Source of the DNA: Tolypothrix bouteillei VB521301
Lineage (GTDB): Bacteria > Cyanobacteriota > Cyanobacteriia > Cyanobacteriales > Nostocaceae
Assembly (NCBI RefSeq): GCF_000760695.4
Contig: NZ_JHEG04000001.1
Location: 6,888,204-6,952,203 of the forward strand
DNA length: 64,000 nucleotides
Direction of reading: 5' to 3'
Positions within the stretch are counted from its first letter, which is position 1. Every line of letters starts with the position of its first letter. A program made the translations under genes and the position numbers. This document shows positions 1 through 64,000 of the stretch, piece after piece. Under the pieces are notes generated by a model that saw only the letters and a list, made by a program, of their open reading frames with translations, did no database searches and had not been told where the DNA came from.

Positions 1-1913
1 TTCTGGTTGAGACAAGTATCTTGGTTGGAACGCTGGTACTTGGAAATTGTGTACTCTATTTCCAATCCTTTGGAACTGTTGTTGCTCTGGCGGTGACCGA
101 TCGCTGCCAGTTGAGAGGGATCGCTGACCCGCACCCGAATTTTATTGGCATCAACATAAACCACTTCACCATCAGTGCGGGAGACGATCACCATACCTGA
201 GTCTCTCGCGCCCTGAGCTTCCAAACCCGTTCCTACCAGCGGTCGTTCTGGTTTGAGCAATGGTACTGCTTGGCGTTGCATGTTCGATCCCATCAGAGCG
301 CGGTTTGCGTCATCGTGCTCTAGGAACGGAATCATACTCGTAGCAACCGACACAATCTGTACGGGGGAAACGGCTACGTAGTCTACTTGCTCTGGTGTGG
401 TGGAAGAAAATTCCTGACGGTAGCGTACCGTGACGGTGGGTCCTAGAATGTTGCCATTTTCATCAAGGGGGAGGTCACCTGCAGCCACCCTGAGATCGTC
501 TTCTTCATCGGCTGTCATGTATACCGCCGGCAGATCGAACCGTACCTTACCGTTCTCTACTCTTCGGAAAGGAGTTTCTAAGAAACCGTACAAGTTAACG
601 CGAGCATGGGTTGCCAAAGAACCAATCAAACCAGCGTTTGGACCTTCTGGCGTTTCCACCGGACAAATGCGTCCGTAGTGTGATGGGTGAATGTCTCGCA
701 CCGCAAAGCCCGCACGTTCGCGAGTCAAACCGCCAGGACCCAAGGCTGACAAACGCCGCTTGTGGGTCAGTTCCGCCAGAGGGTTGGTTTGATCCATGAA
801 CTGAGACAATTGCGAGGAGCCAAAGAATTCTTTAATGGCTGCTACTAAGGGTTTGGGGTTCACCAAAGAAGCGGGTGTCAGTGATTCTGCATCCGATACG
901 GTCATTCTTTCCCGAATAATCCTCTCCAAGCGGTTTAAACCCACCCGCACTTGGTTTTGCAGCAATTCGCCCACGCTTCTTACCCGACGGTTACCTAAAT
1001 GGTCGATATCATCGGTACTACCAATGTCAAACTCCAAGTTAATTAAGTAATCAACCGCCGCCAAAATATCTTGGGGTGTCAGAACGCGTATGGGTTCTGG
1101 GACTTGCAAACCCAATTTCTTATTGAGCTTGTAGCGTCCTACTCGACCCAGGTCATAGCGTTTGGCATCAAAAAAGCGCGAATCTAATAACTGTTGTCCC
1201 CCCAATACTGTGGGTGGTTCTCCGGGTCGGAGTTTGCGATACAACTCCATCAAGGCTTCTTCTTCTGAGAATTGCCCTTCTTTTTCAATGGTTTTTTGGA
1301 AGTACTCTGGGTGACGCAAGGCGTCAAAAATTTCGTTGTCTGATAATCCCAAAGCTTTGAGAAGGACCTGCGCTGACAGTTTGCGGGTTTTATCGATTCT
1401 TACCCACACCAAGTCATTACGGTCTGTTTCAAATTTCAGCCATGCGCCTCTATTGGGGATTAAGCTAGCTGAGTAGGTACGGCGACCGTTTTTATCAATT
1501 TCTGATTTGTAGTAAACCCCAGGGCTTCTGACTATCTGGTTTACAATGACTCGTTCGGCACCGTTAATAATGAAGGTACCTCTGTCTGTCATCAAAGGCA
1601 AATCTCCGATAAAGACTTCTTGCTCTTTGATTTCTCCGGTTTCTTTGTTAATCAAACGGGTTGGTACATACATTTGTACTGCGTAGGTACTATCCCGCCG
1701 TTTTGCTTCTTCAACACTGTACTTGGGCTCTTTGAGCTTGTAGTTATGACCTAAAAAGTGCAGCTCTAGTTTGCCTGTATAGTCTGTAATAGGACTAAAA
1801 GAGTTGAGTTCTTCTATCAACCCTTCTTCTAGAAACCAGCGAAAACTAGCTCGCTGAATTTCTATCAAGTCGGGTAGCATAAAGGCGGGTTCCATCATTG
1901 ATTCGTTAGTCAT
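1..1913 (-). CDS. rpoB: RNA polymerase beta subunit, N-terminal part (runs off left edge)
   Basis: This is the beta subunit of DNA-dependent RNA polymerase. The reverse complement opens with ATG at 1913 and reads [20 protein letters not shown], followed by the conserved beta-subunit segments [20 protein letters not shown] and, close to the window edge, [11 protein letters not shown]. About 637 codons are present, which is a little over half of a cyanobacterial RpoB; the rest, and normally rpoC1 and rpoC2, lie beyond base 1. tatD and rpsT lie upstream on the same strand, the order usual in cyanobacteria. The reading frame is intact over the visible part. Identity is certain; only the length is truncated by the window. 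Confidence 0.97.
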
Positions 1914-2618
1914 GCCTCTACCTTTGTCAACTAATTTTTACTTCAATTACGTGTGTGGGAACTTCTCCTCATACCACCTGCAACTCTTGTAGATGCGGGC
2001 AAATGGAGCAATTAGAGCCGGAAAGTCACAGTTTGGCAGGAGCGTATTTGCCCCTTTTGGGGAAAAGCTGCCAAATCAACGCCTGTGCTTATCTTCATTT
2101 CGACAAGATGAATAGTGTAAATTTTTTTAAGCTGTTTGGCTTTTCTCACTTCCCCCTCCAAAAAGCGCGTCTTTTTACTAAAGCCAAGTTTTTACGCTCC
2201 GGGTTTTTCCGAAACAGAATATCTTCAACAACAATGGGACAATGGCATTTAGTGCTCAGTAGATAAGAATCTACTGAGCCCGATTGCTATTGGTATAGCG
2301 TTGTTTTGGCGGGTGTCGAGCCCTGGGCAATTTTCATTTAACAATAGGTATTTCTATAGCCGCTTATTCAGAAAAAAGATAGGTTAGCCTTATCAGAAAG
2401 GGTTTGTCATTGAATCGGAGCATCCGCTTGTAGAGATATGAAGGATGGTAAGTGTGAATAATGAAGCAACTTGTGTAATTGTAATTGATTTGTTGCTTCT
2501 TTAATCATTATGACGCACGCAAAGTGATTTTGGAGGAATTAATATTAACACATTTTTTGCCCTCCGCTACTTTTGGCGTTGCCATTCTTCGTTGCGTTGT
2601 TCAAAGCCAAGGTAACCT
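1914..2618. other. Intergenic region between tatD and rpoB
   Basis: This 705-bp stretch carries the leader of rpoB. Open frames here (for example 1955-2266 on the plus strand) have no recognisable domain or ribosome binding site and look like chance. No RNA gene was recognised. The rpoB promoter must lie here or upstream of tatD, but I cannot single it out. Confidence 0.5.
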
Positions 2619-3404
2619 TTATAGTGTTAAGCCAAACAATTCACAGGCATTGCGGGTGGTTAGAGAGGCGATCTCTGAAAGTGTTTCCCCTCGTAATTTG
2701 GCGACTTGCTCCGCTACATACCGGACGTAAGCAGGCTCGTTGCGCCTTTCGCCCCGTTTGGGAACGGGAGCAAGGAAGGGACAATCTGTTTCCACTAGCA
2801 GGCGATCGCTCCTCACCATTGCGGCAGATTCCTGTATCTGTTTCGCGTTTTTGAAGGTAACCGTTCCACTAAAGCTAATGTAGAAACCCAAATCAAGAAA
2901 CCATTGCGTTTCTTCTGGGTTTCCACCCCAACAGTGCATGACTCCCCGAACACTATCTCCTTTAATGTTTTTCCATTTTTGCAGCACCTGTTTGAGTTCG
3001 GACGCTGCATCCCGACAGTGGACAATCACCGGCAATTTGAGTTCCGTTGCAATTTCCAACTGAGTCTCAAAAGCTATCAACTGTTGCTCGTAGTTCGTTG
3101 CCTTGTAAAAATCCAGCCCGGTTTCCCCAATCGCTACCACTTTGGAATCAGAACGAGCCCATGAGAAAATCTCAACGGATGTTTTCTCATTCCACTGTTC
3201 TGCATCTAGAGGATGCAATCCCACAGCATAACTGACCTCGGGAAAGCGATGAGCTATGGCTTGGATACCGGAGAACTCCGATGGCTCTACACACGAATGT
3301 ATCAGATGTACTACACCAGCTGCTTGCCATCGTTCGCGCACTGCTTCTATATCGGACTGAAAAACGTCAAAGTTAATGTGAACGTGGGTGTCAATCAGCT
3401 GCAT
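2619..3404 (-). CDS. tatD: TatD family metal-dependent hydrolase
   Basis: This is a TatD-type metal-dependent (deoxyribo)nuclease with a TIM-barrel amidohydrolase fold, 261 residues, cytosolic. The metal ligand motif THVH lies at the very N-terminus ([12 protein letters not shown]). Other family signatures are [35 protein letters not shown] and [12 protein letters not shown]. The open frame extends upstream to 3458, but the start at 3404 places the HxH motif where the family has it; the extra 18 residues (repetitive, [10 protein letters not shown]) come from a repeat-rich spacer. It lies between rpsT and rpoB on the same strand, a common cyanobacterial arrangement. The exact substrate cannot be told from sequence. 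Confidence 0.93.
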
Positions 3405-3424
3405 TGTTTGTCCTTTGTCATTTG

Positions 3425-3519
3425 TTCGATGTACGAGCGTCATTTGTACGAGTGTCATTTGTAAAGACTAATGACCTTTTGACCAATGACTCATGACTTC
3501 TTGACTTATGACCTCTTGA
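3425..3519. repeat. Degenerate tandem short repeats between rpsT and tatD
   Basis: The spacer is built from repeated variants of CATTTGTACGA, TGACTCATGACTT and TGACCTCTTGAC. It resembles the short tandemly repeated repetitive (STRR) sequences of filamentous cyanobacteria. It adds a spurious in-frame extension to tatD. Confidence 0.55.
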
Positions 3520-3825
3520 CTACTGTACAGCTGCTGCGGGTTGTGAGTTAGCTTTCAGCCTTTGCGCTAGTTTGGATTTTTTTCTCGCTCCATTGTTAGG
3601 ATGGAGAACACCACGCTTTACAGCTTTGTCTATTTTGCTGTAGGCTTCCGACATATGCTTGAGAACTTCTTGCTTCTGTTCCGCCGTCGGATTAGCTGCA
3701 TAGGTGTCAACAGCAGCAAAATATTTTTTCATCAGCGTCTTCACTGCTGATTTATAAGATTTATTACGCAGTCGGTTGCGTTCTGCGATTTTGGCACGCT
3801 TGAGAGCAGACTTTGTATTCGCCAC
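3520..3825 (-). CDS. rpsT: 30S ribosomal protein S20
   Basis: This is ribosomal protein S20, which binds 16S rRNA in the small subunit body. It is 101 residues, starting [20 protein letters not shown] and rich in Lys and Arg throughout, with the conserved [19 protein letters not shown] near the C-terminus. The start codon is GTG at 3825. The alanine-rich tail (SQPAAAVQ) is typical of cyanobacterial S20. It is the first gene of the rpsT-tatD-rpoB run on the minus strand. Length and motifs are normal. Confidence 0.97.
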
Positions 3826-4990
3826 AGTCAGTTCCAGAAAGAATATCTAAATATTTACACACACTACTAGGCTTACTAATATAGCATCTCCATTGCCAAT
3901 ATTGAGAACTAAATGAAAAATTTTTTAAAAAAACTTTTCATTTAACCTCCTCGGTTCTTGTAGGCTCTCAATCCCTGCCATTTTTGGGAGAGTTGTGGCT
4001 CTACTAGAAATTCCAATCGGAGAGCTAAATTTTGTAAGCCATCAACATTATGGCAAAGAGTCGCGCTAGAGCAAAATACTGACTCTAACTTTGGCAAACA
4101 CATTTGGAAGTAGGAACGGTAGTGCCCCGCTACTGAGCGGACATCTATATTATAACAACATATAAATAAGCAGTGCTTTAGTACTACTACAAATTGGTCG
4201 GAAAACCGTAAGCTTTATAGCTGTTGAGAGATTGAGGGCTTTAGACTGGCAGTCGAAGGTGTTCGTTGCAAGGTACGACAAATAATCCTATCTGGGGTGA
4301 GAGTTTAACCTGAGCAGTGTGCAGCTTTCTGGTTAGGGAGACAATATATTATAGATTCTTGCAAAATTTTATAGGGATTGGCAATCATGAACTTGGTGCA
4401 ATTATTTTGTATTAAAAATTACAACACCCTGTAGAGAAACTAAAAATCTAGTACACCACAGCGGAAATAACCATACCATTAAGTATTTGAGACAAAAGCT
4501 TCATCATTACATAAGAGTTTGGATCGCAACAACCATACCACCCGTCACTTGACCTGCGCTGGTGCAACCTCGTTCCCCCATGAACAGCACAGCTTTGAGA
4601 CAGCCCTCTTTAAAATTACTGTGTATATAACTGAAGGAGATGATTCTGCTGCACGCGCACGTCTAAGCGGAATTTATGAGCAGGGGGGAAAGAATCACAG
4701 ACTCATTGACCGATTAATTTCTACCCAACAAATTAACCTAGATGGGCTACTACGTTTTGTTTCGGGTTAGATAGATTTAACGTTGTTATGAAAATCGCGA
4801 TTTGGGAGAAGGTGCTGATACTTACTGCTTCCTCGTTCCCAAACTCTACCTGGGAATGCACTACAGGAGCCGGAGCCTCCCTACAATTCAGTCGAGGCTG
4901 AGCCTCAAGCGATGTATTCCCAGACACAAACAGGGAACAAGGTTTTCGGGCTGGCATTTTTGTCAATGAACACAGTACTTTCGAGCCGCA
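3826..4990. other. Long intergenic region upstream of rpsT
   Basis: About 1.2 kb without a confident gene. It must contain the rpsT promoter. One plus-strand frame at 4519-4770 (83 residues, ending LDGLLRFVSG) is open but has no recognisable domain and no clear ribosome binding site; I treat it as unproven. No tRNA or known small RNA was recognised. The right end holds a partial copy of the 3' end of the aldolase gene. Confidence 0.5.
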
Positions 4991-5053
4991 TCAACCAGCA
5001 ACGTTTTCGGGCTGGCATTTTTGTAAGTACTTCCGAGCCGCATCAACCAGCGC
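4941..5053. repeat. Direct duplication of the 3' end of the aldolase gene
   Basis: TTTTCGGGCTGGCATTTTTG occurs at about 4941 and again at about 5004. Each copy is followed, after a short variable piece, by CGAGCCGCATCAACCAGC. The inner copy is the true C-terminal coding end of the minus-strand aldolase gene. The outer copy lies just past its stop, so the last ~50 bp of the gene have been duplicated in tandem. Confidence 0.8.
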
Positions 5054-6064
5054 TGCAATATCCTCTTCTGTTGTACTAAAAGCAGTTACCAATCTTACTG
5101 TTTTGGAATCTTCACCATCCCAACGATAAAATTTAAAGCCATCCGCTAAAAGATTGACAATAACTTGCTCTGGCATTTGAACAAATATCTCATTGGCTTC
5201 CACAGGATGACAAAGAGTCATAATTTTTGACAGTGCTGTTAACTTTGCGGCTAAATCCTTTGCCATCTGATTGGCACGTGCAGCATTCCTCAACCACAAA
5301 TCATTTCTGATGTAAGCTTCTAACTGCACGGACAAAAACTGCATTTTAGAAAATAGATGTCCGCTACGCTTGCGACGGTAGCTAAAGCTATGAGCTAAAT
5401 CGCGATTGAAAAAGACAACGGCTTCTGCTGCCATGGCTCCATTTTTGGTTGCACCGAAGGACAACACATCAACTCCAGCACGCCAAGTTATATCTGCGGG
5501 AGTACATCCTAAGGTGACAACGGCGTTAGCAAAACGCGCACCGTCCATGTGAAGTGTCAACCCGCGAGAGTGCGCCACTTGAGCAATTTGCTCGACTTCT
5601 TGAATACTGTATACCGTACCGGCTTCACTTGCTTGAGACAAGCTGACAGCGGCAGGTTGAACGTGATGTACTACACCGATACCAGCACGAGCGATCGCAC
5701 TTGCTAAATCTTTGGGGTTTATTTTGCCATTTTCTCCTTGCAGGGTTAGTAATTTTGCTCCACTCGTAAAAAATTCAGGAGCACCGCACTCATCACAATG
5801 AATATGAGATTGATGGTGGCAGTAAATTGCTCCATAAGGTTCTGACATAACTGATAGAGCAAGTGCATTGGCAGCCGTACCTGTGGCTACAGGAAATACC
5901 AGTACCTCTGTCTCAAATAATTCGGAAAATAGATTATTTAAGTATAGAGTGCGATCGTCGTTACCATAAGGCATAGCAACTCCATGATTGCATTCCACGA
6001 GCGCTGCCATAATTTCTGGGGATACCCCGACAACATTATCACTACAAAAGTTCATGAGCGACAT
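4991..6064 (-). CDS. Threonine aldolase family PLP-dependent lyase
   Basis: This is a PLP-dependent fold-type I enzyme of the beta-eliminating lyase / low-specificity threonine aldolase family, 357 residues, cytosolic. The expected reaction is cleavage of L-threonine or allo-threonine to glycine and acetaldehyde. Visible signatures are CSDNVVGVSPEI at the N-terminus, PYGNDDRTLYLNNLFSELFE, the substrate-loop DECGAPEFF, the cofactor-binding HMDGARFANA (around residue 172) and SFGATKNGA, with the Schiff-base Lys at about 207. Start is ATG at 6064; a second ATG three codons later is equally plausible. The 3' end is duplicated just downstream. Close relatives can act on other beta-hydroxy amino acids, so the substrate is inferred. 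Confidence 0.9.
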   Translation of the reverse strand: MSLMNFCSDNVVGVSPEIMAALVECNHGVAMPYGNDDRTLYLNNLFSELFETEVLVFPVATGTAANALALSVMSEPYGAIYCHHQSHIHCDECGAPEFFTSGAKLLTLQGENGKINPKDLASAIARAGIGVVHHVQPAAVSLSQASEAGTVYSIQEVEQIAQVAHSRGLTLHMDGARFANAVVTLGCTPADITWRAGVDVLSFGATKNGAMAAEAVVFFNRDLAHSFSYRRKRSGHLFSKMQFLSVQLEAYIRNDLWLRNAARANQMAKDLAAKLTALSKIMTLCHPVEANEIFVQMPEQVIVNLLADGFKFYRWDGEDSKTVRLVTAFSTTEEDIAALVDAARKYLQKCQPENVAG

Positions 6065-6260
6065 AATGCAAACATATATTTCTCATGGTAGCTAAATTCC
6101 TATGTAACGACGGATCGTGCAGCGATCGCTAAAATCGACATATTCCTCTGCCTTACCGTCTATCTCATAAGTAAGGCGGTGCCTTCTGAGCGATTTCTCT
6201 CAGGAGGTAAACGGGGTATCAGATAATAGTCTTAGGAATCAACCTTGTTGAGATTGACTT

Positions 6261-6806
6261 ATGGCAGATGAAACAAATATTCCTTCTTTAAAGAGTTTGG
6301 AATATATTCCCTATATAGACGATTGCGGTCAACTACCCGAACAGTTGCAAGGCAAAATCGGAGTGTATGCAATTTACGACCGAGAACACGTGCTGCAATT
6401 TGTAGGATATTCCCGTGATGTTTATCTCAGTCTGAGACAGCATTTAGTCAGGCAACCCCAGAACTGCTATTGGGTAAAAGCCCAAACCATCGAACGTCCA
6501 AGTCGAACTCTGCTGGAAAATATCGAGAAGGCTTGGATCGCGGAAAATGGCTGTATCCCCTCGGGTAATACAGACAACAAGGAGAAATGGACGAATCCAA
6601 TTGATGTAAGAGCGGTTATGACGCCTGAAGAGAAAACTCATTATGAAAATCCTCTAAATGATGAGTTGACGCAAACTAAAATTATCAAAAATGTGGCACG
6701 GCGAGTAGAGGCTGAAATCTCAACCCTTCTAGAAGCACGTGGTTTGCAAGCACAAATTCGTTTTAATCCAAAGTTAAAAGAAGATGGTTTGCTGGATTTA
6801 AAATAA
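6261..6806 (+). CDS. GIY-YIG nuclease domain protein
   Basis: This 181-residue cytosolic protein has a GIY-YIG-type fold in its first half. The GIY strand is represented by GVYAIYD (around residue 33) and the YIG strand by FVGYSRD, followed by an Arg in SLRQHL and a Glu in NIEKAWIAENG, the spacing expected for the catalytic core. The C-terminal half is charged and predicted mostly helical. Proteins of this size with the domain near the N-terminus are widespread in cyanobacteria without a known role. It stands alone, convergent to nothing, between the aldolase and a repeat-rich stretch. Nuclease activity is inferred from the family only. Confidence 0.75.
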   Translation: MADETNIPSLKSLEYIPYIDDCGQLPEQLQGKIGVYAIYDREHVLQFVGYSRDVYLSLRQHLVRQPQNCYWVKAQTIERPSRTLLENIEKAWIAENGCIPSGNTDNKEKWTNPIDVRAVMTPEEKTHYENPLNDELTQTKIIKNVARRVEAEISTLLEARGLQAQIRFNPKLKEDGLLDLK

Positions 6807-6820
6807 GTTTGTTTTACATA

Positions 6821-7003
6821 TAAAAGTGTGGGGTTTCTCCCCCCATACCCTATCTAAAACTCTTTATTTTTATTATTAAATGGGTGTAATTTAATTGTAA
6901 AAGTGTGGGGTTTCTCCCCTCACTCCCTGTTTAAATCTCGTGACCCTTTCTCTTATTTTATAAGCCTTCCATCAGATATGGGGGTGTGGGGAGAAACCCC
7001 TTT
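6821..7003. repeat. Three copies of a GTGTGGGG/TTTCTCCCC repeat
   Basis: AAAAGTGTGGGGTTTCTCCCC occurs near 6823 and 6899, and a rearranged copy GGTGTGGGGAGAAACCCC lies at 6983-7000. Each can fold into a short G/C stem. They follow the GIY-YIG stop codon and may serve as terminators or be remnants of a dispersed intergenic repeat. Confidence 0.6.
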
Positions 7004-7369
7004 CTTTTATTGGTAACTCTTTCTTTTTTTCAACAAATTTCTTTTGGCATTTTGGCAACCAGACGAATTTTTAGGTTAGTATTGTGAGTGTTAATACGTT
7101 CTTGCACCAACAAACGCATCACACAAGGCTAGAAGCTCCTCTTTTTGGTTTGCGATCGGTTTTAATACTACTCCAGTGCCAACCGCTACGCCTTTGTGTT
7201 GTTCGTAACCCAGGTGATGAACCTGGGTTTTTTCTTTCTACATCAATAACTTTGTGGAAATTAACTAGCACCAATGACAATTTTTTGTTATAAATGTTCC
7301 TTCTTTCCTGTTCTCGTTTTTAACGAATGTAAATGTAAGTGAGAAATTTAGATACTCGGGTAGCATCGT

Positions 7370-7606
7370 ATGAATATGAGTGATGAACGCGGTAGTGGCA
7401 GACTCCACTGCAAAATTTTGGAATCAGCAACACAAAATTTCACAAATAAAATTGAGGCTGTAATATCTGCAACTGAGACTGTTCAACAGGCTCTAAGTGC
7501 TAGATTTACTGGCTTTTTGAATCAATTGACTTGTTTGACATCATCGATAGATATTTTGCAAATGTGGGTTGAGACCCCTCTGCCTTTCGCAAACATCTCG
7601 GTTTAG
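7370..7606 (+). CDS. Small ORF with a PatS-type DERGSGR motif
   Basis: An open frame of 78 codons begins MNMSDERGSGRLHC. The heptapeptide DERGSGR (bases 7382-7402) is identical to the last seven residues of PatS, the diffusible heterocyst inhibitor of Anabaena; HetN carries ERGSGR internally. Unlike PatS, which ends directly after RGSGR, this frame continues for 67 more residues with no recognisable domain. There is no strong Shine-Dalgarno sequence. The ORF is alone, about 4.7 kb upstream of hetC. It could be a PatS-like peptide with a lost stop codon, an internal-motif inhibitor like HetN, or coincidence. The motif is seen directly; function and even expression are inferred. Confidence 0.45.
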   Translation: MNMSDERGSGRLHCKILESATQNFTNKIEAVISATETVQQALSARFTGFLNQLTCLTSSIDILQMWVETPLPFANISV

Positions 7607-8626
7607 AATGGTGTTAATAAGTTAGCTGGAGCGACTGGATTTGCAGATTGCCATACATATATCATGTTTGCATTTCGTCAATCAATACTTAACTTTTGGT
7701 TGATTGAACCTTTCGAGTCATAGATAGTGACTCGTCACCGCCTTGGAAAAGCTCAAAATTCAAGACAATCCATTCAAAGATTCTATTTTGTAATTTTGAA
7801 ATTTGAATTTTGGACTTGACCGTAGAAGAATTTAAAGCCTAGAGACGAAATCGAAGTTTATTTCCAGCAGAGCTTTTATAAAAGCTATTGCAAGCTTTGA
7901 CTTCAAAGTTGTCTTTTGTTTCAGTTCTTCAGTTAGTTCATTTTTATTAACACTTTAGCAATTCAACTATAGTGTTTTACGTTAACTTAATGACTTCCAC
8001 GTAAAGTGTAAGCAAAATAACAAAAAGGTAGTCACCGAAAGGTCACACCTGTATGTTGATATCTGCCTTTTTTTCAGGTTTTATTTCAGCGAATTGCATC
8101 TCACCGTGAACTCAGGTTCTGCAACTCGAACTAGTTATTCCAATAACGTAAACTGGAATCTCTGCGTGTCAGGCGATTCGGCTTCAGCCGTTAAGCCTAC
8201 GGCTTATCGCTTTTTGACAATGTAGCGACACGAAATGCTTTCGTCTTACTGTTAGCGAAGGTGTGTATAGATGCGTTAACACAGACGTGCTTGTAGTGGG
8301 TCAACACTCCAGCAGGCAAGGCATAGGGAATAATTTTGTGTTTCGTACATGATGAGCTAAAGCTTGCTTGTCCGCAAAAACATACCATTTTGGATTTTAG
8401 ATTTTACCGAAAGCTGCTAGGAGAAGCCAGTACAGCAAACGGGTTTCCCATCGCAGGCGAGTGGTGAGTCCAGTCCTGTAGGAAGGTCTTTCTTCAAAAC
8501 AAACCAACAGACATGAGAAAACTTCACTAAGGCGAGATCTCATCCAACTATACGATTTCATTCTTTTTTCAAACTGGTGTAACAATTACCGTTTTTATTT
8601 AACGCAATCAATTAAGGAGGTTTAAA
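7607..8626. other. Intergenic region with no convincing gene
   Basis: About 1 kb. It contains short inverted and repeated pieces, such as CGGCTTCAGCCGTTAAGCC near 8178, and a dispersed repeat at 8440-8482 that recurs near 47187. Open frames on the minus strand (8197-8388, 8397-8585) lie over these repeats and are not credible genes. Confidence 0.5.
8440..8482. repeat. Dispersed repeat, copy 1
   Basis: The segment includes CGGGTTTCCC and GTGGTGAGTCCAGTCCT. The same words recur in the spacer 47187-47250, where the second word comes first. It belongs to a multicopy intergenic repeat of the genome rather than to a gene. Confidence 0.6.
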
Positions 8627-8821
8627 GTGTTGAATCGACAAACTAAAGGTTACCGCACAGCGCTAGCACCTTGGATCGTTATTCGTTTGGTTTCTCCCAC
8701 ACAACAAACTATTGTAGGTCGATTCCGCAGCCGCAGTGATGCTGACGGTCACTTGGCAGTCTTGCGTCGGCTCATGCCAGATGCTGAATTACAAGTGATT
8801 TTTGATATGGAACGAGATTAA
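8627..8821 (+). CDS. Small conserved hypothetical protein (64 aa)
   Basis: This short basic protein starts at a GTG or TTG-type region after a very good ribosome binding site (AAGGAGGTTTAAAG), the best evidence that it is translated. The sequence reads as a compact alpha/beta protein (WIVIRLVSPTQQTIVGRF, then SDADGHLAVLRRLMPDAELQVIFD). I recognise it as the kind of small hypothetical protein common in filamentous cyanobacteria but know no function. It precedes the GH116 gene by about 170 bp on the same strand and could share its transcript. No signal peptide or membrane segment is visible. Confidence 0.75.
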   Translation: MLNRQTKGYRTALAPWIVIRLVSPTQQTIVGRFRSRSDADGHLAVLRRLMPDAELQVIFDMERD

Positions 8822-8988
8822 TTGAATGCGTGGATTTTGGATGTGTGGATTTTAGATTAGTGATGAGTTATTAAGACTGCTTCCTTGTCTCCCTTGTTCT
8901 CCAAGTCTTCTTTGTCCCTCTGTCGGGCTATGTGCAGCGCAAAAACTTTTGTTTCACTCCCATGCACCAAACGCCGTATAATTGACCA

Positions 8989-11436
8989 ATGAGTAACAAG
9001 CCTTTTTCCGTCATTCCTTCCTGCGTTTGGAGCCGTCCCATTGGTTTAGGCTGGGATACTCCATACAGAGTCCGCTACGCAAGCAATATTGACGATGGTC
9101 CATGGCACGGAATGCCTCTTGGTGGCTTTGGTGCAGGGTGTATTGGTCGCTCCTCACGAGGAGATTTCAATCTGTGGCACATTGATGGTGGCGAACACGT
9201 ATTCAAATATATTCCCGCCTGTCAATTTAGCTTGTTCGAGTCAGATAATTCTTCCTCAAAAGCTTATGCCTTGTGTACGCAAGCACCAGAGGATGGCAGT
9301 CTTTCAGCTTGGCAGTGGTACCCAGCAAGTGGAGAAGGTGGAGAAAATCCCAAATCCCAAATCCCAAATCCCAAATCCCAAATTCACTCAACAGGAAGCT
9401 ATCACGCGTTATATCCCCGCAGTTGGTTTGTTTATGAAGGAGTGTTTCAAGCACAACTAACTTGCGAGCAATTCTCTCCTATTTGGGCTCATAACTACAA
9501 GGAAACAAGTTATCCGGTAGCAGTGTTCGTCTGGACTGCACAAAATCCCACAAATGCATCGATTACGCTCAGCATAATGTTGAGTTGGCAAAATATGGTG
9601 GGTTGGTTTACCAACGCCCTAAAATCTCCAGAAGTCAGGGTGAGGGATGATGGCAGTCCAGTTTACGAGTATCGCTCGCGTTTGTATGAAAGTCAAGGTA
9701 ACTTTAACCAACTTGTAGAACAGGGTGAATATATCGGTTGTTTGATGAGTCGGGTGAATAGTGGTAAATCTTTACAGGAAGGTGATGGACAGTGGTGTAT
9801 CGCCACTCAAAAACATCCAAAGGTAGAAGCGTATTACAACACTCGCTGGAATCCAACGGGGACGGGTGAGGAAATATGGCAAAGCTTTGCTCAAAATGGT
9901 TCTTTGTCTAATTCCACAGATGAAACTCCGATCGCTGAGGGCGAACAGCTTGGGGTTGCCCTTGCTCTTCGGTTCACTCTTCAACCAGGGGAAATTCTAA
10001 AACTTCCTTTCGTCCTAGCTTGGGATTTTCCTGTAACAGAATTTGCAGAGGGAATTATATCTTACCGCAGATATACGGATTATTTTGGTCTTAACGGTGA
10101 TAATGCTTGGGCGATCGCATCGACTGCCTTAGTAGAATATGAAACTTGGCAAGCACAAATTCACGCATGGCAAACGCCTATTATTGAGCGTCAAGACTTG
10201 CCCGATTGGTTCAAAATGGCTCTTTTCAACGAGCTTTACGATCTCACAAGTGGTGGAACTCTCTGGAGTTCCGCCTCAAAAAACGACCCGATCGGACAGT
10301 TTGCCGTACTCGAATGTTTGGACTATCGGTGGTATGAAAGTTTAGATGTACGGCTGTACGGTTCTTTTGCCCTACTGATACTGTTTCCAGAATTAGAAAA
10401 GGCAGTGATGCGGGCTTTTGCACGAGCAATTCCCAAAAGTGACAGTACTCCCCGTGTCATTGGATACTATTACACTATTGGTGCAGAAAGTCCAATGGCA
10501 GTCCGGAAAGTTCAAGGTGCAACACCTCACGATTTGGGCGCACCAAACGAGCACGTTTGGGAAAAGACCAATTACACGAGTTATCAAGATTGCAACTTGT
10601 GGAAGGATTTAGGTAGCGATTTTGTTTTACAGGTATACCGAGACTTTCTCTTAACAGGTGCTAATGATGTGGAATTCTTAGCGGACTGTTGGAACGCTAT
10701 CGTCCAAACCTTGGACTATCTCAAAACATTTGACAAAGATGGAGATGGCATTCCTGAGAATTCCGGCGCACCCGACCAAACTTTTGATGACTGGCGTTTG
10801 CAAGGAGTGAGTGCTTACTGTGGTGGATTGTGGTTGGCTGCATTAGAAGCTGCGATCGCGATTTGCGACATTTTAGCCGACACTCAAGACAATGCTGCCC
10901 TTCAAAAATCCATCTATGAAGCTTGGTTAAAACAATCTCGCCCTGTTTACCAAGAAAAACTTTGGAACGGGCAATATTATCAGCTCGACACTCAGAGCGG
11001 TTCTGATGTCGTTATGGCAGACCAACTTTGCGGACAATTTTACGCTCGCTTGTTGGGGTTACCAGACATCGTACCACCAGATTGTGCTGCATCTGCCTTG
11101 AAAACAGTCTACGAAGCCTGCTTTCTCAAGTTCCATAACGGTCAATTTGGGGCTGCTAACGGTCTTCGTCCTGATGGTTCGCCAGAGAATCCTCAAGCCA
11201 CCCATCCCTTGGAGGTTTGGACGGGAATCAATTTTGGATTAGCCGCATTTCTCGTGCAAATGGGCATGAAGGATGAAGCATTTCAATTAACACAAGCTGT
11301 AGTTAGCCAAATTTACAATAACGGGCTGCAATTCCGAACTCCTGAAGCTATTACATCTGTCGGAACCTTCCGCGCTTGCGTTTACCTTCGGGCAATGGCA
11401 ATTTGGGCAGTTTATTTGGCAGCGACTGGGGCGTAG
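8989..11436 (+). CDS. GH116 family glucosylceramidase-like glycoside hydrolase
   Basis: An 815-residue protein of glycoside hydrolase family 116, related to the non-lysosomal glucosylceramidase GBA2 and to bacterial beta-glucosidases. The N-terminal beta-domain carries GMPLGGFGAGCIGRSSRGDF. The (alpha/alpha)6 catalytic domain holds the expected nucleophile Glu442 (AVLECLDYRWYESLDVRLYG) and acid/base Asp596 (PENSGAPDQTFDDW). No signal peptide is visible, so it is probably cytosolic or membrane-associated. A heptamer repeat inserted in frame around 9345-9383 adds about 14 residues (NPKSQIPNPKSQI) in the N-terminal domain. The natural substrate in a cyanobacterium is not known from sequence; a glycolipid glucoside is one possibility. 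Confidence 0.92.
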   Translation: MSNKPFSVIPSCVWSRPIGLGWDTPYRVRYASNIDDGPWHGMPLGGFGAGCIGRSSRGDFNLWHIDGGEHVFKYIPACQFSLFESDNSSSKAYALCTQAPEDGSLSAWQWYPASGEGGENPKSQIPNPKSQIHSTGSYHALYPRSWFVYEGVFQAQLTCEQFSPIWAHNYKETSYPVAVFVWTAQNPTNASITLSIMLSWQNMVGWFTNALKSPEVRVRDDGSPVYEYRSRLYESQGNFNQLVEQGEYIGCLMSRVNSGKSLQEGDGQWCIATQKHPKVEAYYNTRWNPTGTGEEIWQSFAQNGSLSNSTDETPIAEGEQLGVALALRFTLQPGEILKLPFVLAWDFPVTEFAEGIISYRRYTDYFGLNGDNAWAIASTALVEYETWQAQIHAWQTPIIERQDLPDWFKMALFNELYDLTSGGTLWSSASKNDPIGQFAVLECLDYRWYESLDVRLYGSFALLILFPELEKAVMRAFARAIPKSDSTPRVIGYYYTIGAESPMAVRKVQGATPHDLGAPNEHVWEKTNYTSYQDCNLWKDLGSDFVLQVYRDFLLTGANDVEFLADCWNAIVQTLDYLKTFDKDGDGIPENSGAPDQTFDDWRLQGVSAYCGGLWLAALEAAIAICDILADTQDNAALQKSIYEAWLKQSRPVYQEKLWNGQYYQLDTQSGSDVVMADQLCGQFYARLLGLPDIVPPDCAASALKTVYEACFLKFHNGQFGAANGLRPDGSPENPQATHPLEVWTGINFGLAAFLVQMGMKDEAFQLTQAVVSQIYNNGLQFRTPEAITSVGTFRACVYLRAMAIWAVYLAATGA
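9345..9383. repeat. In-frame AAATCCC heptamer tandem repeat in the GH116 gene
   Basis: About five and a half units of the heptanucleotide AAATCCC lie within the coding sequence. This is the classic STRR type of filamentous cyanobacteria, usually intergenic. The array keeps the reading frame. Confidence 0.9.
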
Positions 11437-12068
11437 AAAACCCCTCCGCAATGCCGAACGAACTTGCCATCGATCCCTAATTTCTTCCCCAACCTCTAGC
11501 AAATCATATTTCCCTGTCGTATAATATTTTTTTCGGTTGTTACATATTTTCCGGAATTCTACTATTAACCTCTGAAAAAAGATTTCGTGGAGGATCGTGC
11601 AATAACTTTAGAGAATCCCTAGTTTTAAAGACTTGGGGATAGAATATCCTTTTTTTTGTTGAATTGCTTGTATTTTTTACTACAATTTAGAACCCATAGC
11701 ACAAATTCATGCTAATACATCACTCTTTTTTAACTTACCACCTTTTTTTAACGCAAAATCTTCACAAAAACGTTAAGGATTTTGCAGATTTAATCAAAAA
11801 TTTATTTTTCTCTCCTCAAGCTTAAAAATTGTCAAAACACATTAAATCTGCTGAGTCAGAATCTTTGAGGAGAATCACGTGGACGAATATCAATGAAAGA
11901 ACAGGTAAATTTTTGATAAAGCGCAATCAGTCTATTGACGACATTAGGTGAAGTTTTATAAGAATGCATTACTAGGGTTGTCAGTGGAAGACTTATCAAA
12001 CTCTTTATTATGCAACTAACCACTTTGAACAAAGTGAACAAGCTTATCCAGACATCAGAGATAGAACG
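11437..12068. other. Long upstream region of hetC
   Basis: A 632-bp AT-rich stretch without a gene. It carries an NtcA-type site at 11670-11683, so most of the region would be an untranslated leader of hetC. The hetC gene of Anabaena is likewise NtcA-activated and has a long leader. Confidence 0.55.
11670..11683 (+). promoter_or_regulatory. Candidate NtcA-binding site upstream of hetC
   Basis: GTATTTTTTACTAC matches the NtcA consensus GTA-N8-TAC exactly, and the flanks extend it to TGT-N10-ACA. A weak -10-like CATGCT lies 24 bases downstream, close to the N20-24 spacing of NtcA-activated promoters. It lies about 390 bp before the hetC start codon. Confidence 0.55.
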
Positions 12069-15000
12069 ATGAACTCTTTTTCGTCGTTAAGAGTGCAAAA
12101 ATCAATTAATACTAGTCAACATTTATCTCCAATGTCAAGTACCGTTATCCTTAACTGCTTGAAACTCATTGCGGGAGATTCCAGTCTAGTATCAGATTTC
12201 AGTAAAATTTGGGTTGTTCGCGAGTTTCAGTTAGGTGACGATTTAATTATCGGTAGCCCGGATAACAACTTTGATAATACAAGGGATTTTCTTTACTTAA
12301 TTTGTCAAGGTCGAGTCCGTCTCCTTGCTTATGACAAAACTCTCAAGCGTTTAGTGTCAACTCAGTTACTGTTACCACAACAAACTTTTGGTGCAGACTG
12401 TTTGTTCTGCAATGAACCTCTCCCCTATCAAGCTACAGCAGCCAGTGCTGGTTATGTAGCTCAAGTCAAAGTTTCCGATGTTGTTCCGTGGTTGGAGCAC
12501 TTTCCCAACCTGCAAACCAATTTAGAACGCTCTACTCACGAGCGTCAAGTATTAATTTTTTTCAAAACTTGTACTGAGTTACGCTCTCAAAAAAGTCACA
12601 ATATACAGCAATTGCTGCCCTACATAGAACAAAAGAAGCTAGATGCTGGTTCTCTTTTGGAAGAGACGACTCCAGGAAGAAATGGGCGCTTTTGGCTTTT
12701 CAGTGGAGCAATCAAAACCCAGAGTGCAGAAGCTTATCCACCCGTTGTAGGAGAAAGTTGGGGATATCCCAATACCGAGCCTCTCGCTTGGAGTGCTGAC
12801 ACAGATATCTTGCTCTACTACCTTCCAACAAAGCACTGGGAATTGGTTATGACCATCGGGTCTGATTTATGCAAACTAAAGGAAGAAGGTAGGGAGATAG
12901 GGGAGACAAGGGAGACAAGGGAGACAGGGGAGACAAGGGAGATAAGGGATATAGGGGAGACATCCGCCTATCCCCGCTCGCTCCTTCACCGTCTGTGGCG
13001 TCGTTACCCTTTTATCGAACAACAAAGTTCGTCTGATTGTGGTGCAGCCTGCTTGGCTATGATTAGTCGGTATTGGGGCAAACGTTTCAGTCTGAATACG
13101 TTACGTAACTTAGCTCAAACAGACCGTACAGGAGCATCTTTGGCAGCTTTATCAGATGCAGCCCAAAATTTGGGCTATGACGCTCTCCCTGTACGAGCAA
13201 CTCTTGGCAAATTAGAGTTGCATCCCCTTCCTTGGATCGCTCACTGGCTAGGGGGAATTCATTACGTGGTAGTTTGGGAGGTTAAAAACGATCGCGTATT
13301 GATTGCCGATCCTGCTGTGGGAAAGCAATGGCTATCCCGTCAAAAATTTGAAGAAAGTTGGACGGAATATGCTCTCCTTTTATCACCTACAGACCGTCTC
13401 AATGCAGCCCGCGACGAAAACATCTCTTTTCACGGTATAAAACAAGCTTTATCACCTCATCGCAAGCTGTTAAAGCAAATTTTTCTGACGGCTGGGTTGC
13501 TCTCAGCGATGGGAGTTTTGACGCCTATTTTTGCTCAGATAGCTCTTGACCGTGCGATCCCCGGAAAAAACCTAACGACAGTCAATGCTCTTGCCATTGG
13601 TTTCTTTGTGTTGGGTATGGGGCGAGTTGTTCTGAGTGCAGTTCGTCAACATCTGCTGGATTATTTTTCCAATCTGGTAGATGGCACTTTGACTGATAAT
13701 TTTATTAACCACACCCTACGGTTGCCATTGCAATTTTTTGCGTCCCGTCAAGTAGGAGATATTATCTCTCGTGTTCGGGAAAACCAAAACATCCAAGTGT
13801 TTCTCACTCGTAAAATCGTGGCTACTGCCTCAGACACTTTGATGGCAGTTGTTTACTTGGGATTGATGGCTTATTACAACTGGCAGTTGACTCTCGTAGT
13901 GCTGTGTTCAATCCTACCTGTTGCTCTTGTCACATTAGGGGCGAGTCCGTTTTTGAAGGCTTTTTCGCGAGAATTCTTGAAGAAGTGGACCGAGCAAAGT
14001 GCTCTGTTAGTAGAAACCATAACTGGGGTTGCTACTGTAAAAACGACCCTGACCGAGCAGAAATTTCATTTGCGCTGGCAAGAACGTTTTACAGATGCGT
14101 TAAAAGCTCGATTGCGCGGTCAGAAGCTAGTTAATGTTTTGCAATTGGCAAATAATGCGATCGCTCTTTTTTGCAGTACATACGTATTGTGGTATGGTTC
14201 TACCTCGGTCATTGGCGGTTCTATGACACTCGGTCAATTTGTAGCCTTTAATATGCTGATTGATAATGCTGTCAAACCGGTGACCGCCATAGCAAAACTG
14301 TGGGATGAATTTCAAGAGGTTGTTGTTTCTGTTGAGCGTCTTAATGATGTTTTAACAACTCAGCCGGAAGAGAATTCTCAAAAACCTCTATCGGTATTGC
14401 CACCCATTCGGGGTGATGTCCATTTTGAGAATGTGACTTTCCGTTTTAATCCCTATGAAGAACGCAATGCCTTACAAAGCGTGTCCTTTAAAGTCAAAGC
14501 AGGACAAACAATCGCTATTGTGGGTTGCAGTGGTTCGGGAAAAAGCACTCTAGTTCACCTCCTTGCAGGTTTATACCGTCCGCATACAGGACGTATTCTG
14601 ATTGATGGACACGATACTGCTGTTGTTTCTTCACAATCGTTAAGAAGCCAGCTGGGGATAGTTTCTCAAGAATGTTTTTTATTTGCAGGGACTATTTTAG
14701 AGAATATTACCTTGTACAGTTCGGATTGGTCTTTAGACCAAGTCATTACAGCTGCAAAGATGGCTGACGCAGACTCTTTTATTCAAACTTTACCCCTTGG
14801 GTACAACTCACAAGTGGGAGAGGGAGGAATGATGCTTTCTAGCGGACAGCGACAAAAAATAGCTATTGCTAGAGCTTTTTTGAGAAATCCTCGCATCTTA
14901 ATATTAGATGAAGCGACTAGTTTCCTTGATGCTAAATCCGAACATCGATTTTTAGAGAATTTAACTTGGTACAGTTGCACCAGTGACGCTTCTAGCGGTT

Positions 15001-15197
15001 GCGATAAGCTGGGGGAGGCTTGCGCTAAGAGCGATCGCACCACTTTTATCGTTACCCATCGTCTTTTTACCATTCGGCATGCTGACAGCATCCTTGTTTT
15101 AGACCGAGGTTGTCTTGTTGAACAAGGCACGCATGATGAATTAATGTCACTTAGCGGTGTTTATCACAACCTAGTTCAGCAGCAATTAAATTCGTAA
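12069..15197 (+). CDS. hetC: HetC, peptidase-containing ABC exporter for heterocyst differentiation
   Basis: HetC is an ABC exporter needed early in heterocyst differentiation; its substrate is not settled. The 1042-residue length is close to Anabaena HetC. Order: cyclic-nucleotide-binding-like region (about 50-260), C39 peptidase (about 310-440) with Cys324 in SSDCGAACL, His398 and Asp414 retained, six-helix transmembrane domain (460-730), and ATPase domain with Walker A GCSGSGKS (819-826), LSSGQ and Walker B ILILDEA. hetP lies downstream and the orientation matches Anabaena. Oddities: a low-complexity ETRETGE tract at about 273-298 and a Cys-rich insertion of some 25 residues between D-loop and H-loop (about 966-990). 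Paralogues at 20472 and 47519 are general peptide exporters; context favours hetC here. Confidence 0.9.
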   Translation: MNSFSSLRVQKSINTSQHLSPMSSTVILNCLKLIAGDSSLVSDFSKIWVVREFQLGDDLIIGSPDNNFDNTRDFLYLICQGRVRLLAYDKTLKRLVSTQLLLPQQTFGADCLFCNEPLPYQATAASAGYVAQVKVSDVVPWLEHFPNLQTNLERSTHERQVLIFFKTCTELRSQKSHNIQQLLPYIEQKKLDAGSLLEETTPGRNGRFWLFSGAIKTQSAEAYPPVVGESWGYPNTEPLAWSADTDILLYYLPTKHWELVMTIGSDLCKLKEEGREIGETRETRETGETREIRDIGETSAYPRSLLHRLWRRYPFIEQQSSSDCGAACLAMISRYWGKRFSLNTLRNLAQTDRTGASLAALSDAAQNLGYDALPVRATLGKLELHPLPWIAHWLGGIHYVVVWEVKNDRVLIADPAVGKQWLSRQKFEESWTEYALLLSPTDRLNAARDENISFHGIKQALSPHRKLLKQIFLTAGLLSAMGVLTPIFAQIALDRAIPGKNLTTVNALAIGFFVLGMGRVVLSAVRQHLLDYFSNLVDGTLTDNFINHTLRLPLQFFASRQVGDIISRVRENQNIQVFLTRKIVATASDTLMAVVYLGLMAYYNWQLTLVVLCSILPVALVTLGASPFLKAFSREFLKKWTEQSALLVETITGVATVKTTLTEQKFHLRWQERFTDALKARLRGQKLVNVLQLANNAIALFCSTYVLWYGSTSVIGGSMTLGQFVAFNMLIDNAVKPVTAIAKLWDEFQEVVVSVERLNDVLTTQPEENSQKPLSVLPPIRGDVHFENVTFRFNPYEERNALQSVSFKVKAGQTIAIVGCSGSGKSTLVHLLAGLYRPHTGRILIDGHDTAVVSSQSLRSQLGIVSQECFLFAGTILENITLYSSDWSLDQVITAAKMADADSFIQTLPLGYNSQVGEGGMMLSSGQRQKIAIARAFLRNPRILILDEATSFLDAKSEHRFLENLTWYSCTSDASSGCDKLGEACAKSDRTTFIVTHRLFTIRHADSILVLDRGCLVEQGTHDELMSLSGVYHNLVQQQLNS
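12886..12962. repeat. In-frame GGGAGACAA-type repeat inside hetC
   Basis: Tandem variants of GGGAGACAA and GGGGAGACA encode a charged ETRETRETGETRE tract between the cyclic-nucleotide-binding-like part and the C39 peptidase. The two paralogous exporters have no such tract at this junction. Confidence 0.85.
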
Positions 15198-16026
15198 CCT
15201 TCCATCAATCGTTGCTTGCTTGTCACTGGTTACTGAAATACTACCGTCATCTTACATACTTGAATTCGTAAATCAACGCACATATTTGTTATTAGAGATA
15301 TCTCAAGCAAGATAGATCTTCTGATGTTGCAGGAGACAAATATGCATGACAGAACTCTCTCAAAACGGTGCTTTTTGCAGTATTTTGCTGCTTGCGATCT
15401 ATCGTCTACCTAAAGCTAACAAATTATACCACAAGATGGTCAGGTTACAACTTCATATCTTTACTAACAGATGAAGTTATTACAAGTATTTGGTTCTAAA
15501 GTGCCAATCGTATGTTCTACTACAGAATTTTATTTCTGCAAAAAATAAACATAATAACGGCAGTAGTAGATTTTGTAGAATTGGTAAAAATCGCTATTGT
15601 GGCTCGCAGTAGTAAAGATTGTCTAAATGCGACTTGTGCTGTTATATTTTTATAAGGTTAGGAACCATAGTAATGAGAAAATAAGATATTCAACTAAAGC
15701 TTTAAAGCGAGGTTGAATGAGGGGTCTCACCCCCCAATAACTAACAAGTAAGAAACAAAAAGTGGGTGAAAGTCTAGAAAATAAAGAGAAAAATGGAAAG
15801 AGTAAAAATTATTGATAAAATGCCATAAGAAGAGATGACATTTGTGAAAAAAAATAGTATAAATACAAATGTTACTCTTAATGCTTGGGGATGAATATTT
15901 TTTCTCTACACCCCTAAAAAGTATGCGATTTTACTTATCTCCTAATTCTTTGGTATAAAATAAGTGCATAGACTTATCAGGGAAAGAAATAGAATCGGGA
16001 GTGAGCTAAATTTGAAGAGGATAAAA
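15198..16026. other. hetC-hetP intergenic region, first part
   Basis: An AT-rich region of about 830 bp. It holds an inverted repeat AACTTCAT / ATGAAGTT around 15448-15478 that could end hetC transcription, and the HetR-box-like palindrome at 15718-15741. No gene is seen in this part. Confidence 0.5.
15718..15741. promoter_or_regulatory. Candidate HetR-binding palindrome upstream of hetP
   Basis: TGAGGGGTCTCACCCCCCA contains GGGGT-N3-ACCCC. The HetR site upstream of hetP in Anabaena has the core GAGGGGTCTAACCCCTC; 15 of those 17 bases match here. It lies between hetC and hetP on the side expected, about 1.6 kb before the hetP start codon and about 520 bp after the hetC stop. Confidence 0.7.
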
Positions 16027-16236
16027 ATGCATCTACTACAATCAAATGGAAACTTTTCATGCCATTTATATGACATGAGAAAAAGGAAAGAATTGCCTGC
16101 GGCACTGCTAAGCAAAAAAACACAGTCAAAAAGCCACTATCAGTGTATGGGTATTCAAAGAAAAGTTGCAGGAGCTACTACCTTTTCACATAGTATCTTT
16201 TGTGTAGATGCTACTTTTTTACACACTGATAACTAA
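16027..16236 (+). CDS. Small ORF in the hetC-hetP interval
   Basis: A 69-codon frame beginning MHLLQSNGNFSCHLYDMRKR follows a plausible ribosome binding site (AGAGGATAAAAATG). It is basic, has four Cys and shows no recognisable domain. It lies downstream of the HetR-like palindrome, so it would be on a hetP leader transcript. I cannot exclude a chance frame; there is no PatX (RGTGR) or PatS (RGSGR) motif in it. Confidence 0.3.
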   Translation: MHLLQSNGNFSCHLYDMRKRKELPAALLSKKTQSKSHYQCMGIQRKVAGATTFSHSIFCVDATFLHTDN

Positions 16237-16319
16237 ATCTCAGGGGTAACTAACAAATTCCGGCTTAGCAGTAAAAAGACTTGAAAGAAAAGTCAGGTTT
16301 CCGATCATCAGGACAAAGC

Positions 16320-17108
16320 ATGAACAGAATCATCAGGTTAAATGCACCTCATATTTCAAGCCAATCAGATATATTAAAGAAGTATTGCGATCGCTCTCCT
16401 ATTGAGACCGATTTAGTATCTGAAATGGCACTCATCCGTGACAGAAATATAGCTAGTGTAGAAACGGGTGTTACGCTGAAAGCACCTATAAAGACTCCTA
16501 CTACAGGGGTTAAAAGCTCCGAAACAGCAATGAAGAATACGGAAAATAGGTCAGTACATATTGAGGAAATCCTCAATAAAACACCTAAAGCCTTTTCTTT
16601 TCTAGCAACCATCAGGAGCATCGCTTTTTTTACAACAGTTGTTGTTTGGTCGTGGACGGGAAAGATCGAACAAGTCAGTCAAGTCCGAGGTAAAGTTATA
16701 CCATTGGGAGAGCAATCTCAAATTCTACCGCACGCGTTGGGTTCCATCGATAACACTGTTGCAAGCTCAGCCAGGGAGTGGACACCAATCGAAGTTGTTA
16801 CAGAATTAAACGGGGAATTCTCACCTGCTGAAGTTGAAGATCGACAGCAACAGTTAGTCGCTAACCAAACACAATCGCATCAAGCGCATGGTTCTATCGA
16901 CAGATCTCGTTTGCTAGCTTACACTCGTACTGCCATGAAAGTGCTCGAGAATCTGGCACAGCAGGCTTCTCAAAAAAGTACCCTAAACAACAAAGCAACA
17001 GATATTATCGACCTACGTCGGAATACTCAAAGCATTTCAAACAGAGTTGTATCTACTGCTTCAAGTGCAAAATCTACCAAGAAATTAGGTCAGGTATATC
17101 GAAGTTAG
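16320..17108 (+). pseudogene. Decayed HlyD-family membrane fusion protein
   Basis: The frame begins MNRIIRLNAPHISS and includes one membrane segment (SIAFFTTVVVWSWTG) followed by KIEQVSQVRGKVIPLGE. These are the transmembrane and first beta-strand features of HlyD-type adaptors; the two intact adaptors in this window have KIDETGSARGRIEP and KVDETGSARGRIEP at the same point. The biotinyl-lipoyl hairpin that should follow is missing, a short coiled-coil-like remnant (EVEDRQQQLVANQTQ) remains, and the frame stops after 262 codons instead of about 515. It sits between hetC and hetP, exactly where the adaptor gene of an exporter operon is expected. A retained role for the short product is possible but less likely. 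Confidence 0.7.
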
Positions 17109-17348
17109 AGTTGCCTTTACTGTCGCCTTTATGACGGATAACAATCGAAGTATCAAATGAAAAGTCGATGGAACAGTCAATGCAAAAACTCCTTGACATC
17201 TGTTGCTTATTACTGAACTGATATATTGCTTGAGCAAATTTGACTTGTGCTTTAAAGGTAAAGGCAAGAGCAATTATAGAGACACCCATTGAACTACAAA
17301 CTACCAAAGACGACCGACTTGTTTATTTCTATCAAAACAACAAACACT

Positions 17349-17816
17349 ATGAACCACAGTATTTCTGGAAGTAACAATTTAGATAAGACTATCAATCCCG
17401 AACAATTCGACCAAGTTGTAGAAGCTATTCTTGCAGGTAAGTACTCTTGGGCTTGCGTTCTGATGCTGCGTTTCGCTGGCTACAATCCCCTACATTACAT
17501 TCCTTATCGTACTTACAACCGTTTGCTAAAAGAGAACTCTCACGTTTCTAGAGCAAATACACAATCTAACGAAAATCTTAAAATTGCTAAGCTACCTACA
17601 GAGAAAAGATCCAGCGATCGCGTCACGCCGACAAGTTGTTTGAGTAAGATTAAAGATTTGGCTTATCTTGAAGTTGTTGGCAAGCACAAAACTGAAGTCC
17701 GTGGCGGCAGCCAGCAGTGGTTGACTGCACAAGTTGAAAAATACCAATCTATGAAATCCGAACCTGAAGCAGAAACCCCTCAAGATTTGTCTTTTAAAAT
17801 CTGCGGATTTCAATAA
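17349..17816 (+). CDS. hetP: HetP, heterocyst commitment protein
   Basis: HetP is a small regulatory protein directly controlled by HetR that promotes commitment to heterocyst formation. The product (155 residues from the start chosen here) carries the conserved HetP core [20 protein letters not shown], followed by [20 protein letters not shown] and TYNRLLKEN, then a variable linker and a conserved C-terminal piece ([26 protein letters not shown]). The open frame extends 20 codons upstream, but ATG at 17349 places [20 protein letters not shown] at the N-terminus, as in known HetP. It follows hetC and the decayed hlyD on the same strand. The HetR-like site at 15718 suggests HetR control over a long leader. 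Confidence 0.93.
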
Positions 17817-18102
17817 AGAATGGTTAGTGGTTAGTAGGGGCGCAAAGCCTTGCACCCGTACAATCAGCAAAGCTTTGCGCTCGTACAGTCGTTCTACCAA
17901 AAACCACTAACAACTAAGAACTAAGAATTATGTCGCAGTATACCAAAATTTTCCAAAAATTTTCCGTGTTCTCAACAATTTATATTTTTATTATTTTCCG
18001 ATAAAAATATATAGAGTATTTACAGAACAAGTCATTAAAATAAACAGCTAATTGCTACATTTATGCTGAAAGTAGCATTGAAGGCTGTTATACCAAGTAT
18101 CC

Positions 18103-18846
18103 ATGGATGATGTCTCGAAGATTGCGATCGCACCTGAAGAAATTGTTCGCTTTCTAAAAAGTGAAATCAATTATAAGGAAGTATGCCAAAATATTTTATT
18201 TCAAAGGGTTATTAATCGTGTAGCTCAAGAGAGGGGGATTGCTGTTACAACAGAAGAAATTGAGGCCGAAGCAGAGCGTCAACGTCGAGATAAACGGCTC
18301 GAAAAAGCCTCAGACACGCTAGCATGGTTAGCCGAGGAGCTCGTAAGCTTTGATGATTGGGAAGTTGGAATCCGGAATCGGTTGCTAGCACAAAAGCTAG
18401 CAAGTGCTTTATTTGCCAAAGAAGTAGAAAGATTTTTCATTCAAAATCGTTTGGGATTTGAGCAAGTCATTCTCTATCAACTAGTTGTTGCTAACGCAAA
18501 ACTGGCTCAAGAACTTTATTATCAGATTGAAGAAGGTGAAATTAGTTTCTACGATGCTGCTCATTTCTACGATGTTGATGATAATCGTCGGCGACGATGC
18601 GGCTATGAAGGACAAATAGAGCGAGGGATAATTCCTAGTGATATAGCTTCTATCATCTTTAGCAAGCCCACACGGGAGTTAGTCGGTCCTATAAAGACCG
18701 AACAGGGGTTCCATCTTTTTATGGTGGAGGATTTACTTCCTCCTGAACTCACACCTCAGAGATATGAAGAAATTTTGAACAATATGCTTCAGCAATGGCT
18801 ATTGATTGAAGTCAATTGTCTGGTTCCTCGTTCAAATGGTTCATAA
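18103..18846 (+). CDS. PpiC/SurA-like peptidylprolyl isomerase family protein
   Basis: A 247-residue protein of the type that accompanies HlyD/ABC peptide exporters in cyanobacteria. The N-terminal half is a helical SurA_N-like domain; the C-terminal half is a parvulin-like (PpiC) domain with ALIGNED features such as LAQELYYQIEEGEISFYDAA, CGYEGQIERG and IKTEQGFHLFMVED. It is paralogous to the proteins at 25209 and 52135 but more divergent. No signal peptide is visible, so it is probably cytosolic, perhaps holding peptide substrates for export (inference). It lies 286 bp after hetP on the same strand, completing a decayed hetC-hlyD-hetP-ppiC neighbourhood. No clear ribosome binding site precedes the ATG. 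Confidence 0.8.
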   Translation: MDDVSKIAIAPEEIVRFLKSEINYKEVCQNILFQRVINRVAQERGIAVTTEEIEAEAERQRRDKRLEKASDTLAWLAEELVSFDDWEVGIRNRLLAQKLASALFAKEVERFFIQNRLGFEQVILYQLVVANAKLAQELYYQIEEGEISFYDAAHFYDVDDNRRRRCGYEGQIERGIIPSDIASIIFSKPTRELVGPIKTEQGFHLFMVEDLLPPELTPQRYEEILNNMLQQWLLIEVNCLVPRSNGS

Positions 18847-19405
18847 CCAAGGGGGGATTGACAAAAGCAATATAAAAACTTAATATTTCCTTAAACAAGG
18901 ATAAATGTTGTATAGCTTGGGTAAAAACATCTACGATACAACCTATGCGAATCGGGGTGTAAATGTTTTTATACGTATAAAAATAGGTTTTCGCTATTTG
19001 AAGGAATCTAGGATTTCTGGGTCTTTGTGGTTGGCGTAAGCAATAGTTTGAGTTGTCGGGCATCTGACTGGGTAACTCCAATGTACCTCTTTGGGGAGTC
19101 GTATGTCTTATGAAACAAAATAATCTTTAAACAAATATATAAGTTTATGAAGTTTAAATAATATTTGCTTATATTTCTGAAAGTTATATTCATATTCCTC
19201 TATGGAGATCATTAAATCTTGAAATATATTTTTCATAACTATATTGGCATACAGTATGATATTTTATTTTTATTTTATAAAGAAAATTAAAAATAAATAC
19301 TTATAGTTTTGGAAAAGATAAGCATAGAAAAGTCAAAAAAATTTTAAATTTTTCAAGAATCTTGAAAGAATTTTTTGAAAAACTATAGAATTTTGTGAGA
19401 AGTAC

Positions 19406-19435
19406 TTGACAAGAAGTCAGTAAATTTACTAATAC
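19406..19435 (+). promoter_or_regulatory. Sigma-70-type promoter
   Basis: TTGACA at 19406-19411 and TAATAC at 19430-19435 are separated by 18 bases, a near-consensus promoter. The next plus-strand gene begins over 1 kb downstream, so the product may be a non-coding RNA or a long leader. Confidence 0.45.
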
Positions 19436-20024
19436 AATCTTGTATGCATAAGTAAAGGAGTGATTAAACTTTAGTTTTCATGATTGCCTATAAGCTAGAA
19501 ATTGGTTTATAGTGATATCGTGACGAAAAAGGTAATGATAGTAAGGCAAACGACGGGTAAGGATAGCAACCGCACTCGCGATACCTTACACTATGTCATA
19601 TTGGGCAATAAAGCAGCAGACGATTTTTAAGTGAATTTACCAAGATTTAATTAATTTGAGGCTAATAATTCTTTGGTGAGTTCTTCATTGCTCCTACAAG
19701 CTAGTCAAGAGAACCGTCGCTTACAAGATGCATAGTTTTGAGTTCCTGTATGCTCCAAGGTAAAGCTGTTTGTTAGCAGCTTCATTTGGTTTGGAGGAAC
19801 TAAAGATAGAAAACTGCATCACCAGAAAGAAAATCACTAGGAGCATTGCTAGGACAGAACCGCAACATAAAAAGATCCCTATCTTACTCTATGGACACAG
19901 GAGCCATATTTTTAAAAAAGGATGCTTTCTACTGACTTAATGCAAACAAATCTTTACAAACTACTAATAACTGCTAGGCGCTTTCAGCTCTTTAGCAGGA
20001 ACAACCTTTTAAGTTGATCCCCGG

Positions 20025-20155
20025 TAACTCTGGAGACGGAGTTATGGAAAATTGAAAAACCAAGGAGTATCCCCCTAGATTCCCAGGTCCTAGGGAGATG
20101 GCTTCCAAGGTCTTACCCATCATATACCTAATCGATTAGCTTCCCAGGGCTAATC
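20025..20155 (+). ncRNA. Candidate structured RNA (three consecutive hairpins)
   Basis: Three stems follow one another: TAACTC / GAGTTA (20025-20044), CCCTAG / CTAGGG (20073-20095) and GATTAGC / GCTAATC (20134-20155). The loops of the second and third both contain TTCCCAGG. CAGCTG occurs twice just downstream. I do not recognise a known riboswitch or small RNA class. It could be the leader of the exporter gene at 20472. Confidence 0.35.
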
Positions 20156-20471
20156 AATTATGCAGCTGAAAATCGGTTACGTCCGGACAATGTCAGCTGC
20201 TATAGACTCGCTTGGTCCATTTATCGTACATGAGGCAACTGGCTATAATTATGTCACAGCATTCCAGTCAACAACAAGGTTTTAGTCATAATAAATTCGT
20301 CAAAAGCAAAATTTTGATACTGGCTACTCGCGAGTTACTGTTTTGTGGCGGTAGGAGCATCACTATCAGCCAATTTCTTGTATAAAGTCTAGTTTCTGTT
20401 GAACGTTGGATTCTTGCGTGTATGTCAAGTCCAGACCAAAAACTTAGTACTTTATATGCGGAGGCGAGGTA

Positions 20472-23400
20472 ATGCTACCAGTTTTTTCCGAACACCTGTT
20501 AGGCGAACGTATCACTCGTGTTTTGGGTGAATCACTTTCAGAGCAGGAAATGGCGGGATGCTTGGCATCGGTAGAAATCGTGGAACCACCAATAGCTAAG
20601 CAGTTCTGGCAAACAGTATCGACCGATCCAGGAATATATATTGTTCTTGTAGGGAAAGTCAGATTATTAGATCGTGATGAAAATTTAATTGCAACCCTCG
20701 GTTCGGAAGCTAGCTTTGGGGAAACAACGCTGTTTTCAGACAGCTTTCAGCCCTATGCCGCTAGGGCTTCAACTAATCTTAAACTTTGTTATCTTAAACA
20801 AGAAGTATTGCAGGTTTTGATTGACCGCTACCCCAGTATTCGCGAACGCCTTTTGAAACGTGCGGAACTATGGGATATGGTTATGCTATGTCACCAAAAC
20901 TGGCAAGAGATGGGCAATATATCAGATGTGCCAGGAATGCTCAAAGCTTTGTCATTGTTTGAGCGGCACGATATAGGCGATCTTCAACAAGCCACTTTAC
21001 CTAAAGATTGTAAGTGTTTGGTGTTGCGGAAAGGAGAACTGCGGCATTCCAAAGGACAGGTTTTAACTCCGGGCAAAATTTATCCAACCCCACAACAAGA
21101 TACTTGGCAAGTCGCGCAACCGACAATTGCCTATATTATGAGGGATGCAAATTGGTTACCTGCACTAGAGCATTGGCAGCAATTAGCAGAGTTTGTCGCT
21201 CCTCAAGAACAACCAATCAGTGTCAAGGATCGCAAACAACGCCCCGTTAAGCCCAGATCGGAAAGGTCTACTTCTGTTGGAAACGTGATTCCCTTTCCGC
21301 AAAGAAGTTTAGAACCACAACCAAAACAAAAAAAGCTCAAGCCTTACTTCCCTAGCCCTCAAGTCAGAGCAGAGCATTGGTGGGGACGGGTTACCAAGCA
21401 ATACCCCTTCTTTCAACAACATAGCGTCTCTGATTGTGGTGCAGCTTGCCTTGTGATGATTAGTCGTTATTGGGGTAAGCGTTTTAGCCTTAATCGACTG
21501 CGGGATTTGGCTGACACAAGCCGAGATGGTGTATCGCTACGGAACTTAGCAGCAGCAGCAGAAAGCCTTGGCTATGCAACTCGTCCGGTAAAAGCAACGT
21601 TTGATAAGTTAGCACAGCAACCCCTACCAGCGATCGCTCACTGGGAAGGCAAGCACTTTATTGTTATTTATGAAATTACTCGCAAACATGTCATCGTAGG
21701 CGATCCAGCGATTGGGATACGCACTTTAACTGCTGCTGAGTTTAAAGAAGATTGGAGTGGTTATGCTTTGTTACTACAACCAACAGCCTTATTAAAAGAC
21801 TCCAAGGAGGAAATCAAGGGCTTTTGGAAGTTTTATGAGTTACTAAGACCCCACTTTTGGGTACTGCTAGAAATCTTTGTTGCTTCAGTGCTGATCCAGT
21901 TGTCTGGACTGGTTTCACCGATATTCACCCAAATGTTACTTGACCGAGTTATTGTTCAAGGAAGCTTCGCGACTTTAAATGCTGTCGCTTTGGGGATGTT
22001 AGTTTTTGGGTTTTTCAACATCTTTGTAAACGCGGTGCGTCAGTATCTCATGGATCACACGGCTACTCGTATCAGTGTAGCAATGCTGGTTGGTTTTATT
22101 AAGCACACGTTACACTTGCCTTTGTCATTTTTTGAGTCTCGTTGTGTAGGTGACATTACTTCTCGTATTCAAGAGAATCACAAAATTCAGAGCTTTCTTA
22201 CTGGAGAAACACTGTCAGTCATTCTCGATCTACTGACACTATCCATCTATCTCGTCATTATGTTCCTATACAACTGGCAGATGGCGTTGGTAGCACTGTT
22301 GACTGTACCACCATTTTTTATCTTAGTCTTATCTAGCACGGGTATACTACGCCGTATTTCTAATGAGATATTCTATGCAGGAGCCGAAGAAAGCAGTTAT
22401 TTAATTCAAAGTCTGACAGGAATTCGCTCTATCCGATCGATGGGAGTAGAGCAGTCAGTTCGTTGGAAATGGGAAGAATTGTTAAATAATGTTGTTAAAA
22501 AGGGCTTTTTCGCACAGATTATAGGAAACCGCTTACAGATTATCAGTGGCTCAATTCATCTTCTGTCCAGTACAGCTTTGATGTGGTACGGTGCATCTTT
22601 AGTAATTCAGCAACAACTGACCATCGGACAGCTTGTAGCTTTCAATATGCTATTGGGTAATGTGCTCGGTCCGTTCCAACGTTTAGCATTGCTATGGAAT
22701 GGATTGCAAGAAATTATGATTGCTACCGAACGCATCAATGATGTTTTGGAAGCTAAACCAGAAGAAGACTTAGAAAATCATCCCCGACAGTCCTTAGGTC
22801 AATTTCGCGGTCACATTCGCTTTGAAAACGTGACTTTCCGATATAATTCACAAAACGAAACCAACGTCCTACAAAATTTAAGCTTTGAAATCAAACCAGA
22901 GCAAACGGTTGCAGTTGTGGGGCGGAGTGGTTCGGGAAAAACAACTCTCTCTAAATTAATATTAGGCTTGTATTCTCCTACAGAAGGGAAAATATTAGTT
23001 GATGGTCAAGACTTAAATTACATCTATTTACGCTCTTTTCGCTCTCAAGTTGGTGTTGTTGACCAAGATACCTTTCTCTTTAGCGGTACAATTCGAGAAA
23101 ACCTTAGTATTGCTCACCCAGAAGCTACTCTGGAAGAAATCATGGAAGCAGCGAGGTTAGCTGGAGCTGATGAGTTTATTCGACAATTACCAATGGGTTA
23201 TGAAAGCCAAATTGGTGAAGGTGGTGGATTACTTTCAGGCGGACAGCGTCAACGGATTGCGATCGCTCGTGCTTTACTTGGTAACCCTCGCTTGTTAATT
23301 TTTGATGAAGCAACCAGTCATCTTGACACAGAATCGGAGCGGATCATTCAAAATAATCTAAAAACCATACTAAAAGGGCGCTCTAGTGTCATAATTGCTC

Positions 23401-23546
23401 ACCGCTTGTCCACCATACGCAATGCAGACCTAATTCTTGTCCTAGATCGTGGTGTATTGGTGGAAAGTGGAACGCACGAAGAATTAATTGCTAAGAAAGG
23501 GCACTACTATTACCTCAACCAGCAACAGTTTGCTCAAGTCGGTTGA
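20472..23546 (+). CDS. Peptidase-containing ABC exporter (PCAT) with cyclic-nucleotide-binding-like domain
   Basis: A 1024-residue inner-membrane exporter that would cut double-glycine leaders and secrete the core peptides. Order: cyclic-nucleotide-binding-like domain (about 35-130), second degenerate regulatory stretch to about 300, C39 peptidase with Cys322 (SDCGAACL), His395 and Asp411, transmembrane domain (about 450-720), ATPase with Walker A GRSGSGKT (817-824), LSGGQRQ and Walker B LLIFDEA. All catalytic residues are present. It is followed by an HlyD adaptor (46 bp gap), a PpiC-like gene and ISDL-type peptide genes, its likely cargo. It is closely related to the exporter at 47519 and more distantly to HetC. 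Confidence 0.93.
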   Translation: MLPVFSEHLLGERITRVLGESLSEQEMAGCLASVEIVEPPIAKQFWQTVSTDPGIYIVLVGKVRLLDRDENLIATLGSEASFGETTLFSDSFQPYAARASTNLKLCYLKQEVLQVLIDRYPSIRERLLKRAELWDMVMLCHQNWQEMGNISDVPGMLKALSLFERHDIGDLQQATLPKDCKCLVLRKGELRHSKGQVLTPGKIYPTPQQDTWQVAQPTIAYIMRDANWLPALEHWQQLAEFVAPQEQPISVKDRKQRPVKPRSERSTSVGNVIPFPQRSLEPQPKQKKLKPYFPSPQVRAEHWWGRVTKQYPFFQQHSVSDCGAACLVMISRYWGKRFSLNRLRDLADTSRDGVSLRNLAAAAESLGYATRPVKATFDKLAQQPLPAIAHWEGKHFIVIYEITRKHVIVGDPAIGIRTLTAAEFKEDWSGYALLLQPTALLKDSKEEIKGFWKFYELLRPHFWVLLEIFVASVLIQLSGLVSPIFTQMLLDRVIVQGSFATLNAVALGMLVFGFFNIFVNAVRQYLMDHTATRISVAMLVGFIKHTLHLPLSFFESRCVGDITSRIQENHKIQSFLTGETLSVILDLLTLSIYLVIMFLYNWQMALVALLTVPPFFILVLSSTGILRRISNEIFYAGAEESSYLIQSLTGIRSIRSMGVEQSVRWKWEELLNNVVKKGFFAQIIGNRLQIISGSIHLLSSTALMWYGASLVIQQQLTIGQLVAFNMLLGNVLGPFQRLALLWNGLQEIMIATERINDVLEAKPEEDLENHPRQSLGQFRGHIRFENVTFRYNSQNETNVLQNLSFEIKPEQTVAVVGRSGSGKTTLSKLILGLYSPTEGKILVDGQDLNYIYLRSFRSQVGVVDQDTFLFSGTIRENLSIAHPEATLEEIMEAARLAGADEFIRQLPMGYESQIGEGGGLLSGGQRQRIAIARALLGNPRLLIFDEATSHLDTESERIIQNNLKTILKGRSSVIIAHRLSTIRNADLILVLDRGVLVESGTHEELIAKKGHYYYLNQQQFAQVG

Positions 23547-23592
23547 GTTGAATTTTCTCTATCTCCTTACATCTCAGTAGAGATGAAAAAAT

Positions 23593-25149
23593 ATGCCACA
23601 GCCATTTTCTAATTCATCATCTACAGTCTCTCAAACAGAGCAAGATGAGTATTTGAATCACATCCCGTTGGTGGATAGCAAACAACCTCCAAAGCCTCAG
23701 CATGAAAATGCAGCTAAGGTGCAAGAGTTCCATTACGGTACGCAAGAACTTCTTGATGCCTTACCTAGAGTTTGGACTCGTTCTTTGTTATACGTCGCTC
23801 TAGGCTTTGCAGTTGTTGTTTTACCTTGGTCAACTTTATCCAAGATTGATGAAACAGGGAGTGCTAGAGGTCGTATAGAACCTAAGGGAGCAACGCAAAA
23901 ATTAGATAGTCCAGCCCTCGGTACTGTCGTTGCTGTCAATGTCAAAGAGGGCGAAATTGTCAAAGCAGGGCAAACTTTATTAGAAATAGAGTCAGATGTA
24001 CTCAAAACAGAACTTCAACAAGCAGAGTTAAAGCTACAGAGCTTGCAAAATCGTCATGCCAACCTAGAAACTCTGAAAAATCAACTAGTTCTCTCTCTGA
24101 ATACTCAGCAACAACAAAACCAAGCTCAAGAATTAGCAAAACTTTCTGAAGTAGAGCAAGAGCGACAAAATTTAGATTCTCTTAAAAATGCCTATAACCT
24201 CCAAAAAGATGAAAAATTGGCTAAAGTCAACCAAATAAAACAAGCTCTGGAATCAAGTAAAGCAGCCTATAAGGTAGCGGAAGTACGTTCTCAAGCCTCT
24301 CAAGAAAAAGTTCCACGCTATAAAAAAGCTTATGAAGATGGTGCTATCTCACAAGATCGGTTTAAAGAGATAGAACAATCTAAAAAAGAAGACTACGAAC
24401 GCCTTGTACAAGCTCAAACTGAGATTTCTCAAGCTCGAGCCAGCCTTCAAGAGCAACAAACTAGTTATGAAAGAACTCTGCTCCAAGCTAAATCAGATAT
24501 TCAGCAAGCAGAACTTCGTTTGCAGGAACAACAACGCACTTATCAAAGCCTCATCCATACAGGTAAACTAGCAAAGCTAAAAACTGAGGAACAAATTAAA
24601 GAACAGCAATCACAAATCAATACCCTGCAATCAGAAATTGCTCAGACAAAGAGCCAAGTAACTGCTCTCAAGATTCAGTTGCAGCAAAGAAGAGTACGAG
24701 CGCCTATTGATGGTGTGATTTTTGAGCTACCAGTTACTAAACCAGGAGCCGTACTGCAGCCCGGTCAAAGGGTTGCTCAAATAGCACCTAAAAATTCAAG
24801 CGTTGTACTTAAAGCCCAGATGCCAAACGAACATAGTGGCTTTTTAAAGGTAGGAATGCCAGTCAAAATCAAGCTAGATGCCTATCCTTTTCAAGACTAT
24901 GGAGTTGTGCAAGGGAAAGTTAATTGGATTTCGCCAGATTCTAAAGTTCAACAAACCACTCAAGGTGATGTCAATTCTTTTGAGTTGGAAATTACCATAC
25001 CTCAGCCCTATGTACAATCTGGTCGCAAGCGTATTCCTTTAACAGCCGGTCAAACAGCAACTGCAGAGGTCATCATTCGTCAACGACGAATTATTGACTA
25101 CGTGTTAGACCCATTTAAAAAGCTAAACAAAGACAGTGCGGCTTTTTAG
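23593..25149 (+). CDS. HlyD family membrane fusion protein (exporter adaptor)
   Basis: The periplasmic adaptor that links the ABC exporter to an outer-membrane channel. It has 518 residues: a cytoplasmic tail of about 65 residues, one membrane helix (SLLYVALGFAVVVLPW), a lipoyl-like hairpin half (GTVVAVNVKEGEIVKAGQ), a long Gln/Lys-rich coiled coil (about 135-365), the second hairpin half (RRVRAPIDGVIFELPV) and a C-terminal beta-barrel. The order is typical of type I secretion adaptors. It starts 46 bp after the exporter and is followed by the PpiC-like gene, so the three form one transcription unit. No outer-membrane TolC-like partner is encoded in the window. It is paralogous to the gene at 50494. 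Confidence 0.93.
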   Translation: MPQPFSNSSSTVSQTEQDEYLNHIPLVDSKQPPKPQHENAAKVQEFHYGTQELLDALPRVWTRSLLYVALGFAVVVLPWSTLSKIDETGSARGRIEPKGATQKLDSPALGTVVAVNVKEGEIVKAGQTLLEIESDVLKTELQQAELKLQSLQNRHANLETLKNQLVLSLNTQQQQNQAQELAKLSEVEQERQNLDSLKNAYNLQKDEKLAKVNQIKQALESSKAAYKVAEVRSQASQEKVPRYKKAYEDGAISQDRFKEIEQSKKEDYERLVQAQTEISQARASLQEQQTSYERTLLQAKSDIQQAELRLQEQQRTYQSLIHTGKLAKLKTEEQIKEQQSQINTLQSEIAQTKSQVTALKIQLQQRRVRAPIDGVIFELPVTKPGAVLQPGQRVAQIAPKNSSVVLKAQMPNEHSGFLKVGMPVKIKLDAYPFQDYGVVQGKVNWISPDSKVQQTTQGDVNSFELEITIPQPYVQSGRKRIPLTAGQTATAEVIIRQRRIIDYVLDPFKKLNKDSAAF

Positions 25150-25208
25150 TCCATACCTGCATCCAAAATCCAAAGTCAAAAATCTAAAGTCGTTTGAGGA
25201 GGTGCGTC

Positions 25209-25991
25209 TTGTTAGAAAGCCTGATTGTTTCCCCCGAAGACATAATCTATAACATTAAGCTCGGTTTTGAACTTCCGAAAGTTGTAGAAGCGATCGCAAC
25301 ACGAAAAATTGTTGCTGAAACCGCTTCTGAGCTTGGTATCGCTGTGAGTGAAGCAGAAATACAGCAGGAAGGAGACAAACTCCGACTGGAGAAAAAACTT
25401 GTAACAGCCAAAGACACTTGGGCGTGGTTAAAGACACATCATCTGACATTAAAGGAATTTGAAGAATTAGTTTGCGCCAAAGTTCTGGAACAGAAGTTAG
25501 CGAATCATTTATTTGCAGACCGTGTCGAACAGGTTTTTTACGAGAATAAACTTGATTATGTTGAAGTTGCTACTTATGAAGTGATCTTAGACGATAGAGA
25601 CTTAGCTTTAGAGCTATTTTATGCTCTCCAAGAAGGCGAAATCAGCTTCCAAGAAATAGCCCGTCAGTACATTCAAGACCATAAACTCCGTTGTGCTGGT
25701 GGATACCAAGGTCTTCGTTCGCGTCGCGATTTTCGTCCTGAAATTGCTGCTGCTGTGTTTGATGCCAAACCACCAGAAATCCTGAAACCGATTACAACCT
25801 CTAAAGGGATACATTTAATTTGGGTAGAGGCTATAGTTCAACCCCAATTAGATGAAGAGTTACGCCAAAAAATTATCAACGAATTATTTTCAGATTGGTT
25901 AAAGCAACAAATAGCGAGTATGAAAATCGCGACTCATTTGGATGTGCATAGCAATTTACAAACTCAAGAAGAATTTCTGAAGCAAGCTTAA
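25209..25991 (+). CDS. PpiC/SurA-like peptidylprolyl isomerase family protein
   Basis: A 260-residue exporter-associated protein with a helical SurA_N-like half and a C-terminal parvulin-like half (ALELFYALQEGEISFQEIA, CAGGYQGLRSRR, ITTSKGIHLIWVEA). I place the start at TTG 25209 because GGAGGT lies at 25198-25203, five bases upstream, and because the resulting N-terminus MLESLIVSPEDI aligns with MLSCLNISLNDI of the paralogue at 52135. A frame extending to 25194 would translate the ribosome binding site. It is the third gene of the exporter unit. It probably assists peptide handling before secretion; that role is inferred from its constant association with the exporter genes. Confidence 0.85.
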   Translation: MLESLIVSPEDIIYNIKLGFELPKVVEAIATRKIVAETASELGIAVSEAEIQQEGDKLRLEKKLVTAKDTWAWLKTHHLTLKEFEELVCAKVLEQKLANHLFADRVEQVFYENKLDYVEVATYEVILDDRDLALELFYALQEGEISFQEIARQYIQDHKLRCAGGYQGLRSRRDFRPEIAAAVFDAKPPEILKPITTSKGIHLIWVEAIVQPQLDEELRQKIINELFSDWLKQQIASMKIATHLDVHSNLQTQEEFLKQA

Positions 25992-26664
25992 AAAAGTGAA
26001 AACCCTATTATTTAGCAAATTTAAATAACAAAATATAGCATTCCTATTTGAATTAAAAACATCTCGTGATGGCAGTAACCTCTTAACAGGTACCGGGAAA
26101 TAGAATTGTTTAAAAATCATTTAGAATCGCTATATATTTGTTAAGACTTCCAATGAAACTTTATGTAAATAAAGCTTTTGTTAGTAAATTTTCGTTTTTA
26201 AACTGAATTTGTGATTTTTGCTTTTATACAGTTTTCAGATGAGGATGCATAGAAAAAACTCACCACGCACCTGTTCTTACTCTTCTTAATTCCCCTTGTA
26301 AAGGGGAGATTATCCGGGCTAAAAATAATGTGTAGCTTTATCAAGAATTGGTATTAGTATGTTCCAAATCTTTTTAGTTATTTGATTTTGAAGAGACAAC
26401 AGTTGTTCGGTTTTTATAAAAACTAAATATTTTATTTTTTTAGACAAGAAATATTGTTTTTTGTCTAAAATTTTCATTTTTATTACGCTATTAAAACGAT
26501 AGATATTTATCTAGATATTTTTCAAATTTACTAAAAATCAACAATGATTCTTTTGAAAAAAGTAGTTGACTTTTTAAATAGATAAGTTATAGTAAAAGTG
26601 TGAAAAACAAAAACAAATTTTTCACAAATAATTCCCAAAACAAGTTAATTCCCAGGAGAAAACA
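25992..26664. other. AT-rich promoter region of the first ISDL peptide gene
   Basis: About 670 bp without a gene. It contains TAGCATTCCTATTTGAATTA at 26036-26055, an end of a small repeated element also found near 35231 and 46340, and a promoter just before the peptide gene at 26665. Confidence 0.55.
26566..26593 (+). promoter_or_regulatory. Promoter of the ISDL peptide gene at 26665
   Basis: TTGACT (26566-26571) and TATAGT (26588-26593) are separated by 16 bases. The start codon lies about 70 bases downstream, preceded by AGGAGA. The same word GTTGACTTTTT recurs upstream of the next peptide gene at 27276, there without a well-spaced -10. Confidence 0.6.
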
Positions 26665-26979
26665 ATGATTATTTCCGATCTTAACTACTTGGAAGTTGCT
26701 ACTGAAGCTACTGTAGTTGGTGGTCTTACTTTCAACAAAGCCTTAGTTTCCAACACAACTGCAAACTCTACATTTACCAACACTAGCGTTGTTAATGATA
26801 TCTTCAATAAGTATGCAAACATCAGCATTAAGTCAAGCGTAACTGGTAACTCAGGTTCTGTTGCATTTGACAACGAAGCTGTTGGCAACAACACCAACAC
26901 TCAAGCTGCTATTTCTCAATTAGTTGTTGCAGGTCAAGTATCTAGCCAATCTGGCTTGATCGTTGCAGCTGCTAACTAG
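26665..26979 (+). CDS. ISDL-type double-glycine leader peptide
   Basis: A 104-residue small secreted-peptide precursor. The leader MIISDLNYLEVATEATVVGG ends in GG at residues 19-20, the expected cut site for a C39 peptidase. The remaining 84 residues are rich in Asn, Thr, Ser and Val (VSNTTANSTFTNTSVVND), with no Cys, and look beta-prone. AGGAGA precedes the ATG at a good distance. It lies 670 bp after the exporter unit with its own promoter and a strong terminator. The family resembles the bacteriocin-like small proteins often seen beside cyanobacterial exporters; biological activity is unknown. Confidence 0.8.
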   Translation: MIISDLNYLEVATEATVVGGLTFNKALVSNTTANSTFTNTSVVNDIFNKYANISIKSSVTGNSGSVAFDNEAVGNNTNTQAAISQLVVAGQVSSQSGLIVAAAN

Positions 26980-27004
26980 TATCTAGGGCTAATTAAGTCA
27001 TAGA

Positions 27005-27036
27005 AGTAGCCCCAAACGGGCCCGTTTGGGGCTACT
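27005..27036 (+). terminator. Perfect 32-base palindromic terminator
   Basis: AGTAGCCCCAAACGGG is followed directly by its reverse complement and then TTTAAA. It lies 25 bp after the peptide stop codon. The very strong stem should stop transcription in both directions. Confidence 0.85.
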
Positions 27037-27505
27037 TTTAAAGGTGTAGATACTCTCAAAGATTATTCCCCAAGAGTTTAGAAAGTAGCCCTCGTCTCGT
27101 TTTGATTGAAGTTTTCAACCTACTAGCGACGGAAGATATGTTTCTGGATCTCGAAATTATTCTTGAATAAAGAAAGAGATAGAAAATTCACTCCATATTT
27201 TAAGCCCTTCTTATGCAAGGGTTTTGTTAGGTTTAGAAAACATATTTCAAAATGAGCAAATGAGAACAAGAAGAGTTGACTTTTTGTATCTAGAGACAAT
27301 TTTCTAGTTACAATGCGTCAGCTTTTTCAACATGATTAAAACTAACTGAGGTTCCGTCTTTAGAATCTGTAGATGATTTTTGAAAAGATTAAATATCTTA
27401 GGTTGGGCTATTCCCACTCTATGTTATAGTTCAAAAATCAAACAAAATTCCATAGGAATTTTGCTAGTGAGAAGAGTTTTTCAAATGTTAGGAGGAAGAG
27501 AAACC
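27037..27505. other. Spacer before the second ISDL peptide gene
   Basis: About 470 bp. It carries GTTGACTTTTT at 27275-27285, matching the -35 context of the preceding peptide gene, and GGAGG at 27491 as ribosome binding site for the next. The frame open upstream from 27380 is not needed. Confidence 0.5.
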
Positions 27506-27772
27506 ATGATAATTTCCGATCTTGAGTATTTAGAGCAAATACCTGAGATATCTGCCGTATCTCTTATCAATGGTGGTGGGGCTATAGCAATTTCTGGATT
27601 TTCAGCACTTGCTTATGGTCAATTTACCAATACAAGTTCTCGAGTTAATAATAGGACAGTGACTGGAGATCGAAATTCTTTTGCAAGCAGTTCTGTTAGT
27701 GTTACCTCAGTTGCGTCTGGTAGTAATACTTTTTCGAACTCTTCGGCGTCCTCTTCTGCTTATGTGTCTTAA
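27506..27772 (+). CDS. ISDL-type double-glycine leader peptide
   Basis: An 88-residue precursor starting MIISDLEYLEQIPEISAVSL, with GGG at residues 23-25 as the likely cleavage point. The core is dominated by Ser, Asn, Val and Ala (SSSVSVTSVASGSNTFSNSS) and contains no Cys. GGAGGAAGAG lies just upstream of the ATG, which decides the start against the longer open frame from 27380. It is the second such gene after the exporter unit and lies 150 bp before the RTX gene. The N-terminal ten residues are almost the same as those of the genes at 26665, 39945 and 43709, so the leader, not the core, is the conserved part. Confidence 0.78.
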   Translation: MIISDLEYLEQIPEISAVSLINGGGAIAISGFSALAYGQFTNTSSRVNNRTVTGDRNSFASSSVSVTSVASGSNTFSNSSASSSAYVS

Positions 27773-27923
27773 CAGCATTCATCAATGCTGATTGCATATA
27801 ATGCCAGTTGATATGTGACTGTAAAATTTTTTGTTTTAGGGTGAGGTTGACTTATGAATTTGAAAATGTTGAACTTGAATTTTTGTGAAGAAGCAAACTG
27901 TTTAGACTTTAGGAGAAACCAAG

Positions 27924-29303
27924 ATGGCTTTTTTAAGAGGAACAGATAATAACGACAATCTTGTAGGTACCTCTATTGCCGATCAAATTTTAGGTCGCAA
28001 AGGAAATGACAACTTAGTAGGATTAGGTGGAGGTGACGTAATTCAAGGAGATGAAGGTGACGACATCATCTCTGGTGACGGTACTGTTAATTTGACTGAC
28101 CCCAACAACCCCATATTTCCCGAAAGTGCTAGCGACGGCAACGATACTCTTTCTGGAGGTGAAGGCAATGACACCATTGGAGGAGGTGGCGGTAACGATA
28201 TTCTCAATGGGAACAACGGTGACGACAGGCTCTACGGCGGAAGCGGCAACGATACTATGAATGGAGGTGATGGTGTTGACCTCCTGATTGGCGGTGCAGG
28301 AGATGACTTGCTTGACGGCGGAGCAGGAGACGATCAATTAGATGGCGGAGAGAATAATGACACCGTTAGAGGTGGTTTTGGTAATGACATATTAATTGGT
28401 AATAACGGAGATGACTTCCTTGATGGTGGTTTTGATAATGACCAACTTGATGGAGGTGAAGGCAACGATCGACTGGATGGCGGCAACGGCAATGACCAGA
28501 TCTTTGGTGGCTTTGGTAATGATAACCTCTCAGGTGGGATCGATAATGACTTGATTGTTGGCGAGAGTGGCAATGATGACATTAATGGCGGTCTTGGAAA
28601 CGATCAAATTTATGGAGACAGAGATTTCCTTGGTGGACCCGACGGTAATGATACTATAAATGCTGGAGAGGGAGATGATACCGTTTTTGGGGGTGGTGGT
28701 TCCGATAACATCGCAGGAGGTGTGGGAAATGACTACCTTGATGGAGGAGATAATAACTTTAATTTTGCACTGAACGATCTCGATCCTGCCTTTGGTGGTT
28801 TTGGCGGTAATGATACAATATCAGGGCAAGATGGCAACGACACGGTTATTGGCGGCTTTGGCAGCGATGTTCTCAATGGTGGCGGTAAAGCTGGTGAATT
28901 CGATATTTTAATTGGCGGTCTTTTCCTCGATTTAGATGGCGATGGTCAAGCAGAAAGTCTCTTTTCTGAAGGTGATTTTGGGATACCAACTTCAGATACA
29001 TTTGTGCTAGGAAATGCCAATGGTAATTTCTATGCGGGTGGTTTTGGCACTCCAATAAGTGGTGTTATATTCGGCATTGACGACCGCGCTGATATATATA
29101 CATTCGAGAATGGTGTCGATAAAATCCAAGTAAATAACCCAAGCCTGTTGCAGTATGATACATTGGGAACCTCAGATACATACCTTTTGTCACCAATAAA
29201 TGGCGGTTATGAGGTTATTGGTAGTGTAATAGGATTCCAAGCCTCTTCCTTTAGTCCACTATCTACTGATTTTGCGAGTGGTACCTTCATTGCTCCTGCC
29301 TAG
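27924..29303 (+). CDS. RTX (hemolysin-type calcium-binding) repeat protein
   Basis: A 459-residue secreted-type protein built almost wholly of glycine/aspartate-rich nonapeptide repeats of the GGxGNDxLx form (residues about 10-310), which bind calcium in a parallel beta-roll outside the cell. The C-terminal 120 residues lack repeats and probably hold the secretion signal. No N-terminal signal peptide is present, as usual for type I secretion substrates. The start is supported by TTTAGGAGAAACC. Its position after the exporter, HlyD and peptide genes suggests secretion by a type I system, though C39-type exporters do not normally carry RTX proteins. Without another domain, its function outside the cell cannot be assigned. 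Confidence 0.9.
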
Positions 29304-29553
29304 TGTTGTGTGTAGAGATGGATGTAACCAGATCTTGTTAAATGGGCAATTCTCAAGGTTCTGCTAGAATGAAGCCCCTTTAATAACTAGTTACTACAAC
29401 CTTTTTACTACTGTGCATCGCTATATCAGGTGCGTCTGCCTCCACAAATTTACCTGACGCATAATTGTACATAATTATAGTATTAGCAAAACTTTTTTAA
29501 AAATCAGCACAACATAAATTTTTAATACTTTAGTTTAATATCCCATTATAACA

Positions 29554-32500
29554 ATGAATACCACAACAGTTTTAGAATCCGAGTTAAACGCTCTCATTCA
29601 ACTAGCTATAAATAAGTATCAGTCAGGTCAATTGGACGAGGCTGAGTCAATCTACAGATCGATATACGAGCAGTTAATACAAAATAAATTTGAAAATAAA
29701 ATTTCCAAAGACTCCTTAAAAAAGTTACACCGTGTAATCATCCTAAACTTTGGAGATATTCTTCAGACTCAGGGAAAGTTAACCGAAGCAACTCAAGTCT
29801 ATCAGCAATACCTCAAGATCGACCAAACCTTTGCTGATGTTTATAATAACTTGGGAAATATTTTTCAAGTACAGGGTCAATTAGAGTCAGCCAAAGAGTG
29901 CTACGAGAAAGCCATAGAAATTAAACCTAGCTTGGCTGAAGCATATAACAACTTGGGAATTATTCTTTCAGAACAAGATAAGTTGGAAGACGCTCTCCAA
30001 GTTTACCAGCAAGCTATAAAAATTAAGCCAGATTGGGTTGACACGTATTACAATTTGGGAAATCTTTTTCAAGAGCGAGGTCAGCTAGAAGCTGCGATGG
30101 ATTCTTATCAGAAAGCCTTGAGCATTAAACCTGACTATGCTCCTGCTAGATTTGGCCTTTGTATGAGTCAGCTACCAATCATCTATTCTAGCGTTGATGA
30201 ACTTCAGTTTAGGCTAACTCAGTATCAACAACATTTACAAGCGTTAGCTGATTACTATCAACTAGCCAACCCCGAAGAGCGAGCAGCAACAGCGAAGGTT
30301 ATAGGTTACTTACAACCTTTTTATCTGGCTTATCAAGGCTTAAATGACCGACCATTACAGCAATTGTATGGAAAAACAATTTGTCAGATTATGGAAAGCG
30401 GTTATCCTCAGTGGACTCAACCAATTCCTATTCCTAAGATAGCAGCTAATGAAAAGATTCGAGTCGGTTTTGTTTCGGGGTTTTTTCGATATCATTCTAA
30501 TTGGAAAATTCCAATTAAAGGGTGGGTAGAAAACCTTGATAAAAGTGAATTTGAACTGTTTGGATATTACACGGGGACAAAACAGGATCGGGAAACAGTT
30601 GAGGCTGCGAAAGCTTTTGACAAATTTACTCAAGGGCCTTTAGTGTTAGAACAATGGGCTGAAGTCATTGCACGAGATCGCCTGCATATTCTAATTTTCC
30701 CCGAATTTGGTATGGAGCCGATGACAGTTCGCTTGGGATGTCAGAGATTGGCTCCCATCCAAATGACTTCTTGGGGACATCCAGACACCAGTGGGCTGCC
30801 AACAATTGACTACTACTTGAGTAGCGATCTCATGGAACCTCAAGATGCTCAAGACCACTATAGCGAGCAATTAGTTAGATTACCAAATCTATCGATCTAC
30901 TATACCCCCTTAGATCTTCAACCTTTAGCAGTTAGCAAAAGAGATCTTGGCATCGAAAAAGATGAAATCATGTTCTGGTGCTGTCAAGCATTGTATAAAT
31001 ATTTGCCCCAGCATGATGATGTATTTCCTAGAATCGCTAAAGCCTTGGGAAGGTGCAAGTTTGTATTTATCAGACGCTACGTTAGCGAACAGGTCGCTAA
31101 CGTTTTTTGCGATCGCTTAAGGCAGGCTTTTGAGAATTTCGACCTGAATTATCAGGACTACTGCACTTTTGTGTCTTCCATGGAAGCCAGAAAATTTGCT
31201 GGTACTGCAGCGATCGCAGATATTTTCCTAGATAGCATTGGTTGGTCTGGATGCAACTCAACTTTAGAAGCGATCGCTCACAACGTACCAGTGGTTACCT
31301 TCCCAGGGGATTTGATGCGGGGACGGCATACTATGGCCATACTGAAAATGATGGGCATAGAAGAAACGATTGCTGCCACTAAAGAAGAATATGTGAAAAT
31401 TGCAGTGCTTTTGGGTCAAGATGCTCAATACCGTCAATATATCTCTCAGCAAATTGCGGAGAACAAGCACAAGTTATATAACGACTTAAAACCAGTCAGA
31501 GCACTAGAAGATTTTCTTTTTAAGGTGTTGAATAAGCCAAGACGATTTAGCTCTCAAGAAGTCGCTGAAATGTTCCAACTTGCAGTTCAACATCATCAAG
31601 CAAATCGCCTAGCTGAAGCAAAGCACCTCTATCATCAAGTTCTGGAAAAACAACCCGAGCATCCCGAGACTTTATACAGTTTAGGTATAATAGCGCAGCA
31701 ATTGGGACAACTTCAAACAGCCGAGCAGTGGCTAAATAAAGCATCACGAGTACAACCAGATTCTGTTAAGACTTGGTTCAGTTTAGGAAATTTGCATTTC
31801 GCTCAACAGCAGTATTCTGAAGCAGCGATCGCTTACAGTCAAGCTTTAGCCTTACGACCAGATTCACTCCCAATTTATAATAACTTGGGCTACGCCCTGC
31901 AACAACAAGGACTATTTGACGAAGCCGTTCGTTACTATCAGAAAGCTTTAGAGTTGAAGCCAGACTTCATCGAAGCCGAGGCAAATTTGGGAAATGCATT
32001 GTTTGCCCAAGGAAAGCTGTCCTCGGACGAACAAACTTACTACGCACAATTAAATCACAAGTTGGGAGAGATCCGGGAAAGAGCAGGCGATTTGAAGACG
32101 GCGGAAGCTTACTATCGTCAGGCTCGAGAACTTGCTCCCGAAGAAGGACAATATTACATCAACCTCGGTAAGATCTACCAACAGCAAAAAGATTTCTCCC
32201 AAGCCATAGCTGTTTATCGCGAGGGATTAAAACGCCTCAATCCCCGGTATGCAGAAGCAGTCGCCACCTACCAAAGCCCGGAAACCATTCCCGTAACCCC
32301 ACCCGTCACTTTAGGAGAAGTCACTGTTGGAGCATATCAATTTCCTGCCATTCCTCCCGTAGCCAACCCCGAGCAACCGCGCCCATTCTGGAGTGTGGTA
32401 ATTCCCGTTTACAATCGCATTGACTATCTACTCGAATCTTTGGCAAGCGTGTTGATGCAATGGCAAGGGGAAGAGGAGATGGAAATTTTGGTGATGGATA

Positions 32501-33366
32501 ATGGCAGTACACCGCCTCTATTTGAAATGGTCAACAGTCTTGGGAGAGGAGTCATCCGCTACTACAGAAACCCGGAAAATCTTGGTGTTATCACAAATCA
32601 TAATATAGGCATTGCCTTGAGTCGGGGTCGCTGGATTCACGTGCTTCATGACGATGATTGTGTTCTTCCCGGTTTTTATTCTCGCCTACAACAAAATCTA
32701 GAAGCGTGTCCTGATTCTGTGGGAGCAGCTTTTACAGGTTTTGAAAATATCAATGATAAAGGGCAAGCGATTTTCACCCAACAAGTGTATGGAGAGTACA
32801 GAGGTATAGTTCATCAAGATTGGTTACAAAAGATTGGAGTCTCCAACCCATTAAATATGCCTGCGGTGGTTATTCGTCGAGATGCTCACGAACGGTTGGG
32901 AGGTTTCTCTCCTCAGTTGACATATACTCCTGATTGGGAATTATACAAACGTATTGCTTCTTTTTACGATTGGTGGTACGAACCGGGCATTTTAGCACGT
33001 TATCGAGAACATTCTAACAATATCACTACTAACCTTTTACTAACTCAAAATCAGGGAAAAGATATCCGTCATGCAATTGAAATTTCAGACAGCTATTTAC
33101 CAGTGAGCGATCGCGCAACGATTACCGCCCGCTCTCGCAGCCATTACTGGGATTATTATATGAAGCAAGCCGTCTTTGTACTACAAGCAAACGATGTTGC
33201 TGGTGCTTTCCAAATGCTTCATGAGGCTCTCATAATAGATAGCTCTTCTGTCGCTGTCGCAAAGTTATTTACTTGGCTGACTCAAAACGAAACGTCTTTG
33301 CTAGGGAATGAGATTGCCTCAAGATTAATCTCACTGCCATTGAATGAGAGCGGAGCAAAAGTTTGA
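29554..33366 (+). CDS. TPR / O-GlcNAc-transferase-like / GT2 multidomain glycosyltransferase
   Basis: A 1270-residue protein. Order: N-terminal TPR repeats (about 10-210, e.g. AEAYNNLGIILSEQDKLEDA), an OGT/SPINDLY-like glycosyltransferase region (about 300-650, RVGFVSGFFRYHSNWKIPIK, TSWGHPDTSGLPTIDYYLSS, GWSGCNSTLEAIAHNVPVVT), a second TPR block (about 665-920) and a C-terminal GT2 family domain (about 945-1200; SVVIPVYNRIDYLLE, HDDDCVLPGFY). It would transfer sugars onto a protein or glycan acceptor in the cytosol. The next gene repeats the second half of this design and shares a nearly identical DNA segment. It lies after the RTX gene and before a sugar-modification operon. The acceptor is unknown; Ser/Thr-rich neighbours are candidates. 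Confidence 0.88.
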   Translation: MNTTTVLESELNALIQLAINKYQSGQLDEAESIYRSIYEQLIQNKFENKISKDSLKKLHRVIILNFGDILQTQGKLTEATQVYQQYLKIDQTFADVYNNLGNIFQVQGQLESAKECYEKAIEIKPSLAEAYNNLGIILSEQDKLEDALQVYQQAIKIKPDWVDTYYNLGNLFQERGQLEAAMDSYQKALSIKPDYAPARFGLCMSQLPIIYSSVDELQFRLTQYQQHLQALADYYQLANPEERAATAKVIGYLQPFYLAYQGLNDRPLQQLYGKTICQIMESGYPQWTQPIPIPKIAANEKIRVGFVSGFFRYHSNWKIPIKGWVENLDKSEFELFGYYTGTKQDRETVEAAKAFDKFTQGPLVLEQWAEVIARDRLHILIFPEFGMEPMTVRLGCQRLAPIQMTSWGHPDTSGLPTIDYYLSSDLMEPQDAQDHYSEQLVRLPNLSIYYTPLDLQPLAVSKRDLGIEKDEIMFWCCQALYKYLPQHDDVFPRIAKALGRCKFVFIRRYVSEQVANVFCDRLRQAFENFDLNYQDYCTFVSSMEARKFAGTAAIADIFLDSIGWSGCNSTLEAIAHNVPVVTFPGDLMRGRHTMAILKMMGIEETIAATKEEYVKIAVLLGQDAQYRQYISQQIAENKHKLYNDLKPVRALEDFLFKVLNKPRRFSSQEVAEMFQLAVQHHQANRLAEAKHLYHQVLEKQPEHPETLYSLGIIAQQLGQLQTAEQWLNKASRVQPDSVKTWFSLGNLHFAQQQYSEAAIAYSQALALRPDSLPIYNNLGYALQQQGLFDEAVRYYQKALELKPDFIEAEANLGNALFAQGKLSSDEQTYYAQLNHKLGEIRERAGDLKTAEAYYRQARELAPEEGQYYINLGKIYQQQKDFSQAIAVYREGLKRLNPRYAEAVATYQSPETIPVTPPVTLGEVTVGAYQFPAIPPVANPEQPRPFWSVVIPVYNRIDYLLESLASVLMQWQGEEEMEILVMDNGSTPPLFEMVNSLGRGVIRYYRNPENLGVITNHNIGIALSRGRWIHVLHDDDCVLPGFYSRLQQNLEACPDSVGAAFTGFENINDKGQAIFTQQVYGEYRGIVHQDWLQKIGVSNPLNMPAVVIRRDAHERLGGFSPQLTYTPDWELYKRIASFYDWWYEPGILARYREHSNNITTNLLLTQNQGKDIRHAIEISDSYLPVSDRATITARSRSHYWDYYMKQAVFVLQANDVAGAFQMLHEALIIDSSSVAVAKLFTWLTQNETSLLGNEIASRLISLPLNESGAKV
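31978..32283 (+). repeat. Long direct repeat, copy 1 (TPR-coding)
   Basis: About 300 bp starting GAGGCAAATTTGGGAAATGC that recur almost base for base at 33821-34126 in the next gene. I see only two or three mismatches. Similarity continues more weakly into the GT2 domain on both sides. Confidence 0.9.
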
Positions 33367-33394
33367 ACATCGTTATTACTTAACAAAACTTGAT

Positions 33395-35203
33395 ATGACA
33401 AGCGTTACCGAAGCTCTTCAACTTGCAATCCAACATCATCAAGCCAACTGTCTCGACCAAGCGGAGCAATGTTACCGTCAAGTACTCGCAGAACAGCCCG
33501 ATCGGTTAGAAGCATTGCACGGGCTAAGCATTGTAGCACAACAAACAGGGCAGTTTCATTATGCTGAAGAGTTACTGAAAGCTGCTTTGGACTTTCAACC
33601 AAACTCAGTCAAAACTTGGTTCGACCTCGGTAATTTGCATCTGTCTCAAAGTCGTTTTGCTGAAGCCGTAGAATCTTATCATCACGCCTTAGCTCTGCAA
33701 CCCAACTTAGTACCAATTTACAACAATTTGGGTTACGCTTTGCAACAAATGGATCAATGGGAAAAAGCGATCGCCTGTTATCAAAAAGCCTTAGATCTTC
33801 AGCCCAAATGTGCCGAAGCTGAGGCCAATTTGGGAAATGCATTGTTTGCCCAAGGAAAGCTGTCCTCGGACGAACAAACCTACTACGCACAATTAAATCA
33901 CAAGTTGGGAGAGATCCGGGAAAGAGCAGGCGATTTGAAGACGGCGGAAGCTTACTATCGTCAGGCTCGAGAACTTGCTCCCGAAGAAGGACAATATTAC
34001 ATCAACCTCGGTAAGATCTACCAACAGCAAAAAGATTTCTCCCAAGCCATAGCTGTTTATCGCGAGGGATTAAAACGCCTCAATCCCCGGTATGCAGAAG
34101 CAGTCGCCACCTACCAAAGCCCGGAAACTATCCCCGTGACCCCACCCGTTACTTTCGGAGAAGTCACTGTCGGAGCGTATCAATTTCCTACCATTCCTCT
34201 AGTAGCAAACCCTGAAAAACCGCGACCATTCTGGAGTGTAATAATTCCCGTTTACAATCGCATTGACTATCTCCTCGAAGCTTTGGCGAGCGTGTTGATG
34301 CAATGGCAAGGGGAAGAGGAGATGGAAATTTTGGTGATGGATAATGGCAGTACAACACCACTCTTTGAAATGGTGAATTCCATTGGGGGAGGAGTCATCC
34401 GCTATTACAGAAACCCAGAAAATTTAGGTGTTATCACAAATCATAATATAGGCATTGCCCTGAGTCGCGGTCGCTGGATTCACGTGCTTCATGACGATGA
34501 TTGTGTTCTTCCGGGTTTTTATTCTCGCCTACAACAGAGTTTAGAAGCGTGCCCTGATTCAATTGGCGTTGCTTGTACGGGTTTTGAATATATCAACGAG
34601 GACGGAAAAACTATTCAGCCTGGAGAAGTCGTTTCTTTATATGGAGAGCATCGAGGCATTATGCACTCTTGGTTGTCCCACATTGGTGTATGTGGCTTAG
34701 TCACAATTCCCGCTATGGTTGTGCGTCGGACAACTTACGAACGATTGGGAGGATATTATCCAGAGTTACCTGAAATTGCTGATTGGGAAATTTTTAAGCG
34801 CTTTGCTGCTTTTTGTGATTGGTGGTACGAACCCGGTATCCTGGCATGTTACCGCGAGCATACCCAAAGAATGTCACCTGAAAATATGCGTTCTGGAAAG
34901 ATGGCAAGAGCTATCCGCCGTGCAATTGAGGTTTCTGAAACTTATCTTCCGGCTGAGCATCGGATTGAAATTACTGCCAAAGCTCGCCACCACAATTTCC
35001 ACTATTGTTTGTCAAGGGCAAGTCTTCCTCTTAAAGCTGGAAATTTGACTGGAGCTTTACACGTACTTCAAGAAACCCTTAAAATAGACTCTTCTCCACA
35101 AGCAGTGGCAAACTTATTCGCCTGGTTAACTCAAGATGAATTGGCTCCGCTGCGAGAAGAAATTGTTTCCAGATTGTTCTCATTACCTGTCAATAGTGTT
35201 TAA
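33395..35203 (+). CDS. TPR / GT2 glycosyltransferase
   Basis: A 602-residue relative of the C-terminal half of the preceding protein: TPR repeats (about 5-250) followed by a GT2 domain (about 280-520) with SVIIPVYNRIDYLLEALASV, a nucleotide-sugar/metal-binding HDDDCVLPGFY and DWEIFKRFAAFCDWWYEPG. The open frame begins at 33344, overlapping the previous gene; I prefer ATG at 33395 because the TPR unit MTSVTEALQLAIQHHQ starts exactly as in the repeat of the upstream gene. The pair clearly arose by duplication. It would act on the same kind of acceptor or on an elongating glycan. Substrate is not determinable. Confidence 0.85.
   Translation: MTSVTEALQLAIQHHQANCLDQAEQCYRQVLAEQPDRLEALHGLSIVAQQTGQFHYAEELLKAALDFQPNSVKTWFDLGNLHLSQSRFAEAVESYHHALALQPNLVPIYNNLGYALQQMDQWEKAIACYQKALDLQPKCAEAEANLGNALFAQGKLSSDEQTYYAQLNHKLGEIRERAGDLKTAEAYYRQARELAPEEGQYYINLGKIYQQQKDFSQAIAVYREGLKRLNPRYAEAVATYQSPETIPVTPPVTFGEVTVGAYQFPTIPLVANPEKPRPFWSVIIPVYNRIDYLLEALASVLMQWQGEEEMEILVMDNGSTTPLFEMVNSIGGGVIRYYRNPENLGVITNHNIGIALSRGRWIHVLHDDDCVLPGFYSRLQQSLEACPDSIGVACTGFEYINEDGKTIQPGEVVSLYGEHRGIMHSWLSHIGVCGLVTIPAMVVRRTTYERLGGYYPELPEIADWEIFKRFAAFCDWWYEPGILACYREHTQRMSPENMRSGKMARAIRRAIEVSETYLPAEHRIEITAKARHHNFHYCLSRASLPLKAGNLTGALHVLQETLKIDSSPQAVANLFAWLTQDELAPLREEIVSRLFSLPVNSV
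33821..34126 (+). repeat. Long direct repeat, copy 2 (TPR-coding)
   Basis: Second copy of the 300-bp segment at 31978-32283, offset 1843 bp. The near identity over this block, against lower similarity around it, points to recent duplication or gene conversion. Confidence 0.9.
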
Positions 35204-35216
35204 AAATATTTAATAG

Positions 35217-35308
35217 AGGATTGCTATATATAGCAATCCTATTTGATTTATAAACAATACTTTTCCCTACCCCCTGCCCTCATGAAGTGTTTGTAATTCA
35301 AATAGGAG
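35217..35308. mobile_element. Small inverted-repeat element between glycosyltransferase and methyltransferase genes
   Basis: The segment opens with a perfect 24-base palindrome (35217-35240). From 35231 it reads TAGCAATCCTATTTGATTTA and closes near 35308 with an inverted relative, AATTCAAATAGGAGCTAT. The same end sequence occurs at 26036 and 46340. This looks like a non-autonomous (MITE-like) element. It may also act as a terminator for the upstream gene. Confidence 0.55.
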
Positions 35309-35312
35309 CTAT

Positions 35313-36668
35313 ATGACTTTAACTACCTATCATCTCTCATCAAAGTTTATGAACAAAAAAACAATAACAAATAACCAAAAATCTTATGGTGGCTGTCTCT
35401 TTTGTAGCTCTGAGTTAAACCATACTTTCGTAGATTTAGGTATGTCTCCTCCTTGCGAAAGTTATCGTAGTTTAGAACAGCTAAACGAAATGGAGCCTTT
35501 TTATCCACTCCATGCTTATGTTTGTGAAAAATGCTTTTTAGTACAACTTCAAGAGTATATTCGTCCTGAAAATATCTTTAGTGACTATGCCTATTTTTCC
35601 TCTTATTCTCAAACCTGGTTACAACATGCCAAGAACTATGTTGACATGGCAGTAGAGCGTTTTCAATTAAACTATAAGAGTCAGGTAGTAGAAATAGCTA
35701 GTAATGATGGATACTTACTACAATACTTTGTTTCTAAAGATATACCTGCACTCGGAATAGAGCCAGCTGCAAATATTGCCGAAGTAGCCATTAAGAAAGG
35801 TATTCCCACAGTCGTAAAGTTTTTTGGAGAAGAAACGGCAAGGGAACAATTGGCTAAAGGAAAACAAGCTGATTTACTAATTGGGAACAACGTCCTCGCT
35901 CATACTCCCTATCTGAATGATTTTGTCAAAGGATTGAAAATTCTACTCAAAGAACAGGGCGTAATTACCATGGAGTTTCCGCATTTGATGCGATTAAAAG
36001 AAGAAAATCAGTTTGACACGATTTATCACGAACACTTTTCTTATTTTTCTTTCATAACTGTAGAAAAGATTTTTGCTTTTCATGGTTTAACTATCTTTGA
36101 TGTTGAAGAATTATCTACCCATGGCGGTTCTCTAAGGATTTATGCTCGTCACAATGAAGATTTTTCTAAACCTATTACCCAGAAAGTTTTAGAACTAAGA
36201 CATAGAGAAGAAACATCTGGCGTTACAAATTTAGACTACTATTCTTCTTTTAGCGAACAAGTTAAAGAAACTAAACGTAAATTACTCGATTTTTTGATTA
36301 AAGTAAAAAGAGAAGGGAAATCCATTGTGGGTTATGGCGCTCCTGGAAAAGGAAATACTCTTTTAAATTACTGTGGTATCCGCACTGATTTTCTTGACTA
36401 CACAGTAGATCGTAGCCCTTACAAACAAGGTTTATTTTTACCCGGAACTCACATTCCCATTTTTCACCCAGATAAAATTCAAGAAACTAAACCAGACTAT
36501 GTATTAATTTTGCCTTGGAATTTAAAGGACGAAATTATGGTACAGATGTCTTACATTCGAGATTGGGGTGGTCAATTTGTAGTTCCCATTCCAGAAGTTC
36601 AAATTTTGCTTAACAACAGATCTTTTAATAAGAATTTATCTTTTGAAAAACGGAGATATAAAAAATGA
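35313..36668 (+). CDS. Class I SAM-dependent C-methyltransferase (sugar methyltransferase type)
   Basis: A 451-residue protein with the three-part layout of NDP-hexose C-methyltransferases: an N-terminal zinc-binding region (CLFC near residue 29, then CEKC near 74), a central Rossmann methyltransferase (VVEIASNDGYLLQYF, LGIEPAANIAEVA, and TMEFPHL), and a C-terminal domain (VGYGAPGKGNTLLNYCGI). It would methylate a nucleotide-bound deoxy-sugar in the cytosol. The start is supported by AGGAG seven bases before ATG. The stop overlaps the next gene by four bases, so the methyltransferase, cytidylyltransferase and deacetylase genes are translationally coupled. The exact sugar is unknown. Confidence 0.88.
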   Translation: MTLTTYHLSSKFMNKKTITNNQKSYGGCLFCSSELNHTFVDLGMSPPCESYRSLEQLNEMEPFYPLHAYVCEKCFLVQLQEYIRPENIFSDYAYFSSYSQTWLQHAKNYVDMAVERFQLNYKSQVVEIASNDGYLLQYFVSKDIPALGIEPAANIAEVAIKKGIPTVVKFFGEETAREQLAKGKQADLLIGNNVLAHTPYLNDFVKGLKILLKEQGVITMEFPHLMRLKEENQFDTIYHEHFSYFSFITVEKIFAFHGLTIFDVEELSTHGGSLRIYARHNEDFSKPITQKVLELRHREETSGVTNLDYYSSFSEQVKETKRKLLDFLIKVKREGKSIVGYGAPGKGNTLLNYCGIRTDFLDYTVDRSPYKQGLFLPGTHIPIFHPDKIQETKPDYVLILPWNLKDEIMVQMSYIRDWGGQFVVPIPEVQILLNNRSFNKNLSFEKRRYKK

Positions 36669-37462
36669 AAGTTGTTTTGTTTTGTGGTGGTTTGGGAACG
36701 AGAATTAGAGACTATTCAGAAACCATTCCCAAACCGATGGTTAATGTTGGGTATAGACCGATCTTATGGCACGTCATGAAATACTATGCCCACTACGGGC
36801 ATAAAGATTTTATCTTGTGTCTTGGTTACAAGGCTGACACAATTAAGAGCTATTTCTTGAATTATAATGAATGGATTTCTAATAATTTCACTTTATCAAA
36901 TGGAGGTGATATTAAATTATTTAATCGTGACATTCAAGACTGGAATATTACTTTTGTAGACACTGGTTTAACTGCTAATATAGGTCAAAGATTTAAGGCA
37001 GTTGAAGAATATTTAGAAGGAGAAGATGTTTTCTTAGCTAACTACAGTGATGGCTTGACAGATTTGCATTTACCTACTTACATCGATCATTTTTATAAAA
37101 TTGATAAAATTGCGAGTTTTTTATGTGTAAGACCAAGCCAAACCTTTCACTTAGTTGACTTAGATGAACAAGGTTTGGTACGGGATATCAAAGATGTTAA
37201 GCATCGTGACATCTGGATTAATGGGGGATACTTTATTTTTAAAAAAGAAGTTTTTCAATTTATTAATCAAGGAGAAGAACTAGTGCTCGAACCTTTCCAA
37301 AGATTGATAAAGAGAGAACAACTTTTTGCTTACAAGTATACTGGCTTCTTCGGAGTCATGGATACTTTTAAAGAGAAACAACAATTGGATGATATGTATG
37401 CTCGTGGTGAAAGACCTTGGGAGGTATGGAGAGATAAACAACTAGAGGTATCTCGTGCATGA
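36665..37462 (+). CDS. rfbF: Glucose-1-phosphate cytidylyltransferase-like nucleotidyltransferase
   Basis: A 265-residue sugar-phosphate nucleotidyltransferase resembling RfbF, which makes CDP-glucose from glucose-1-phosphate and CTP, the entry to CDP-deoxysugars. The signature GGLGTRIRDYSETIPKPMV sits at residues 8-26, followed by GYRPILWHVMKYYAHYG, LANYSDGLTD, NGGYFIFKKEVF and GFFGVMDTFKEKQQLDDMY, all as in RfbF. It overlaps the methyltransferase gene by four bases upstream and the PIG-L gene by four bases downstream. Length is near normal. CDP-glucose dehydratase is not in the window, so the sugar pathway is incomplete here. Nucleotide preference is inferred from resemblance. Confidence 0.88.
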   Translation: MKVVLFCGGLGTRIRDYSETIPKPMVNVGYRPILWHVMKYYAHYGHKDFILCLGYKADTIKSYFLNYNEWISNNFTLSNGGDIKLFNRDIQDWNITFVDTGLTANIGQRFKAVEEYLEGEDVFLANYSDGLTDLHLPTYIDHFYKIDKIASFLCVRPSQTFHLVDLDEQGLVRDIKDVKHRDIWINGGYFIFKKEVFQFINQGEELVLEPFQRLIKREQLFAYKYTGFFGVMDTFKEKQQLDDMYARGERPWEVWRDKQLEVSRA

Positions 37463-38112
37463 TAAGCATTAGTTTTGATAAAGCAGATTGCTCGGAGTAC
37501 AAGATTCTTTGTTTGGGTGCTCATTGTGATGATATTGAAATTGGCTGTGGGGGTACAATCTTAAAGCTGATCGAAAAATATCAAAATATTATCCTTTACT
37601 GGGTCGTTTTCAGTTCTAATGAGCAAAGAGAAAAGGAAGCACGTGACAGCGCTAATACTTTTTTAAAAGAAGTACAGACTAAAAAAGTACTCGTAAAAAA
37701 TTTTCGAGACGGATTTCTTCCTTTTCATGGCTTAGATGTGAAAGAGTGCTTTGAGCAGTTAAAGAAAGAGTTTTCACCAGATATAATTTTTACTCACTAC
37801 CGCGACGATCGCCATCAAGATCATCGCTTAATTTCCGAGCTAACTTGGAATACCTTTAGAAATCACTTAATTTTAGAATATGAAATTCCAAAATATGATG
37901 GCGATTTAGGTATTCCCAATTTCTTTGTTCATTTAGATGAAGCATTGTGTTGCCGTAAAATTCAGTATATTCAAGATGCATTTATCTCACAAAAGAATAA
38001 ACAATGGTTTACGGAAGAAACTTTTCGTTCAATTTTAAGGATTCGAGGGATTGAGTCTAATTCTCCGAGTCAATACGCAGAAGGATTTTACTGTAGAAAA
38101 ATCTTTTTTTAA
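37459..38112 (+). CDS. PIG-L / LmbE family deacetylase
   Basis: A 217-residue zinc-dependent deacetylase of the PIG-L family, which removes acetyl groups from N-acetylglucosamine-type sugars. The motif GAHCDDIEIGCGGTILKL carries the usual metal-binding His and Asp residues near the N-terminus, and HYRDDRHQDHRLISE near residue 113 supplies the second motif. It overlaps the cytidylyltransferase gene by four bases and is followed 32 bp later by the DUF4910 gene. Cytosolic. In this operon it probably modifies the same nucleotide sugar or glycan as its neighbours; the substrate is inferred. Confidence 0.88.
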   Translation: MISISFDKADCSEYKILCLGAHCDDIEIGCGGTILKLIEKYQNIILYWVVFSSNEQREKEARDSANTFLKEVQTKKVLVKNFRDGFLPFHGLDVKECFEQLKKEFSPDIIFTHYRDDRHQDHRLISELTWNTFRNHLILEYEIPKYDGDLGIPNFFVHLDEALCCRKIQYIQDAFISQKNKQWFTEETFRSILRIRGIESNSPSQYAEGFYCRKIFF

Positions 38113-38143
38113 AAAAGGTTTTACATCATTAGGAAATTGACCT

Positions 38144-39475
38144 ATGCCTGAAGCTGAGCTATCAAAAACGATAACATTTTCCTATGACGAATCTGATGAT
38201 AACAGCATGGGAAATGAACTTTATCAATTCATCTGTAAGCTTTATCCAATTTGTCGCAGCATTACAGGAAATGGTACTCGCAAAACTCTGCAACTCCTTC
38301 AAGAAGATATTCCTTTAAAAATCCATGAAATTCCAACAGGGACTCAGGTTTTTGATTGGACTGTTCCTAAAGAATGGAATATCAAAGATGCTTATATTAA
38401 AAATTCCAAAGGCGAAAAAATTTTAGAATTTGCTAACTCAAACCTGCATATTCTTAATTACAGTATTCCAATTCACAAGAAAGTAAATCTTCAAGAATTA
38501 ACAGATCATTTGTTTACAATTCCAGAACACCCTACTTGGATTCCATATCGGACTTCATACTATAAGGAAACCTGGGGATTTTGCTTAACTCACCAACAAT
38601 ACTTGGAACTTCAAGATGACGAATATGAGGTTTTTATTGATTCTTCCCTTGAACCCGGTTATCTGACTTATGGTGAATACTTTATTCCTGGAGAAAGCTC
38701 AGATGAAGTGTTAATCTCTTGCCATATCTGTCATCCTTCACTTTGTAACGATAATTTATCTGGAATAGCGATCGCAGTTTCTTTAGCAAAACACATTAAC
38801 CAAGTTACGCCATACTATTCTTACAGATTTCTTTTCATTCCGGGAACTATTGGTTCAATTACCTGGCTAGCTTTAAATGAGATAAATGTATCCAAAATCA
38901 AACACGGTTTAGTTTTGACATGTTTGGGTGATGCAGGAAAATTTACTTACAAAAAAAGCCGCCGAGGCGATACTGAAATCGATAAAATTGTAACTTATAT
39001 TCTTAATAACACAACAAAAGATTCTAAAGTTATAGATTTCTTTCCTTATGGGTATGATGAGCGACAATACTGCTCTCCAGGATTTAATTTAGCTGTTGGT
39101 TGCTTAATGAGATCGCCACACGGCAGTTTTCCTGAATATCACACATCAGCAGATAATTTGGATTTTATACAACCCCAATACCTTGCTGATTCATTATCTA
39201 AATGTATATCAATATTATCTATCCTCGACAATAATAAGATTTATCTCAATCAAAATCCTAAATGCGAACCACAAATGGGTAAAAGAGGTTTATACAAAGC
39301 AGTCGGAGGTTATAAAAATGATGAGCTAAATCAAATGGCACTTTTATGGGTTTTGAATTTGTCTGATGGACATCATACACTATTGGATATTGCTCAAAAA
39401 TCCGGAATAACATTTGATGAAATCAAGTATGCTGCTGATGCATTGCTGAAACACGATTTGTTAAAAATTCTTTGA
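38144..39475 (+). CDS. DUF4910 domain aminopeptidase-like protein
   Basis: A 443-residue protein of the DUF4910/DUF2172 family, a zinc peptidase-like fold related to M28 aminopeptidases, with a C-terminal winged-helix domain (HHTLLDIAQKSGITFDE). The metal-site motif SCHICHPSLCNDNLSG lies at about residue 192 and SADNLDF and FPEYHTSADNL further on. It starts YPICRSITGNGTRKTL, the family hallmark. These genes are recurrently found in surface-polysaccharide and sugar-modification islands, as here after the PIG-L gene. The true substrate is unknown; it may be a modified sugar rather than a peptide. It is the last gene of the operon. Confidence 0.85.
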   Translation: MPEAELSKTITFSYDESDDNSMGNELYQFICKLYPICRSITGNGTRKTLQLLQEDIPLKIHEIPTGTQVFDWTVPKEWNIKDAYIKNSKGEKILEFANSNLHILNYSIPIHKKVNLQELTDHLFTIPEHPTWIPYRTSYYKETWGFCLTHQQYLELQDDEYEVFIDSSLEPGYLTYGEYFIPGESSDEVLISCHICHPSLCNDNLSGIAIAVSLAKHINQVTPYYSYRFLFIPGTIGSITWLALNEINVSKIKHGLVLTCLGDAGKFTYKKSRRGDTEIDKIVTYILNNTTKDSKVIDFFPYGYDERQYCSPGFNLAVGCLMRSPHGSFPEYHTSADNLDFIQPQYLADSLSKCISILSILDNNKIYLNQNPKCEPQMGKRGLYKAVGGYKNDELNQMALLWVLNLSDGHHTLLDIAQKSGITFDEIKYAADALLKHDLLKIL

Positions 39476-39514
39476 GCTTTTGAACACAACTTGAGTACAA
39501 TAGGTGGTAAAATC

Positions 39515-39751
39515 ATGGAACGCAAACAAGTTATATTTAAACGGATAGTTTCACCAGATGGTAAAACTATTGTTGACCTAAGAAGTATTGCCAAGACATC
39601 TGGCGATGGTCAAAATGAAATTCATCAAAATTGGTCAGTCGAGGATAATCAAATTCAGGCTAGTCAAAATATTTCCGTTAATATTTCATCTAGCGGTCAC
39701 TCTGCAAAATCTTCACAGGCTGCTTCTATTTCTATCAACAAGCATCAATAA
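39515..39751 (+). CDS. Small Ser/Asn-rich protein, possibly a secreted-peptide precursor
   Basis: A 78-residue protein, MERKQVIFKRIVSPDGKTIV at its start and a Ser/Ile/Asn-rich C-terminal half (NISVNISSSGHSAKSS). The N-terminal part looks like a short beta-hairpin domain; there is no GG site and no Cys. I choose ATG at 39515 over the upstream frame start because AGGTGG lies about ten bases before it. It is located between the sugar operon and the first RiPP-region peptide and is followed by a strong terminator. Similar short proteins with Ser-rich tails occur in other filamentous cyanobacteria (recollection); no function is known. Confidence 0.55.
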   Translation: MERKQVIFKRIVSPDGKTIVDLRSIAKTSGDGQNEIHQNWSVEDNQIQASQNISVNISSSGHSAKSSQAASISINKHQ

Positions 39752-39869
39752 CAAAAACATGGATACTCTGTATCATTCACATGGTTTTTGAATCTTAATA
39801 AGTTCAAACTGAAAACAAGACACCAAGCCTTAATAGCTATCTTTCTCACCGACAAGCCAGTTAATAAAA

Positions 39870-39904
39870 ACTCAAGAGTTCAGACACAAATTGAACTCTT
39901 GAGT
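39870..39904 (+). terminator. Strong hairpin terminator
   Basis: ACTCAAGAGTTCA (39870-39882) and TGAACTCTTGAGT (39892-39904) form a perfect 13-bp stem with a nine-base loop, followed by ATATTT. It separates the small gene at 39515 from the peptide gene at 39945. Confidence 0.8.
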
Positions 39905-39944
39905 ATATTTCAATCAACTTTGTTTTACACCTTACATTTTCACT

Positions 39945-40310
39945 ATGATTATTTCTGATTTAAGTCATCTGGAAACCACTTTTGAAGACGCTGCAATTAT
40001 AGGTGGTAGTAATGGAATCTTATTCGTTGTTGGAGAAACAGCTTATGATAAGTTAAAAATCCTTAGCGCAACTGGCACAATCTCTATTAAAGAGTTACTT
40101 AAAAATGGTGTTATAGCTAAAGGTAAAGGTTTTGTTATAGCACTAGGCTCCGATCTAATTGATGCTACAGCTACAGTGAGTGTTTCTGGAGATGCTGAAG
40201 GTACAAAAACTGTAATCAAGGCTGAGGGTTATTCTGCTGATAACAGTACTAGTGCGATCTCCATCAGTCAGATTACTGTAAAACCCATTACTCTCGCTTC
40301 TCCAAGCTAA
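39945..40310 (+). CDS. ISDL-type double-glycine leader peptide
   Basis: A 121-residue precursor starting MIISDLSHLETTFEDAAIIG, with GG at residues 20-21. The core is longer than in the other members and mixes hydrophobic beta-strand-like stretches (ILFVVGETAYDKLKI, GFVIALGSDL) with Ser/Thr-rich ones. It has no Cys. The first ten residues match the gene at 43709 in nine positions. It lies directly upstream of the RiPP genes on the same strand, 42 bp before the next one. No clear ribosome binding site is present. Probable cargo of one of the C39 exporters; activity unknown. Confidence 0.7.
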   Translation: MIISDLSHLETTFEDAAIIGGSNGILFVVGETAYDKLKILSATGTISIKELLKNGVIAKGKGFVIALGSDLIDATATVSVSGDAEGTKTVIKAEGYSADNSTSAISISQITVKPITLASPS

Positions 40311-40351
40311 AAACACAATTTCGGCTTAATTGAATCACCCAGGATAGACAC

Positions 40352-40627
40352 ATGGAAGACAACAAAATATCTAACCATCAAATGGAAATTAATGACCTAA
40401 TCGATCTTGCCATTACTAATGCGGCGATCCGAAGAGGATTAGTAGAGGGAGAGGATTGTTTAGCTTTATCTGATGACGAAGCTACAAAAGTTACTGGTGG
40501 CGCGACAATTAGTACAGATGTAAAATCTATAAACACTAAGACTCCACCAACAGTAGCAGGGTTTAAACCAATTTGTCCGCCGCTTATAGTGGGACTGATT
40601 GCACAGGATTACAATAAACTTGCTTAA
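40352..40627 (+). CDS. Probable RiPP precursor with double-glycine leader
   Basis: A 91-residue peptide gene. The leader (MEDNKISNHQMEINDLIDLA to residue 50) ends LSDDEATKVTGG, a typical Nif11/double-glycine cut site. The 41-residue core contains a Pro-rich stretch and one Cys (AGFKPICPPLIVGLIAQDYN). It has no XYG motif, unlike the precursor at 41174, so if modified it is by a different reaction or not by the neighbouring radical SAM enzyme. AGGA lies before the ATG. It lies 50 bp before the Cys-rich gene, in what looks like one transcription unit ending with the radical SAM gene. Confidence 0.65.
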   Translation: MEDNKISNHQMEINDLIDLAITNAAIRRGLVEGEDCLALSDDEATKVTGGATISTDVKSINTKTPPTVAGFKPICPPLIVGLIAQDYNKLA

Positions 40628-40676
40628 TTTTTTGCCTTCAAGTGTTAAAGATGCTCTTTCAATGGAGGCTAAATTA

Positions 40677-41147
40677 ATGGAAGACATTACTCCCAAGCAA
40701 ACAACTCTTTGTCCTAGTGCTAGACCCGAATCCGTAAATGGTGTTGTCTTTGGCATAGTTGCTGGAACAGCGATCGCACCTCGTATAGCCTATCTCAAAA
40801 AGCCCCTGCCCGTTACAGATGAACTGATGGCAAAGGCTACTGGATCGGTTACACCCGCAGAGATTTTCCGAACTGCAGCATCCTGCGCGGAATCAGGCTG
40901 TCAGCATTTTGATGGCAAAGACTGTCGTCTATCAATGCGGATTGTCGAAAAATTGCCTGCGGTAGTAGAAGAACTACCACCCTGTTCTATCCGCCGAAAT
41001 TGTCGATGGTGGCAGCAAGAAGGCAAAGCAGCTTGTATGCGATGTCCGCAAATTGTGACAGATAACTATTCTTCATCCGAACAATTACGTCAAGCAGCAA
41101 ATCCTGCTACAGATCCTTCCATTAATTTTCAATCTTCATTGGAGTAA
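40677..41147 (+). CDS. Cysteine-rich protein of the RiPP cluster
   Basis: A 156-residue protein with nine Cys, eight of them clustered: SCAESGCQHFDGKDC, PPCSIRRNCRWW and ACMRCPQIV. The pattern suggests an iron-sulfur cluster or zinc. The N-terminal half (GVVFGIVAGTAIAPRIAYLK) is non-metal. ATG at 40677 has GGAGG eight bases upstream, so I prefer it over the earlier frame start at 40599. Proteins of this kind are labelled nitrogen fixation protein in cyanobacterial genomes (recollection) and sit near Nif11-type peptide genes. Its place between two precursor genes suggests a part in maturation, for example electron supply; that is inference. Confidence 0.65.
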   Translation: MEDITPKQTTLCPSARPESVNGVVFGIVAGTAIAPRIAYLKKPLPVTDELMAKATGSVTPAEIFRTAASCAESGCQHFDGKDCRLSMRIVEKLPAVVEELPPCSIRRNCRWWQQEGKAACMRCPQIVTDNYSSSEQLRQAANPATDPSINFQSSLE

Positions 41148-41173
41148 AACCTCATTCCCAGGAAAGAATCATC

Positions 41174-41596
41174 ATGTCCCTAGAAATTTTTGAAAAAGTC
41201 AAAGACTTTCTTGTCAAACTAGTTAAAGACGAAGCCTTCCGAACTCAACTCATGAGCGGGAAAGCGGAAGAAGTTAAAAAAGCTCTAGAAAATGGTGGCT
41301 ATAACTTTTCTCAACAAGAATTTGAAACAGCCGCTATTCAAATATTAGAGTTGAAAGAATTAGGTGAGTTTCACGAACTTAGCGAAGAGGAATTAGTAGG
41401 AGCTTTTGGTGGTATTACAAGCATCAATGATAGAGTTATTCAACCATTATACGGCGTTATATATTGGCCTCCGAAAGGATGTCTAAAACCATGTATAAAA
41501 CCAAAGCCAATTGACCCGCAACCGATGTACGGCATAGTTATCGATCCACCCGTACAAGCGCTATACGGAGTCGTTGCTCCATCAGAACTACAATAG
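41174..41596 (+). CDS. Nif11-type (NHLP) RiPP precursor with three XYG splice motifs
   Basis: A 140-residue precursor. The leader (residues 1-80) is Nif11-like, beginning MSLEIFEKVKDFLVKLVKDE, and ends ELVGAFGG. The 60-residue core carries three repeats: QPLYGVI (LYG 92-94), QPMYGIV (MYG 118-120) and QALYGVV (LYG 130-132), plus two Cys. In PlpA precursors, the radical SAM enzyme PlpX removes a tyramine unit at XYG, leaving an alpha-keto-beta-amino acid. The radical SAM/SPASM gene follows 131 bp downstream. AGGAAAG precedes the ATG. The motifs are seen directly; the splicing chemistry is inferred from the PlpA/PlpX precedent. Confidence 0.82.
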   Translation: MSLEIFEKVKDFLVKLVKDEAFRTQLMSGKAEEVKKALENGGYNFSQQEFETAAIQILELKELGEFHELSEEELVGAFGGITSINDRVIQPLYGVIYWPPKGCLKPCIKPKPIDPQPMYGIVIDPPVQALYGVVAPSELQ

Positions 41597-41619
41597 CCCT
41601 AAGCTGACTTATTAGGGTT

Positions 41620-41727
41620 GTCATTTGTCATTGGTCAGTGGTCATTAGTTACTGGTCACTGGTGACTTATCTTTAAATTACAAACGACAAATGACAAATG
41701 ACAAACGATAAATAACAAATAATTATT
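41620..41727. repeat. STRR-type repeats before the radical SAM gene
   Basis: Tandem variants of GTCATTTGTCATTGGTCA and ACAAATGACAAATGACAA fill the spacer between the precursor and the radical SAM gene. The two halves are partly reverse complements and could fold. Confidence 0.65.
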
Positions 41728-42993
41728 ATGGCATATCATCGCAAAAGTTATGCAGTCTGGGAAATTACTTTAAAGTGCAATTTAGCTTGTAGCCATTGTG
41801 GTTCCCGTGCTGGAAATACTCGCTCTAAAGAACTTTCAACAGAAGAAGCTTTAGATCTTGTCAAACAAATGGCAGAAGTTGGGATTAAAGAAGTTACTCT
41901 CATCGGTGGTGAGGCATTTTTGCGTCCAGATTGGTTGGAAATTGCCAAAGCTATTAACGAGGCAGGTATGTTATGTGGTATGACTACTGGCGGTTATGGG
42001 ATTTCATTAGAAACTGCACGTAAAATGAAGGCAGCGGGAATTCGCACTGTTTCCGTTTCCATTGACGGCTTAGAAGAAACTCACGATCGCCTGCGAGGAA
42101 GGAAAGGTTCTTGGAAATATGCTTTTCAAACCATGCGCCATTTACGAGAAGTTGGTATTTCCTTCGGTTGCAACACCCAAATAAACCGCTTGTCAGCGCC
42201 TGAGTTTCCTTGTATCTATGAATGCATTCGTGATGCTGGTGCTCGTGCATGGCAAATTCAACTCACCGTCCCCATGGGTAATGCAGCCGATAATGCGGAC
42301 ATACTCCTTCAACCCCATGAACTACTGGATATCTACCCCATGCTAGCTCGTGTCGCCCGTCGCGCCTACCAGGAAGGAGTTCAACTCCAAGCCGGAAATA
42401 ATATTGGTTACTATGGTCCTTACGAACGGCTGTTACGGGGACGGGGAAACGAGCATGAATTCTCATTTTGGCAAGGTTGTGGTGCAGGGCTTTCCACTCT
42501 GGGAATTGAAGCCGACGGAGCAATCAAAGGTTGTCCCTCATTACCTACTACCGCCTACACAGGTGGTAATATTCGAGAGCATTCTTTGCATGACATTATT
42601 GAAAATTCAGCACAACTGCGTTTAAATCTGGGAGCAGGAACGCCTGAAGGCACAAAACATCTATGGGGTTTCTGTAAAACCTGCGAATATGCAGAACTTT
42701 GCCGTGGAGGTTGCAGTTGGACGGCTCATGTTTTCTTCGATCGCAGAGGTAATAATCCTTACTGTCATCATCGCGCTCTTGTTTATCAAGAACGAGGTTT
42801 GAGAGAGCGTGTTATTCCTAAAGTGAAAGCACAAGGACTACCCTTTGATAATGGTGAATTTGAGCTAATTGTGGAGCCTATAAGTACTCCTCTACCAGAA
42901 AACGATCCATTAAACTTTTGTGCTGATAATATTCAGTGGTCTGAAAGTTGGCAGAACAAACCCGAAATTTCTTACTCATTGATGGAGCAATAG
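41728..42993 (+). CDS. Radical SAM/SPASM RiPP maturase, PlpX-like (Nif11-class)
   Basis: A 421-residue radical S-adenosylmethionine enzyme. The cluster motif CNLACSHC (Cys17, 21, 24) binds the SAM-cleaving [4Fe-4S]; GGEAFLRPDW follows. The C-terminal SPASM/twitch region has further Cys in WQGCGAGLSTLGIEADG, GCPSLP, FCKTCEYAELCRGGCSW and NPYCHHR. The whole resembles the Nif11-class peptide maturases that include PlpX, which excises tyramine from XYG motifs. The neighbouring precursor has three such motifs. A small gene begins seven bases after the stop, in the place of the PlpX partner PlpY. Reaction is inferred from family and precursor; other radical SAM crosslinks are the alternative. Confidence 0.88.
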   Translation: MAYHRKSYAVWEITLKCNLACSHCGSRAGNTRSKELSTEEALDLVKQMAEVGIKEVTLIGGEAFLRPDWLEIAKAINEAGMLCGMTTGGYGISLETARKMKAAGIRTVSVSIDGLEETHDRLRGRKGSWKYAFQTMRHLREVGISFGCNTQINRLSAPEFPCIYECIRDAGARAWQIQLTVPMGNAADNADILLQPHELLDIYPMLARVARRAYQEGVQLQAGNNIGYYGPYERLLRGRGNEHEFSFWQGCGAGLSTLGIEADGAIKGCPSLPTTAYTGGNIREHSLHDIIENSAQLRLNLGAGTPEGTKHLWGFCKTCEYAELCRGGCSWTAHVFFDRRGNNPYCHHRALVYQERGLRERVIPKVKAQGLPFDNGEFELIVEPISTPLPENDPLNFCADNIQWSESWQNKPEISYSLMEQ

Positions 42994-42999
42994 CTCGTG

Positions 43000-43212
43000 A
43001 TGGAAAATATAGAAATTCTCAAAATTCAAGAAAAAAACACCGACGTTGATTCATCTTTTGATGAATTAGAAAAAACTCCTCTGCTTCCTCGTTCAGCTTG
43101 GAACAGGCAATTAAGCCATTTAAAAGAAGTTTTTAAAGCCAAGCAAGCTTTAGATAAAATAGAACAGATTTATAAAGATTCTAAAAATCTTAAAGAGTCG
43201 AAGTATTCGTGA
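43000..43212 (+). CDS. Small partner protein downstream of the radical SAM enzyme (PlpY position)
   Basis: A 70-residue, helical, charged protein (MENIEILKIQEKNTDVDSSF; ending KIEQIYKDSKNLKESKYS) with LPRSAWNRQLSHLKEVFKAK in the middle. It starts seven bases after the radical SAM stop codon, so it is coexpressed. PlpX-type splicing enzymes work with a small protein, PlpY, encoded next to them; this gene takes that place. I cannot confirm homology by eye. GTG at 42997 is an alternative start. Confidence 0.6.
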   Translation: MENIEILKIQEKNTDVDSSFDELEKTPLLPRSAWNRQLSHLKEVFKAKQALDKIEQIYKDSKNLKESKYS

Positions 43213-43708
43213 TGAAAACTTTACCATCAATATGAAATCTTTCCTTCCCAAATGCATGGGTTTTATTCTCTATTTCCCCAGGGAAGATGGGATTAGAGGA
43301 TGAGGTCAATAAAGTTTTAGCACATTTAAAGTGCTCACTTTGACTTTGCCATAATGAGGATGCTTGAAAAGTCATGATTGATGGATTAAATATTTTTTAC
43401 ACCACCCTAACCCAGAGCTTGCAAAAGGGAGGGAACTAAGTTTTTCTTATTTCCCCCCTTTCCTAGAGGGGACTAAGGGGGGTAATAATGTATAAAAATG
43501 GTAACTAAACACTTTTCAAATATCCTCGTTATAGCGAAATAAATTTACTAATTTTTTTAATTTAAACAATTCTAAATTTTATTGAAATTAAAGTTATTAT
43601 GAATTACTATTTTAAGTAATTTCTTATAAAAGAAATACAAAATAATTATAATAAATATGTAATAATAAAAATGCCAAGATCGAGAATTTAGGAAAAGTAT
43701 TTCTAGCT
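43213..43708. other. AT-rich spacer before the last ISDL peptide gene
   Basis: About 500 bp without a gene. Around 43395-43490 it holds an inverted-repeat piece with CCCTAACCCAGAG and TCCCCCCTTTCCTAGAGGGG, ACTAAGGGGGGT of the kind dispersed in these genomes. The rest is very AT-rich and probably carries the promoter of the gene at 43709. Confidence 0.5.
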
Positions 43709-44065
43709 ATGATTATCTCTGATTTAAGTCATTTAGATATTCTTTCTGAAGATGATGCAATTTTAGGAAGTGCTGGAGCTACAGTTAGCACGAATGCTAC
43801 AGCTTCTGGTGACTATACCCAAACTAAGGCTGTAACTAAATCCTTTGCTCTACCGTTGGGTAATAATGGTTCTCTGGCTATCGGTATTGGTTATGCTCAA
43901 GCATCTGCAGTGGATTCACAAGATGCTAGTGCTGTGACTTCTGTTTCCGGATCTGCTAACGGAGATATCAATTTTGTTATTGGGAAAAATTATTCCACCG
44001 ATAATGGTCCTAGGGCTAGAGCGGGAGGTGTTGTTCTTGCAGTAGGAATCGATATTCCTGGATAA
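43709..44065 (+). CDS. ISDL-type peptide with altered cleavage site
   Basis: A 118-residue protein starting MIISDLSHLDILSEDDAILG, clearly the same leader type as at 39945, but the GG is replaced by GSAG. The core is rich in Ser, Ala, Gly and Thr (TVSTNATASGDYTQTKAV) with alternating hydrophobic positions and no Cys. AGGAAA lies upstream at a slightly long distance. If the exporter peptidase needs GG this one may be cut poorly or after SAG. It is the last member of the plus-strand set in this region and converges with the PEP-CTERM gene. Confidence 0.7.
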   Translation: MIISDLSHLDILSEDDAILGSAGATVSTNATASGDYTQTKAVTKSFALPLGNNGSLAIGIGYAQASAVDSQDASAVTSVSGSANGDINFVIGKNYSTDNGPRARAGGVVLAVGIDIPG

Positions 44066-44249
44066 ATGCGCTTAACTAAAATCAGACTTGAGACGGGTGC
44101 ATCTCGCAAATTTTCAGAGTCGCTATTTGAATGTATTGTCAATGCGATTGCTGAAGTTTTTGGACTCATAAACAAACTTTGCGATCGCACTGACTTTCAT
44201 TAAAATGCTGAGGCACGAAGCCTCATCTCTTGAGTGCGGGGTGCTGACG

Positions 44250-45113
44250 TTAAACCTCTGCAGACACTTTTGACTCTGAAGAGGATTCTAAAGATTTTCC
44301 TTTGCGTTTACCCTTTAATACTAAGCTAACAACTGCACTTGGCGCAAGTAAAGCAAGGATACTTGAAGGTTCAGGTGCTTGCACTTTAGCCTGATTTCTC
44401 CTAATTTCCACTAGTGCTAAAACTGTGTCTTGAGTTATCTCTCGGTTTAAAGAACCTTTAACAGACGCCGTAATAAATTCATTGTTGCCTCCAAAGCTAT
44501 AGTTATATTCACTTTCTGGCTCAAGGAAGGTAATATTTTCACTTTTATCCAGTGCAAGGAAATCGTCGTCTCCAAGAGTATTTAAATTTCCCACAAGGCT
44601 AAAGAAATCTAAAACACGCTCTCGCTCTGTGTCAACTAAGGCTAAAAATATATCTCCAGCTGCTCTTGCATTTTCTCCAGGAGGATTGTCTATTGATGTT
44701 TCTAGATCTAAATTAGCTGTAAAATCAAAACGAAAGGGTGTATTTGCCTCTACATTGAAGAAGCCGCGAACTATAGTTTCACTTTTTGCCAATCCCAAGT
44801 AATTTCTCGTTTCACCTAAGGCTGTACTTAAAGATGAAGTAGATGCGAAGGATGGTTCCGTCAGAAACCCTGCTTGCGCGTCAGCAAAAGCATTTACCAA
44901 ACCTTGCTTTGAAACAGCCAGTGTGTCAGTGTCAGCTACACTATCAGTCAAAAAGGGTTTTTGACTGAAGTTGATATAGAGTGATTCGCCTTGAGACGTT
45001 GCAAAGGTAGCAGCATAACTAGGTGATACGGCTAATACAGAACCTGCGATCGCAGGAGTCGCAAACAGCAAAAAGTGCTTTGCTCTTTGTAAGTGTGGGT
45101 TTATAGTTCTCAT
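44250..45113 (-). CDS. PEP-CTERM sorting domain protein
   Basis: A 287-residue exported protein. The N-terminus (MRTINPHLQRAKHFLLFATP, then AIAGSVLAVSPSYAATF) is a signal peptide with a likely cut after SYA. The C-terminus has the PEP-CTERM sorting signal: APEPSSILALLAPSAVVSLV followed by a basic tail. The body is Ser/Asp-rich and beta-prone, without a known domain, and has segments (GDIFLALVDTERERVLDFF, LVGNLNTLGDDDFLALDKSE) common to cyanobacterial PEP-CTERM proteins. The longer frame to 45155 would start at TTG; ATG at 45113 is preferred. It is convergent with the peptide gene at 43709. Role unknown; probably surface attached. Confidence 0.8.
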   Translation of the reverse strand: MRTINPHLQRAKHFLLFATPAIAGSVLAVSPSYAATFATSQGESLYINFSQKPFLTDSVADTDTLAVSKQGLVNAFADAQAGFLTEPSFASTSSLSTALGETRNYLGLAKSETIVRGFFNVEANTPFRFDFTANLDLETSIDNPPGENARAAGDIFLALVDTERERVLDFFSLVGNLNTLGDDDFLALDKSENITFLEPESEYNYSFGGNNEFITASVKGSLNREITQDTVLALVEIRRNQAKVQAPEPSSILALLAPSAVVSLVLKGKRKGKSLESSSESKVSAEV

Positions 45114-45464
45114 CTGTATGTAATTTTGAATGGATGCAAAACTTGGCAATCTCAACCTGTAAGCCAGGAAAATACCTAGCTCACTCCGAACCTATTGCCA
45201 AACAATTTTTCTTCAAACAAAGAATGCTTGTATCAGTCTTTATGGCTAAAAGACTGTGGTAAATACTATGTACCCCTGGGAGGTCAATTTTTACTTACGT
45301 AACTATACTACTGTTCTCAAACTATGTCTCGTGTAAACTTTCCATAATATATTGTCAAATTTACACAAAAGTTTTTTTATCAAATTTTTATAAACTCATC
45401 AATTTAATACAAATTTCTGAAATATTGAGGTTGTAGCGTCGAATCTACCCCCCTTAGTCCCCTA

Positions 45465-45592
45465 GGGCTGTTTCATTTTCCAAAGAAAAAACCTCAAACT
45501 CTTATTTGTCCGTTCTTTACCTGGGATAGTTCACAAACTGGAAACGATGCTTTGAGGTTTTCAAGTTTTATCTACGAAGAATGAAACAGCCC
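45465..45592. mobile_element. MITE-like element with TA target duplication
   Basis: Perfect 13-base terminal inverted repeats, GGGCTGTTTCATT and AATGAAACAGCCC, bound a 128-bp segment flanked by TA on each side. An inner inverted repeat (AACCTCAAA / TTTGAGGTT) lies inside. It carries no gene. TA duplications are typical of IS630/Tc1-mariner-type transposases, which could mobilise it. Confidence 0.8.
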
Positions 45593-45815
45593 TACCCTTG
45601 GAAAGGGGGAAAATTAGGATTCTCAGTTCCTTATACAAGGAGAAAATCGTCTTTTCACGTTATCTCAATAGGAATCAGCCATCCTTAATTTTCTTTACCT
45701 GTACAGAATCTCCAACAGAGGCGTTCCCTACAGTGTATACACAAGTCTATAATACCTAGCCGATATACCGAGGTTTTAGCGTTATTTTACGCAATCCTAA
45801 ACCTCCCTTTTTTAA

Positions 45816-45962
45816 CTACGGCGTACACAAAAGTCTCCTAAAATGCCTTCTGACAGTTTCGATCCCCCCCTAGCCCCCCTTAAAAAGGGGGGAAATTTCT
45901 TCAAGTCCTCCGATAAATTGGGGGGTTTTGGGGGCTCTCTAAAGATGCGTACACCACCGTAG
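45816..45962. mobile_element. Small inverted-repeat element, family copy 1
   Basis: The ends CTACGGCGTACAC and GCGTACACCACCGTAG are imperfect inverted repeats. The inside contains GATCCCCCCTAGCCCCCCTT. The reverse complement of this inner part matches the element at 54217-54377. Confidence 0.6.
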
Positions 45963-46338
45963 CCCTTTTTTAAGAAGAGAAAATTTTTATACAACCACAT
46001 TTTTTTTATATAATTTTTATTTTAAACTTAATATAAAGAGAATTTAAAGATTTGATGAAGATTGTTTTTTTAAAGGCAGAAACCCTTGACTAAGTACTAA
46101 GAAGTTTTACTATTAGTGAACAGTAGTTTGATACACAGACTCAAGAAATGTTGCTTCGTCATTGAAATTATCTTTCAGGGATTTCAAATTTCATCAGAGT
46201 TTGCGTATTCAAACCAATTCTTTAAGGTTGCAAACAAGAGCCACAATTTTGGTACTTAAGGGTAGGCTTTGGAACCATAAAGACTTGGTACACTACGTTT
46301 TCACATAGCTAATAATTTGCTGTAGTTATTCTTATATA

Positions 46339-46458
46339 CAGCAATCCTATTTGATTTATAAAAAACAAGTTGAATGGCATTGCCTACTAAAAAATACGAT
46401 GTGGGCATTGCATACCATACAGTACCTAAAATTGTTGATAAATAATTTAGGATTGCTA
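46339..46458. mobile_element. Small inverted-repeat element upstream of the helix-turn-helix gene
   Basis: The ends CAGCAATCCTA and TAGGATTGCTA are inverted repeats with one mismatch, flanked by TA. The left end continues TTTGATTTATAAA exactly as at 35231. About 120 bp, no gene. It ends about 70 bp before the start of the helix-turn-helix gene and could affect its expression. Confidence 0.6.
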
Positions 46459-46527
46459 TATTGATGTTTTTAGGAATATTCCCAAGTGAAATTATTCCCA
46501 ACAATGGAAGAAAACCATTAGTAAAAC

Positions 46528-47118
46528 ATGAAGAATGTAGACAAGAAGATTGCAATAGATGGTCAGGTGTGCTATAAATTTTTAACACCTTTTCAGCGCA
46601 AAATTCTAATTAAGAATTTACAAACAAATTTACAGCCAGAATACCGTCGAAGGCTGGAAATTATGTTAATGGCAGACCAGGGGAAATCGCAAACTCAAAT
46701 CTGCGAGATATTAGGTTGTTCAAAAGAAATGGCGCGTTACTGGAGCACTGTGGCAAAAGCGGGGCTAGCACATAAATGGCAAGAACAACCGAAAGGCAGA
46801 CCCAAGACAGTTAATGACCAATACATTGAAAGATTAAAAGAATTGGTGAGATATAGCCCTCGCGAGTATGGATATGGATTTGATACGTGGACTGCTCAAT
46901 GGTTAAGCAAACATCTAGCTCAAGAATTGGGCATTGAAATTAGCGATCGCCATATCAATCGCTTGCTGAAAAAAATGGGACTTTCCAAAAAACAAAAAAG
47001 CTCTTCTAACAAAGCAGTCAGAAACCAGCCTAAGGATGCAGCGATCGCGATCGATGACTTGCAATCCAACGTTGAGCCAAGTTTCCATTGGTCATTCAAT
47101 TTAATTCAGCATAACTAG
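46528..47118 (+). CDS. IS630-type helix-turn-helix protein, probable regulator
   Basis: A 196-residue DNA-binding protein. Residues about 45-105 form a homeodomain-like helix-turn-helix (ADQGKSQTQICEILGCSKEM) and residues 115-165 a winged-helix domain (LKELVRYSPREYGYGFDTWT, SDRHINRLLKKMGLSKK). Both are those of IS630-family transposase N-termini, but the catalytic DDE domain is missing and the protein ends with an unrelated tail. It lies 400 bp upstream of the second exporter on the same strand. I read it as a domesticated regulator for the exporter unit; a truncated transposase remnant is the alternative. Confidence 0.7.
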   Translation: MKNVDKKIAIDGQVCYKFLTPFQRKILIKNLQTNLQPEYRRRLEIMLMADQGKSQTQICEILGCSKEMARYWSTVAKAGLAHKWQEQPKGRPKTVNDQYIERLKELVRYSPREYGYGFDTWTAQWLSKHLAQELGIEISDRHINRLLKKMGLSKKQKSSSNKAVRNQPKDAAIAIDDLQSNVEPSFHWSFNLIQHN

Positions 47119-47518
47119 TACACGAAGGCAGAAGTCCGCTCGTCAGAGGAGCCACTACAGTGGACGGGTTCCACAGGCTTCAGCAAGTGGTGAGTCCAGT
47201 CCTACAGGCGGTGAGACCAGTGCTGCAGGCGGGTTTCCCGCCGTAAGCGACTGGCGTATAGCCCTGCGGGCATAGCTTCGCATCGTGGAGCGTGTGCTTG
47301 CACATAGCGTCTGTGCTCCTGAGATACGCGTAAGAGCGTGGCAGAAGGTGCCAAAGTTTTGATTGACAGCTTTTTGCTTGTTACTAATGGTTGCTTTATT
47401 TACGCCAACCTGTACTAGTCAGTGGTTAGTAGATAGTCGTAAGTCGTTAGTAGTTAACAAATAACAACTAACCGCTGACCACTCACAATTAACCATTAAC
47501 AATTAACCATTAACCAAT
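47119..47518. repeat. Dispersed repeats upstream of the second exporter
   Basis: The spacer is made of repeat words. GTGGTGAGTCCAGTCCT and CGGGTTTCCC at 47187-47240 recur at 8440-8482. From about 47415 tandem STRR-like words such as AACAATTAACCATTAAC fill the space up to the start codon. No gene is seen. Confidence 0.65.
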
Positions 47519-50314
47519 ATGTTATCAGAGTTTTCTTTACAACAACTCGGTCAACAACTTATCAGTATCTTAGGTGAGAAACTTCCAGAACAAGAACTTG
47601 CTTCATACCAGACAATGGTAGAGATCGTAGAACCACCAGCAGCAAAGCAGTTTTGGCACTCAACAAATACTCATACTGGAATTTATATAGTCCTTACTGG
47701 AAAAGTAAGACTGCTAGATAGTTCTGGTAATTTAATTTCCACCCTCGAAGTCGGAGCATCATTTGGTGAAGTGACTCTTTTTCCAAACGAGAATTTCAGC
47801 CCCTATGCTGCTAGAGCTTCATATAACTTGAAGCTTTGCTATCTAAACAAACAAATCTTGCAAATTTTAATAAGTAAATATCCCAATATCCAAGCTCACT
47901 TGTTGGCTCGCGCAGAAAGTTGGGAGCGACTTCTAAATTCTTACCAACAAGAGGCGGACACATCATATCAAGATGTATCCATGACTTCTGGCTTAAAGAT
48001 TGACGAGCGAAAAAGCCATGACTACACTTCTGTTCCAATAACAGAGCGAAGGAAAGTCATTCCATTTCCCTCGCAGACCATAGCACAACCAAAACAAAAA
48101 AGATCGCGTGTTTACTTTCCCAATCCCAAAGTCAGAGTAGGGCAAATATGGGGACGACTGACGCGGCGCTATCCGTTCTTTGAACAACAAAGCCTTGCAG
48201 ACTGTGGTGTAGCCTGCTTGGTGATGATTGCTCGCTATTGGGGAAAGCGCCTGAGTGTCAATCGATTGCGAGAATTAGCCAATGTTAACCGTAGTGGAGC
48301 CTCTTTGCGTGCATTAGCAGCAGCAGCAGAAAGCATTGGTTTTTCTACCCGTCCTGTAAAAGCTAGTTTCGATAAATTAGCAGAACAACCCCTACCCGCG
48401 ATCGTGCATTGGGAAGGCAAACATTACATTGTCGTGTATGAAATTACTTCCAAATATGTGATTGTTGGCGATCCTGCTGTTGCTCAACGGAAGCTGAGCC
48501 ATGCAGAGTTCAAAAGGGGTTGGACGGGTTATGCATTGTTATTGCAACCTACAGCACGACTCAAAGAAAGCCAAGAAGCGAGTACGCCGTTTTGGCAGTT
48601 ATTCGAGTTAGTCAAACCACATACGACTGTTCTAGTAGAAGTCTTCTTGGCTTCTGTGTTTATTCAGGTTTTTGGGCTGGTCACACCTTTATTTACACAG
48701 TTGTTATTAGACCGAGTGATTATCCAAGGTAGCACCATTACCTTAACTGCTATTGGTCTGGGCTTGGTGATTTTTGGTTTGTTCCGCGTTGCGATGAACG
48801 GACTACGACAATATTTGCTGGATCACACGGCAAATCGAGTAGGAGTCTCTTTGTTGGTGGGGTTTATCAAACATACCTTCCGCTTACCCTTAGCCTTTTT
48901 TGAGTCTCGTTACGTTGGTGATATTATTTCTCGCGTTCAGGAGAATCAAAAAATTCAGCGCTTTCTTACGGGAGAAGCACTGTCCATAATTCTTGATTTG
49001 CTTACAGTAGTTGTTTATATAGGATTGATGTTTTGGTATAGCTGGCAAATGGCATTGCTAGTGCTATTGGTTATACCACCCTTTTTCCTATTAGCTCTGA
49101 TAACCACGCCTTTACTCCGCCGTATCAACCGTGAGGTGTTTAATGCTTTAAGCGAAGAGAACAGTTATTTGATTCAATCTCTGACGGGAATTCGTTCTAT
49201 CCGGTCAATGGCAATTGAGCAAACAGTTCGCTGGCGTTGGGAAGAACTCCTAAATCAGTTGATCAAAAAAATGTTTGGCGCTCAAGTCGTTGCAAACCAA
49301 CTACAAATTTTCAGTTCTACCATCGAATCTTTGGCAACGACAGGATTACTGTGGTTTGGAGCATGGTTAGTGATTCAAAACCAACTATCCATCGGGCAAC
49401 TTGTTGCTTTCAATATGCTGTTGGGTAATGTCATTCATCCTTTTCAGCGTCTAACAGTTCTGTGGAATCAATTGCAAGAAATTGTTGTAGCCACCGAGCG
49501 GATTAATGATGTTCTCGATGCAGAACCAGAAGAAGATTTACTTTTATCACCCCGCCAGTCCTTACCAAGACTTTGCGGTCACATTCGCTTCGAGAATGTC
49601 ACATTTCGCTACCATCCAGAAAGCGACACAAACATACTGGAAAACATTAACTTTGAAATCCAGCCCAATCAAACTGTAGCGGTTGTGGGGCGTAGCGGTT
49701 CTGGTAAAACTACGCTTTCTAAATTAATCTTGGGATTATATCCTCCCACTACAGGTAAAGTCTCGATAGATGGTCACGATGTAGCTAATATTTCTCTCAA
49801 ATCGCTGCGTTCTCAAATGGGTGTTGTTGACCAAGAGACTTTCTTATTTGGCGGTACGATTCGAGAAAACATCAGCATTGCTCACCCAGAAGCCACTCTA
49901 GAAGAAATTGTTGAGGCGGCGCGTTTAGCAGGCGCAGATGAATTTATTCGACAACTACCACTTGGCTACGAAACTCAAATTGGTGAAGGTGGCGGAATGC
50001 TTTCTGGCGGTCAACGTCAGCGTTTAGCGATCGCTCGTGCATTGTTAGGTAATCCCCAGTTCCTAATTTTTGATGAAGCCACCAGTCACCTAGATGCAGA
50101 ATCAGAACGTATCATTCAGAACAACTTGAAGACTATTCTCAAAGGACGTACTAGCTTGATTATTGCTCATCGCCTCTCTACCATACGCGATGCTGACTTG
50201 ATTTTGGTGTTAGACCAGGGGATTTTGATCGAAAGCGGTACTCATGATGAATTAGTCGCGAAAAAAGGACATTATTACTACCTCAATCAAAAACAACTCA
50301 CTCAAGCAGGTTGA
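47519..50314 (+). CDS. Peptidase-containing ABC exporter (PCAT) with cyclic-nucleotide-binding-like domain
   Basis: A 931-residue paralogue of the exporter at 20472. Order: cyclic-nucleotide-binding-like domain (about 30-130), short linker, C39 peptidase with Cys229 (LADCGVACL), His302 and Asp318, transmembrane domain (about 355-630) and ATPase (Walker A GRSGSGKT near 724, LSGGQRQ, LIFDEATSH). It lacks about 90 residues between the regulatory domain and the peptidase that the first exporter has. All catalytic residues are present. It begins a unit with HlyD and PpiC-like genes and is followed by two convergent short GG peptides. Role: leader cleavage and secretion of small peptides at the inner membrane. 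Confidence 0.93.
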   Translation: MLSEFSLQQLGQQLISILGEKLPEQELASYQTMVEIVEPPAAKQFWHSTNTHTGIYIVLTGKVRLLDSSGNLISTLEVGASFGEVTLFPNENFSPYAARASYNLKLCYLNKQILQILISKYPNIQAHLLARAESWERLLNSYQQEADTSYQDVSMTSGLKIDERKSHDYTSVPITERRKVIPFPSQTIAQPKQKRSRVYFPNPKVRVGQIWGRLTRRYPFFEQQSLADCGVACLVMIARYWGKRLSVNRLRELANVNRSGASLRALAAAAESIGFSTRPVKASFDKLAEQPLPAIVHWEGKHYIVVYEITSKYVIVGDPAVAQRKLSHAEFKRGWTGYALLLQPTARLKESQEASTPFWQLFELVKPHTTVLVEVFLASVFIQVFGLVTPLFTQLLLDRVIIQGSTITLTAIGLGLVIFGLFRVAMNGLRQYLLDHTANRVGVSLLVGFIKHTFRLPLAFFESRYVGDIISRVQENQKIQRFLTGEALSIILDLLTVVVYIGLMFWYSWQMALLVLLVIPPFFLLALITTPLLRRINREVFNALSEENSYLIQSLTGIRSIRSMAIEQTVRWRWEELLNQLIKKMFGAQVVANQLQIFSSTIESLATTGLLWFGAWLVIQNQLSIGQLVAFNMLLGNVIHPFQRLTVLWNQLQEIVVATERINDVLDAEPEEDLLLSPRQSLPRLCGHIRFENVTFRYHPESDTNILENINFEIQPNQTVAVVGRSGSGKTTLSKLILGLYPPTTGKVSIDGHDVANISLKSLRSQMGVVDQETFLFGGTIRENISIAHPEATLEEIVEAARLAGADEFIRQLPLGYETQIGEGGGMLSGGQRQRLAIARALLGNPQFLIFDEATSHLDAESERIIQNNLKTILKGRTSLIIAHRLSTIRDADLILVLDQGILIESGTHDELVAKKGHYYYLNQKQLTQAG

Positions 50315-50493
50315 GTCATTTGTCACTGGTCACCGATCGGTTTTGTTGGGTTTCGTTCCTCAAACGCCACATCGCTCAACGGGGGGAACCCTCCGCAGTT
50401 GCTTCAACGGGGGGAACCCCCGCAACGCACTGCTCTCCACACGCGAGTGGCTCCCCAACCTACGGTCACTTCCTCATTCTCTATCCCCTTCAT

Positions 50494-52035
50494 ATGGCTA
50501 ATCTATCTAATAATTCATCATCAACATTCTCTCCCTCTGAGGAGCGACAAATAACTGACACAGCCCTAAATTCAGTTAAGGAAGCTCGTCCTGTAAAAGA
50601 GCATTCTAGCGATTGGTTTTACGGTACTGAGGAACTCTTAGATGCTTTACCAAAACGTTGGACGCGCTCTTTGCTGTATATGCTTGTGGTTTTTAGTGCG
50701 ATCGCTTTACCTTGGGCGATGTTTTCAAAAGTCGATGAGACGGGAAGTGCTAGAGGACGTATCGAACCACTCGGCGCAGCACAAAGATTGGATACTCAAG
50801 TCAGTGGAAGTGTCACTGCGGTTAAAGTTAAAGAAGGAGAATTGGTAAAAGCGGGACAAGTTTTAGTAGAACTGGAGTCAGATGTCTTAAAAACTGATTT
50901 GCAGCAGACACGTGCAAAGCTCGAAGGACAAAAAAATCGGTTGGCGCAACAAAATTTACTCAAAAATCAACTCTTACTGGCTATTAGTGTCCAACAACAA
51001 CAAAACCAATCTCAAGAATTAGAAAAGATTGCTCAACTTAATCAAGCAAAGCAAAACCTGGATGCAAAACAAAGCACTTATAACTTACTAAAATTGGAGA
51101 AACTTGCTTTGGTTGACCAAGCAAAGCAAAACCTAATTTCTACCCAGACTGTCCATAACTTAGCCACAATTCGCTGGAATCGCGATTTAAAAGAAGTCCA
51201 ACGCTATCAAAAGCTGTTACAAAAGGGCGCAATTGCCGAAATCAAAATCGTGGAACTGGAAAAAGCCGCAGAAGAAAGCCAAAGGTTGCACGAGCAAACT
51301 CAATCGGATATTAAACAAGCTCGGTTGCGTCTGGCTGAGGAGCAAAACCGCTATCAGACGATTATGCGTCAAGCACAAGCAGACATTGAACAAGCAAAAC
51401 TGAGACTTGTCGAACAACAAAGTAGTTATAAAAGTGTGCTTCATACTGGCAAATTGGCTTTGTTGAAAAATCAGGAACAACTCAAAGATTTGCAAACACA
51501 AATAACTAGCTTGCGTTCTGAGATTGCTCAAACAAACAGCCAGATAACATCCTTAAAGCTTCAGTTAGAGCAGCGAATTGTTAAATCTCCTGTAGATGGA
51601 GTCATTTTTGAATTACCTATTGAGAAGCCAGGAGCCGTAGTGCAACCAGGTCAGATGATAGCCCAAATAGCCCCAAAAGAATCTCCTTTTGTACTTAGAG
51701 CCTCTATACCCAGCCAAAATACTGGTTTCTTGAAAGTGGGTAATAAAGTGAAAATCAAGTTTGACGCGTATCCTTTTCAAGATTATGGAGTCGTCTCCGG
51801 ACGTGTCAGTAGAATTTCACCAGACTCCAAACTTCAGGATACAAATCAAGGCAAAATGGAAACTTTTGAATTGGATATTACTCTAGATTCGTTTGATATC
51901 CAAACTGGCAATAAACGCATTCCTTTAACCCCCGGTCAGACAGCAACAGCAGAAGTCATTACTCGACAACGTCGAGTTATTGATTTCATCTTAGATCCAT
52001 TTAAGAAGCTACAAAAAGGCGGGTTAGAACTTTAG
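50494..52035 (+). CDS. HlyD family membrane fusion protein (exporter adaptor)
   Basis: The adaptor of the second exporter, 513 residues, closely matching the one at 23593: cytoplasmic tail with DWFYGTEELLDALPKRWTRS, one membrane helix (LLYMLVVFSAIALPWAM), lipoyl-like halves (GSVTAVKVKEGELVKAGQ and QRIVKSPVDGVIFELPIEKP), long coiled coil between them and a C-terminal beta-barrel. The open frame begins at 50311, but that leading part runs through a CAACGGGGGGAACC-type repeat; ATG at 50494 gives MANLSNNSSSTFSPSEE, comparable to MPQPFSNSSSTVSQTEQ of the paralogue. It lies about 180 bp after the exporter and 100 bp before the PpiC-like gene. Confidence 0.92.
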   Translation: MANLSNNSSSTFSPSEERQITDTALNSVKEARPVKEHSSDWFYGTEELLDALPKRWTRSLLYMLVVFSAIALPWAMFSKVDETGSARGRIEPLGAAQRLDTQVSGSVTAVKVKEGELVKAGQVLVELESDVLKTDLQQTRAKLEGQKNRLAQQNLLKNQLLLAISVQQQQNQSQELEKIAQLNQAKQNLDAKQSTYNLLKLEKLALVDQAKQNLISTQTVHNLATIRWNRDLKEVQRYQKLLQKGAIAEIKIVELEKAAEESQRLHEQTQSDIKQARLRLAEEQNRYQTIMRQAQADIEQAKLRLVEQQSSYKSVLHTGKLALLKNQEQLKDLQTQITSLRSEIAQTNSQITSLKLQLEQRIVKSPVDGVIFELPIEKPGAVVQPGQMIAQIAPKESPFVLRASIPSQNTGFLKVGNKVKIKFDAYPFQDYGVVSGRVSRISPDSKLQDTNQGKMETFELDITLDSFDIQTGNKRIPLTPGQTATAEVITRQRRVIDFILDPFKKLQKGGLEL

Positions 52036-52134
52036 CGATTGGTGAGTTGTTAATTGTTAGTGGTTAGTGGGTATTTGAACATAAAAACTGGCAACCAACC
52101 ACTAACAGCGTTAATTTTTTGGAGGAATTGAATC

Positions 52135-52920
52135 ATGTTAAGTTGTTTGAATATCTCCCTTAATGATATCCTTTTTCAGTTGAAAGTTTCCTATCAAATG
52201 CCAGGATTAATAGAAGCGATCGCCGCTCGTAAAATTATTATGAATTCTGCTCGAGAAGCAGGTATTCAAGTCGATATAACCTCACTACAACAAGCAGCAG
52301 ATAGCTTGCGATTAGCCAACAATTTGCTGAAAGCAGAAGATACCTGGGCGTGGCTGCAAAAACATCATCTTACTTTAGAGGAATTTGAACAATTAGCAGA
52401 AACAAATCTGTTGTCTGCACAATTAGCTAACCATTTATTTGCAGACAAAGTTGAACCCTTCTTTTACGAACATCAACTGGATTACTTGGCTGCTGTTACC
52501 TATGAAGTTGTCTTAGACGATGAAGATGTAGCCTGTGAGCTTTTTTATGCTCTTATAGAGCGCGAAATCAGTTTCCAAGAAGTAGCCCGTAAATATATCA
52601 AAAATCCCGAACTACGTCGTGCTGGTGGATATCGCGGTGTACGATATCGTACTAACTTTCCAGCGGAAATCGCTGCTCTTGTCTTTGCTGCAAATCCCCC
52701 ACAATTACTCAAACCCATAGTAACTTCTCAAGGTGTTCATCTCTTGAGTGTTGAGGAAATTATTCAACCGGAATTAAATCAGCAACTGCATTTTAAGATT
52801 ATGACTGATTTGTTTTCTGCATGGTTAAAGGAACAAATTGCGGAAATAGAAATTGTCACGCAGTTTGAACCAGATTCTTCTTATTCTCAAACCGTCCCAG
52901 AACTTTTAAAACTTGCTTAA
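52135..52920 (+). CDS. PpiC/SurA-like peptidylprolyl isomerase family protein
   Basis: A 261-residue exporter-associated protein closely related to the one at 25209: helical N-terminal half (AIAARKIIMNSAREAGIQVD), then a parvulin-like half (CELFYALIEREISFQEVARK, RAGGYRGVRYRTNF, IVTSQGVHLLSVEE). GGAGG lies before the ATG. It is the last gene of the second exporter unit, ending before a bidirectional terminator. It is probably a cytosolic chaperone for the peptides; parvulin activity has not been shown by the sequence alone. Confidence 0.87.
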   Translation: MLSCLNISLNDILFQLKVSYQMPGLIEAIAARKIIMNSAREAGIQVDITSLQQAADSLRLANNLLKAEDTWAWLQKHHLTLEEFEQLAETNLLSAQLANHLFADKVEPFFYEHQLDYLAAVTYEVVLDDEDVACELFYALIEREISFQEVARKYIKNPELRRAGGYRGVRYRTNFPAEIAALVFAANPPQLLKPIVTSQGVHLLSVEEIIQPELNQQLHFKIMTDLFSAWLKEQIAEIEIVTQFEPDSSYSQTVPELLKLA

Positions 52921-53128
52921 AAGTAGTTTATAAAATTCAATATGTATTTACTATGGTGCGTTAGCAGAAGCTGAACGCACCATTGTCTCACTTTGCTTGA
53001 TTTACCTCTCCCTCTAAAAATACCGATTTTTGTAAAATAGGTAGTGAACCTTACGCTTTATGGTAATTTTTTAACGGAAAGGAAACTATTTGATTATTCC
53101 ATCAGCTTCAGATACGCTCGTTCAAAAA

Positions 53129-53154
53129 CCCGGTTTCTTTTATAAGAAACCGGG
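53129..53154. terminator. Bidirectional hairpin terminator
   Basis: CCGGTTTCTT and AAGAAACCGG form a 10-bp stem around a four-base loop. AAAA runs before and TTTT after allow use in both directions. It lies between the PpiC-like gene (plus) and the small peptide gene (minus), where convergent transcripts should end. Confidence 0.8.
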
Positions 53155-53172
53155 GTTTTAAATTTTACTTCT

Positions 53173-53376
53173 TTATTTTGAGGACTGATTTGTAACGATG
53201 AGGTAAATCAAGTAAGCTGCAAATGCTTTTAATAATGTGGTAGCAAATATCTGAAAAGCATTACCACCAAATACAGCTACACACTCGTTTTCAGAAAGAT
53301 CGTTTAGAAAAGTATCAGAACCAGATAAAACCCGGTCATTAGCACTGGATAAATCAGAAATTGTAATTTTAGCCAT
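53173..53376 (-). CDS. Short double-glycine peptide with hydrophobic core (ITISDL type)
   Basis: A 67-residue precursor: leader MAKITISDLSSANDRVLSGS to ECVAVFGG (GG at 37-38), then a 29-residue hydrophobic core (FQIFATTLLKAFAAYLIYLI) that could insert in a membrane. The leader shares ITISDL with the gene at 53785 and ISDL with the four MIISDL peptides. It converges on the second exporter unit. This looks like a class II bacteriocin-like peptide that the exporter would cut and secrete. No immunity gene is evident nearby. Confidence 0.72.
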   Translation of the reverse strand: MAKITISDLSSANDRVLSGSDTFLNDLSENECVAVFGGNAFQIFATTLLKAFAAYLIYLIVTNQSSK

Positions 53377-53784
53377 TATTGTTGTTAAATGAATGATTAA
53401 ATCTCTGTACTACTCCTGTTCCACTAGAAGATTACCTATTGAAATGAACTGTAGTCGAAGTCAAGGAGATGAAGAAAGAAGAAAAGAAAATTTGTAATCT
53501 CGTAGCGGTCAGGGGGTACTTTATATTGTTGAAGAAATTTATAGGAAGAAGAATGACGTGCATTTTTTCACAAGAGCTGACTGTATGGATTCAAAATCCC
53601 AAGCCTATAAGTTGTTTGTTTTAGGTTGGAGCTAGAATCCCCAACCTAAAACCAAACTTCTTCCTTCTTTCTTCATTTAATCAAAAGGTCAGTTATACTA
53701 TTTGTATATACAATTGCTATTTTTAAGACATGAATTAGCAAAAAGACAAAGTAGTATAACATTCCCGATTGTTGGTAATTTGAA
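53377..53784. other. Spacer between the two minus-strand peptide genes
   Basis: About 400 bp, no gene seen. It should contain the promoter for the peptide gene at 53173 and perhaps a terminator of the one at 53785. An imperfect inverted pair GGTTGGAGCTAGAATCCCCAACC lies at about 53624-53646. Confidence 0.5.
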
Positions 53785-54000
53785 TTATTTAACCAACTGG
53801 TAAATAGCTAAAATGCCTGTTCCTTTTAAGAAAGTATTTTGCAGGATTTTAGCTATTTCTACTACAAAGCCACCGTAGCCCAATACAAAAGAAGTGAGTG
53901 CATCAAAACCACCATTCACACAAGTAGTTTCTGCTTCTGCTACTTCATTAATAAAAGATTCAGAGTTTACTGTCAAGTCTGAAATTGTAATTCTAGACAT
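53785..54000 (-). CDS. Short double-glycine peptide with hydrophobic core (ITISDL type)
   Basis: A 71-residue precursor: leader MSRITISDLTVNSESFINEV to TTCVNGG (GG at 30-31), then a 40-residue core (FDALTSFVLGYGGFVVEIAK) that is hydrophobic with two Lys-containing helices. It shares the leader with the gene at 53173, and the cores differ, so two separate products of one leader family are likely. It contains GYGG but not the LYG/MYG context of the spliceotide precursor. Probable cargo of the exporter at 47519. Confidence 0.72.
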   Translation of the reverse strand: MSRITISDLTVNSESFINEVAEAETTCVNGGFDALTSFVLGYGGFVVEIAKILQNTFLKGTGILAIYQLVK

Positions 54001-54765
54001 AATGTATTACTTCCCTAAGATGTATTGTTGTTTTGCTTAAGCACTTGGTTGCTTAACCGTTGTATATATATTGAGCGATTTCAATTGTGAATTCAAGGTT
54101 TAAAAATTAGATTTTTGGACATAAATCCAGGCAAAAATATCTGGCATTTCTTTCTAAAATACAGCGGATTTCAACTTGGTGAGGTACAAAAATTACCCCC
54201 TCTGTCTCCCCCCTAGTAAGGTTACAATGGTGTACAGATTTCTAGAAAAGAGATGAAACATCGTCAAAAGAGAGAATTGGAATGAAGTTCCCCCCTTTTT
54301 TAAGGGGGGTTAGGGGGGATCGAAACCGCAATGAATGCACTCTGTAAGACTTCGTACACTACCTTAGCTTGGTAAGGGGGATGAAAGGGTGTACTTGATT
54401 CAGATGCAAAGCGCTGTAAGTTTTTTTAGCAAATTGAATAGAAATATAACTATTTTTATCTACTAATGCTAATTCATCTATTGACTCAGCTATTCCTTTT
54501 TTTTAGGGGTTCATAGAAACGATCTATACTGTAAGCTTCGATCCTCTTGGCTAATTCTTTTAAGACAAAAATCCAGGATATTTTGTTCGTAAAACTTATT
54601 TCTGTAAAATACTCCCTTCATCCATTTATAGATGGGGTAACAATTAAAAAGTCCCTCTCCGAGTGGGAGAGGGACTGGAGATGAAGATTTTTTCATGCCA
54701 AGCATGAAATTTTTCGATCGAGGTGAGTTTGGATCAAAGTTGCCGAAAATCTAACTATTAATTGA
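54001..54765. other. Intergenic region with a small inverted-repeat element
   Basis: About 765 bp. It has an element at 54217-54377 and a possible terminator for the M16 gene pair near 54645-54680 (AGTCCCTCTCC / GGAGAGGGACT). A short minus-strand frame at 54511-54705 overlaps that hairpin and is not convincing. Confidence 0.55.
54217..54377. mobile_element. Small inverted-repeat element, family copy 2
   Basis: Ends AAGGTTACAATGGTGTAC and GTACACTACCTTAGCTTGG are imperfect inverted repeats. The inside (TTAAGGGGGGTTAGGGGG, then GATCGAAAC) matches the reverse complement of the element at 45816-45962, so it is a second copy in opposite orientation. Confidence 0.6.
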
Positions 54766-56274
54766 CTAATTGACAGCGGCTTGAGGTCTTGGCGAACCGG
54801 GAATAGTAACATCTATCGGTGTCACCTCTGCTGATAGCTGTGTCAAAGGTGGGTTAATAGCTGTTTGATTGCCTACTACTAACGTGACCATATTTTCAGG
54901 CTTAAGATACTGCTTCGCAACTCGGAGAACATCAGCAGCTGTCGTTGCAGCTACCGCTTTTTGATAGCGGAAGAGGAAATCAGACGGATAGCCGTAATAC
55001 TCATATCGCATGAGGCGTGACAGTGTTTGAGCGGGGTCTTCAAAATTGAAGACAAAAGAATTAAGAGTAGATTCTTTCGCAAAAGACAATTCTTGTGGTG
55101 TCACCTGTTCTACTTGCAAACGCTTGATTTGTGCTTGAACGGCTTTCACAAATTGTACCGTAGCATTAGAACGGGTTTGTCCGCCTGCAATAAACATTCC
55201 AGGGTAATCGTATCGGGGACTCCAAGAACCATACACCGAATAAGCTAAACCCTGACGGGAACGCACTTCATTAAACAAGCGCCCGCCAAACCCAGTTAAC
55301 ACCCCGTTTAACACATCCAACGCTGGATAATCGGGATTGCTCAAAAGCCCTCCTAGGTGTCCGATCAAGATATTACTCTGAGTCAATTGGGGCTGGTTGA
55401 CAAAAAAGACACCACCTTTTTTTGCTTGGGACACGGGAGGTAATTGGGGTTTACTGATTTTGGGGTTAGCTTTCCAATCGCCTAGCTTTGCTTGAATGAG
55501 CGATCGCATTTTTTGCGAGTCAAAATCCCCTACAATCCCCAAAATGATATTATTCGGGTAAAAAGATTGCTGGTAAAACTGAACTAAATCCTCACGCGAG
55601 ATATTATTTAACGTCTCATACTCTACCGTGCGAGCATAAGGGCTTTCTTTTCCGTAGATCAATTTTTGAAATTCTCGATTGGCAATGTCATCCGGATCGT
55701 CATTGCGGCGGGAAATAGAACCCCGTACTTGAGTTTTTGCCAAGTCTAACTTGTCTTGAGCAAATGCTGGTTCCCGCAGAACTTCCGCAAACAACCCAAA
55801 AACCGTATCTACATCTTCCGTCAGTGCTTCAAAGCCAGCACTCCCAGAAGCTTCACCGATACCCGTTTCTACGGAAGCTGCTCGTTGTTCTAACAATTGG
55901 TTGAGCTCATCTGGAGAATGTTTCAAAGTTCCCCCAGAACGCATGACTGTACCGGTTAACTGAGCCAAACCAACTTTATCTCCTGGTTCAAAGCGATCGC
56001 CTGTACGTATCATTGCCGAACCACTCACCAACGGCAATTCGTGATTTTCCATCAAATACACGACCATACCGTTATTCAGCACATACCGTTCGTACTTTGG
56101 CAATTTTACCTCAGGGAGCTTTGGAAATTGCAATTCTGTATAGTGCTTAGCTGCCGTCGCCGCTTCTGTAAGATTCAGCATTCCAAAACACAGCAACGGA
56201 ACAAGGGCAAAACAAACCAGCAACGAGTTCAACAACCTTTTCACCCTCAATCTTTTATGAACGTACCTCTTCAT
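54766..56274 (-). CDS. M16 family peptidase homologue, non-catalytic partner
   Basis: A 502-residue exported protein (signal peptide near LLNSLLVCFALVPLLCFG) of the M16 family of zinc metallopeptidases. It has the two-lobe fold (VLNNGMVVYLMENHELPLVS at the start, then GGRLFNEVRSRQGLAYSVYG), but HxxEH is absent: the corresponding stretch reads LAQLTGTVMRSGG. It is therefore likely the inactive subunit of a heterodimer with the active M16 protein encoded 42 bp upstream. AAGGAG lies before the ATG. Periplasmic. The pair should degrade or process peptides outside the cytoplasm; targets unknown. Confidence 0.88.
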   Translation of the reverse strand: MKRYVHKRLRVKRLLNSLLVCFALVPLLCFGMLNLTEAATAAKHYTELQFPKLPEVKLPKYERYVLNNGMVVYLMENHELPLVSGSAMIRTGDRFEPGDKVGLAQLTGTVMRSGGTLKHSPDELNQLLEQRAASVETGIGEASGSAGFEALTEDVDTVFGLFAEVLREPAFAQDKLDLAKTQVRGSISRRNDDPDDIANREFQKLIYGKESPYARTVEYETLNNISREDLVQFYQQSFYPNNIILGIVGDFDSQKMRSLIQAKLGDWKANPKISKPQLPPVSQAKKGGVFFVNQPQLTQSNILIGHLGGLLSNPDYPALDVLNGVLTGFGGRLFNEVRSRQGLAYSVYGSWSPRYDYPGMFIAGGQTRSNATVQFVKAVQAQIKRLQVEQVTPQELSFAKESTLNSFVFNFEDPAQTLSRLMRYEYYGYPSDFLFRYQKAVAATTAADVLRVAKQYLKPENMVTLVVGNQTAINPPLTQLSAEVTPIDVTIPGSPRPQAAVN

Positions 56275-56316
56275 TTTTTTCTACTCCTTTTCAGCGTCCC
56301 TCGCATCTAGTTAGGT

Positions 56317-57897
56317 TCATCCCTTTGACCCTTGTTTCGACAACAGCTTACCAATAGTACGATTTTCTGGTGAAAATGTTGCTTTTGCCACTCGCTGAAT
56401 ATCAGCAGTTGTTACCGCTTCAATTGCGTCTAATTGCTTAAACAAATTCCGCCAAGAACCAGTTTTCACTTCATACTCCAACAACTGCTGCGCCATTCCC
56501 ATATTAGAATCCAATGTACGCAATAAACCTGCCCTAGCTTGTGTTTTCACGCGCTCTAGCTCCGTCGCTGAAACAGGTTCCGTTTTCAACCTATCTATTT
56601 CCTTTCGCAAAGCCACTGCCACTTCATCAACCGTATGACCGGGAGCCGTGAGAGTATAAAATAACATCAAATTAGGATATTTATCTCCTGGAAATCCGCT
56701 AAATCCCTGTGCGGCTAGTGCCAATCGTTGTTTTTCTACCAAGGACTTATACAACCGTGAAGTTCGCCCATCACTTAGCAAACTACCTATAATCTCATAT
56801 ACGGCTTGGTCGGGATGAGTGATTGCCGGACGGTGGTAACCTTCTAAGTACCAAGGTTGCGACGGGAATTCTAAAGTTACTTCTCTTGTTTGTGTCTGCT
56901 TTGGTTCTGTTGGAAGTTTGGTAATAAATTTTGGTTTTGCTTTAAAGCGTCCAAAGTAGATTTCTGCCAGTCTTTTGACTTCAGTTGGATTGACATCACC
57001 AACAACAGCAATTGTCAAGTTACTCGGGACATAATGTGTGTCAAAAAACTTTTGCACGTCATCGGTTGACAAATTGCGGATATCTTCGTCATAACCAATA
57101 ACCGGACGCCTGTAAGGATGGACTTTGAAAGCAGCATCAACAAACTTTTCAATCATCATTCCAATTGGGGAATTTTCCACCCGCAGCCGTCGTTCTTCTA
57201 GGATGACATCTTTTTCTTTAAAAAACTCGCGCCGAAGAACGGGGTCGAGAAATCTTTCGGATTCGAGGGACATCCACAGTTCTAATTTGTTGGAAGGAAA
57301 ACTGTAAAAATAACGGGTTGCTTCTGTAGATGTATTGGCGTTTAAGCCTACACCGCCTGCTTGTTCTACAATTCGCCCGAGTTCGTTTTGTTCTACAACC
57401 TTGGCAGCTTGAGCTTCTACTTTCTCAAATTCAGTTTGTAACCTAGCCGCTTCATCCTGTTTTCCAGCAGCTTTTGCTGTTTTGATTTGTGCTGCTATTT
57501 GATCCAAGCTATCTAGTAATGGTTTTTCTACTTTGTAGTTTTCCGTACCAATAAGTGTTGTTCCTTTAAATGCCAAATGTTCTAGAAAGTGGGCTACACC
57601 TGTTTTTCCATTAGGTTCATCTACTCCACCTACATCAGCATAAGTTAAAAAGGAAACAACAGGTGCTTGATGGCGTTCTAGAACAATGAACTTCATACCA
57701 TTGTTCAGGCGGAACTCTGTTAACTGCTTAATAACGCGATTTAAATACGGTTGAATCGAAGTTTGAGTGGTTTTGGGGGTTTGTGTTCTTGCGACAGCAA
57801 CTCCAGGTAGCAAACCCCACCAAAGAAGTACTACCACCATTACTGTGGCAAAATATTTTTTTACTTCCCTTTGGTATAAGCAACTAAGCCTGTTCAT
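56317..57897 (-). CDS. M16 family zinc metallopeptidase, catalytic subunit
   Basis: A 526-residue peptidase with an N-terminal membrane or signal segment (YFATVMVVVLLWWGLLPGVA). The inverted zinc motif HxxEH is present (HFLEHLAFKG) and a Glu-containing ELWMSLESERFLDP follows; the C-terminal lobe has FPSQPWYLEGYHRP and GRTSRLYKSL. ATG at 57897 is preferred over the TTG frame start at 57951. The downstream gene, on the same strand, encodes a non-catalytic M16 partner. It would act in the periplasm as one heterodimer. It is located between the second peptide-export set and a TetR gene. Confidence 0.9.
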   Translation of the reverse strand: MNRLSCLYQREVKKYFATVMVVVLLWWGLLPGVAVARTQTPKTTQTSIQPYLNRVIKQLTEFRLNNGMKFIVLERHQAPVVSFLTYADVGGVDEPNGKTGVAHFLEHLAFKGTTLIGTENYKVEKPLLDSLDQIAAQIKTAKAAGKQDEAARLQTEFEKVEAQAAKVVEQNELGRIVEQAGGVGLNANTSTEATRYFYSFPSNKLELWMSLESERFLDPVLRREFFKEKDVILEERRLRVENSPIGMMIEKFVDAAFKVHPYRRPVIGYDEDIRNLSTDDVQKFFDTHYVPSNLTIAVVGDVNPTEVKRLAEIYFGRFKAKPKFITKLPTEPKQTQTREVTLEFPSQPWYLEGYHRPAITHPDQAVYEIIGSLLSDGRTSRLYKSLVEKQRLALAAQGFSGFPGDKYPNLMLFYTLTAPGHTVDEVAVALRKEIDRLKTEPVSATELERVKTQARAGLLRTLDSNMGMAQQLLEYEVKTGSWRNLFKQLDAIEAVTTADIQRVAKATFSPENRTIGKLLSKQGSKG

Positions 57898-58050
57898 AAG
57901 CAACAATAAAATCAAAGATCTATTACAACAAAATATAGACGGCTTTGCCAACAGTCTTCTTAATCTTGTATTAAGCTTTCTCCAGTTGTTCTACTTCACG
58001 TTAGACAATAATGCTACAAATCCTGTTCCGGATATATCACTATAACTGCT

Positions 58051-58665
58051 ATGCGAGTTTTTAATTCTCCCCCACCCTCAGAAGCGCAAACACGCGATCG
58101 CATTCTCAAGGCGGCTAGACGTTTGTTTGCCTCTCAAGGATTTGATGGTACGACCACCCGCGATCTAGCACAAGCAGCTGGTGTTGCAGAAGGTACTCTG
58201 TTCCGTCATTTTTCCAATAAAAAGGCGATTTTAGTTGAGGTAGCGACTCAAGGATGGGTAGAAATTCTAACGGACTTGCTGACAGAATTAAGTGAAATGG
58301 GCAGTTATAAAGCCGTTGCTCAAGTTATGCGCCGTCGGATGTGGAATATGCAGAAGAATGCCGATCTCATGCGGGTTTGTTTTATGGAGGCACAATTTCA
58401 TCCCGATTTGCGCGATCGCATTCAGCTAGAAGTCATTACAAAAATGACAGACGTTGCAGAGGCGTTTTTTCAAACGGCTATGGATAAAGGAGTTTATCGG
58501 AAAATGGATGCCAACCTCGTTGCTAAAGTTTTCTTAGGGATGTTTGCCGTTGCGGGCTTTTCCAACAATACTTTGATGGAACCTGATGCTTCTCCAAAAG
58601 AAATGCAGGAAATGGCAGAAGGACTAGCAGATATTTTTCTCAATGGAGTGTTAATAAAAGATTAA
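58051..58665 (+). CDS. TetR/AcrR family transcriptional regulator
   Basis: A 204-residue DNA-binding repressor. The N-terminal helix-turn-helix (RILKAARRLFASQGFDGTTT, RDLAQAAGVAEGTLFRHFSN) is typical of TetR proteins; the C-terminal half is the all-helical ligand-binding and dimerisation domain. It is divergently oriented from the M16 gene pair with about 150 bp between them, so it could control that promoter (inference from orientation). The ligand is not predictable. Start ATG at 58051. Confidence 0.9.
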   Translation: MRVFNSPPPSEAQTRDRILKAARRLFASQGFDGTTTRDLAQAAGVAEGTLFRHFSNKKAILVEVATQGWVEILTDLLTELSEMGSYKAVAQVMRRRMWNMQKNADLMRVCFMEAQFHPDLRDRIQLEVITKMTDVAEAFFQTAMDKGVYRKMDANLVAKVFLGMFAVAGFSNNTLMEPDASPKEMQEMAEGLADIFLNGVLIKD

Positions 58666-58670
58666 ATTTG

Positions 58671-58735
58671 CTAATGGCTAATGGCTAATGGCTAATAGCT
58701 AATGGCTAATAGTCCAATTAGCAATTAGCAATTAG
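58671..58735. repeat. CTAATGG STRR-like tandem repeats
   Basis: Repeated GCTAATGGCTAATGGCTAATA words lie between the TetR and the DUF4332 genes and run into the end of the latter. The array can pair with the AATTAGCAATTAGCA piece that follows and may act as a bidirectional terminator. Confidence 0.75.
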
Positions 58736-59164
58736 TACTTTTGCTTGATAGCTCCACTGTTGAACTTGCTCGACAGAAGGGCATAAATCCCGACTTTGCA
58801 TTGTTGCAACTACAAGGCGTAAGATTTGTTTGTGTAGTTTGTGAACGGGAATAGCTGCTAACTGTGTTGCGGAGATTACACCAGCATGGAGTAATAACCC
58901 GCAATATTGTGTTCCCACACTGGGGATGCGGGCTAAATCGGCTAAAGCTACCCATTTATGAATGTACTGAACGTGAATTTGTAATTTGTTTGCTAGCGCT
59001 AATTTAGTTGCTGGATTTTTTCCATGTTTAATCAATGCGGCTGTAGTCGTAATACCGCAATTCTCCAGTTGAGATTGTTCTTCTTGGCTCAGTCCGGGTA
59101 GTTGCGCGAGCGGCCAATCGCAGGATGAAATAGTACCTACTCTTGTTTTTTGCTTTAGGGTCAT
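58718..59164 (-). CDS. DUF4332 domain protein (helix-hairpin-helix type)
   Basis: A 148-residue cytosolic protein with DUF4332-type tandem helix-hairpin-helix units (LPGLSQEEQSQLENCGITTT, VGTQYCGLLLHAGVISATQL). Such folds often bind DNA or RNA without catalytic activity. Start ATG at 59164. It converges on the TetR gene, and its last codons lie within the repeat array there. Specific function unknown. Confidence 0.75.
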   Translation of the reverse strand: MTLKQKTRVGTISSCDWPLAQLPGLSQEEQSQLENCGITTTAALIKHGKNPATKLALANKLQIHVQYIHKWVALADLARIPSVGTQYCGLLLHAGVISATQLAAIPVHKLHKQILRLVVATMQSRDLCPSVEQVQQWSYQAKVLIANC

Positions 59165-59335
59165 TTTGAATTCAAAACTCTGTTCTTTATTCTGGCAAAT
59201 AATACACCGCTCGGCGATCGATAACTTTTTTCAGGAATTCAATGAAGTCAAAACAGGCCCTATTAACTTAAAGCGTGTTGGGAACAGTCCTGTGTCCAAC
59301 AATAAAACGCTAACGTTAATGAGGATGTCAGAAGA

Positions 59336-60508
59336 CTACACCGAGCTGCTTGCAGGCGGTGTATGTAGTTCACTACCTTGAGAACTGTTCCTGCTCAAGT
59401 CCATCTTGCGATCGCTTTCTTGCACCTCAAGTCCCCACAGAAGACGCCATTCTGATTCTAGCTGTGTTGAGCGATCGACTTTGATACAACTGAGTTTGGC
59501 ACCGAGTAAATTGGCTCCCCTAAGGTCAGCCCCTTCTAAATTCGCCCCTTCTAAATTTGCCTCCTCTAAATTGGCGTTCCTCAAGTCAGCGTTCTTCAAA
59601 TTTGCACTACTGAGGTTAGAGTTCCTTAAATCAGAACCAACAAGGATAGCGTCCTTGAGCTTGGCTTCACTAAGATTGGTATCCCGAAGAATTGCGCTTT
59701 GAAGGTTTGCACCCCTAAGTTTGGTACTGCTCATATAAGCACCACTAAGATTGACGCCTAACAGTTTGGCATTGCTGAGATTTCCGCTCCAAAAGTAGAC
59801 ACCCGTGAGATTAGCGTTACTGAGATTGGCTGCCTTTAAGTCAGCATTGCTGAGGTTGGCGTTACTGAGATTGGCTGCCTTTAAGTTAGCATTGCTGAGG
59901 TTGGCGTTACTGAGATTGGCTTCCTTTAAGTTAGCATTGCTGAGATTGGCATTAACTAGCCGAACACTGCTGAGGTTTGCTTTCTGAAGGTGAGCACCAC
60001 TGAGATTTGCACCAATTAATTGAGCATCACTGAGATTGCTATTACACAAGTTGGCGTTACTGAGATCGGCATAATTGAGGCTAGATCCACTTAGATAAGC
60101 ACAACCAAGGTCGATACCGGGTAATTGAGCATTATTTAAGCTCGCAAGGATTAAATTAACAGGAGTAGCGTCTTGACTTTGAGATGTTAACGCCATAATT
60201 TCTTGAAGAGAATTAAGGTGACTGTCCTGTTCTTGTTCTGTACTCTCTTTGTTACCTGAATCTTGAGCTTGGAATACTGTCAAACCCTCTTGCAAGCCTT
60301 GGATAAATTTCTTTTGTGTGCTTTTTATAAAGAATAAAGCACACAAGCATAAATATAAACTAACAACTAATATTGATGGATGTCCTTGTGTAATTATTAG
60401 CATGACTGTAGAGACAAAACCGAATAAAATCAATTGCTTGATTAACACGCTCGCTCCAGCTTTAGCTTCTTGGTCTGAACTAGCCTGTTCTCGATCGGTA
60501 TTAGCCAT
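59336..60508 (-). CDS. Pentapeptide-repeat membrane protein
   Basis: A 390-residue protein with two membrane helices near the N-terminus (LILFGFVSTVMLIITQG and ILVVSLYLCLCALFFI) and a long array of pentapeptide repeats A(N/D)LxN (about residues 120-340; ANLSNANLKEANLSNANLSN) that form a right-handed beta-helix. The array is repetitive also at DNA level. ATG at 60508 is preferred; the frame extends to a GTG at 60526. Proteins of this type are abundant in cyanobacteria and their function is mostly unknown; the membrane anchor puts the helix on the cytosolic side if the second helix exits inward. Confidence 0.88.
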   Translation of the reverse strand: MANTDREQASSDQEAKAGASVLIKQLILFGFVSTVMLIITQGHPSILVVSLYLCLCALFFIKSTQKKFIQGLQEGLTVFQAQDSGNKESTEQEQDSHLNSLQEIMALTSQSQDATPVNLILASLNNAQLPGIDLGCAYLSGSSLNYADLSNANLCNSNLSDAQLIGANLSGAHLQKANLSSVRLVNANLSNANLKEANLSNANLSNANLKAANLSNANLSNADLKAANLSNANLTGVYFWSGNLSNAKLLGVNLSGAYMSSTKLRGANLQSAILRDTNLSEAKLKDAILVGSDLRNSNLSSANLKNADLRNANLEEANLEGANLEGADLRGANLLGAKLSCIKVDRSTQLESEWRLLWGLEVQESDRKMDLSRNSSQGSELHTPPASSSV

Positions 60509-61171
60509 GCTTACTTCTTTCCTCACCTTTCTTAAATTTATAGAAAAAATTAGCTAGAGATCCCAGAACATAGTTTTGGTTCTTTTAGCAGTCTTTAATT
60601 AATTTTGTGTCGGTTCAAAAACCGCACTTTTATGCCAAATAATAGAATCAACTTGTTTCCTGTAGATTCAGTAAGATTTATCAGCAACCTGAAATTATAA
60701 ATGACACCTGAGTAATTGCAAAGCTTTTTTTAATCTTCCTAAATCAGCCGAATTTACCAAATTGGTAGATACAACACTATCCCCGATCTTACTACAATTA
60801 AGTATAACTATAGTTTTGATTTGAATTTTTCAGCAAACACTTTAAATAGAGCTTTTTTTAGCAGTAGTAATTAAATATATTTTTACTCCTACTTAAGCTA
60901 CTCGATTATTTTAAGACTTAATACGAGTAGGCGGCAACTTGATTCATGGAATTTTGTCATATATTTTTATTTTTTTGCTAAAAATTCATTTTATTTGTCG
61001 AAGCCGATGAAAACTCAGTTTTAAGTATAAAATATTACTTTACAAGAAAAAGCTTTCTAAAATTCCTTTCTATATATGCTCGTATTGCTACAGTCTCAGT
61101 AAAAAACAACTAAGCTGAATATATATTGCGTTTAAACTTTGCTGGATAACTACCTGGAAACTCACTGAATT
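60509..61171. other. AT-rich intergenic region upstream of ffh
   Basis: About 660 bp between divergent genes. Apart from the presumed promoters of ffh and of the pentapeptide-repeat gene I see no gene, RNA or clear repeat in it. Confidence 0.5.
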
Positions 61172-62635
61172 ATGTTTGAAGCACTAGCTGACCGTTTAGA
61201 AGCTGCCTGGAAGAAAGTCCGGGGTCAGGACAAAATCTCCCAATCTAACATCCAAGAGGCTTTAAAGGAAGTACGTCGCGCCCTGTTGGAAGCAGATGTC
61301 AATCTCCAGGTAGTTAAAGATTTTATTACCGAAGTTGAAACCAAAGCGCAGGGGGCTGAGGTCATTGCTGGGGTACGACCCGATCAACAGTTCATCAAAA
61401 TAGTTCATGATGAGCTAGTAAAAGTGATGGGAGAAGAAAACGTACCGCTCGCACAAGCCGATCGCGCTCCAACAATTGTGCTGATGGCTGGGTTGCAGGG
61501 TACTGGTAAAACGACTGCCACTGCCAAGCTAGCGTTACATTTACGTAAATTGGAGCGCAGTTGTTTGATGGTAGCAACAGATATCTACCGTCCGGCGGCT
61601 ATTGACCAGTTAGTCACATTAGGCAAACAAATTGAAGTCCCTGTCTTTGAGATGGGAATCGATGCCAATCCAGTAGAAATTGCGCGACAGGGTGTAGAAC
61701 GCGCTAAAGCAGAAGGTGTTGATACAGTTATTATTGATACTGCGGGTCGATTGCAAATAGATGAAGACATGATGGCGGAATTAGCCCGAATTAAAGAGGT
61801 TGTTCGGCCCCATGAAACGCTGTTGGTTGTGGATGCCATGACCGGACAAGAAGCAGCAAATCTTACCCGTACATTCCACCAACAAATAGGTATTACTGGT
61901 GCAATTTTAACCAAGATGGATGGTGATAGCCGTGGTGGGGCAGCACTTTCTGTACGGCAAATTTCCGGTTCGCCAATTAAGTTTGTAGGTGTTGGGGAAA
62001 AAGTTGAAGCGCTCCAACCGTTCTATCCCGATCGCATGGCTTCGCGCATTTTAGGTATGGGCGATGTCCTTACCTTAGTAGAAAAAGCACAAGAAGAAAT
62101 TGACCTAGCCGATGCTGAGAAGATGCAGGAGAAAATCCTGTCAGCAAAGTTTGATTTTACCGACTTTCTCAAGCAGATGCGCCTGCTGAAGAATATGGGT
62201 TCTCTGGGCGGTCTTCTCAAACTGATACCGGGAATGAACAAGATTTCTGACGACCAACTTCGTCAAGGAGAAACCCAACTCAAGCGTTGCGAAGCGATGA
62301 TCAATTCTATGACAGCCGAAGAGCGTCGCGATCCCGATTTGTTAGCCAGTTCCCCCAGCCGTCGCAAGCGCATTGCCAAAGGTTCTGGTTATAAAGAGAC
62401 CGATGTGAGCAAGTTGGTTGGTGACTTCCAAAAAATGCGTAATCTCATGCAGCAGATGGGACAAGGGCGTTTCCCAGGAGGAATGCCAGGAATGTTTGGT
62501 GGAGGTGGTATGGGCGATCCCTATGCAGCCAGTAACCGCCCAGCCGCTCCAGGTTGGCGCGGTTACACTGGTGGAGCCAGCCCCAAAAAGAAACCTAAAA
62601 AGGACAAAAAAAAGAAAGGGTTTGGGACACTTTAG
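61172..62635 (+). CDS. ffh: Signal recognition particle protein Ffh (SRP54)
   Basis: The GTPase subunit of the signal recognition particle, which targets nascent membrane proteins. It has 487 residues: N domain (about 1-95), G domain with GLQGTGKTT (107-115), DTAGRLQ and TKMDGDSRGGAAL, and a Met-rich M domain (about 330-455; MNKISDDQLRQGETQLKRCE, LMQQMGQGRFPGGMPGMFGG), with a basic tail KKKPKKDKKKKGFGTL as in cyanobacteria. It is upstream of rpsP on the same strand, a conserved arrangement. The frame is intact. Confidence 0.97.
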   Translation: MFEALADRLEAAWKKVRGQDKISQSNIQEALKEVRRALLEADVNLQVVKDFITEVETKAQGAEVIAGVRPDQQFIKIVHDELVKVMGEENVPLAQADRAPTIVLMAGLQGTGKTTATAKLALHLRKLERSCLMVATDIYRPAAIDQLVTLGKQIEVPVFEMGIDANPVEIARQGVERAKAEGVDTVIIDTAGRLQIDEDMMAELARIKEVVRPHETLLVVDAMTGQEAANLTRTFHQQIGITGAILTKMDGDSRGGAALSVRQISGSPIKFVGVGEKVEALQPFYPDRMASRILGMGDVLTLVEKAQEEIDLADAEKMQEKILSAKFDFTDFLKQMRLLKNMGSLGGLLKLIPGMNKISDDQLRQGETQLKRCEAMINSMTAEERRDPDLLASSPSRRKRIAKGSGYKETDVSKLVGDFQKMRNLMQQMGQGRFPGGMPGMFGGGGMGDPYAASNRPAAPGWRGYTGGASPKKKPKKDKKKKGFGTL

Positions 62636-62700
62636 CTAATGGCTGATGGCTGATGGCTATTAGCTATTAGCCATTAGCTATTAACCATTAGCCCTCATTT
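62636..62700. repeat. GCTATTAGCC / GGCTGATGGCT repeats after ffh
   Basis: Tandem variants of GGCTGATGGCTGATGG and TTAGCTATTAGCCATTAG lie directly after the ffh stop. They resemble the array at 58671 and could form a transcription-terminating fold. Confidence 0.7.
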
Positions 62701-62846
62701 TGTGATAAGATTAGCTTTTTAGCAAGAAACGTTCAGCACCCTATCTTTGGGAGACCCTTGCGCCTATAGTGAGGTCTGTACAATACCGCTTGCCTAGGAA
62801 TAAACTACAAAATGATTGCTAGAAACAGGAGAACGATTTCTAAACC

Positions 62847-63107
62847 ATGATTAAACTGCGCTTGAAGCGATACGGTAAAAAGCGGGAAGCGAGTTACCGC
62901 ATAATCGCAATTCAAAGCCTCGCTCGCCGCGATGGTCGTCCCCTAGAAGAACTGGGATTCTATAACCCCAGAACAGATGAAGTAAAATTGGACGTTCCCG
63001 GCATCGTCAAGCGGCTACAACAAGGCGCTCAACCAACAGATACAGTGCGTCGCATCCTGCAAAAAGCCAATGTCTTTGAACAGGTCAGTGCAAAAGCTAC
63101 ATCATAA
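62847..63107 (+). CDS. rpsP: 30S ribosomal protein S16
   Basis: S16, a 16S-rRNA-binding small-subunit protein of 86 residues. It begins [20 protein letters not shown] and contains [15 protein letters not shown] and [13 protein letters not shown], as in all cyanobacteria. It is downstream of ffh and overlaps the following KH-domain gene. Start ATG at 62847. Confidence 0.97.
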
Positions 63108-63504
63108 CAACATTGCACAGAAATCCCCAGCGACCAGTCCAGACTACGTTGGACTGGTACGGTTTCTCATGCAACCATTTTTGGATTCTCCCGAATCTTT
63201 AAGCGTCGATTGTGAACTGACTCAAACGCACAAACGTGCTTGGATTCGCATTGCCTTTGATGGCACAGATAAAGGAAAAGTGTTTGGTCGGGGCGGACGA
63301 AATATTCAAGCAATTCGCACGGTGATTGCCGCAGCCGCTCAAGCAGCTGGACAATCAGTCTACCTTGATATCTACGGCAGTACTGCTGGTGGACGAGAGG
63401 GTTTATCTTTTGAAGATGAAAGTGAAGAGCGATTGCCACCGCCAAAACCCAGAGAAAGACGCGGAAACGGACCCAGACCTATTGTAAAAACCCGCTTCCG
63501 ATAG
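63070..63504 (+). CDS. khpA: KH domain RNA-binding protein (KhpA-like)
   Basis: A 144-residue RNA-binding protein with one KH domain; the GXXG loop is seen in [15 protein letters not shown], preceded by the conserved [20 protein letters not shown]. The C-terminal tail is rich in Pro, Arg and Gly. It follows rpsP, a conserved pairing. The frame overlaps rpsP by 38 bp if ATG at 63070 is used; GTG at 63088 is an alternative. Role in RNA metabolism is known in outline for the family only. Confidence 0.88.
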
Positions 63505-63535
63505 GTTTAAGGTAAAGCACGAGGAAGTCAAGAAA

Positions 63536-63600
63536 AGTATGAATTATGAAGTATGAATTATGAAGTATGAATTATGAATTATGAAGTGAAAGTAACCAAA
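63536..63600. repeat. GAATTATGAAGTAT tandem repeats
   Basis: Tandem units of ATGAATTATGAAGT (several copies) follow the KH gene. They are of the STRR type of filamentous cyanobacteria and lie upstream of rpsU. Confidence 0.85.
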
Positions 63601-63811
63601 TTCATCCTTTATTCTTCATTCTTTATCTTTCATCGCATGACGAATTCTCCGTATTTGCGTTATAAATGCAAAACACGTATTGCTGTAAAAATTCTTCTCT
63701 TGAATTGAGAAGGTAATTATCTTCCATCACGGGAGTAAGCGCAATACTGCTTACCGTAGGTGGGGGTTCTACAAGGGTCTGATAATCTCTCTAAGGAGGT
63801 GAAACTAGGGA

Positions 63812-63988
63812 GTGGCTGAAGTCCGTTTGGGTGAAAATGAGTCCATTGACTCAGCATTAAGGCGTTTTAAAAAGAAAATTCAAAAAGCCGGGATCTTATC
63901 CGAAGTCAAGCGTCGTGAAAGATACGAAAAACCCAGCTTGCGCCGAAAGCGCAAAGCAGAAGTTGCACGTAAAGGTGGTCGCTACTAA
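63812..63988 (+). CDS. rpsU: 30S ribosomal protein S21
   Basis: A 58-residue small basic protein: [20 protein letters not shown], then [20 protein letters not shown] and [14 protein letters not shown]. This is S21, which sits near the 16S rRNA 3' end. The start codon is GTG at 63812. TAAGGAGGTGA at 63792-63802 is a nearly full complement of the 16S 3' end, a strong ribosome binding site. It is too short for the usual ORF cut-off. Confidence 0.95.
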
Positions 63989-64000
63989 GTCAGCGACCGA

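Follow-up and report, generated by a model that had tools for sequence, protein, structure and literature searches.

A probable PlpXY-type spliceotide cluster with three XYG sites in a single Nif11-leader precursor of Tolypothrix bouteillei

The stretch of DNA analysed here (the window), 64,000 nucleotides from the cyanobacterium Tolypothrix bouteillei VB521301, contains at positions 41174-43212 a group of three genes that very probably constitutes a PlpXY-type spliceotide cluster, with a Nif11-leader precursor bearing three XYG motifs, a radical SAM/SPASM splicease and a small partner protein. We consider it just as probable that the precursor would be spliced at one site or more, and, with less confidence, still fairly likely that all three XYG sites would be used. 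The assignment is based on the genes present, on their homology and co-occurrence, and on conserved motifs. An earlier note on this DNA had already described a PlpX-like spliceotide cluster, and this description is upheld by the TIGR04103 membership of the enzyme, its high identity to PlpX and their shared fork in a tree, by a relative of the partner in the position of PlpY, and by the match of the precursor to PlpA2. The features of the locus are collected in Table 1.

Table 1. Features of the putative spliceotide locus and its surroundings, in window positions
Feature	Position	Strand	Basis
Short double-Gly peptide, 91 aa	40352-40627	+	Leader EINDLI...RR...GG, core with CPPLIVGLIA
8-Cys protein, 160 aa	40665-41147	+	Eight invariant Cys in 24 rows
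Precursor peptide gene, 140 aa	41174..41596	+	Leader = residues 1-80, AFGG end; 60-aa Pro-rich core
Predicted splice site 1, LYG (QPLYGVI)	41447..41455	+	Sequence; context = family consensus
Predicted splice site 2, MYG (QPMYGIV)	41525..41533	+	Sequence; context = family consensus
Predicted splice site 3, LYG (QALYGVV)	41561..41569	+	Sequence; context = family consensus
Two hairpins between precursor and enzyme genes	41596..41703	+	RNA fold
PlpX-type radical SAM/SPASM splicease, 421 aa	41728..42993	+	TIGR04103 match, PlpX identity, conserved Cys
PlpY-type partner, 70 aa	43000..43212	+	ATG start; LPRxxW...K..L; 11/32 identical to L100 copy
Helix-turn-helix protein before exporter genes, accessory, loosely linked	46528..47118	+	PF13565/PF13592; relatives in 4/79 loci
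C39-peptidase ABC exporter with cyclic-nucleotide-binding domain	47519..50314	+	PF03412, PF00664, PF00005, PF00027
HlyD membrane-fusion protein of exporter	50311..52035	+	PF13437; relatives in 20/79 loci
PpiC-type peptidyl-prolyl isomerase, exporter operon	52135..52920	+	PF13145, PF00639

The radical SAM enzyme and its small partner

One of the related loci, L100 of genome G120, is treated here as the published plp cluster by its peptide sequences and gene order, since its two Nif11 peptides agree in their cores with the published tags of PlpA2 and PlpA3 and a PoyD-type epimerase (TIGR04517) lies 0.9 kb from its TIGR04103 gene. FPIRPLYGLPI forms the C-terminus of one of these peptides, and AVAAMYGVVFP opens the core of the other; both correspond, in their native form, to splice tags used in PMC10533398, where one of them is ascribed to PlpA2. 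PlpX and PlpY are listed as WP_019503880.1 and WP_019503879.1 in PMC11002830, and the 56-residue ORF that follows the enzyme gene in L100 is taken to be PlpY on account of the gene order and these consecutive accessions, its length being in keeping with the statement in PMC12710340 that an RRE fold would not fit into a protein as small as PlpY.

Sequence profile searches with the window enzyme, which carries the motif CNLACSHC, recovered the nif11-class maturase 3 family TIGR04103 at 813.7 bits (cut-off 725), a family in which PlpX of L100 scores 824 bits, also above the cut-off, and which we take to be the same as the PlpX subfamily IPR026482 named in a review. Among the best 25 of the 92 matches listed, the next-best NCBIfam family is that of the GDL-motif maturases (TIGR03913), with 422 bits against a cut-off of 591.75. 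Aligned with PlpX, the window enzyme is identical at 319 of 417 residues (76%), and 11 of its 15 Cys are found in all 84 ingroup rows of the alignment, with C148 present in 83 of them; the unconserved ones are C162 (15 rows), C166 (25) and C398 (1). A tree was built from 87 rows, comprising 79 related loci, the window, PlpX, three further genomes of the order and three outgroup enzymes, with L106 left out as its fetched stretch gave no enzyme. In this tree the window enzyme and PlpX lie in one fork of 37 rows (support 100/99), within which the former belongs to a clade of 25 rows (99/93) and the latter, flagged as a long row, to a neighbouring group of eight (94/96, below the mark of the tool); the placement of the root is unsure because the outgroup branch is very long. 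The earlier note had pointed to a radical SAM/SPASM gene with CNLACSHC behind the precursor, and had named a profile search against the Nif11-class maturases and a tree as checks. The gene is present as described, and its product falls into the PlpX subfamily by profile, identity and tree fork alike, grouping with PlpX rather than with another maturase clade.

For the comparison of loci, the 80 relatives most similar to the window enzyme were taken out of 216 (79 of them distinct), and the locus counts given here hence describe near relatives only. In a sample of 388 genomes drawn from the order, TIGR04103 is matched above its cut-off in 61.

The small gene, which had been placed seven bases behind the enzyme gene with 70 codons, indeed starts with an ATG at 43000, seven bases past the last base of the enzyme gene, and an in-frame GTG at 42997 would lengthen it to 71 codons. 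The next gene after PlpX in L100 shares with it the pattern LPRxxW...KAKxxL, and the alignment of the two products has an E-value of 2e-6 for that single comparison. In an alignment of 62 rows (the window, the L100 copy and 60 of the 77 located coordinates) the L, P, R, W, K and L of this pattern are invariant. Such a partner stands beside the enzyme in 79 of the 80 loci including the window, 78 being recovered by a motif scan within 3 kb and that of L032 seen separately; neither the motif scan nor ORF reading found one near the enzyme of L031. In the order sample the partner was detected in 64 of the 388 genomes, namely in 58 of the 61 with the enzyme and 6 of the 327 others. The former is a lower bound, since G120, which together with G024 and G233 makes up the three enzyme genomes without a detected partner, has a readable copy too divergent for that search. 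In three of the six partner-only genomes (G175, G280 and G332) the enzyme is matched in part.

The structure predicted for the window partner has an ill-defined N-terminus followed by one long helix of residues 32-69, with no strands; the mean pLDDT is 73, rising above 90 in the centre of the helix, and a search of PDB sequences with the protein returned no match. In one review (PMC11002830) PlpY is called an RRE. An RRE domain was rejected for the window partner, as the model predicts a single helix and lacks the RRE fold. This does not count against its membership in the PlpY type, because PlpY itself is described as too small for that fold (PMC12710340).

The precursor, its XYG sites and the proposed chemistry

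The leader of the precursor is of the Nif11 type, spliceotide leaders being of this or of the nitrile-hydratase type, and has a double Gly at its end; it is recovered by TIGR03798 (34.5 bits, cut-off 32.3) in NCBIfam and by PF07862 (28.4, cut-off 23.8) in Pfam searches. The heptapeptides QPLYGVI, QPMYGIV and QALYGVV, which the earlier note had reported behind the AFGG leader end, are all located in this ORF, whose core contains 11 Pro and 2 Cys in addition to the three XYG splice motifs. At the background rate of YG in ORFs of at least 300 residues from the same loci (455 occurrences in 161301 residues), a core of this length would be expected to hold 0.17, and by Poisson statistics three or more would arise with a probability of 7e-4, a value computed before the shared context of the sites is counted. 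Of the three matches to the Nif11-leader family in the window genome, only this precursor has YG after the leader; when aligned with PlpA2, it agrees at 38 of 98 positions.

Precursors of the related loci were recovered with a profile built from 16 leaders of the same loci, with which all 80 loci including the window were scanned. This yielded 120 Nif11 ORFs, 117 of them with YG in the core and at least one such ORF in 75 of the 80 loci. The cores hold one YG site in 45 cases, two in 60, three in 10, four in 2 and none in 3; the X of XYG, over 202 sites, is most often Leu (97), followed by Met (54), Ile (15) and Ala (11). A YG-bearing Nif11 ORF was not found in five of the 80 loci (L043, L046, L054, L039 and L075). 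In the first three this could be explained by the short upstream sequence, as they start only about 160 to 1030 bases before the enzyme gene, whereas L039 and L075, with 6 kb upstream, lack that excuse. The profile count replaced an earlier regex count (62 of the 80 loci), which had misread rows: the L010 row consisted of leader residues, one L025 row was not Nif11 and L019 was absent. The site contexts and Cys counts are still regex-based. The contexts, from the regex set of 83 ORFs, give the consensus Q-P/A-L/M-YG-V/I-V/I, with which the three window sites agree, and a long Pro-rich core is likewise seen in much of the clade of the window enzyme. As a separate observation, at L044:7502-9211 a Nif11-leader-like domain is fused into a protein of 569 residues, the later part of which begins like a sensor-like gene found after PlpY in L100.

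By homology to PlpXY, which naturally takes both MYG and LYG sites (PMC10533398), splicing is predicted at up to three sites of the window precursor. Recruitment of the precursor to the radical SAM/SPASM enzyme would rest on its Nif11 leader and on the small helical partner. At every XYG site that it accepts, the enzyme would remove the equivalent of tyramine, C8H9NO (about 135 Da), and joining of the cut ends would leave alpha-keto-beta-amino residues with the side chains of Leu, Met and Leu. The calculated monoisotopic mass of the core behind AFGG, with both thiols free, is 6626.56, and would fall to 6491.49, 6356.42 or 6221.35 upon one, two or three excisions; for C8H9NO a value of 135.0757 is printed in PMC10533398, the formula giving 135.068. 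The downstream C39 exporter would then most likely cut behind the Gly-Gly and export the Pro-rich peptide (60 residues before splicing). Carrying up to three ketoamides, which can trap protease nucleophiles, this peptide would likely inhibit proteases through as many reactive sites; Leu or Met at P1 would suggest targets of the chymotrypsin or elastase kind. For the reaction, the cleavage of the leader, the way of export and the inhibitory activity alike, this picture is extrapolated from PlpXY and from reviews. The electrophilic beta-amino acids that a radical SAM enzyme creates by backbone splicing have uses in protease inhibition and in labelling. A natural core with three consensus sites is well suited to testing the processivity of the enzyme, and the accepted context is described more broadly by the 117 natural YG cores than by a few model peptides.

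An account that might compete with splicing at all three sites, though we regard it as rather doubtful, is that the enzyme accepts one or two of them, the product carrying one or two ketoamides. Not every XYG need be used, given that the published tags fail in many contexts, with only 2 of 16 FtsZ constructs accepted in the table of PMC10533398. Related cores, moreover, vary between one and four sites, and individual sites have drifted, as with AYS in L015 where close relatives have LYG, and with MHG in L028. The agreement of all three window sites with the family consensus argues against a partial use, and splicing at each of them is the reading preferred here.

The region between the precursor and enzyme genes (41594-41727) folds with -39.8 kcal/mol (z -5.4 against 200 shuffles). 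Its two hairpins may form a transcript processing or attenuation element that keeps enzyme transcripts below precursor transcripts; an Rfam search of 39000-53500 at gathering thresholds returned no match. The strength of these hairpins, which separate the two genes, and the distance of 4.3 kb between the spliceotide genes and the exporter genes, which do not directly adjoin them, could also be seen as signs of a silent or decaying remnant. This is quite improbable in view of the three intact ORFs, the retained enzyme Cys and XYG contexts, and the same gene order in close relatives.

The two Cys in the core had further given rise to the suggestion that an additional bridge might form. The residues are indeed there, but a conserved bridge finds no support in the related cores: in the 32 printed rows of the clade of the enzyme, for which the regex kept only rows with YG, 17 have no Cys, 15 have at least one and 8 at least two. 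With Cys so scattered, the bridge was dropped as a conserved trait, although it may still form in this one peptide, and the conserved core Cys that would mark thioether-forming sactipeptides or ranthipeptides is likewise absent from this clade. Hence, even though SPASM maturases as a class perform many reactions and the enzyme has weaker matches to other maturase families, it is very improbable that, instead of splicing, it links the two Cys in a thioether or alters Tyr in some other way, considering its identity to PlpX, the presence of YG in every one of these YG-selected rows, Cys or no Cys, and the scores of the other families, which among the matches listed stay below their own cut-offs.

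Exporter genes, an upstream peptide pair and other neighbours

Within the available flanks of the 79 loci, relatives of the C39 ABC exporter occur in 15 and those of the PpiC-type isomerase in 41, and any of the three exporter genes is found near the enzyme in 45 of the 79, or in 37 of the 56 with full flanks. The C39 exporter of the window would likely cleave behind the double Gly and export the product of this precursor; PCAT exporters have been reported for spliceotides, and are not always used (PMC10885120).

Directly upstream of the precursor lie two genes, for a short double-Gly peptide and an 8-Cys protein, neither of which scored above chance in Pfam and NCBIfam searches. The alignment of the latter has one row from the window and the rest from 23 of 29 loci; the six loci not used are L081 and five with misread starts. 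The core of the peptide family often contains PPIxxGLIA. No Pfam domain is annotated in any of the 120 relatives of the 8-Cys protein that were listed (493 in all), many of which are named 'nitrogen fixation protein' by NCBI, the others being hypothetical or unnamed; a search against PDB sequences recovered no match, and the structure model is unusable (mean pLDDT 40). In the order sample the 8-Cys protein is found in 75 of the 388 genomes, 42 of the 61 with a splicease and 33 of the 327 others, and it lies within 5 kb of 34 of the 69 splicease genes over cut-off, a count from which six weak or second matches were left out. The double-Gly peptide accompanies it in 19 of the 29 splicease loci. 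Among 20 loci fetched from the 33 genomes that have the 8-Cys protein and no splicease over cut-off, the peptide was recognized by eye ahead of the 8-Cys gene in 13, or 14 with the divergent one of L121, and other leader-type peptides take this place in L129, L130 and L134. Being seen both beside spliceases and in genomes with no splicease over cut-off, the pair does not depend on splicing and often accompanies it. Tentatively, the locus could make two linked peptides, a three-site spliceotide and a double-Gly peptide handled by an undescribed 8-Cys protein, a proposal we would not rate as probable. If it were true, the 91-residue peptide and the 8-Cys protein would represent a new two-gene peptide module, and this upstream pair may be newer than the spliceotide cluster itself.

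In L127 (G328:C101) two XYG Nif11 precursors (QALYGVI and QPLYGVI) lie downstream of an 8-Cys protein gene, the ORF of the first beginning 8 bases past the matched part of that gene. G328 has no TIGR04103 match over cut-off, and the splicease gene could lie on sequence that is missing, or at another place.

Several further neighbours of the spliceotide genes were observed. The gene at 44250-45155 (-) encodes a surface protein without a Pfam match, presumably PEP-CTERM-like, which has relatives near the splicease in 11 of the 79 loci, all in the clade of the window enzyme. After the exporter operon, two peptidase-like ORFs on the minus strand (54766-56274 and 56317-57951), which we take to be of the M16 type, are represented by relatives close to the splicease of L020, L022 and L025. 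Upstream, 29554-35203 (+) encodes two large TPR proteins, both with a GT2 and the first also with a GT41 glycosyltransferase domain; 16 of the 79 loci have a relative of the second in the vicinity of the splicease. The gene at 38144-39475 (+) encodes a DUF4910/DUF2172 protein with a winged-helix tail, adjoining a PIG-L family gene. The spliceotide genes are flanked by two small ORFs at 39945-40310 and 43709-44065 (+), both of which start with MIISDLSHLE and have a short Gly-containing leader end, resembling the KIXDLXYLEX10GG motif given in PMC3140520.

Comparison with known systems

The export side of the locus resembles the group II cyanobacterial bacteriocin clusters surveyed in PMC3140520, where a C39 ABC transporter, HlyD and a rotamase (SurA) are described, as at 47519-52920 of the window, and where M16 peptidases are reported, comparable to the two peptidase-like ORFs at 54766-57951. 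The term radical SAM is absent from the main text of that survey, whereas the window has a radical SAM gene. The GDL-motif maturases provide the next-best profile for the enzyme, but at a score below their family cut-off. A TIGR04517 epimerase, which occurs over cut-off in 4 of the 61 enzyme genomes of the 388-genome sample, has no match in the window genome, and the cluster thus lacks the PoyD-like epimerase by which a proteusin might be recognized.

The closest parallel is the plp cluster of Pleurocapsa sp. PCC 7319, with which the window shares Nif11-leader XYG precursors, a TIGR04103 enzyme with an adjoining tiny LPRxxW partner, and the use of both Leu and Met at the X of XYG. It differs in that PlpA2 and PlpA3, as read in L100, have one XYG each, whereas the window has three in one longer Pro-rich core, and in that the epimerase PlpD lies near the L100 enzyme. 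For the splicease homologues of Scott et al. 2022 the same reaction, a broad distribution and protease inhibition are described (PMC10373908, PMC11002830), and PMC10373908, citing Morinaka 2018 and Scott 2022, also describes multiple splicing of one precursor. The window cluster is therefore a member of a widespread system of an already published kind, in which multi-site splicing has been described before. Three or more sites per core are uncommon (12 of the 120 related Nif11 ORFs) but not new, and neither the number of sites nor the long Pro-rich core takes the window cluster outside the known spliceotides.
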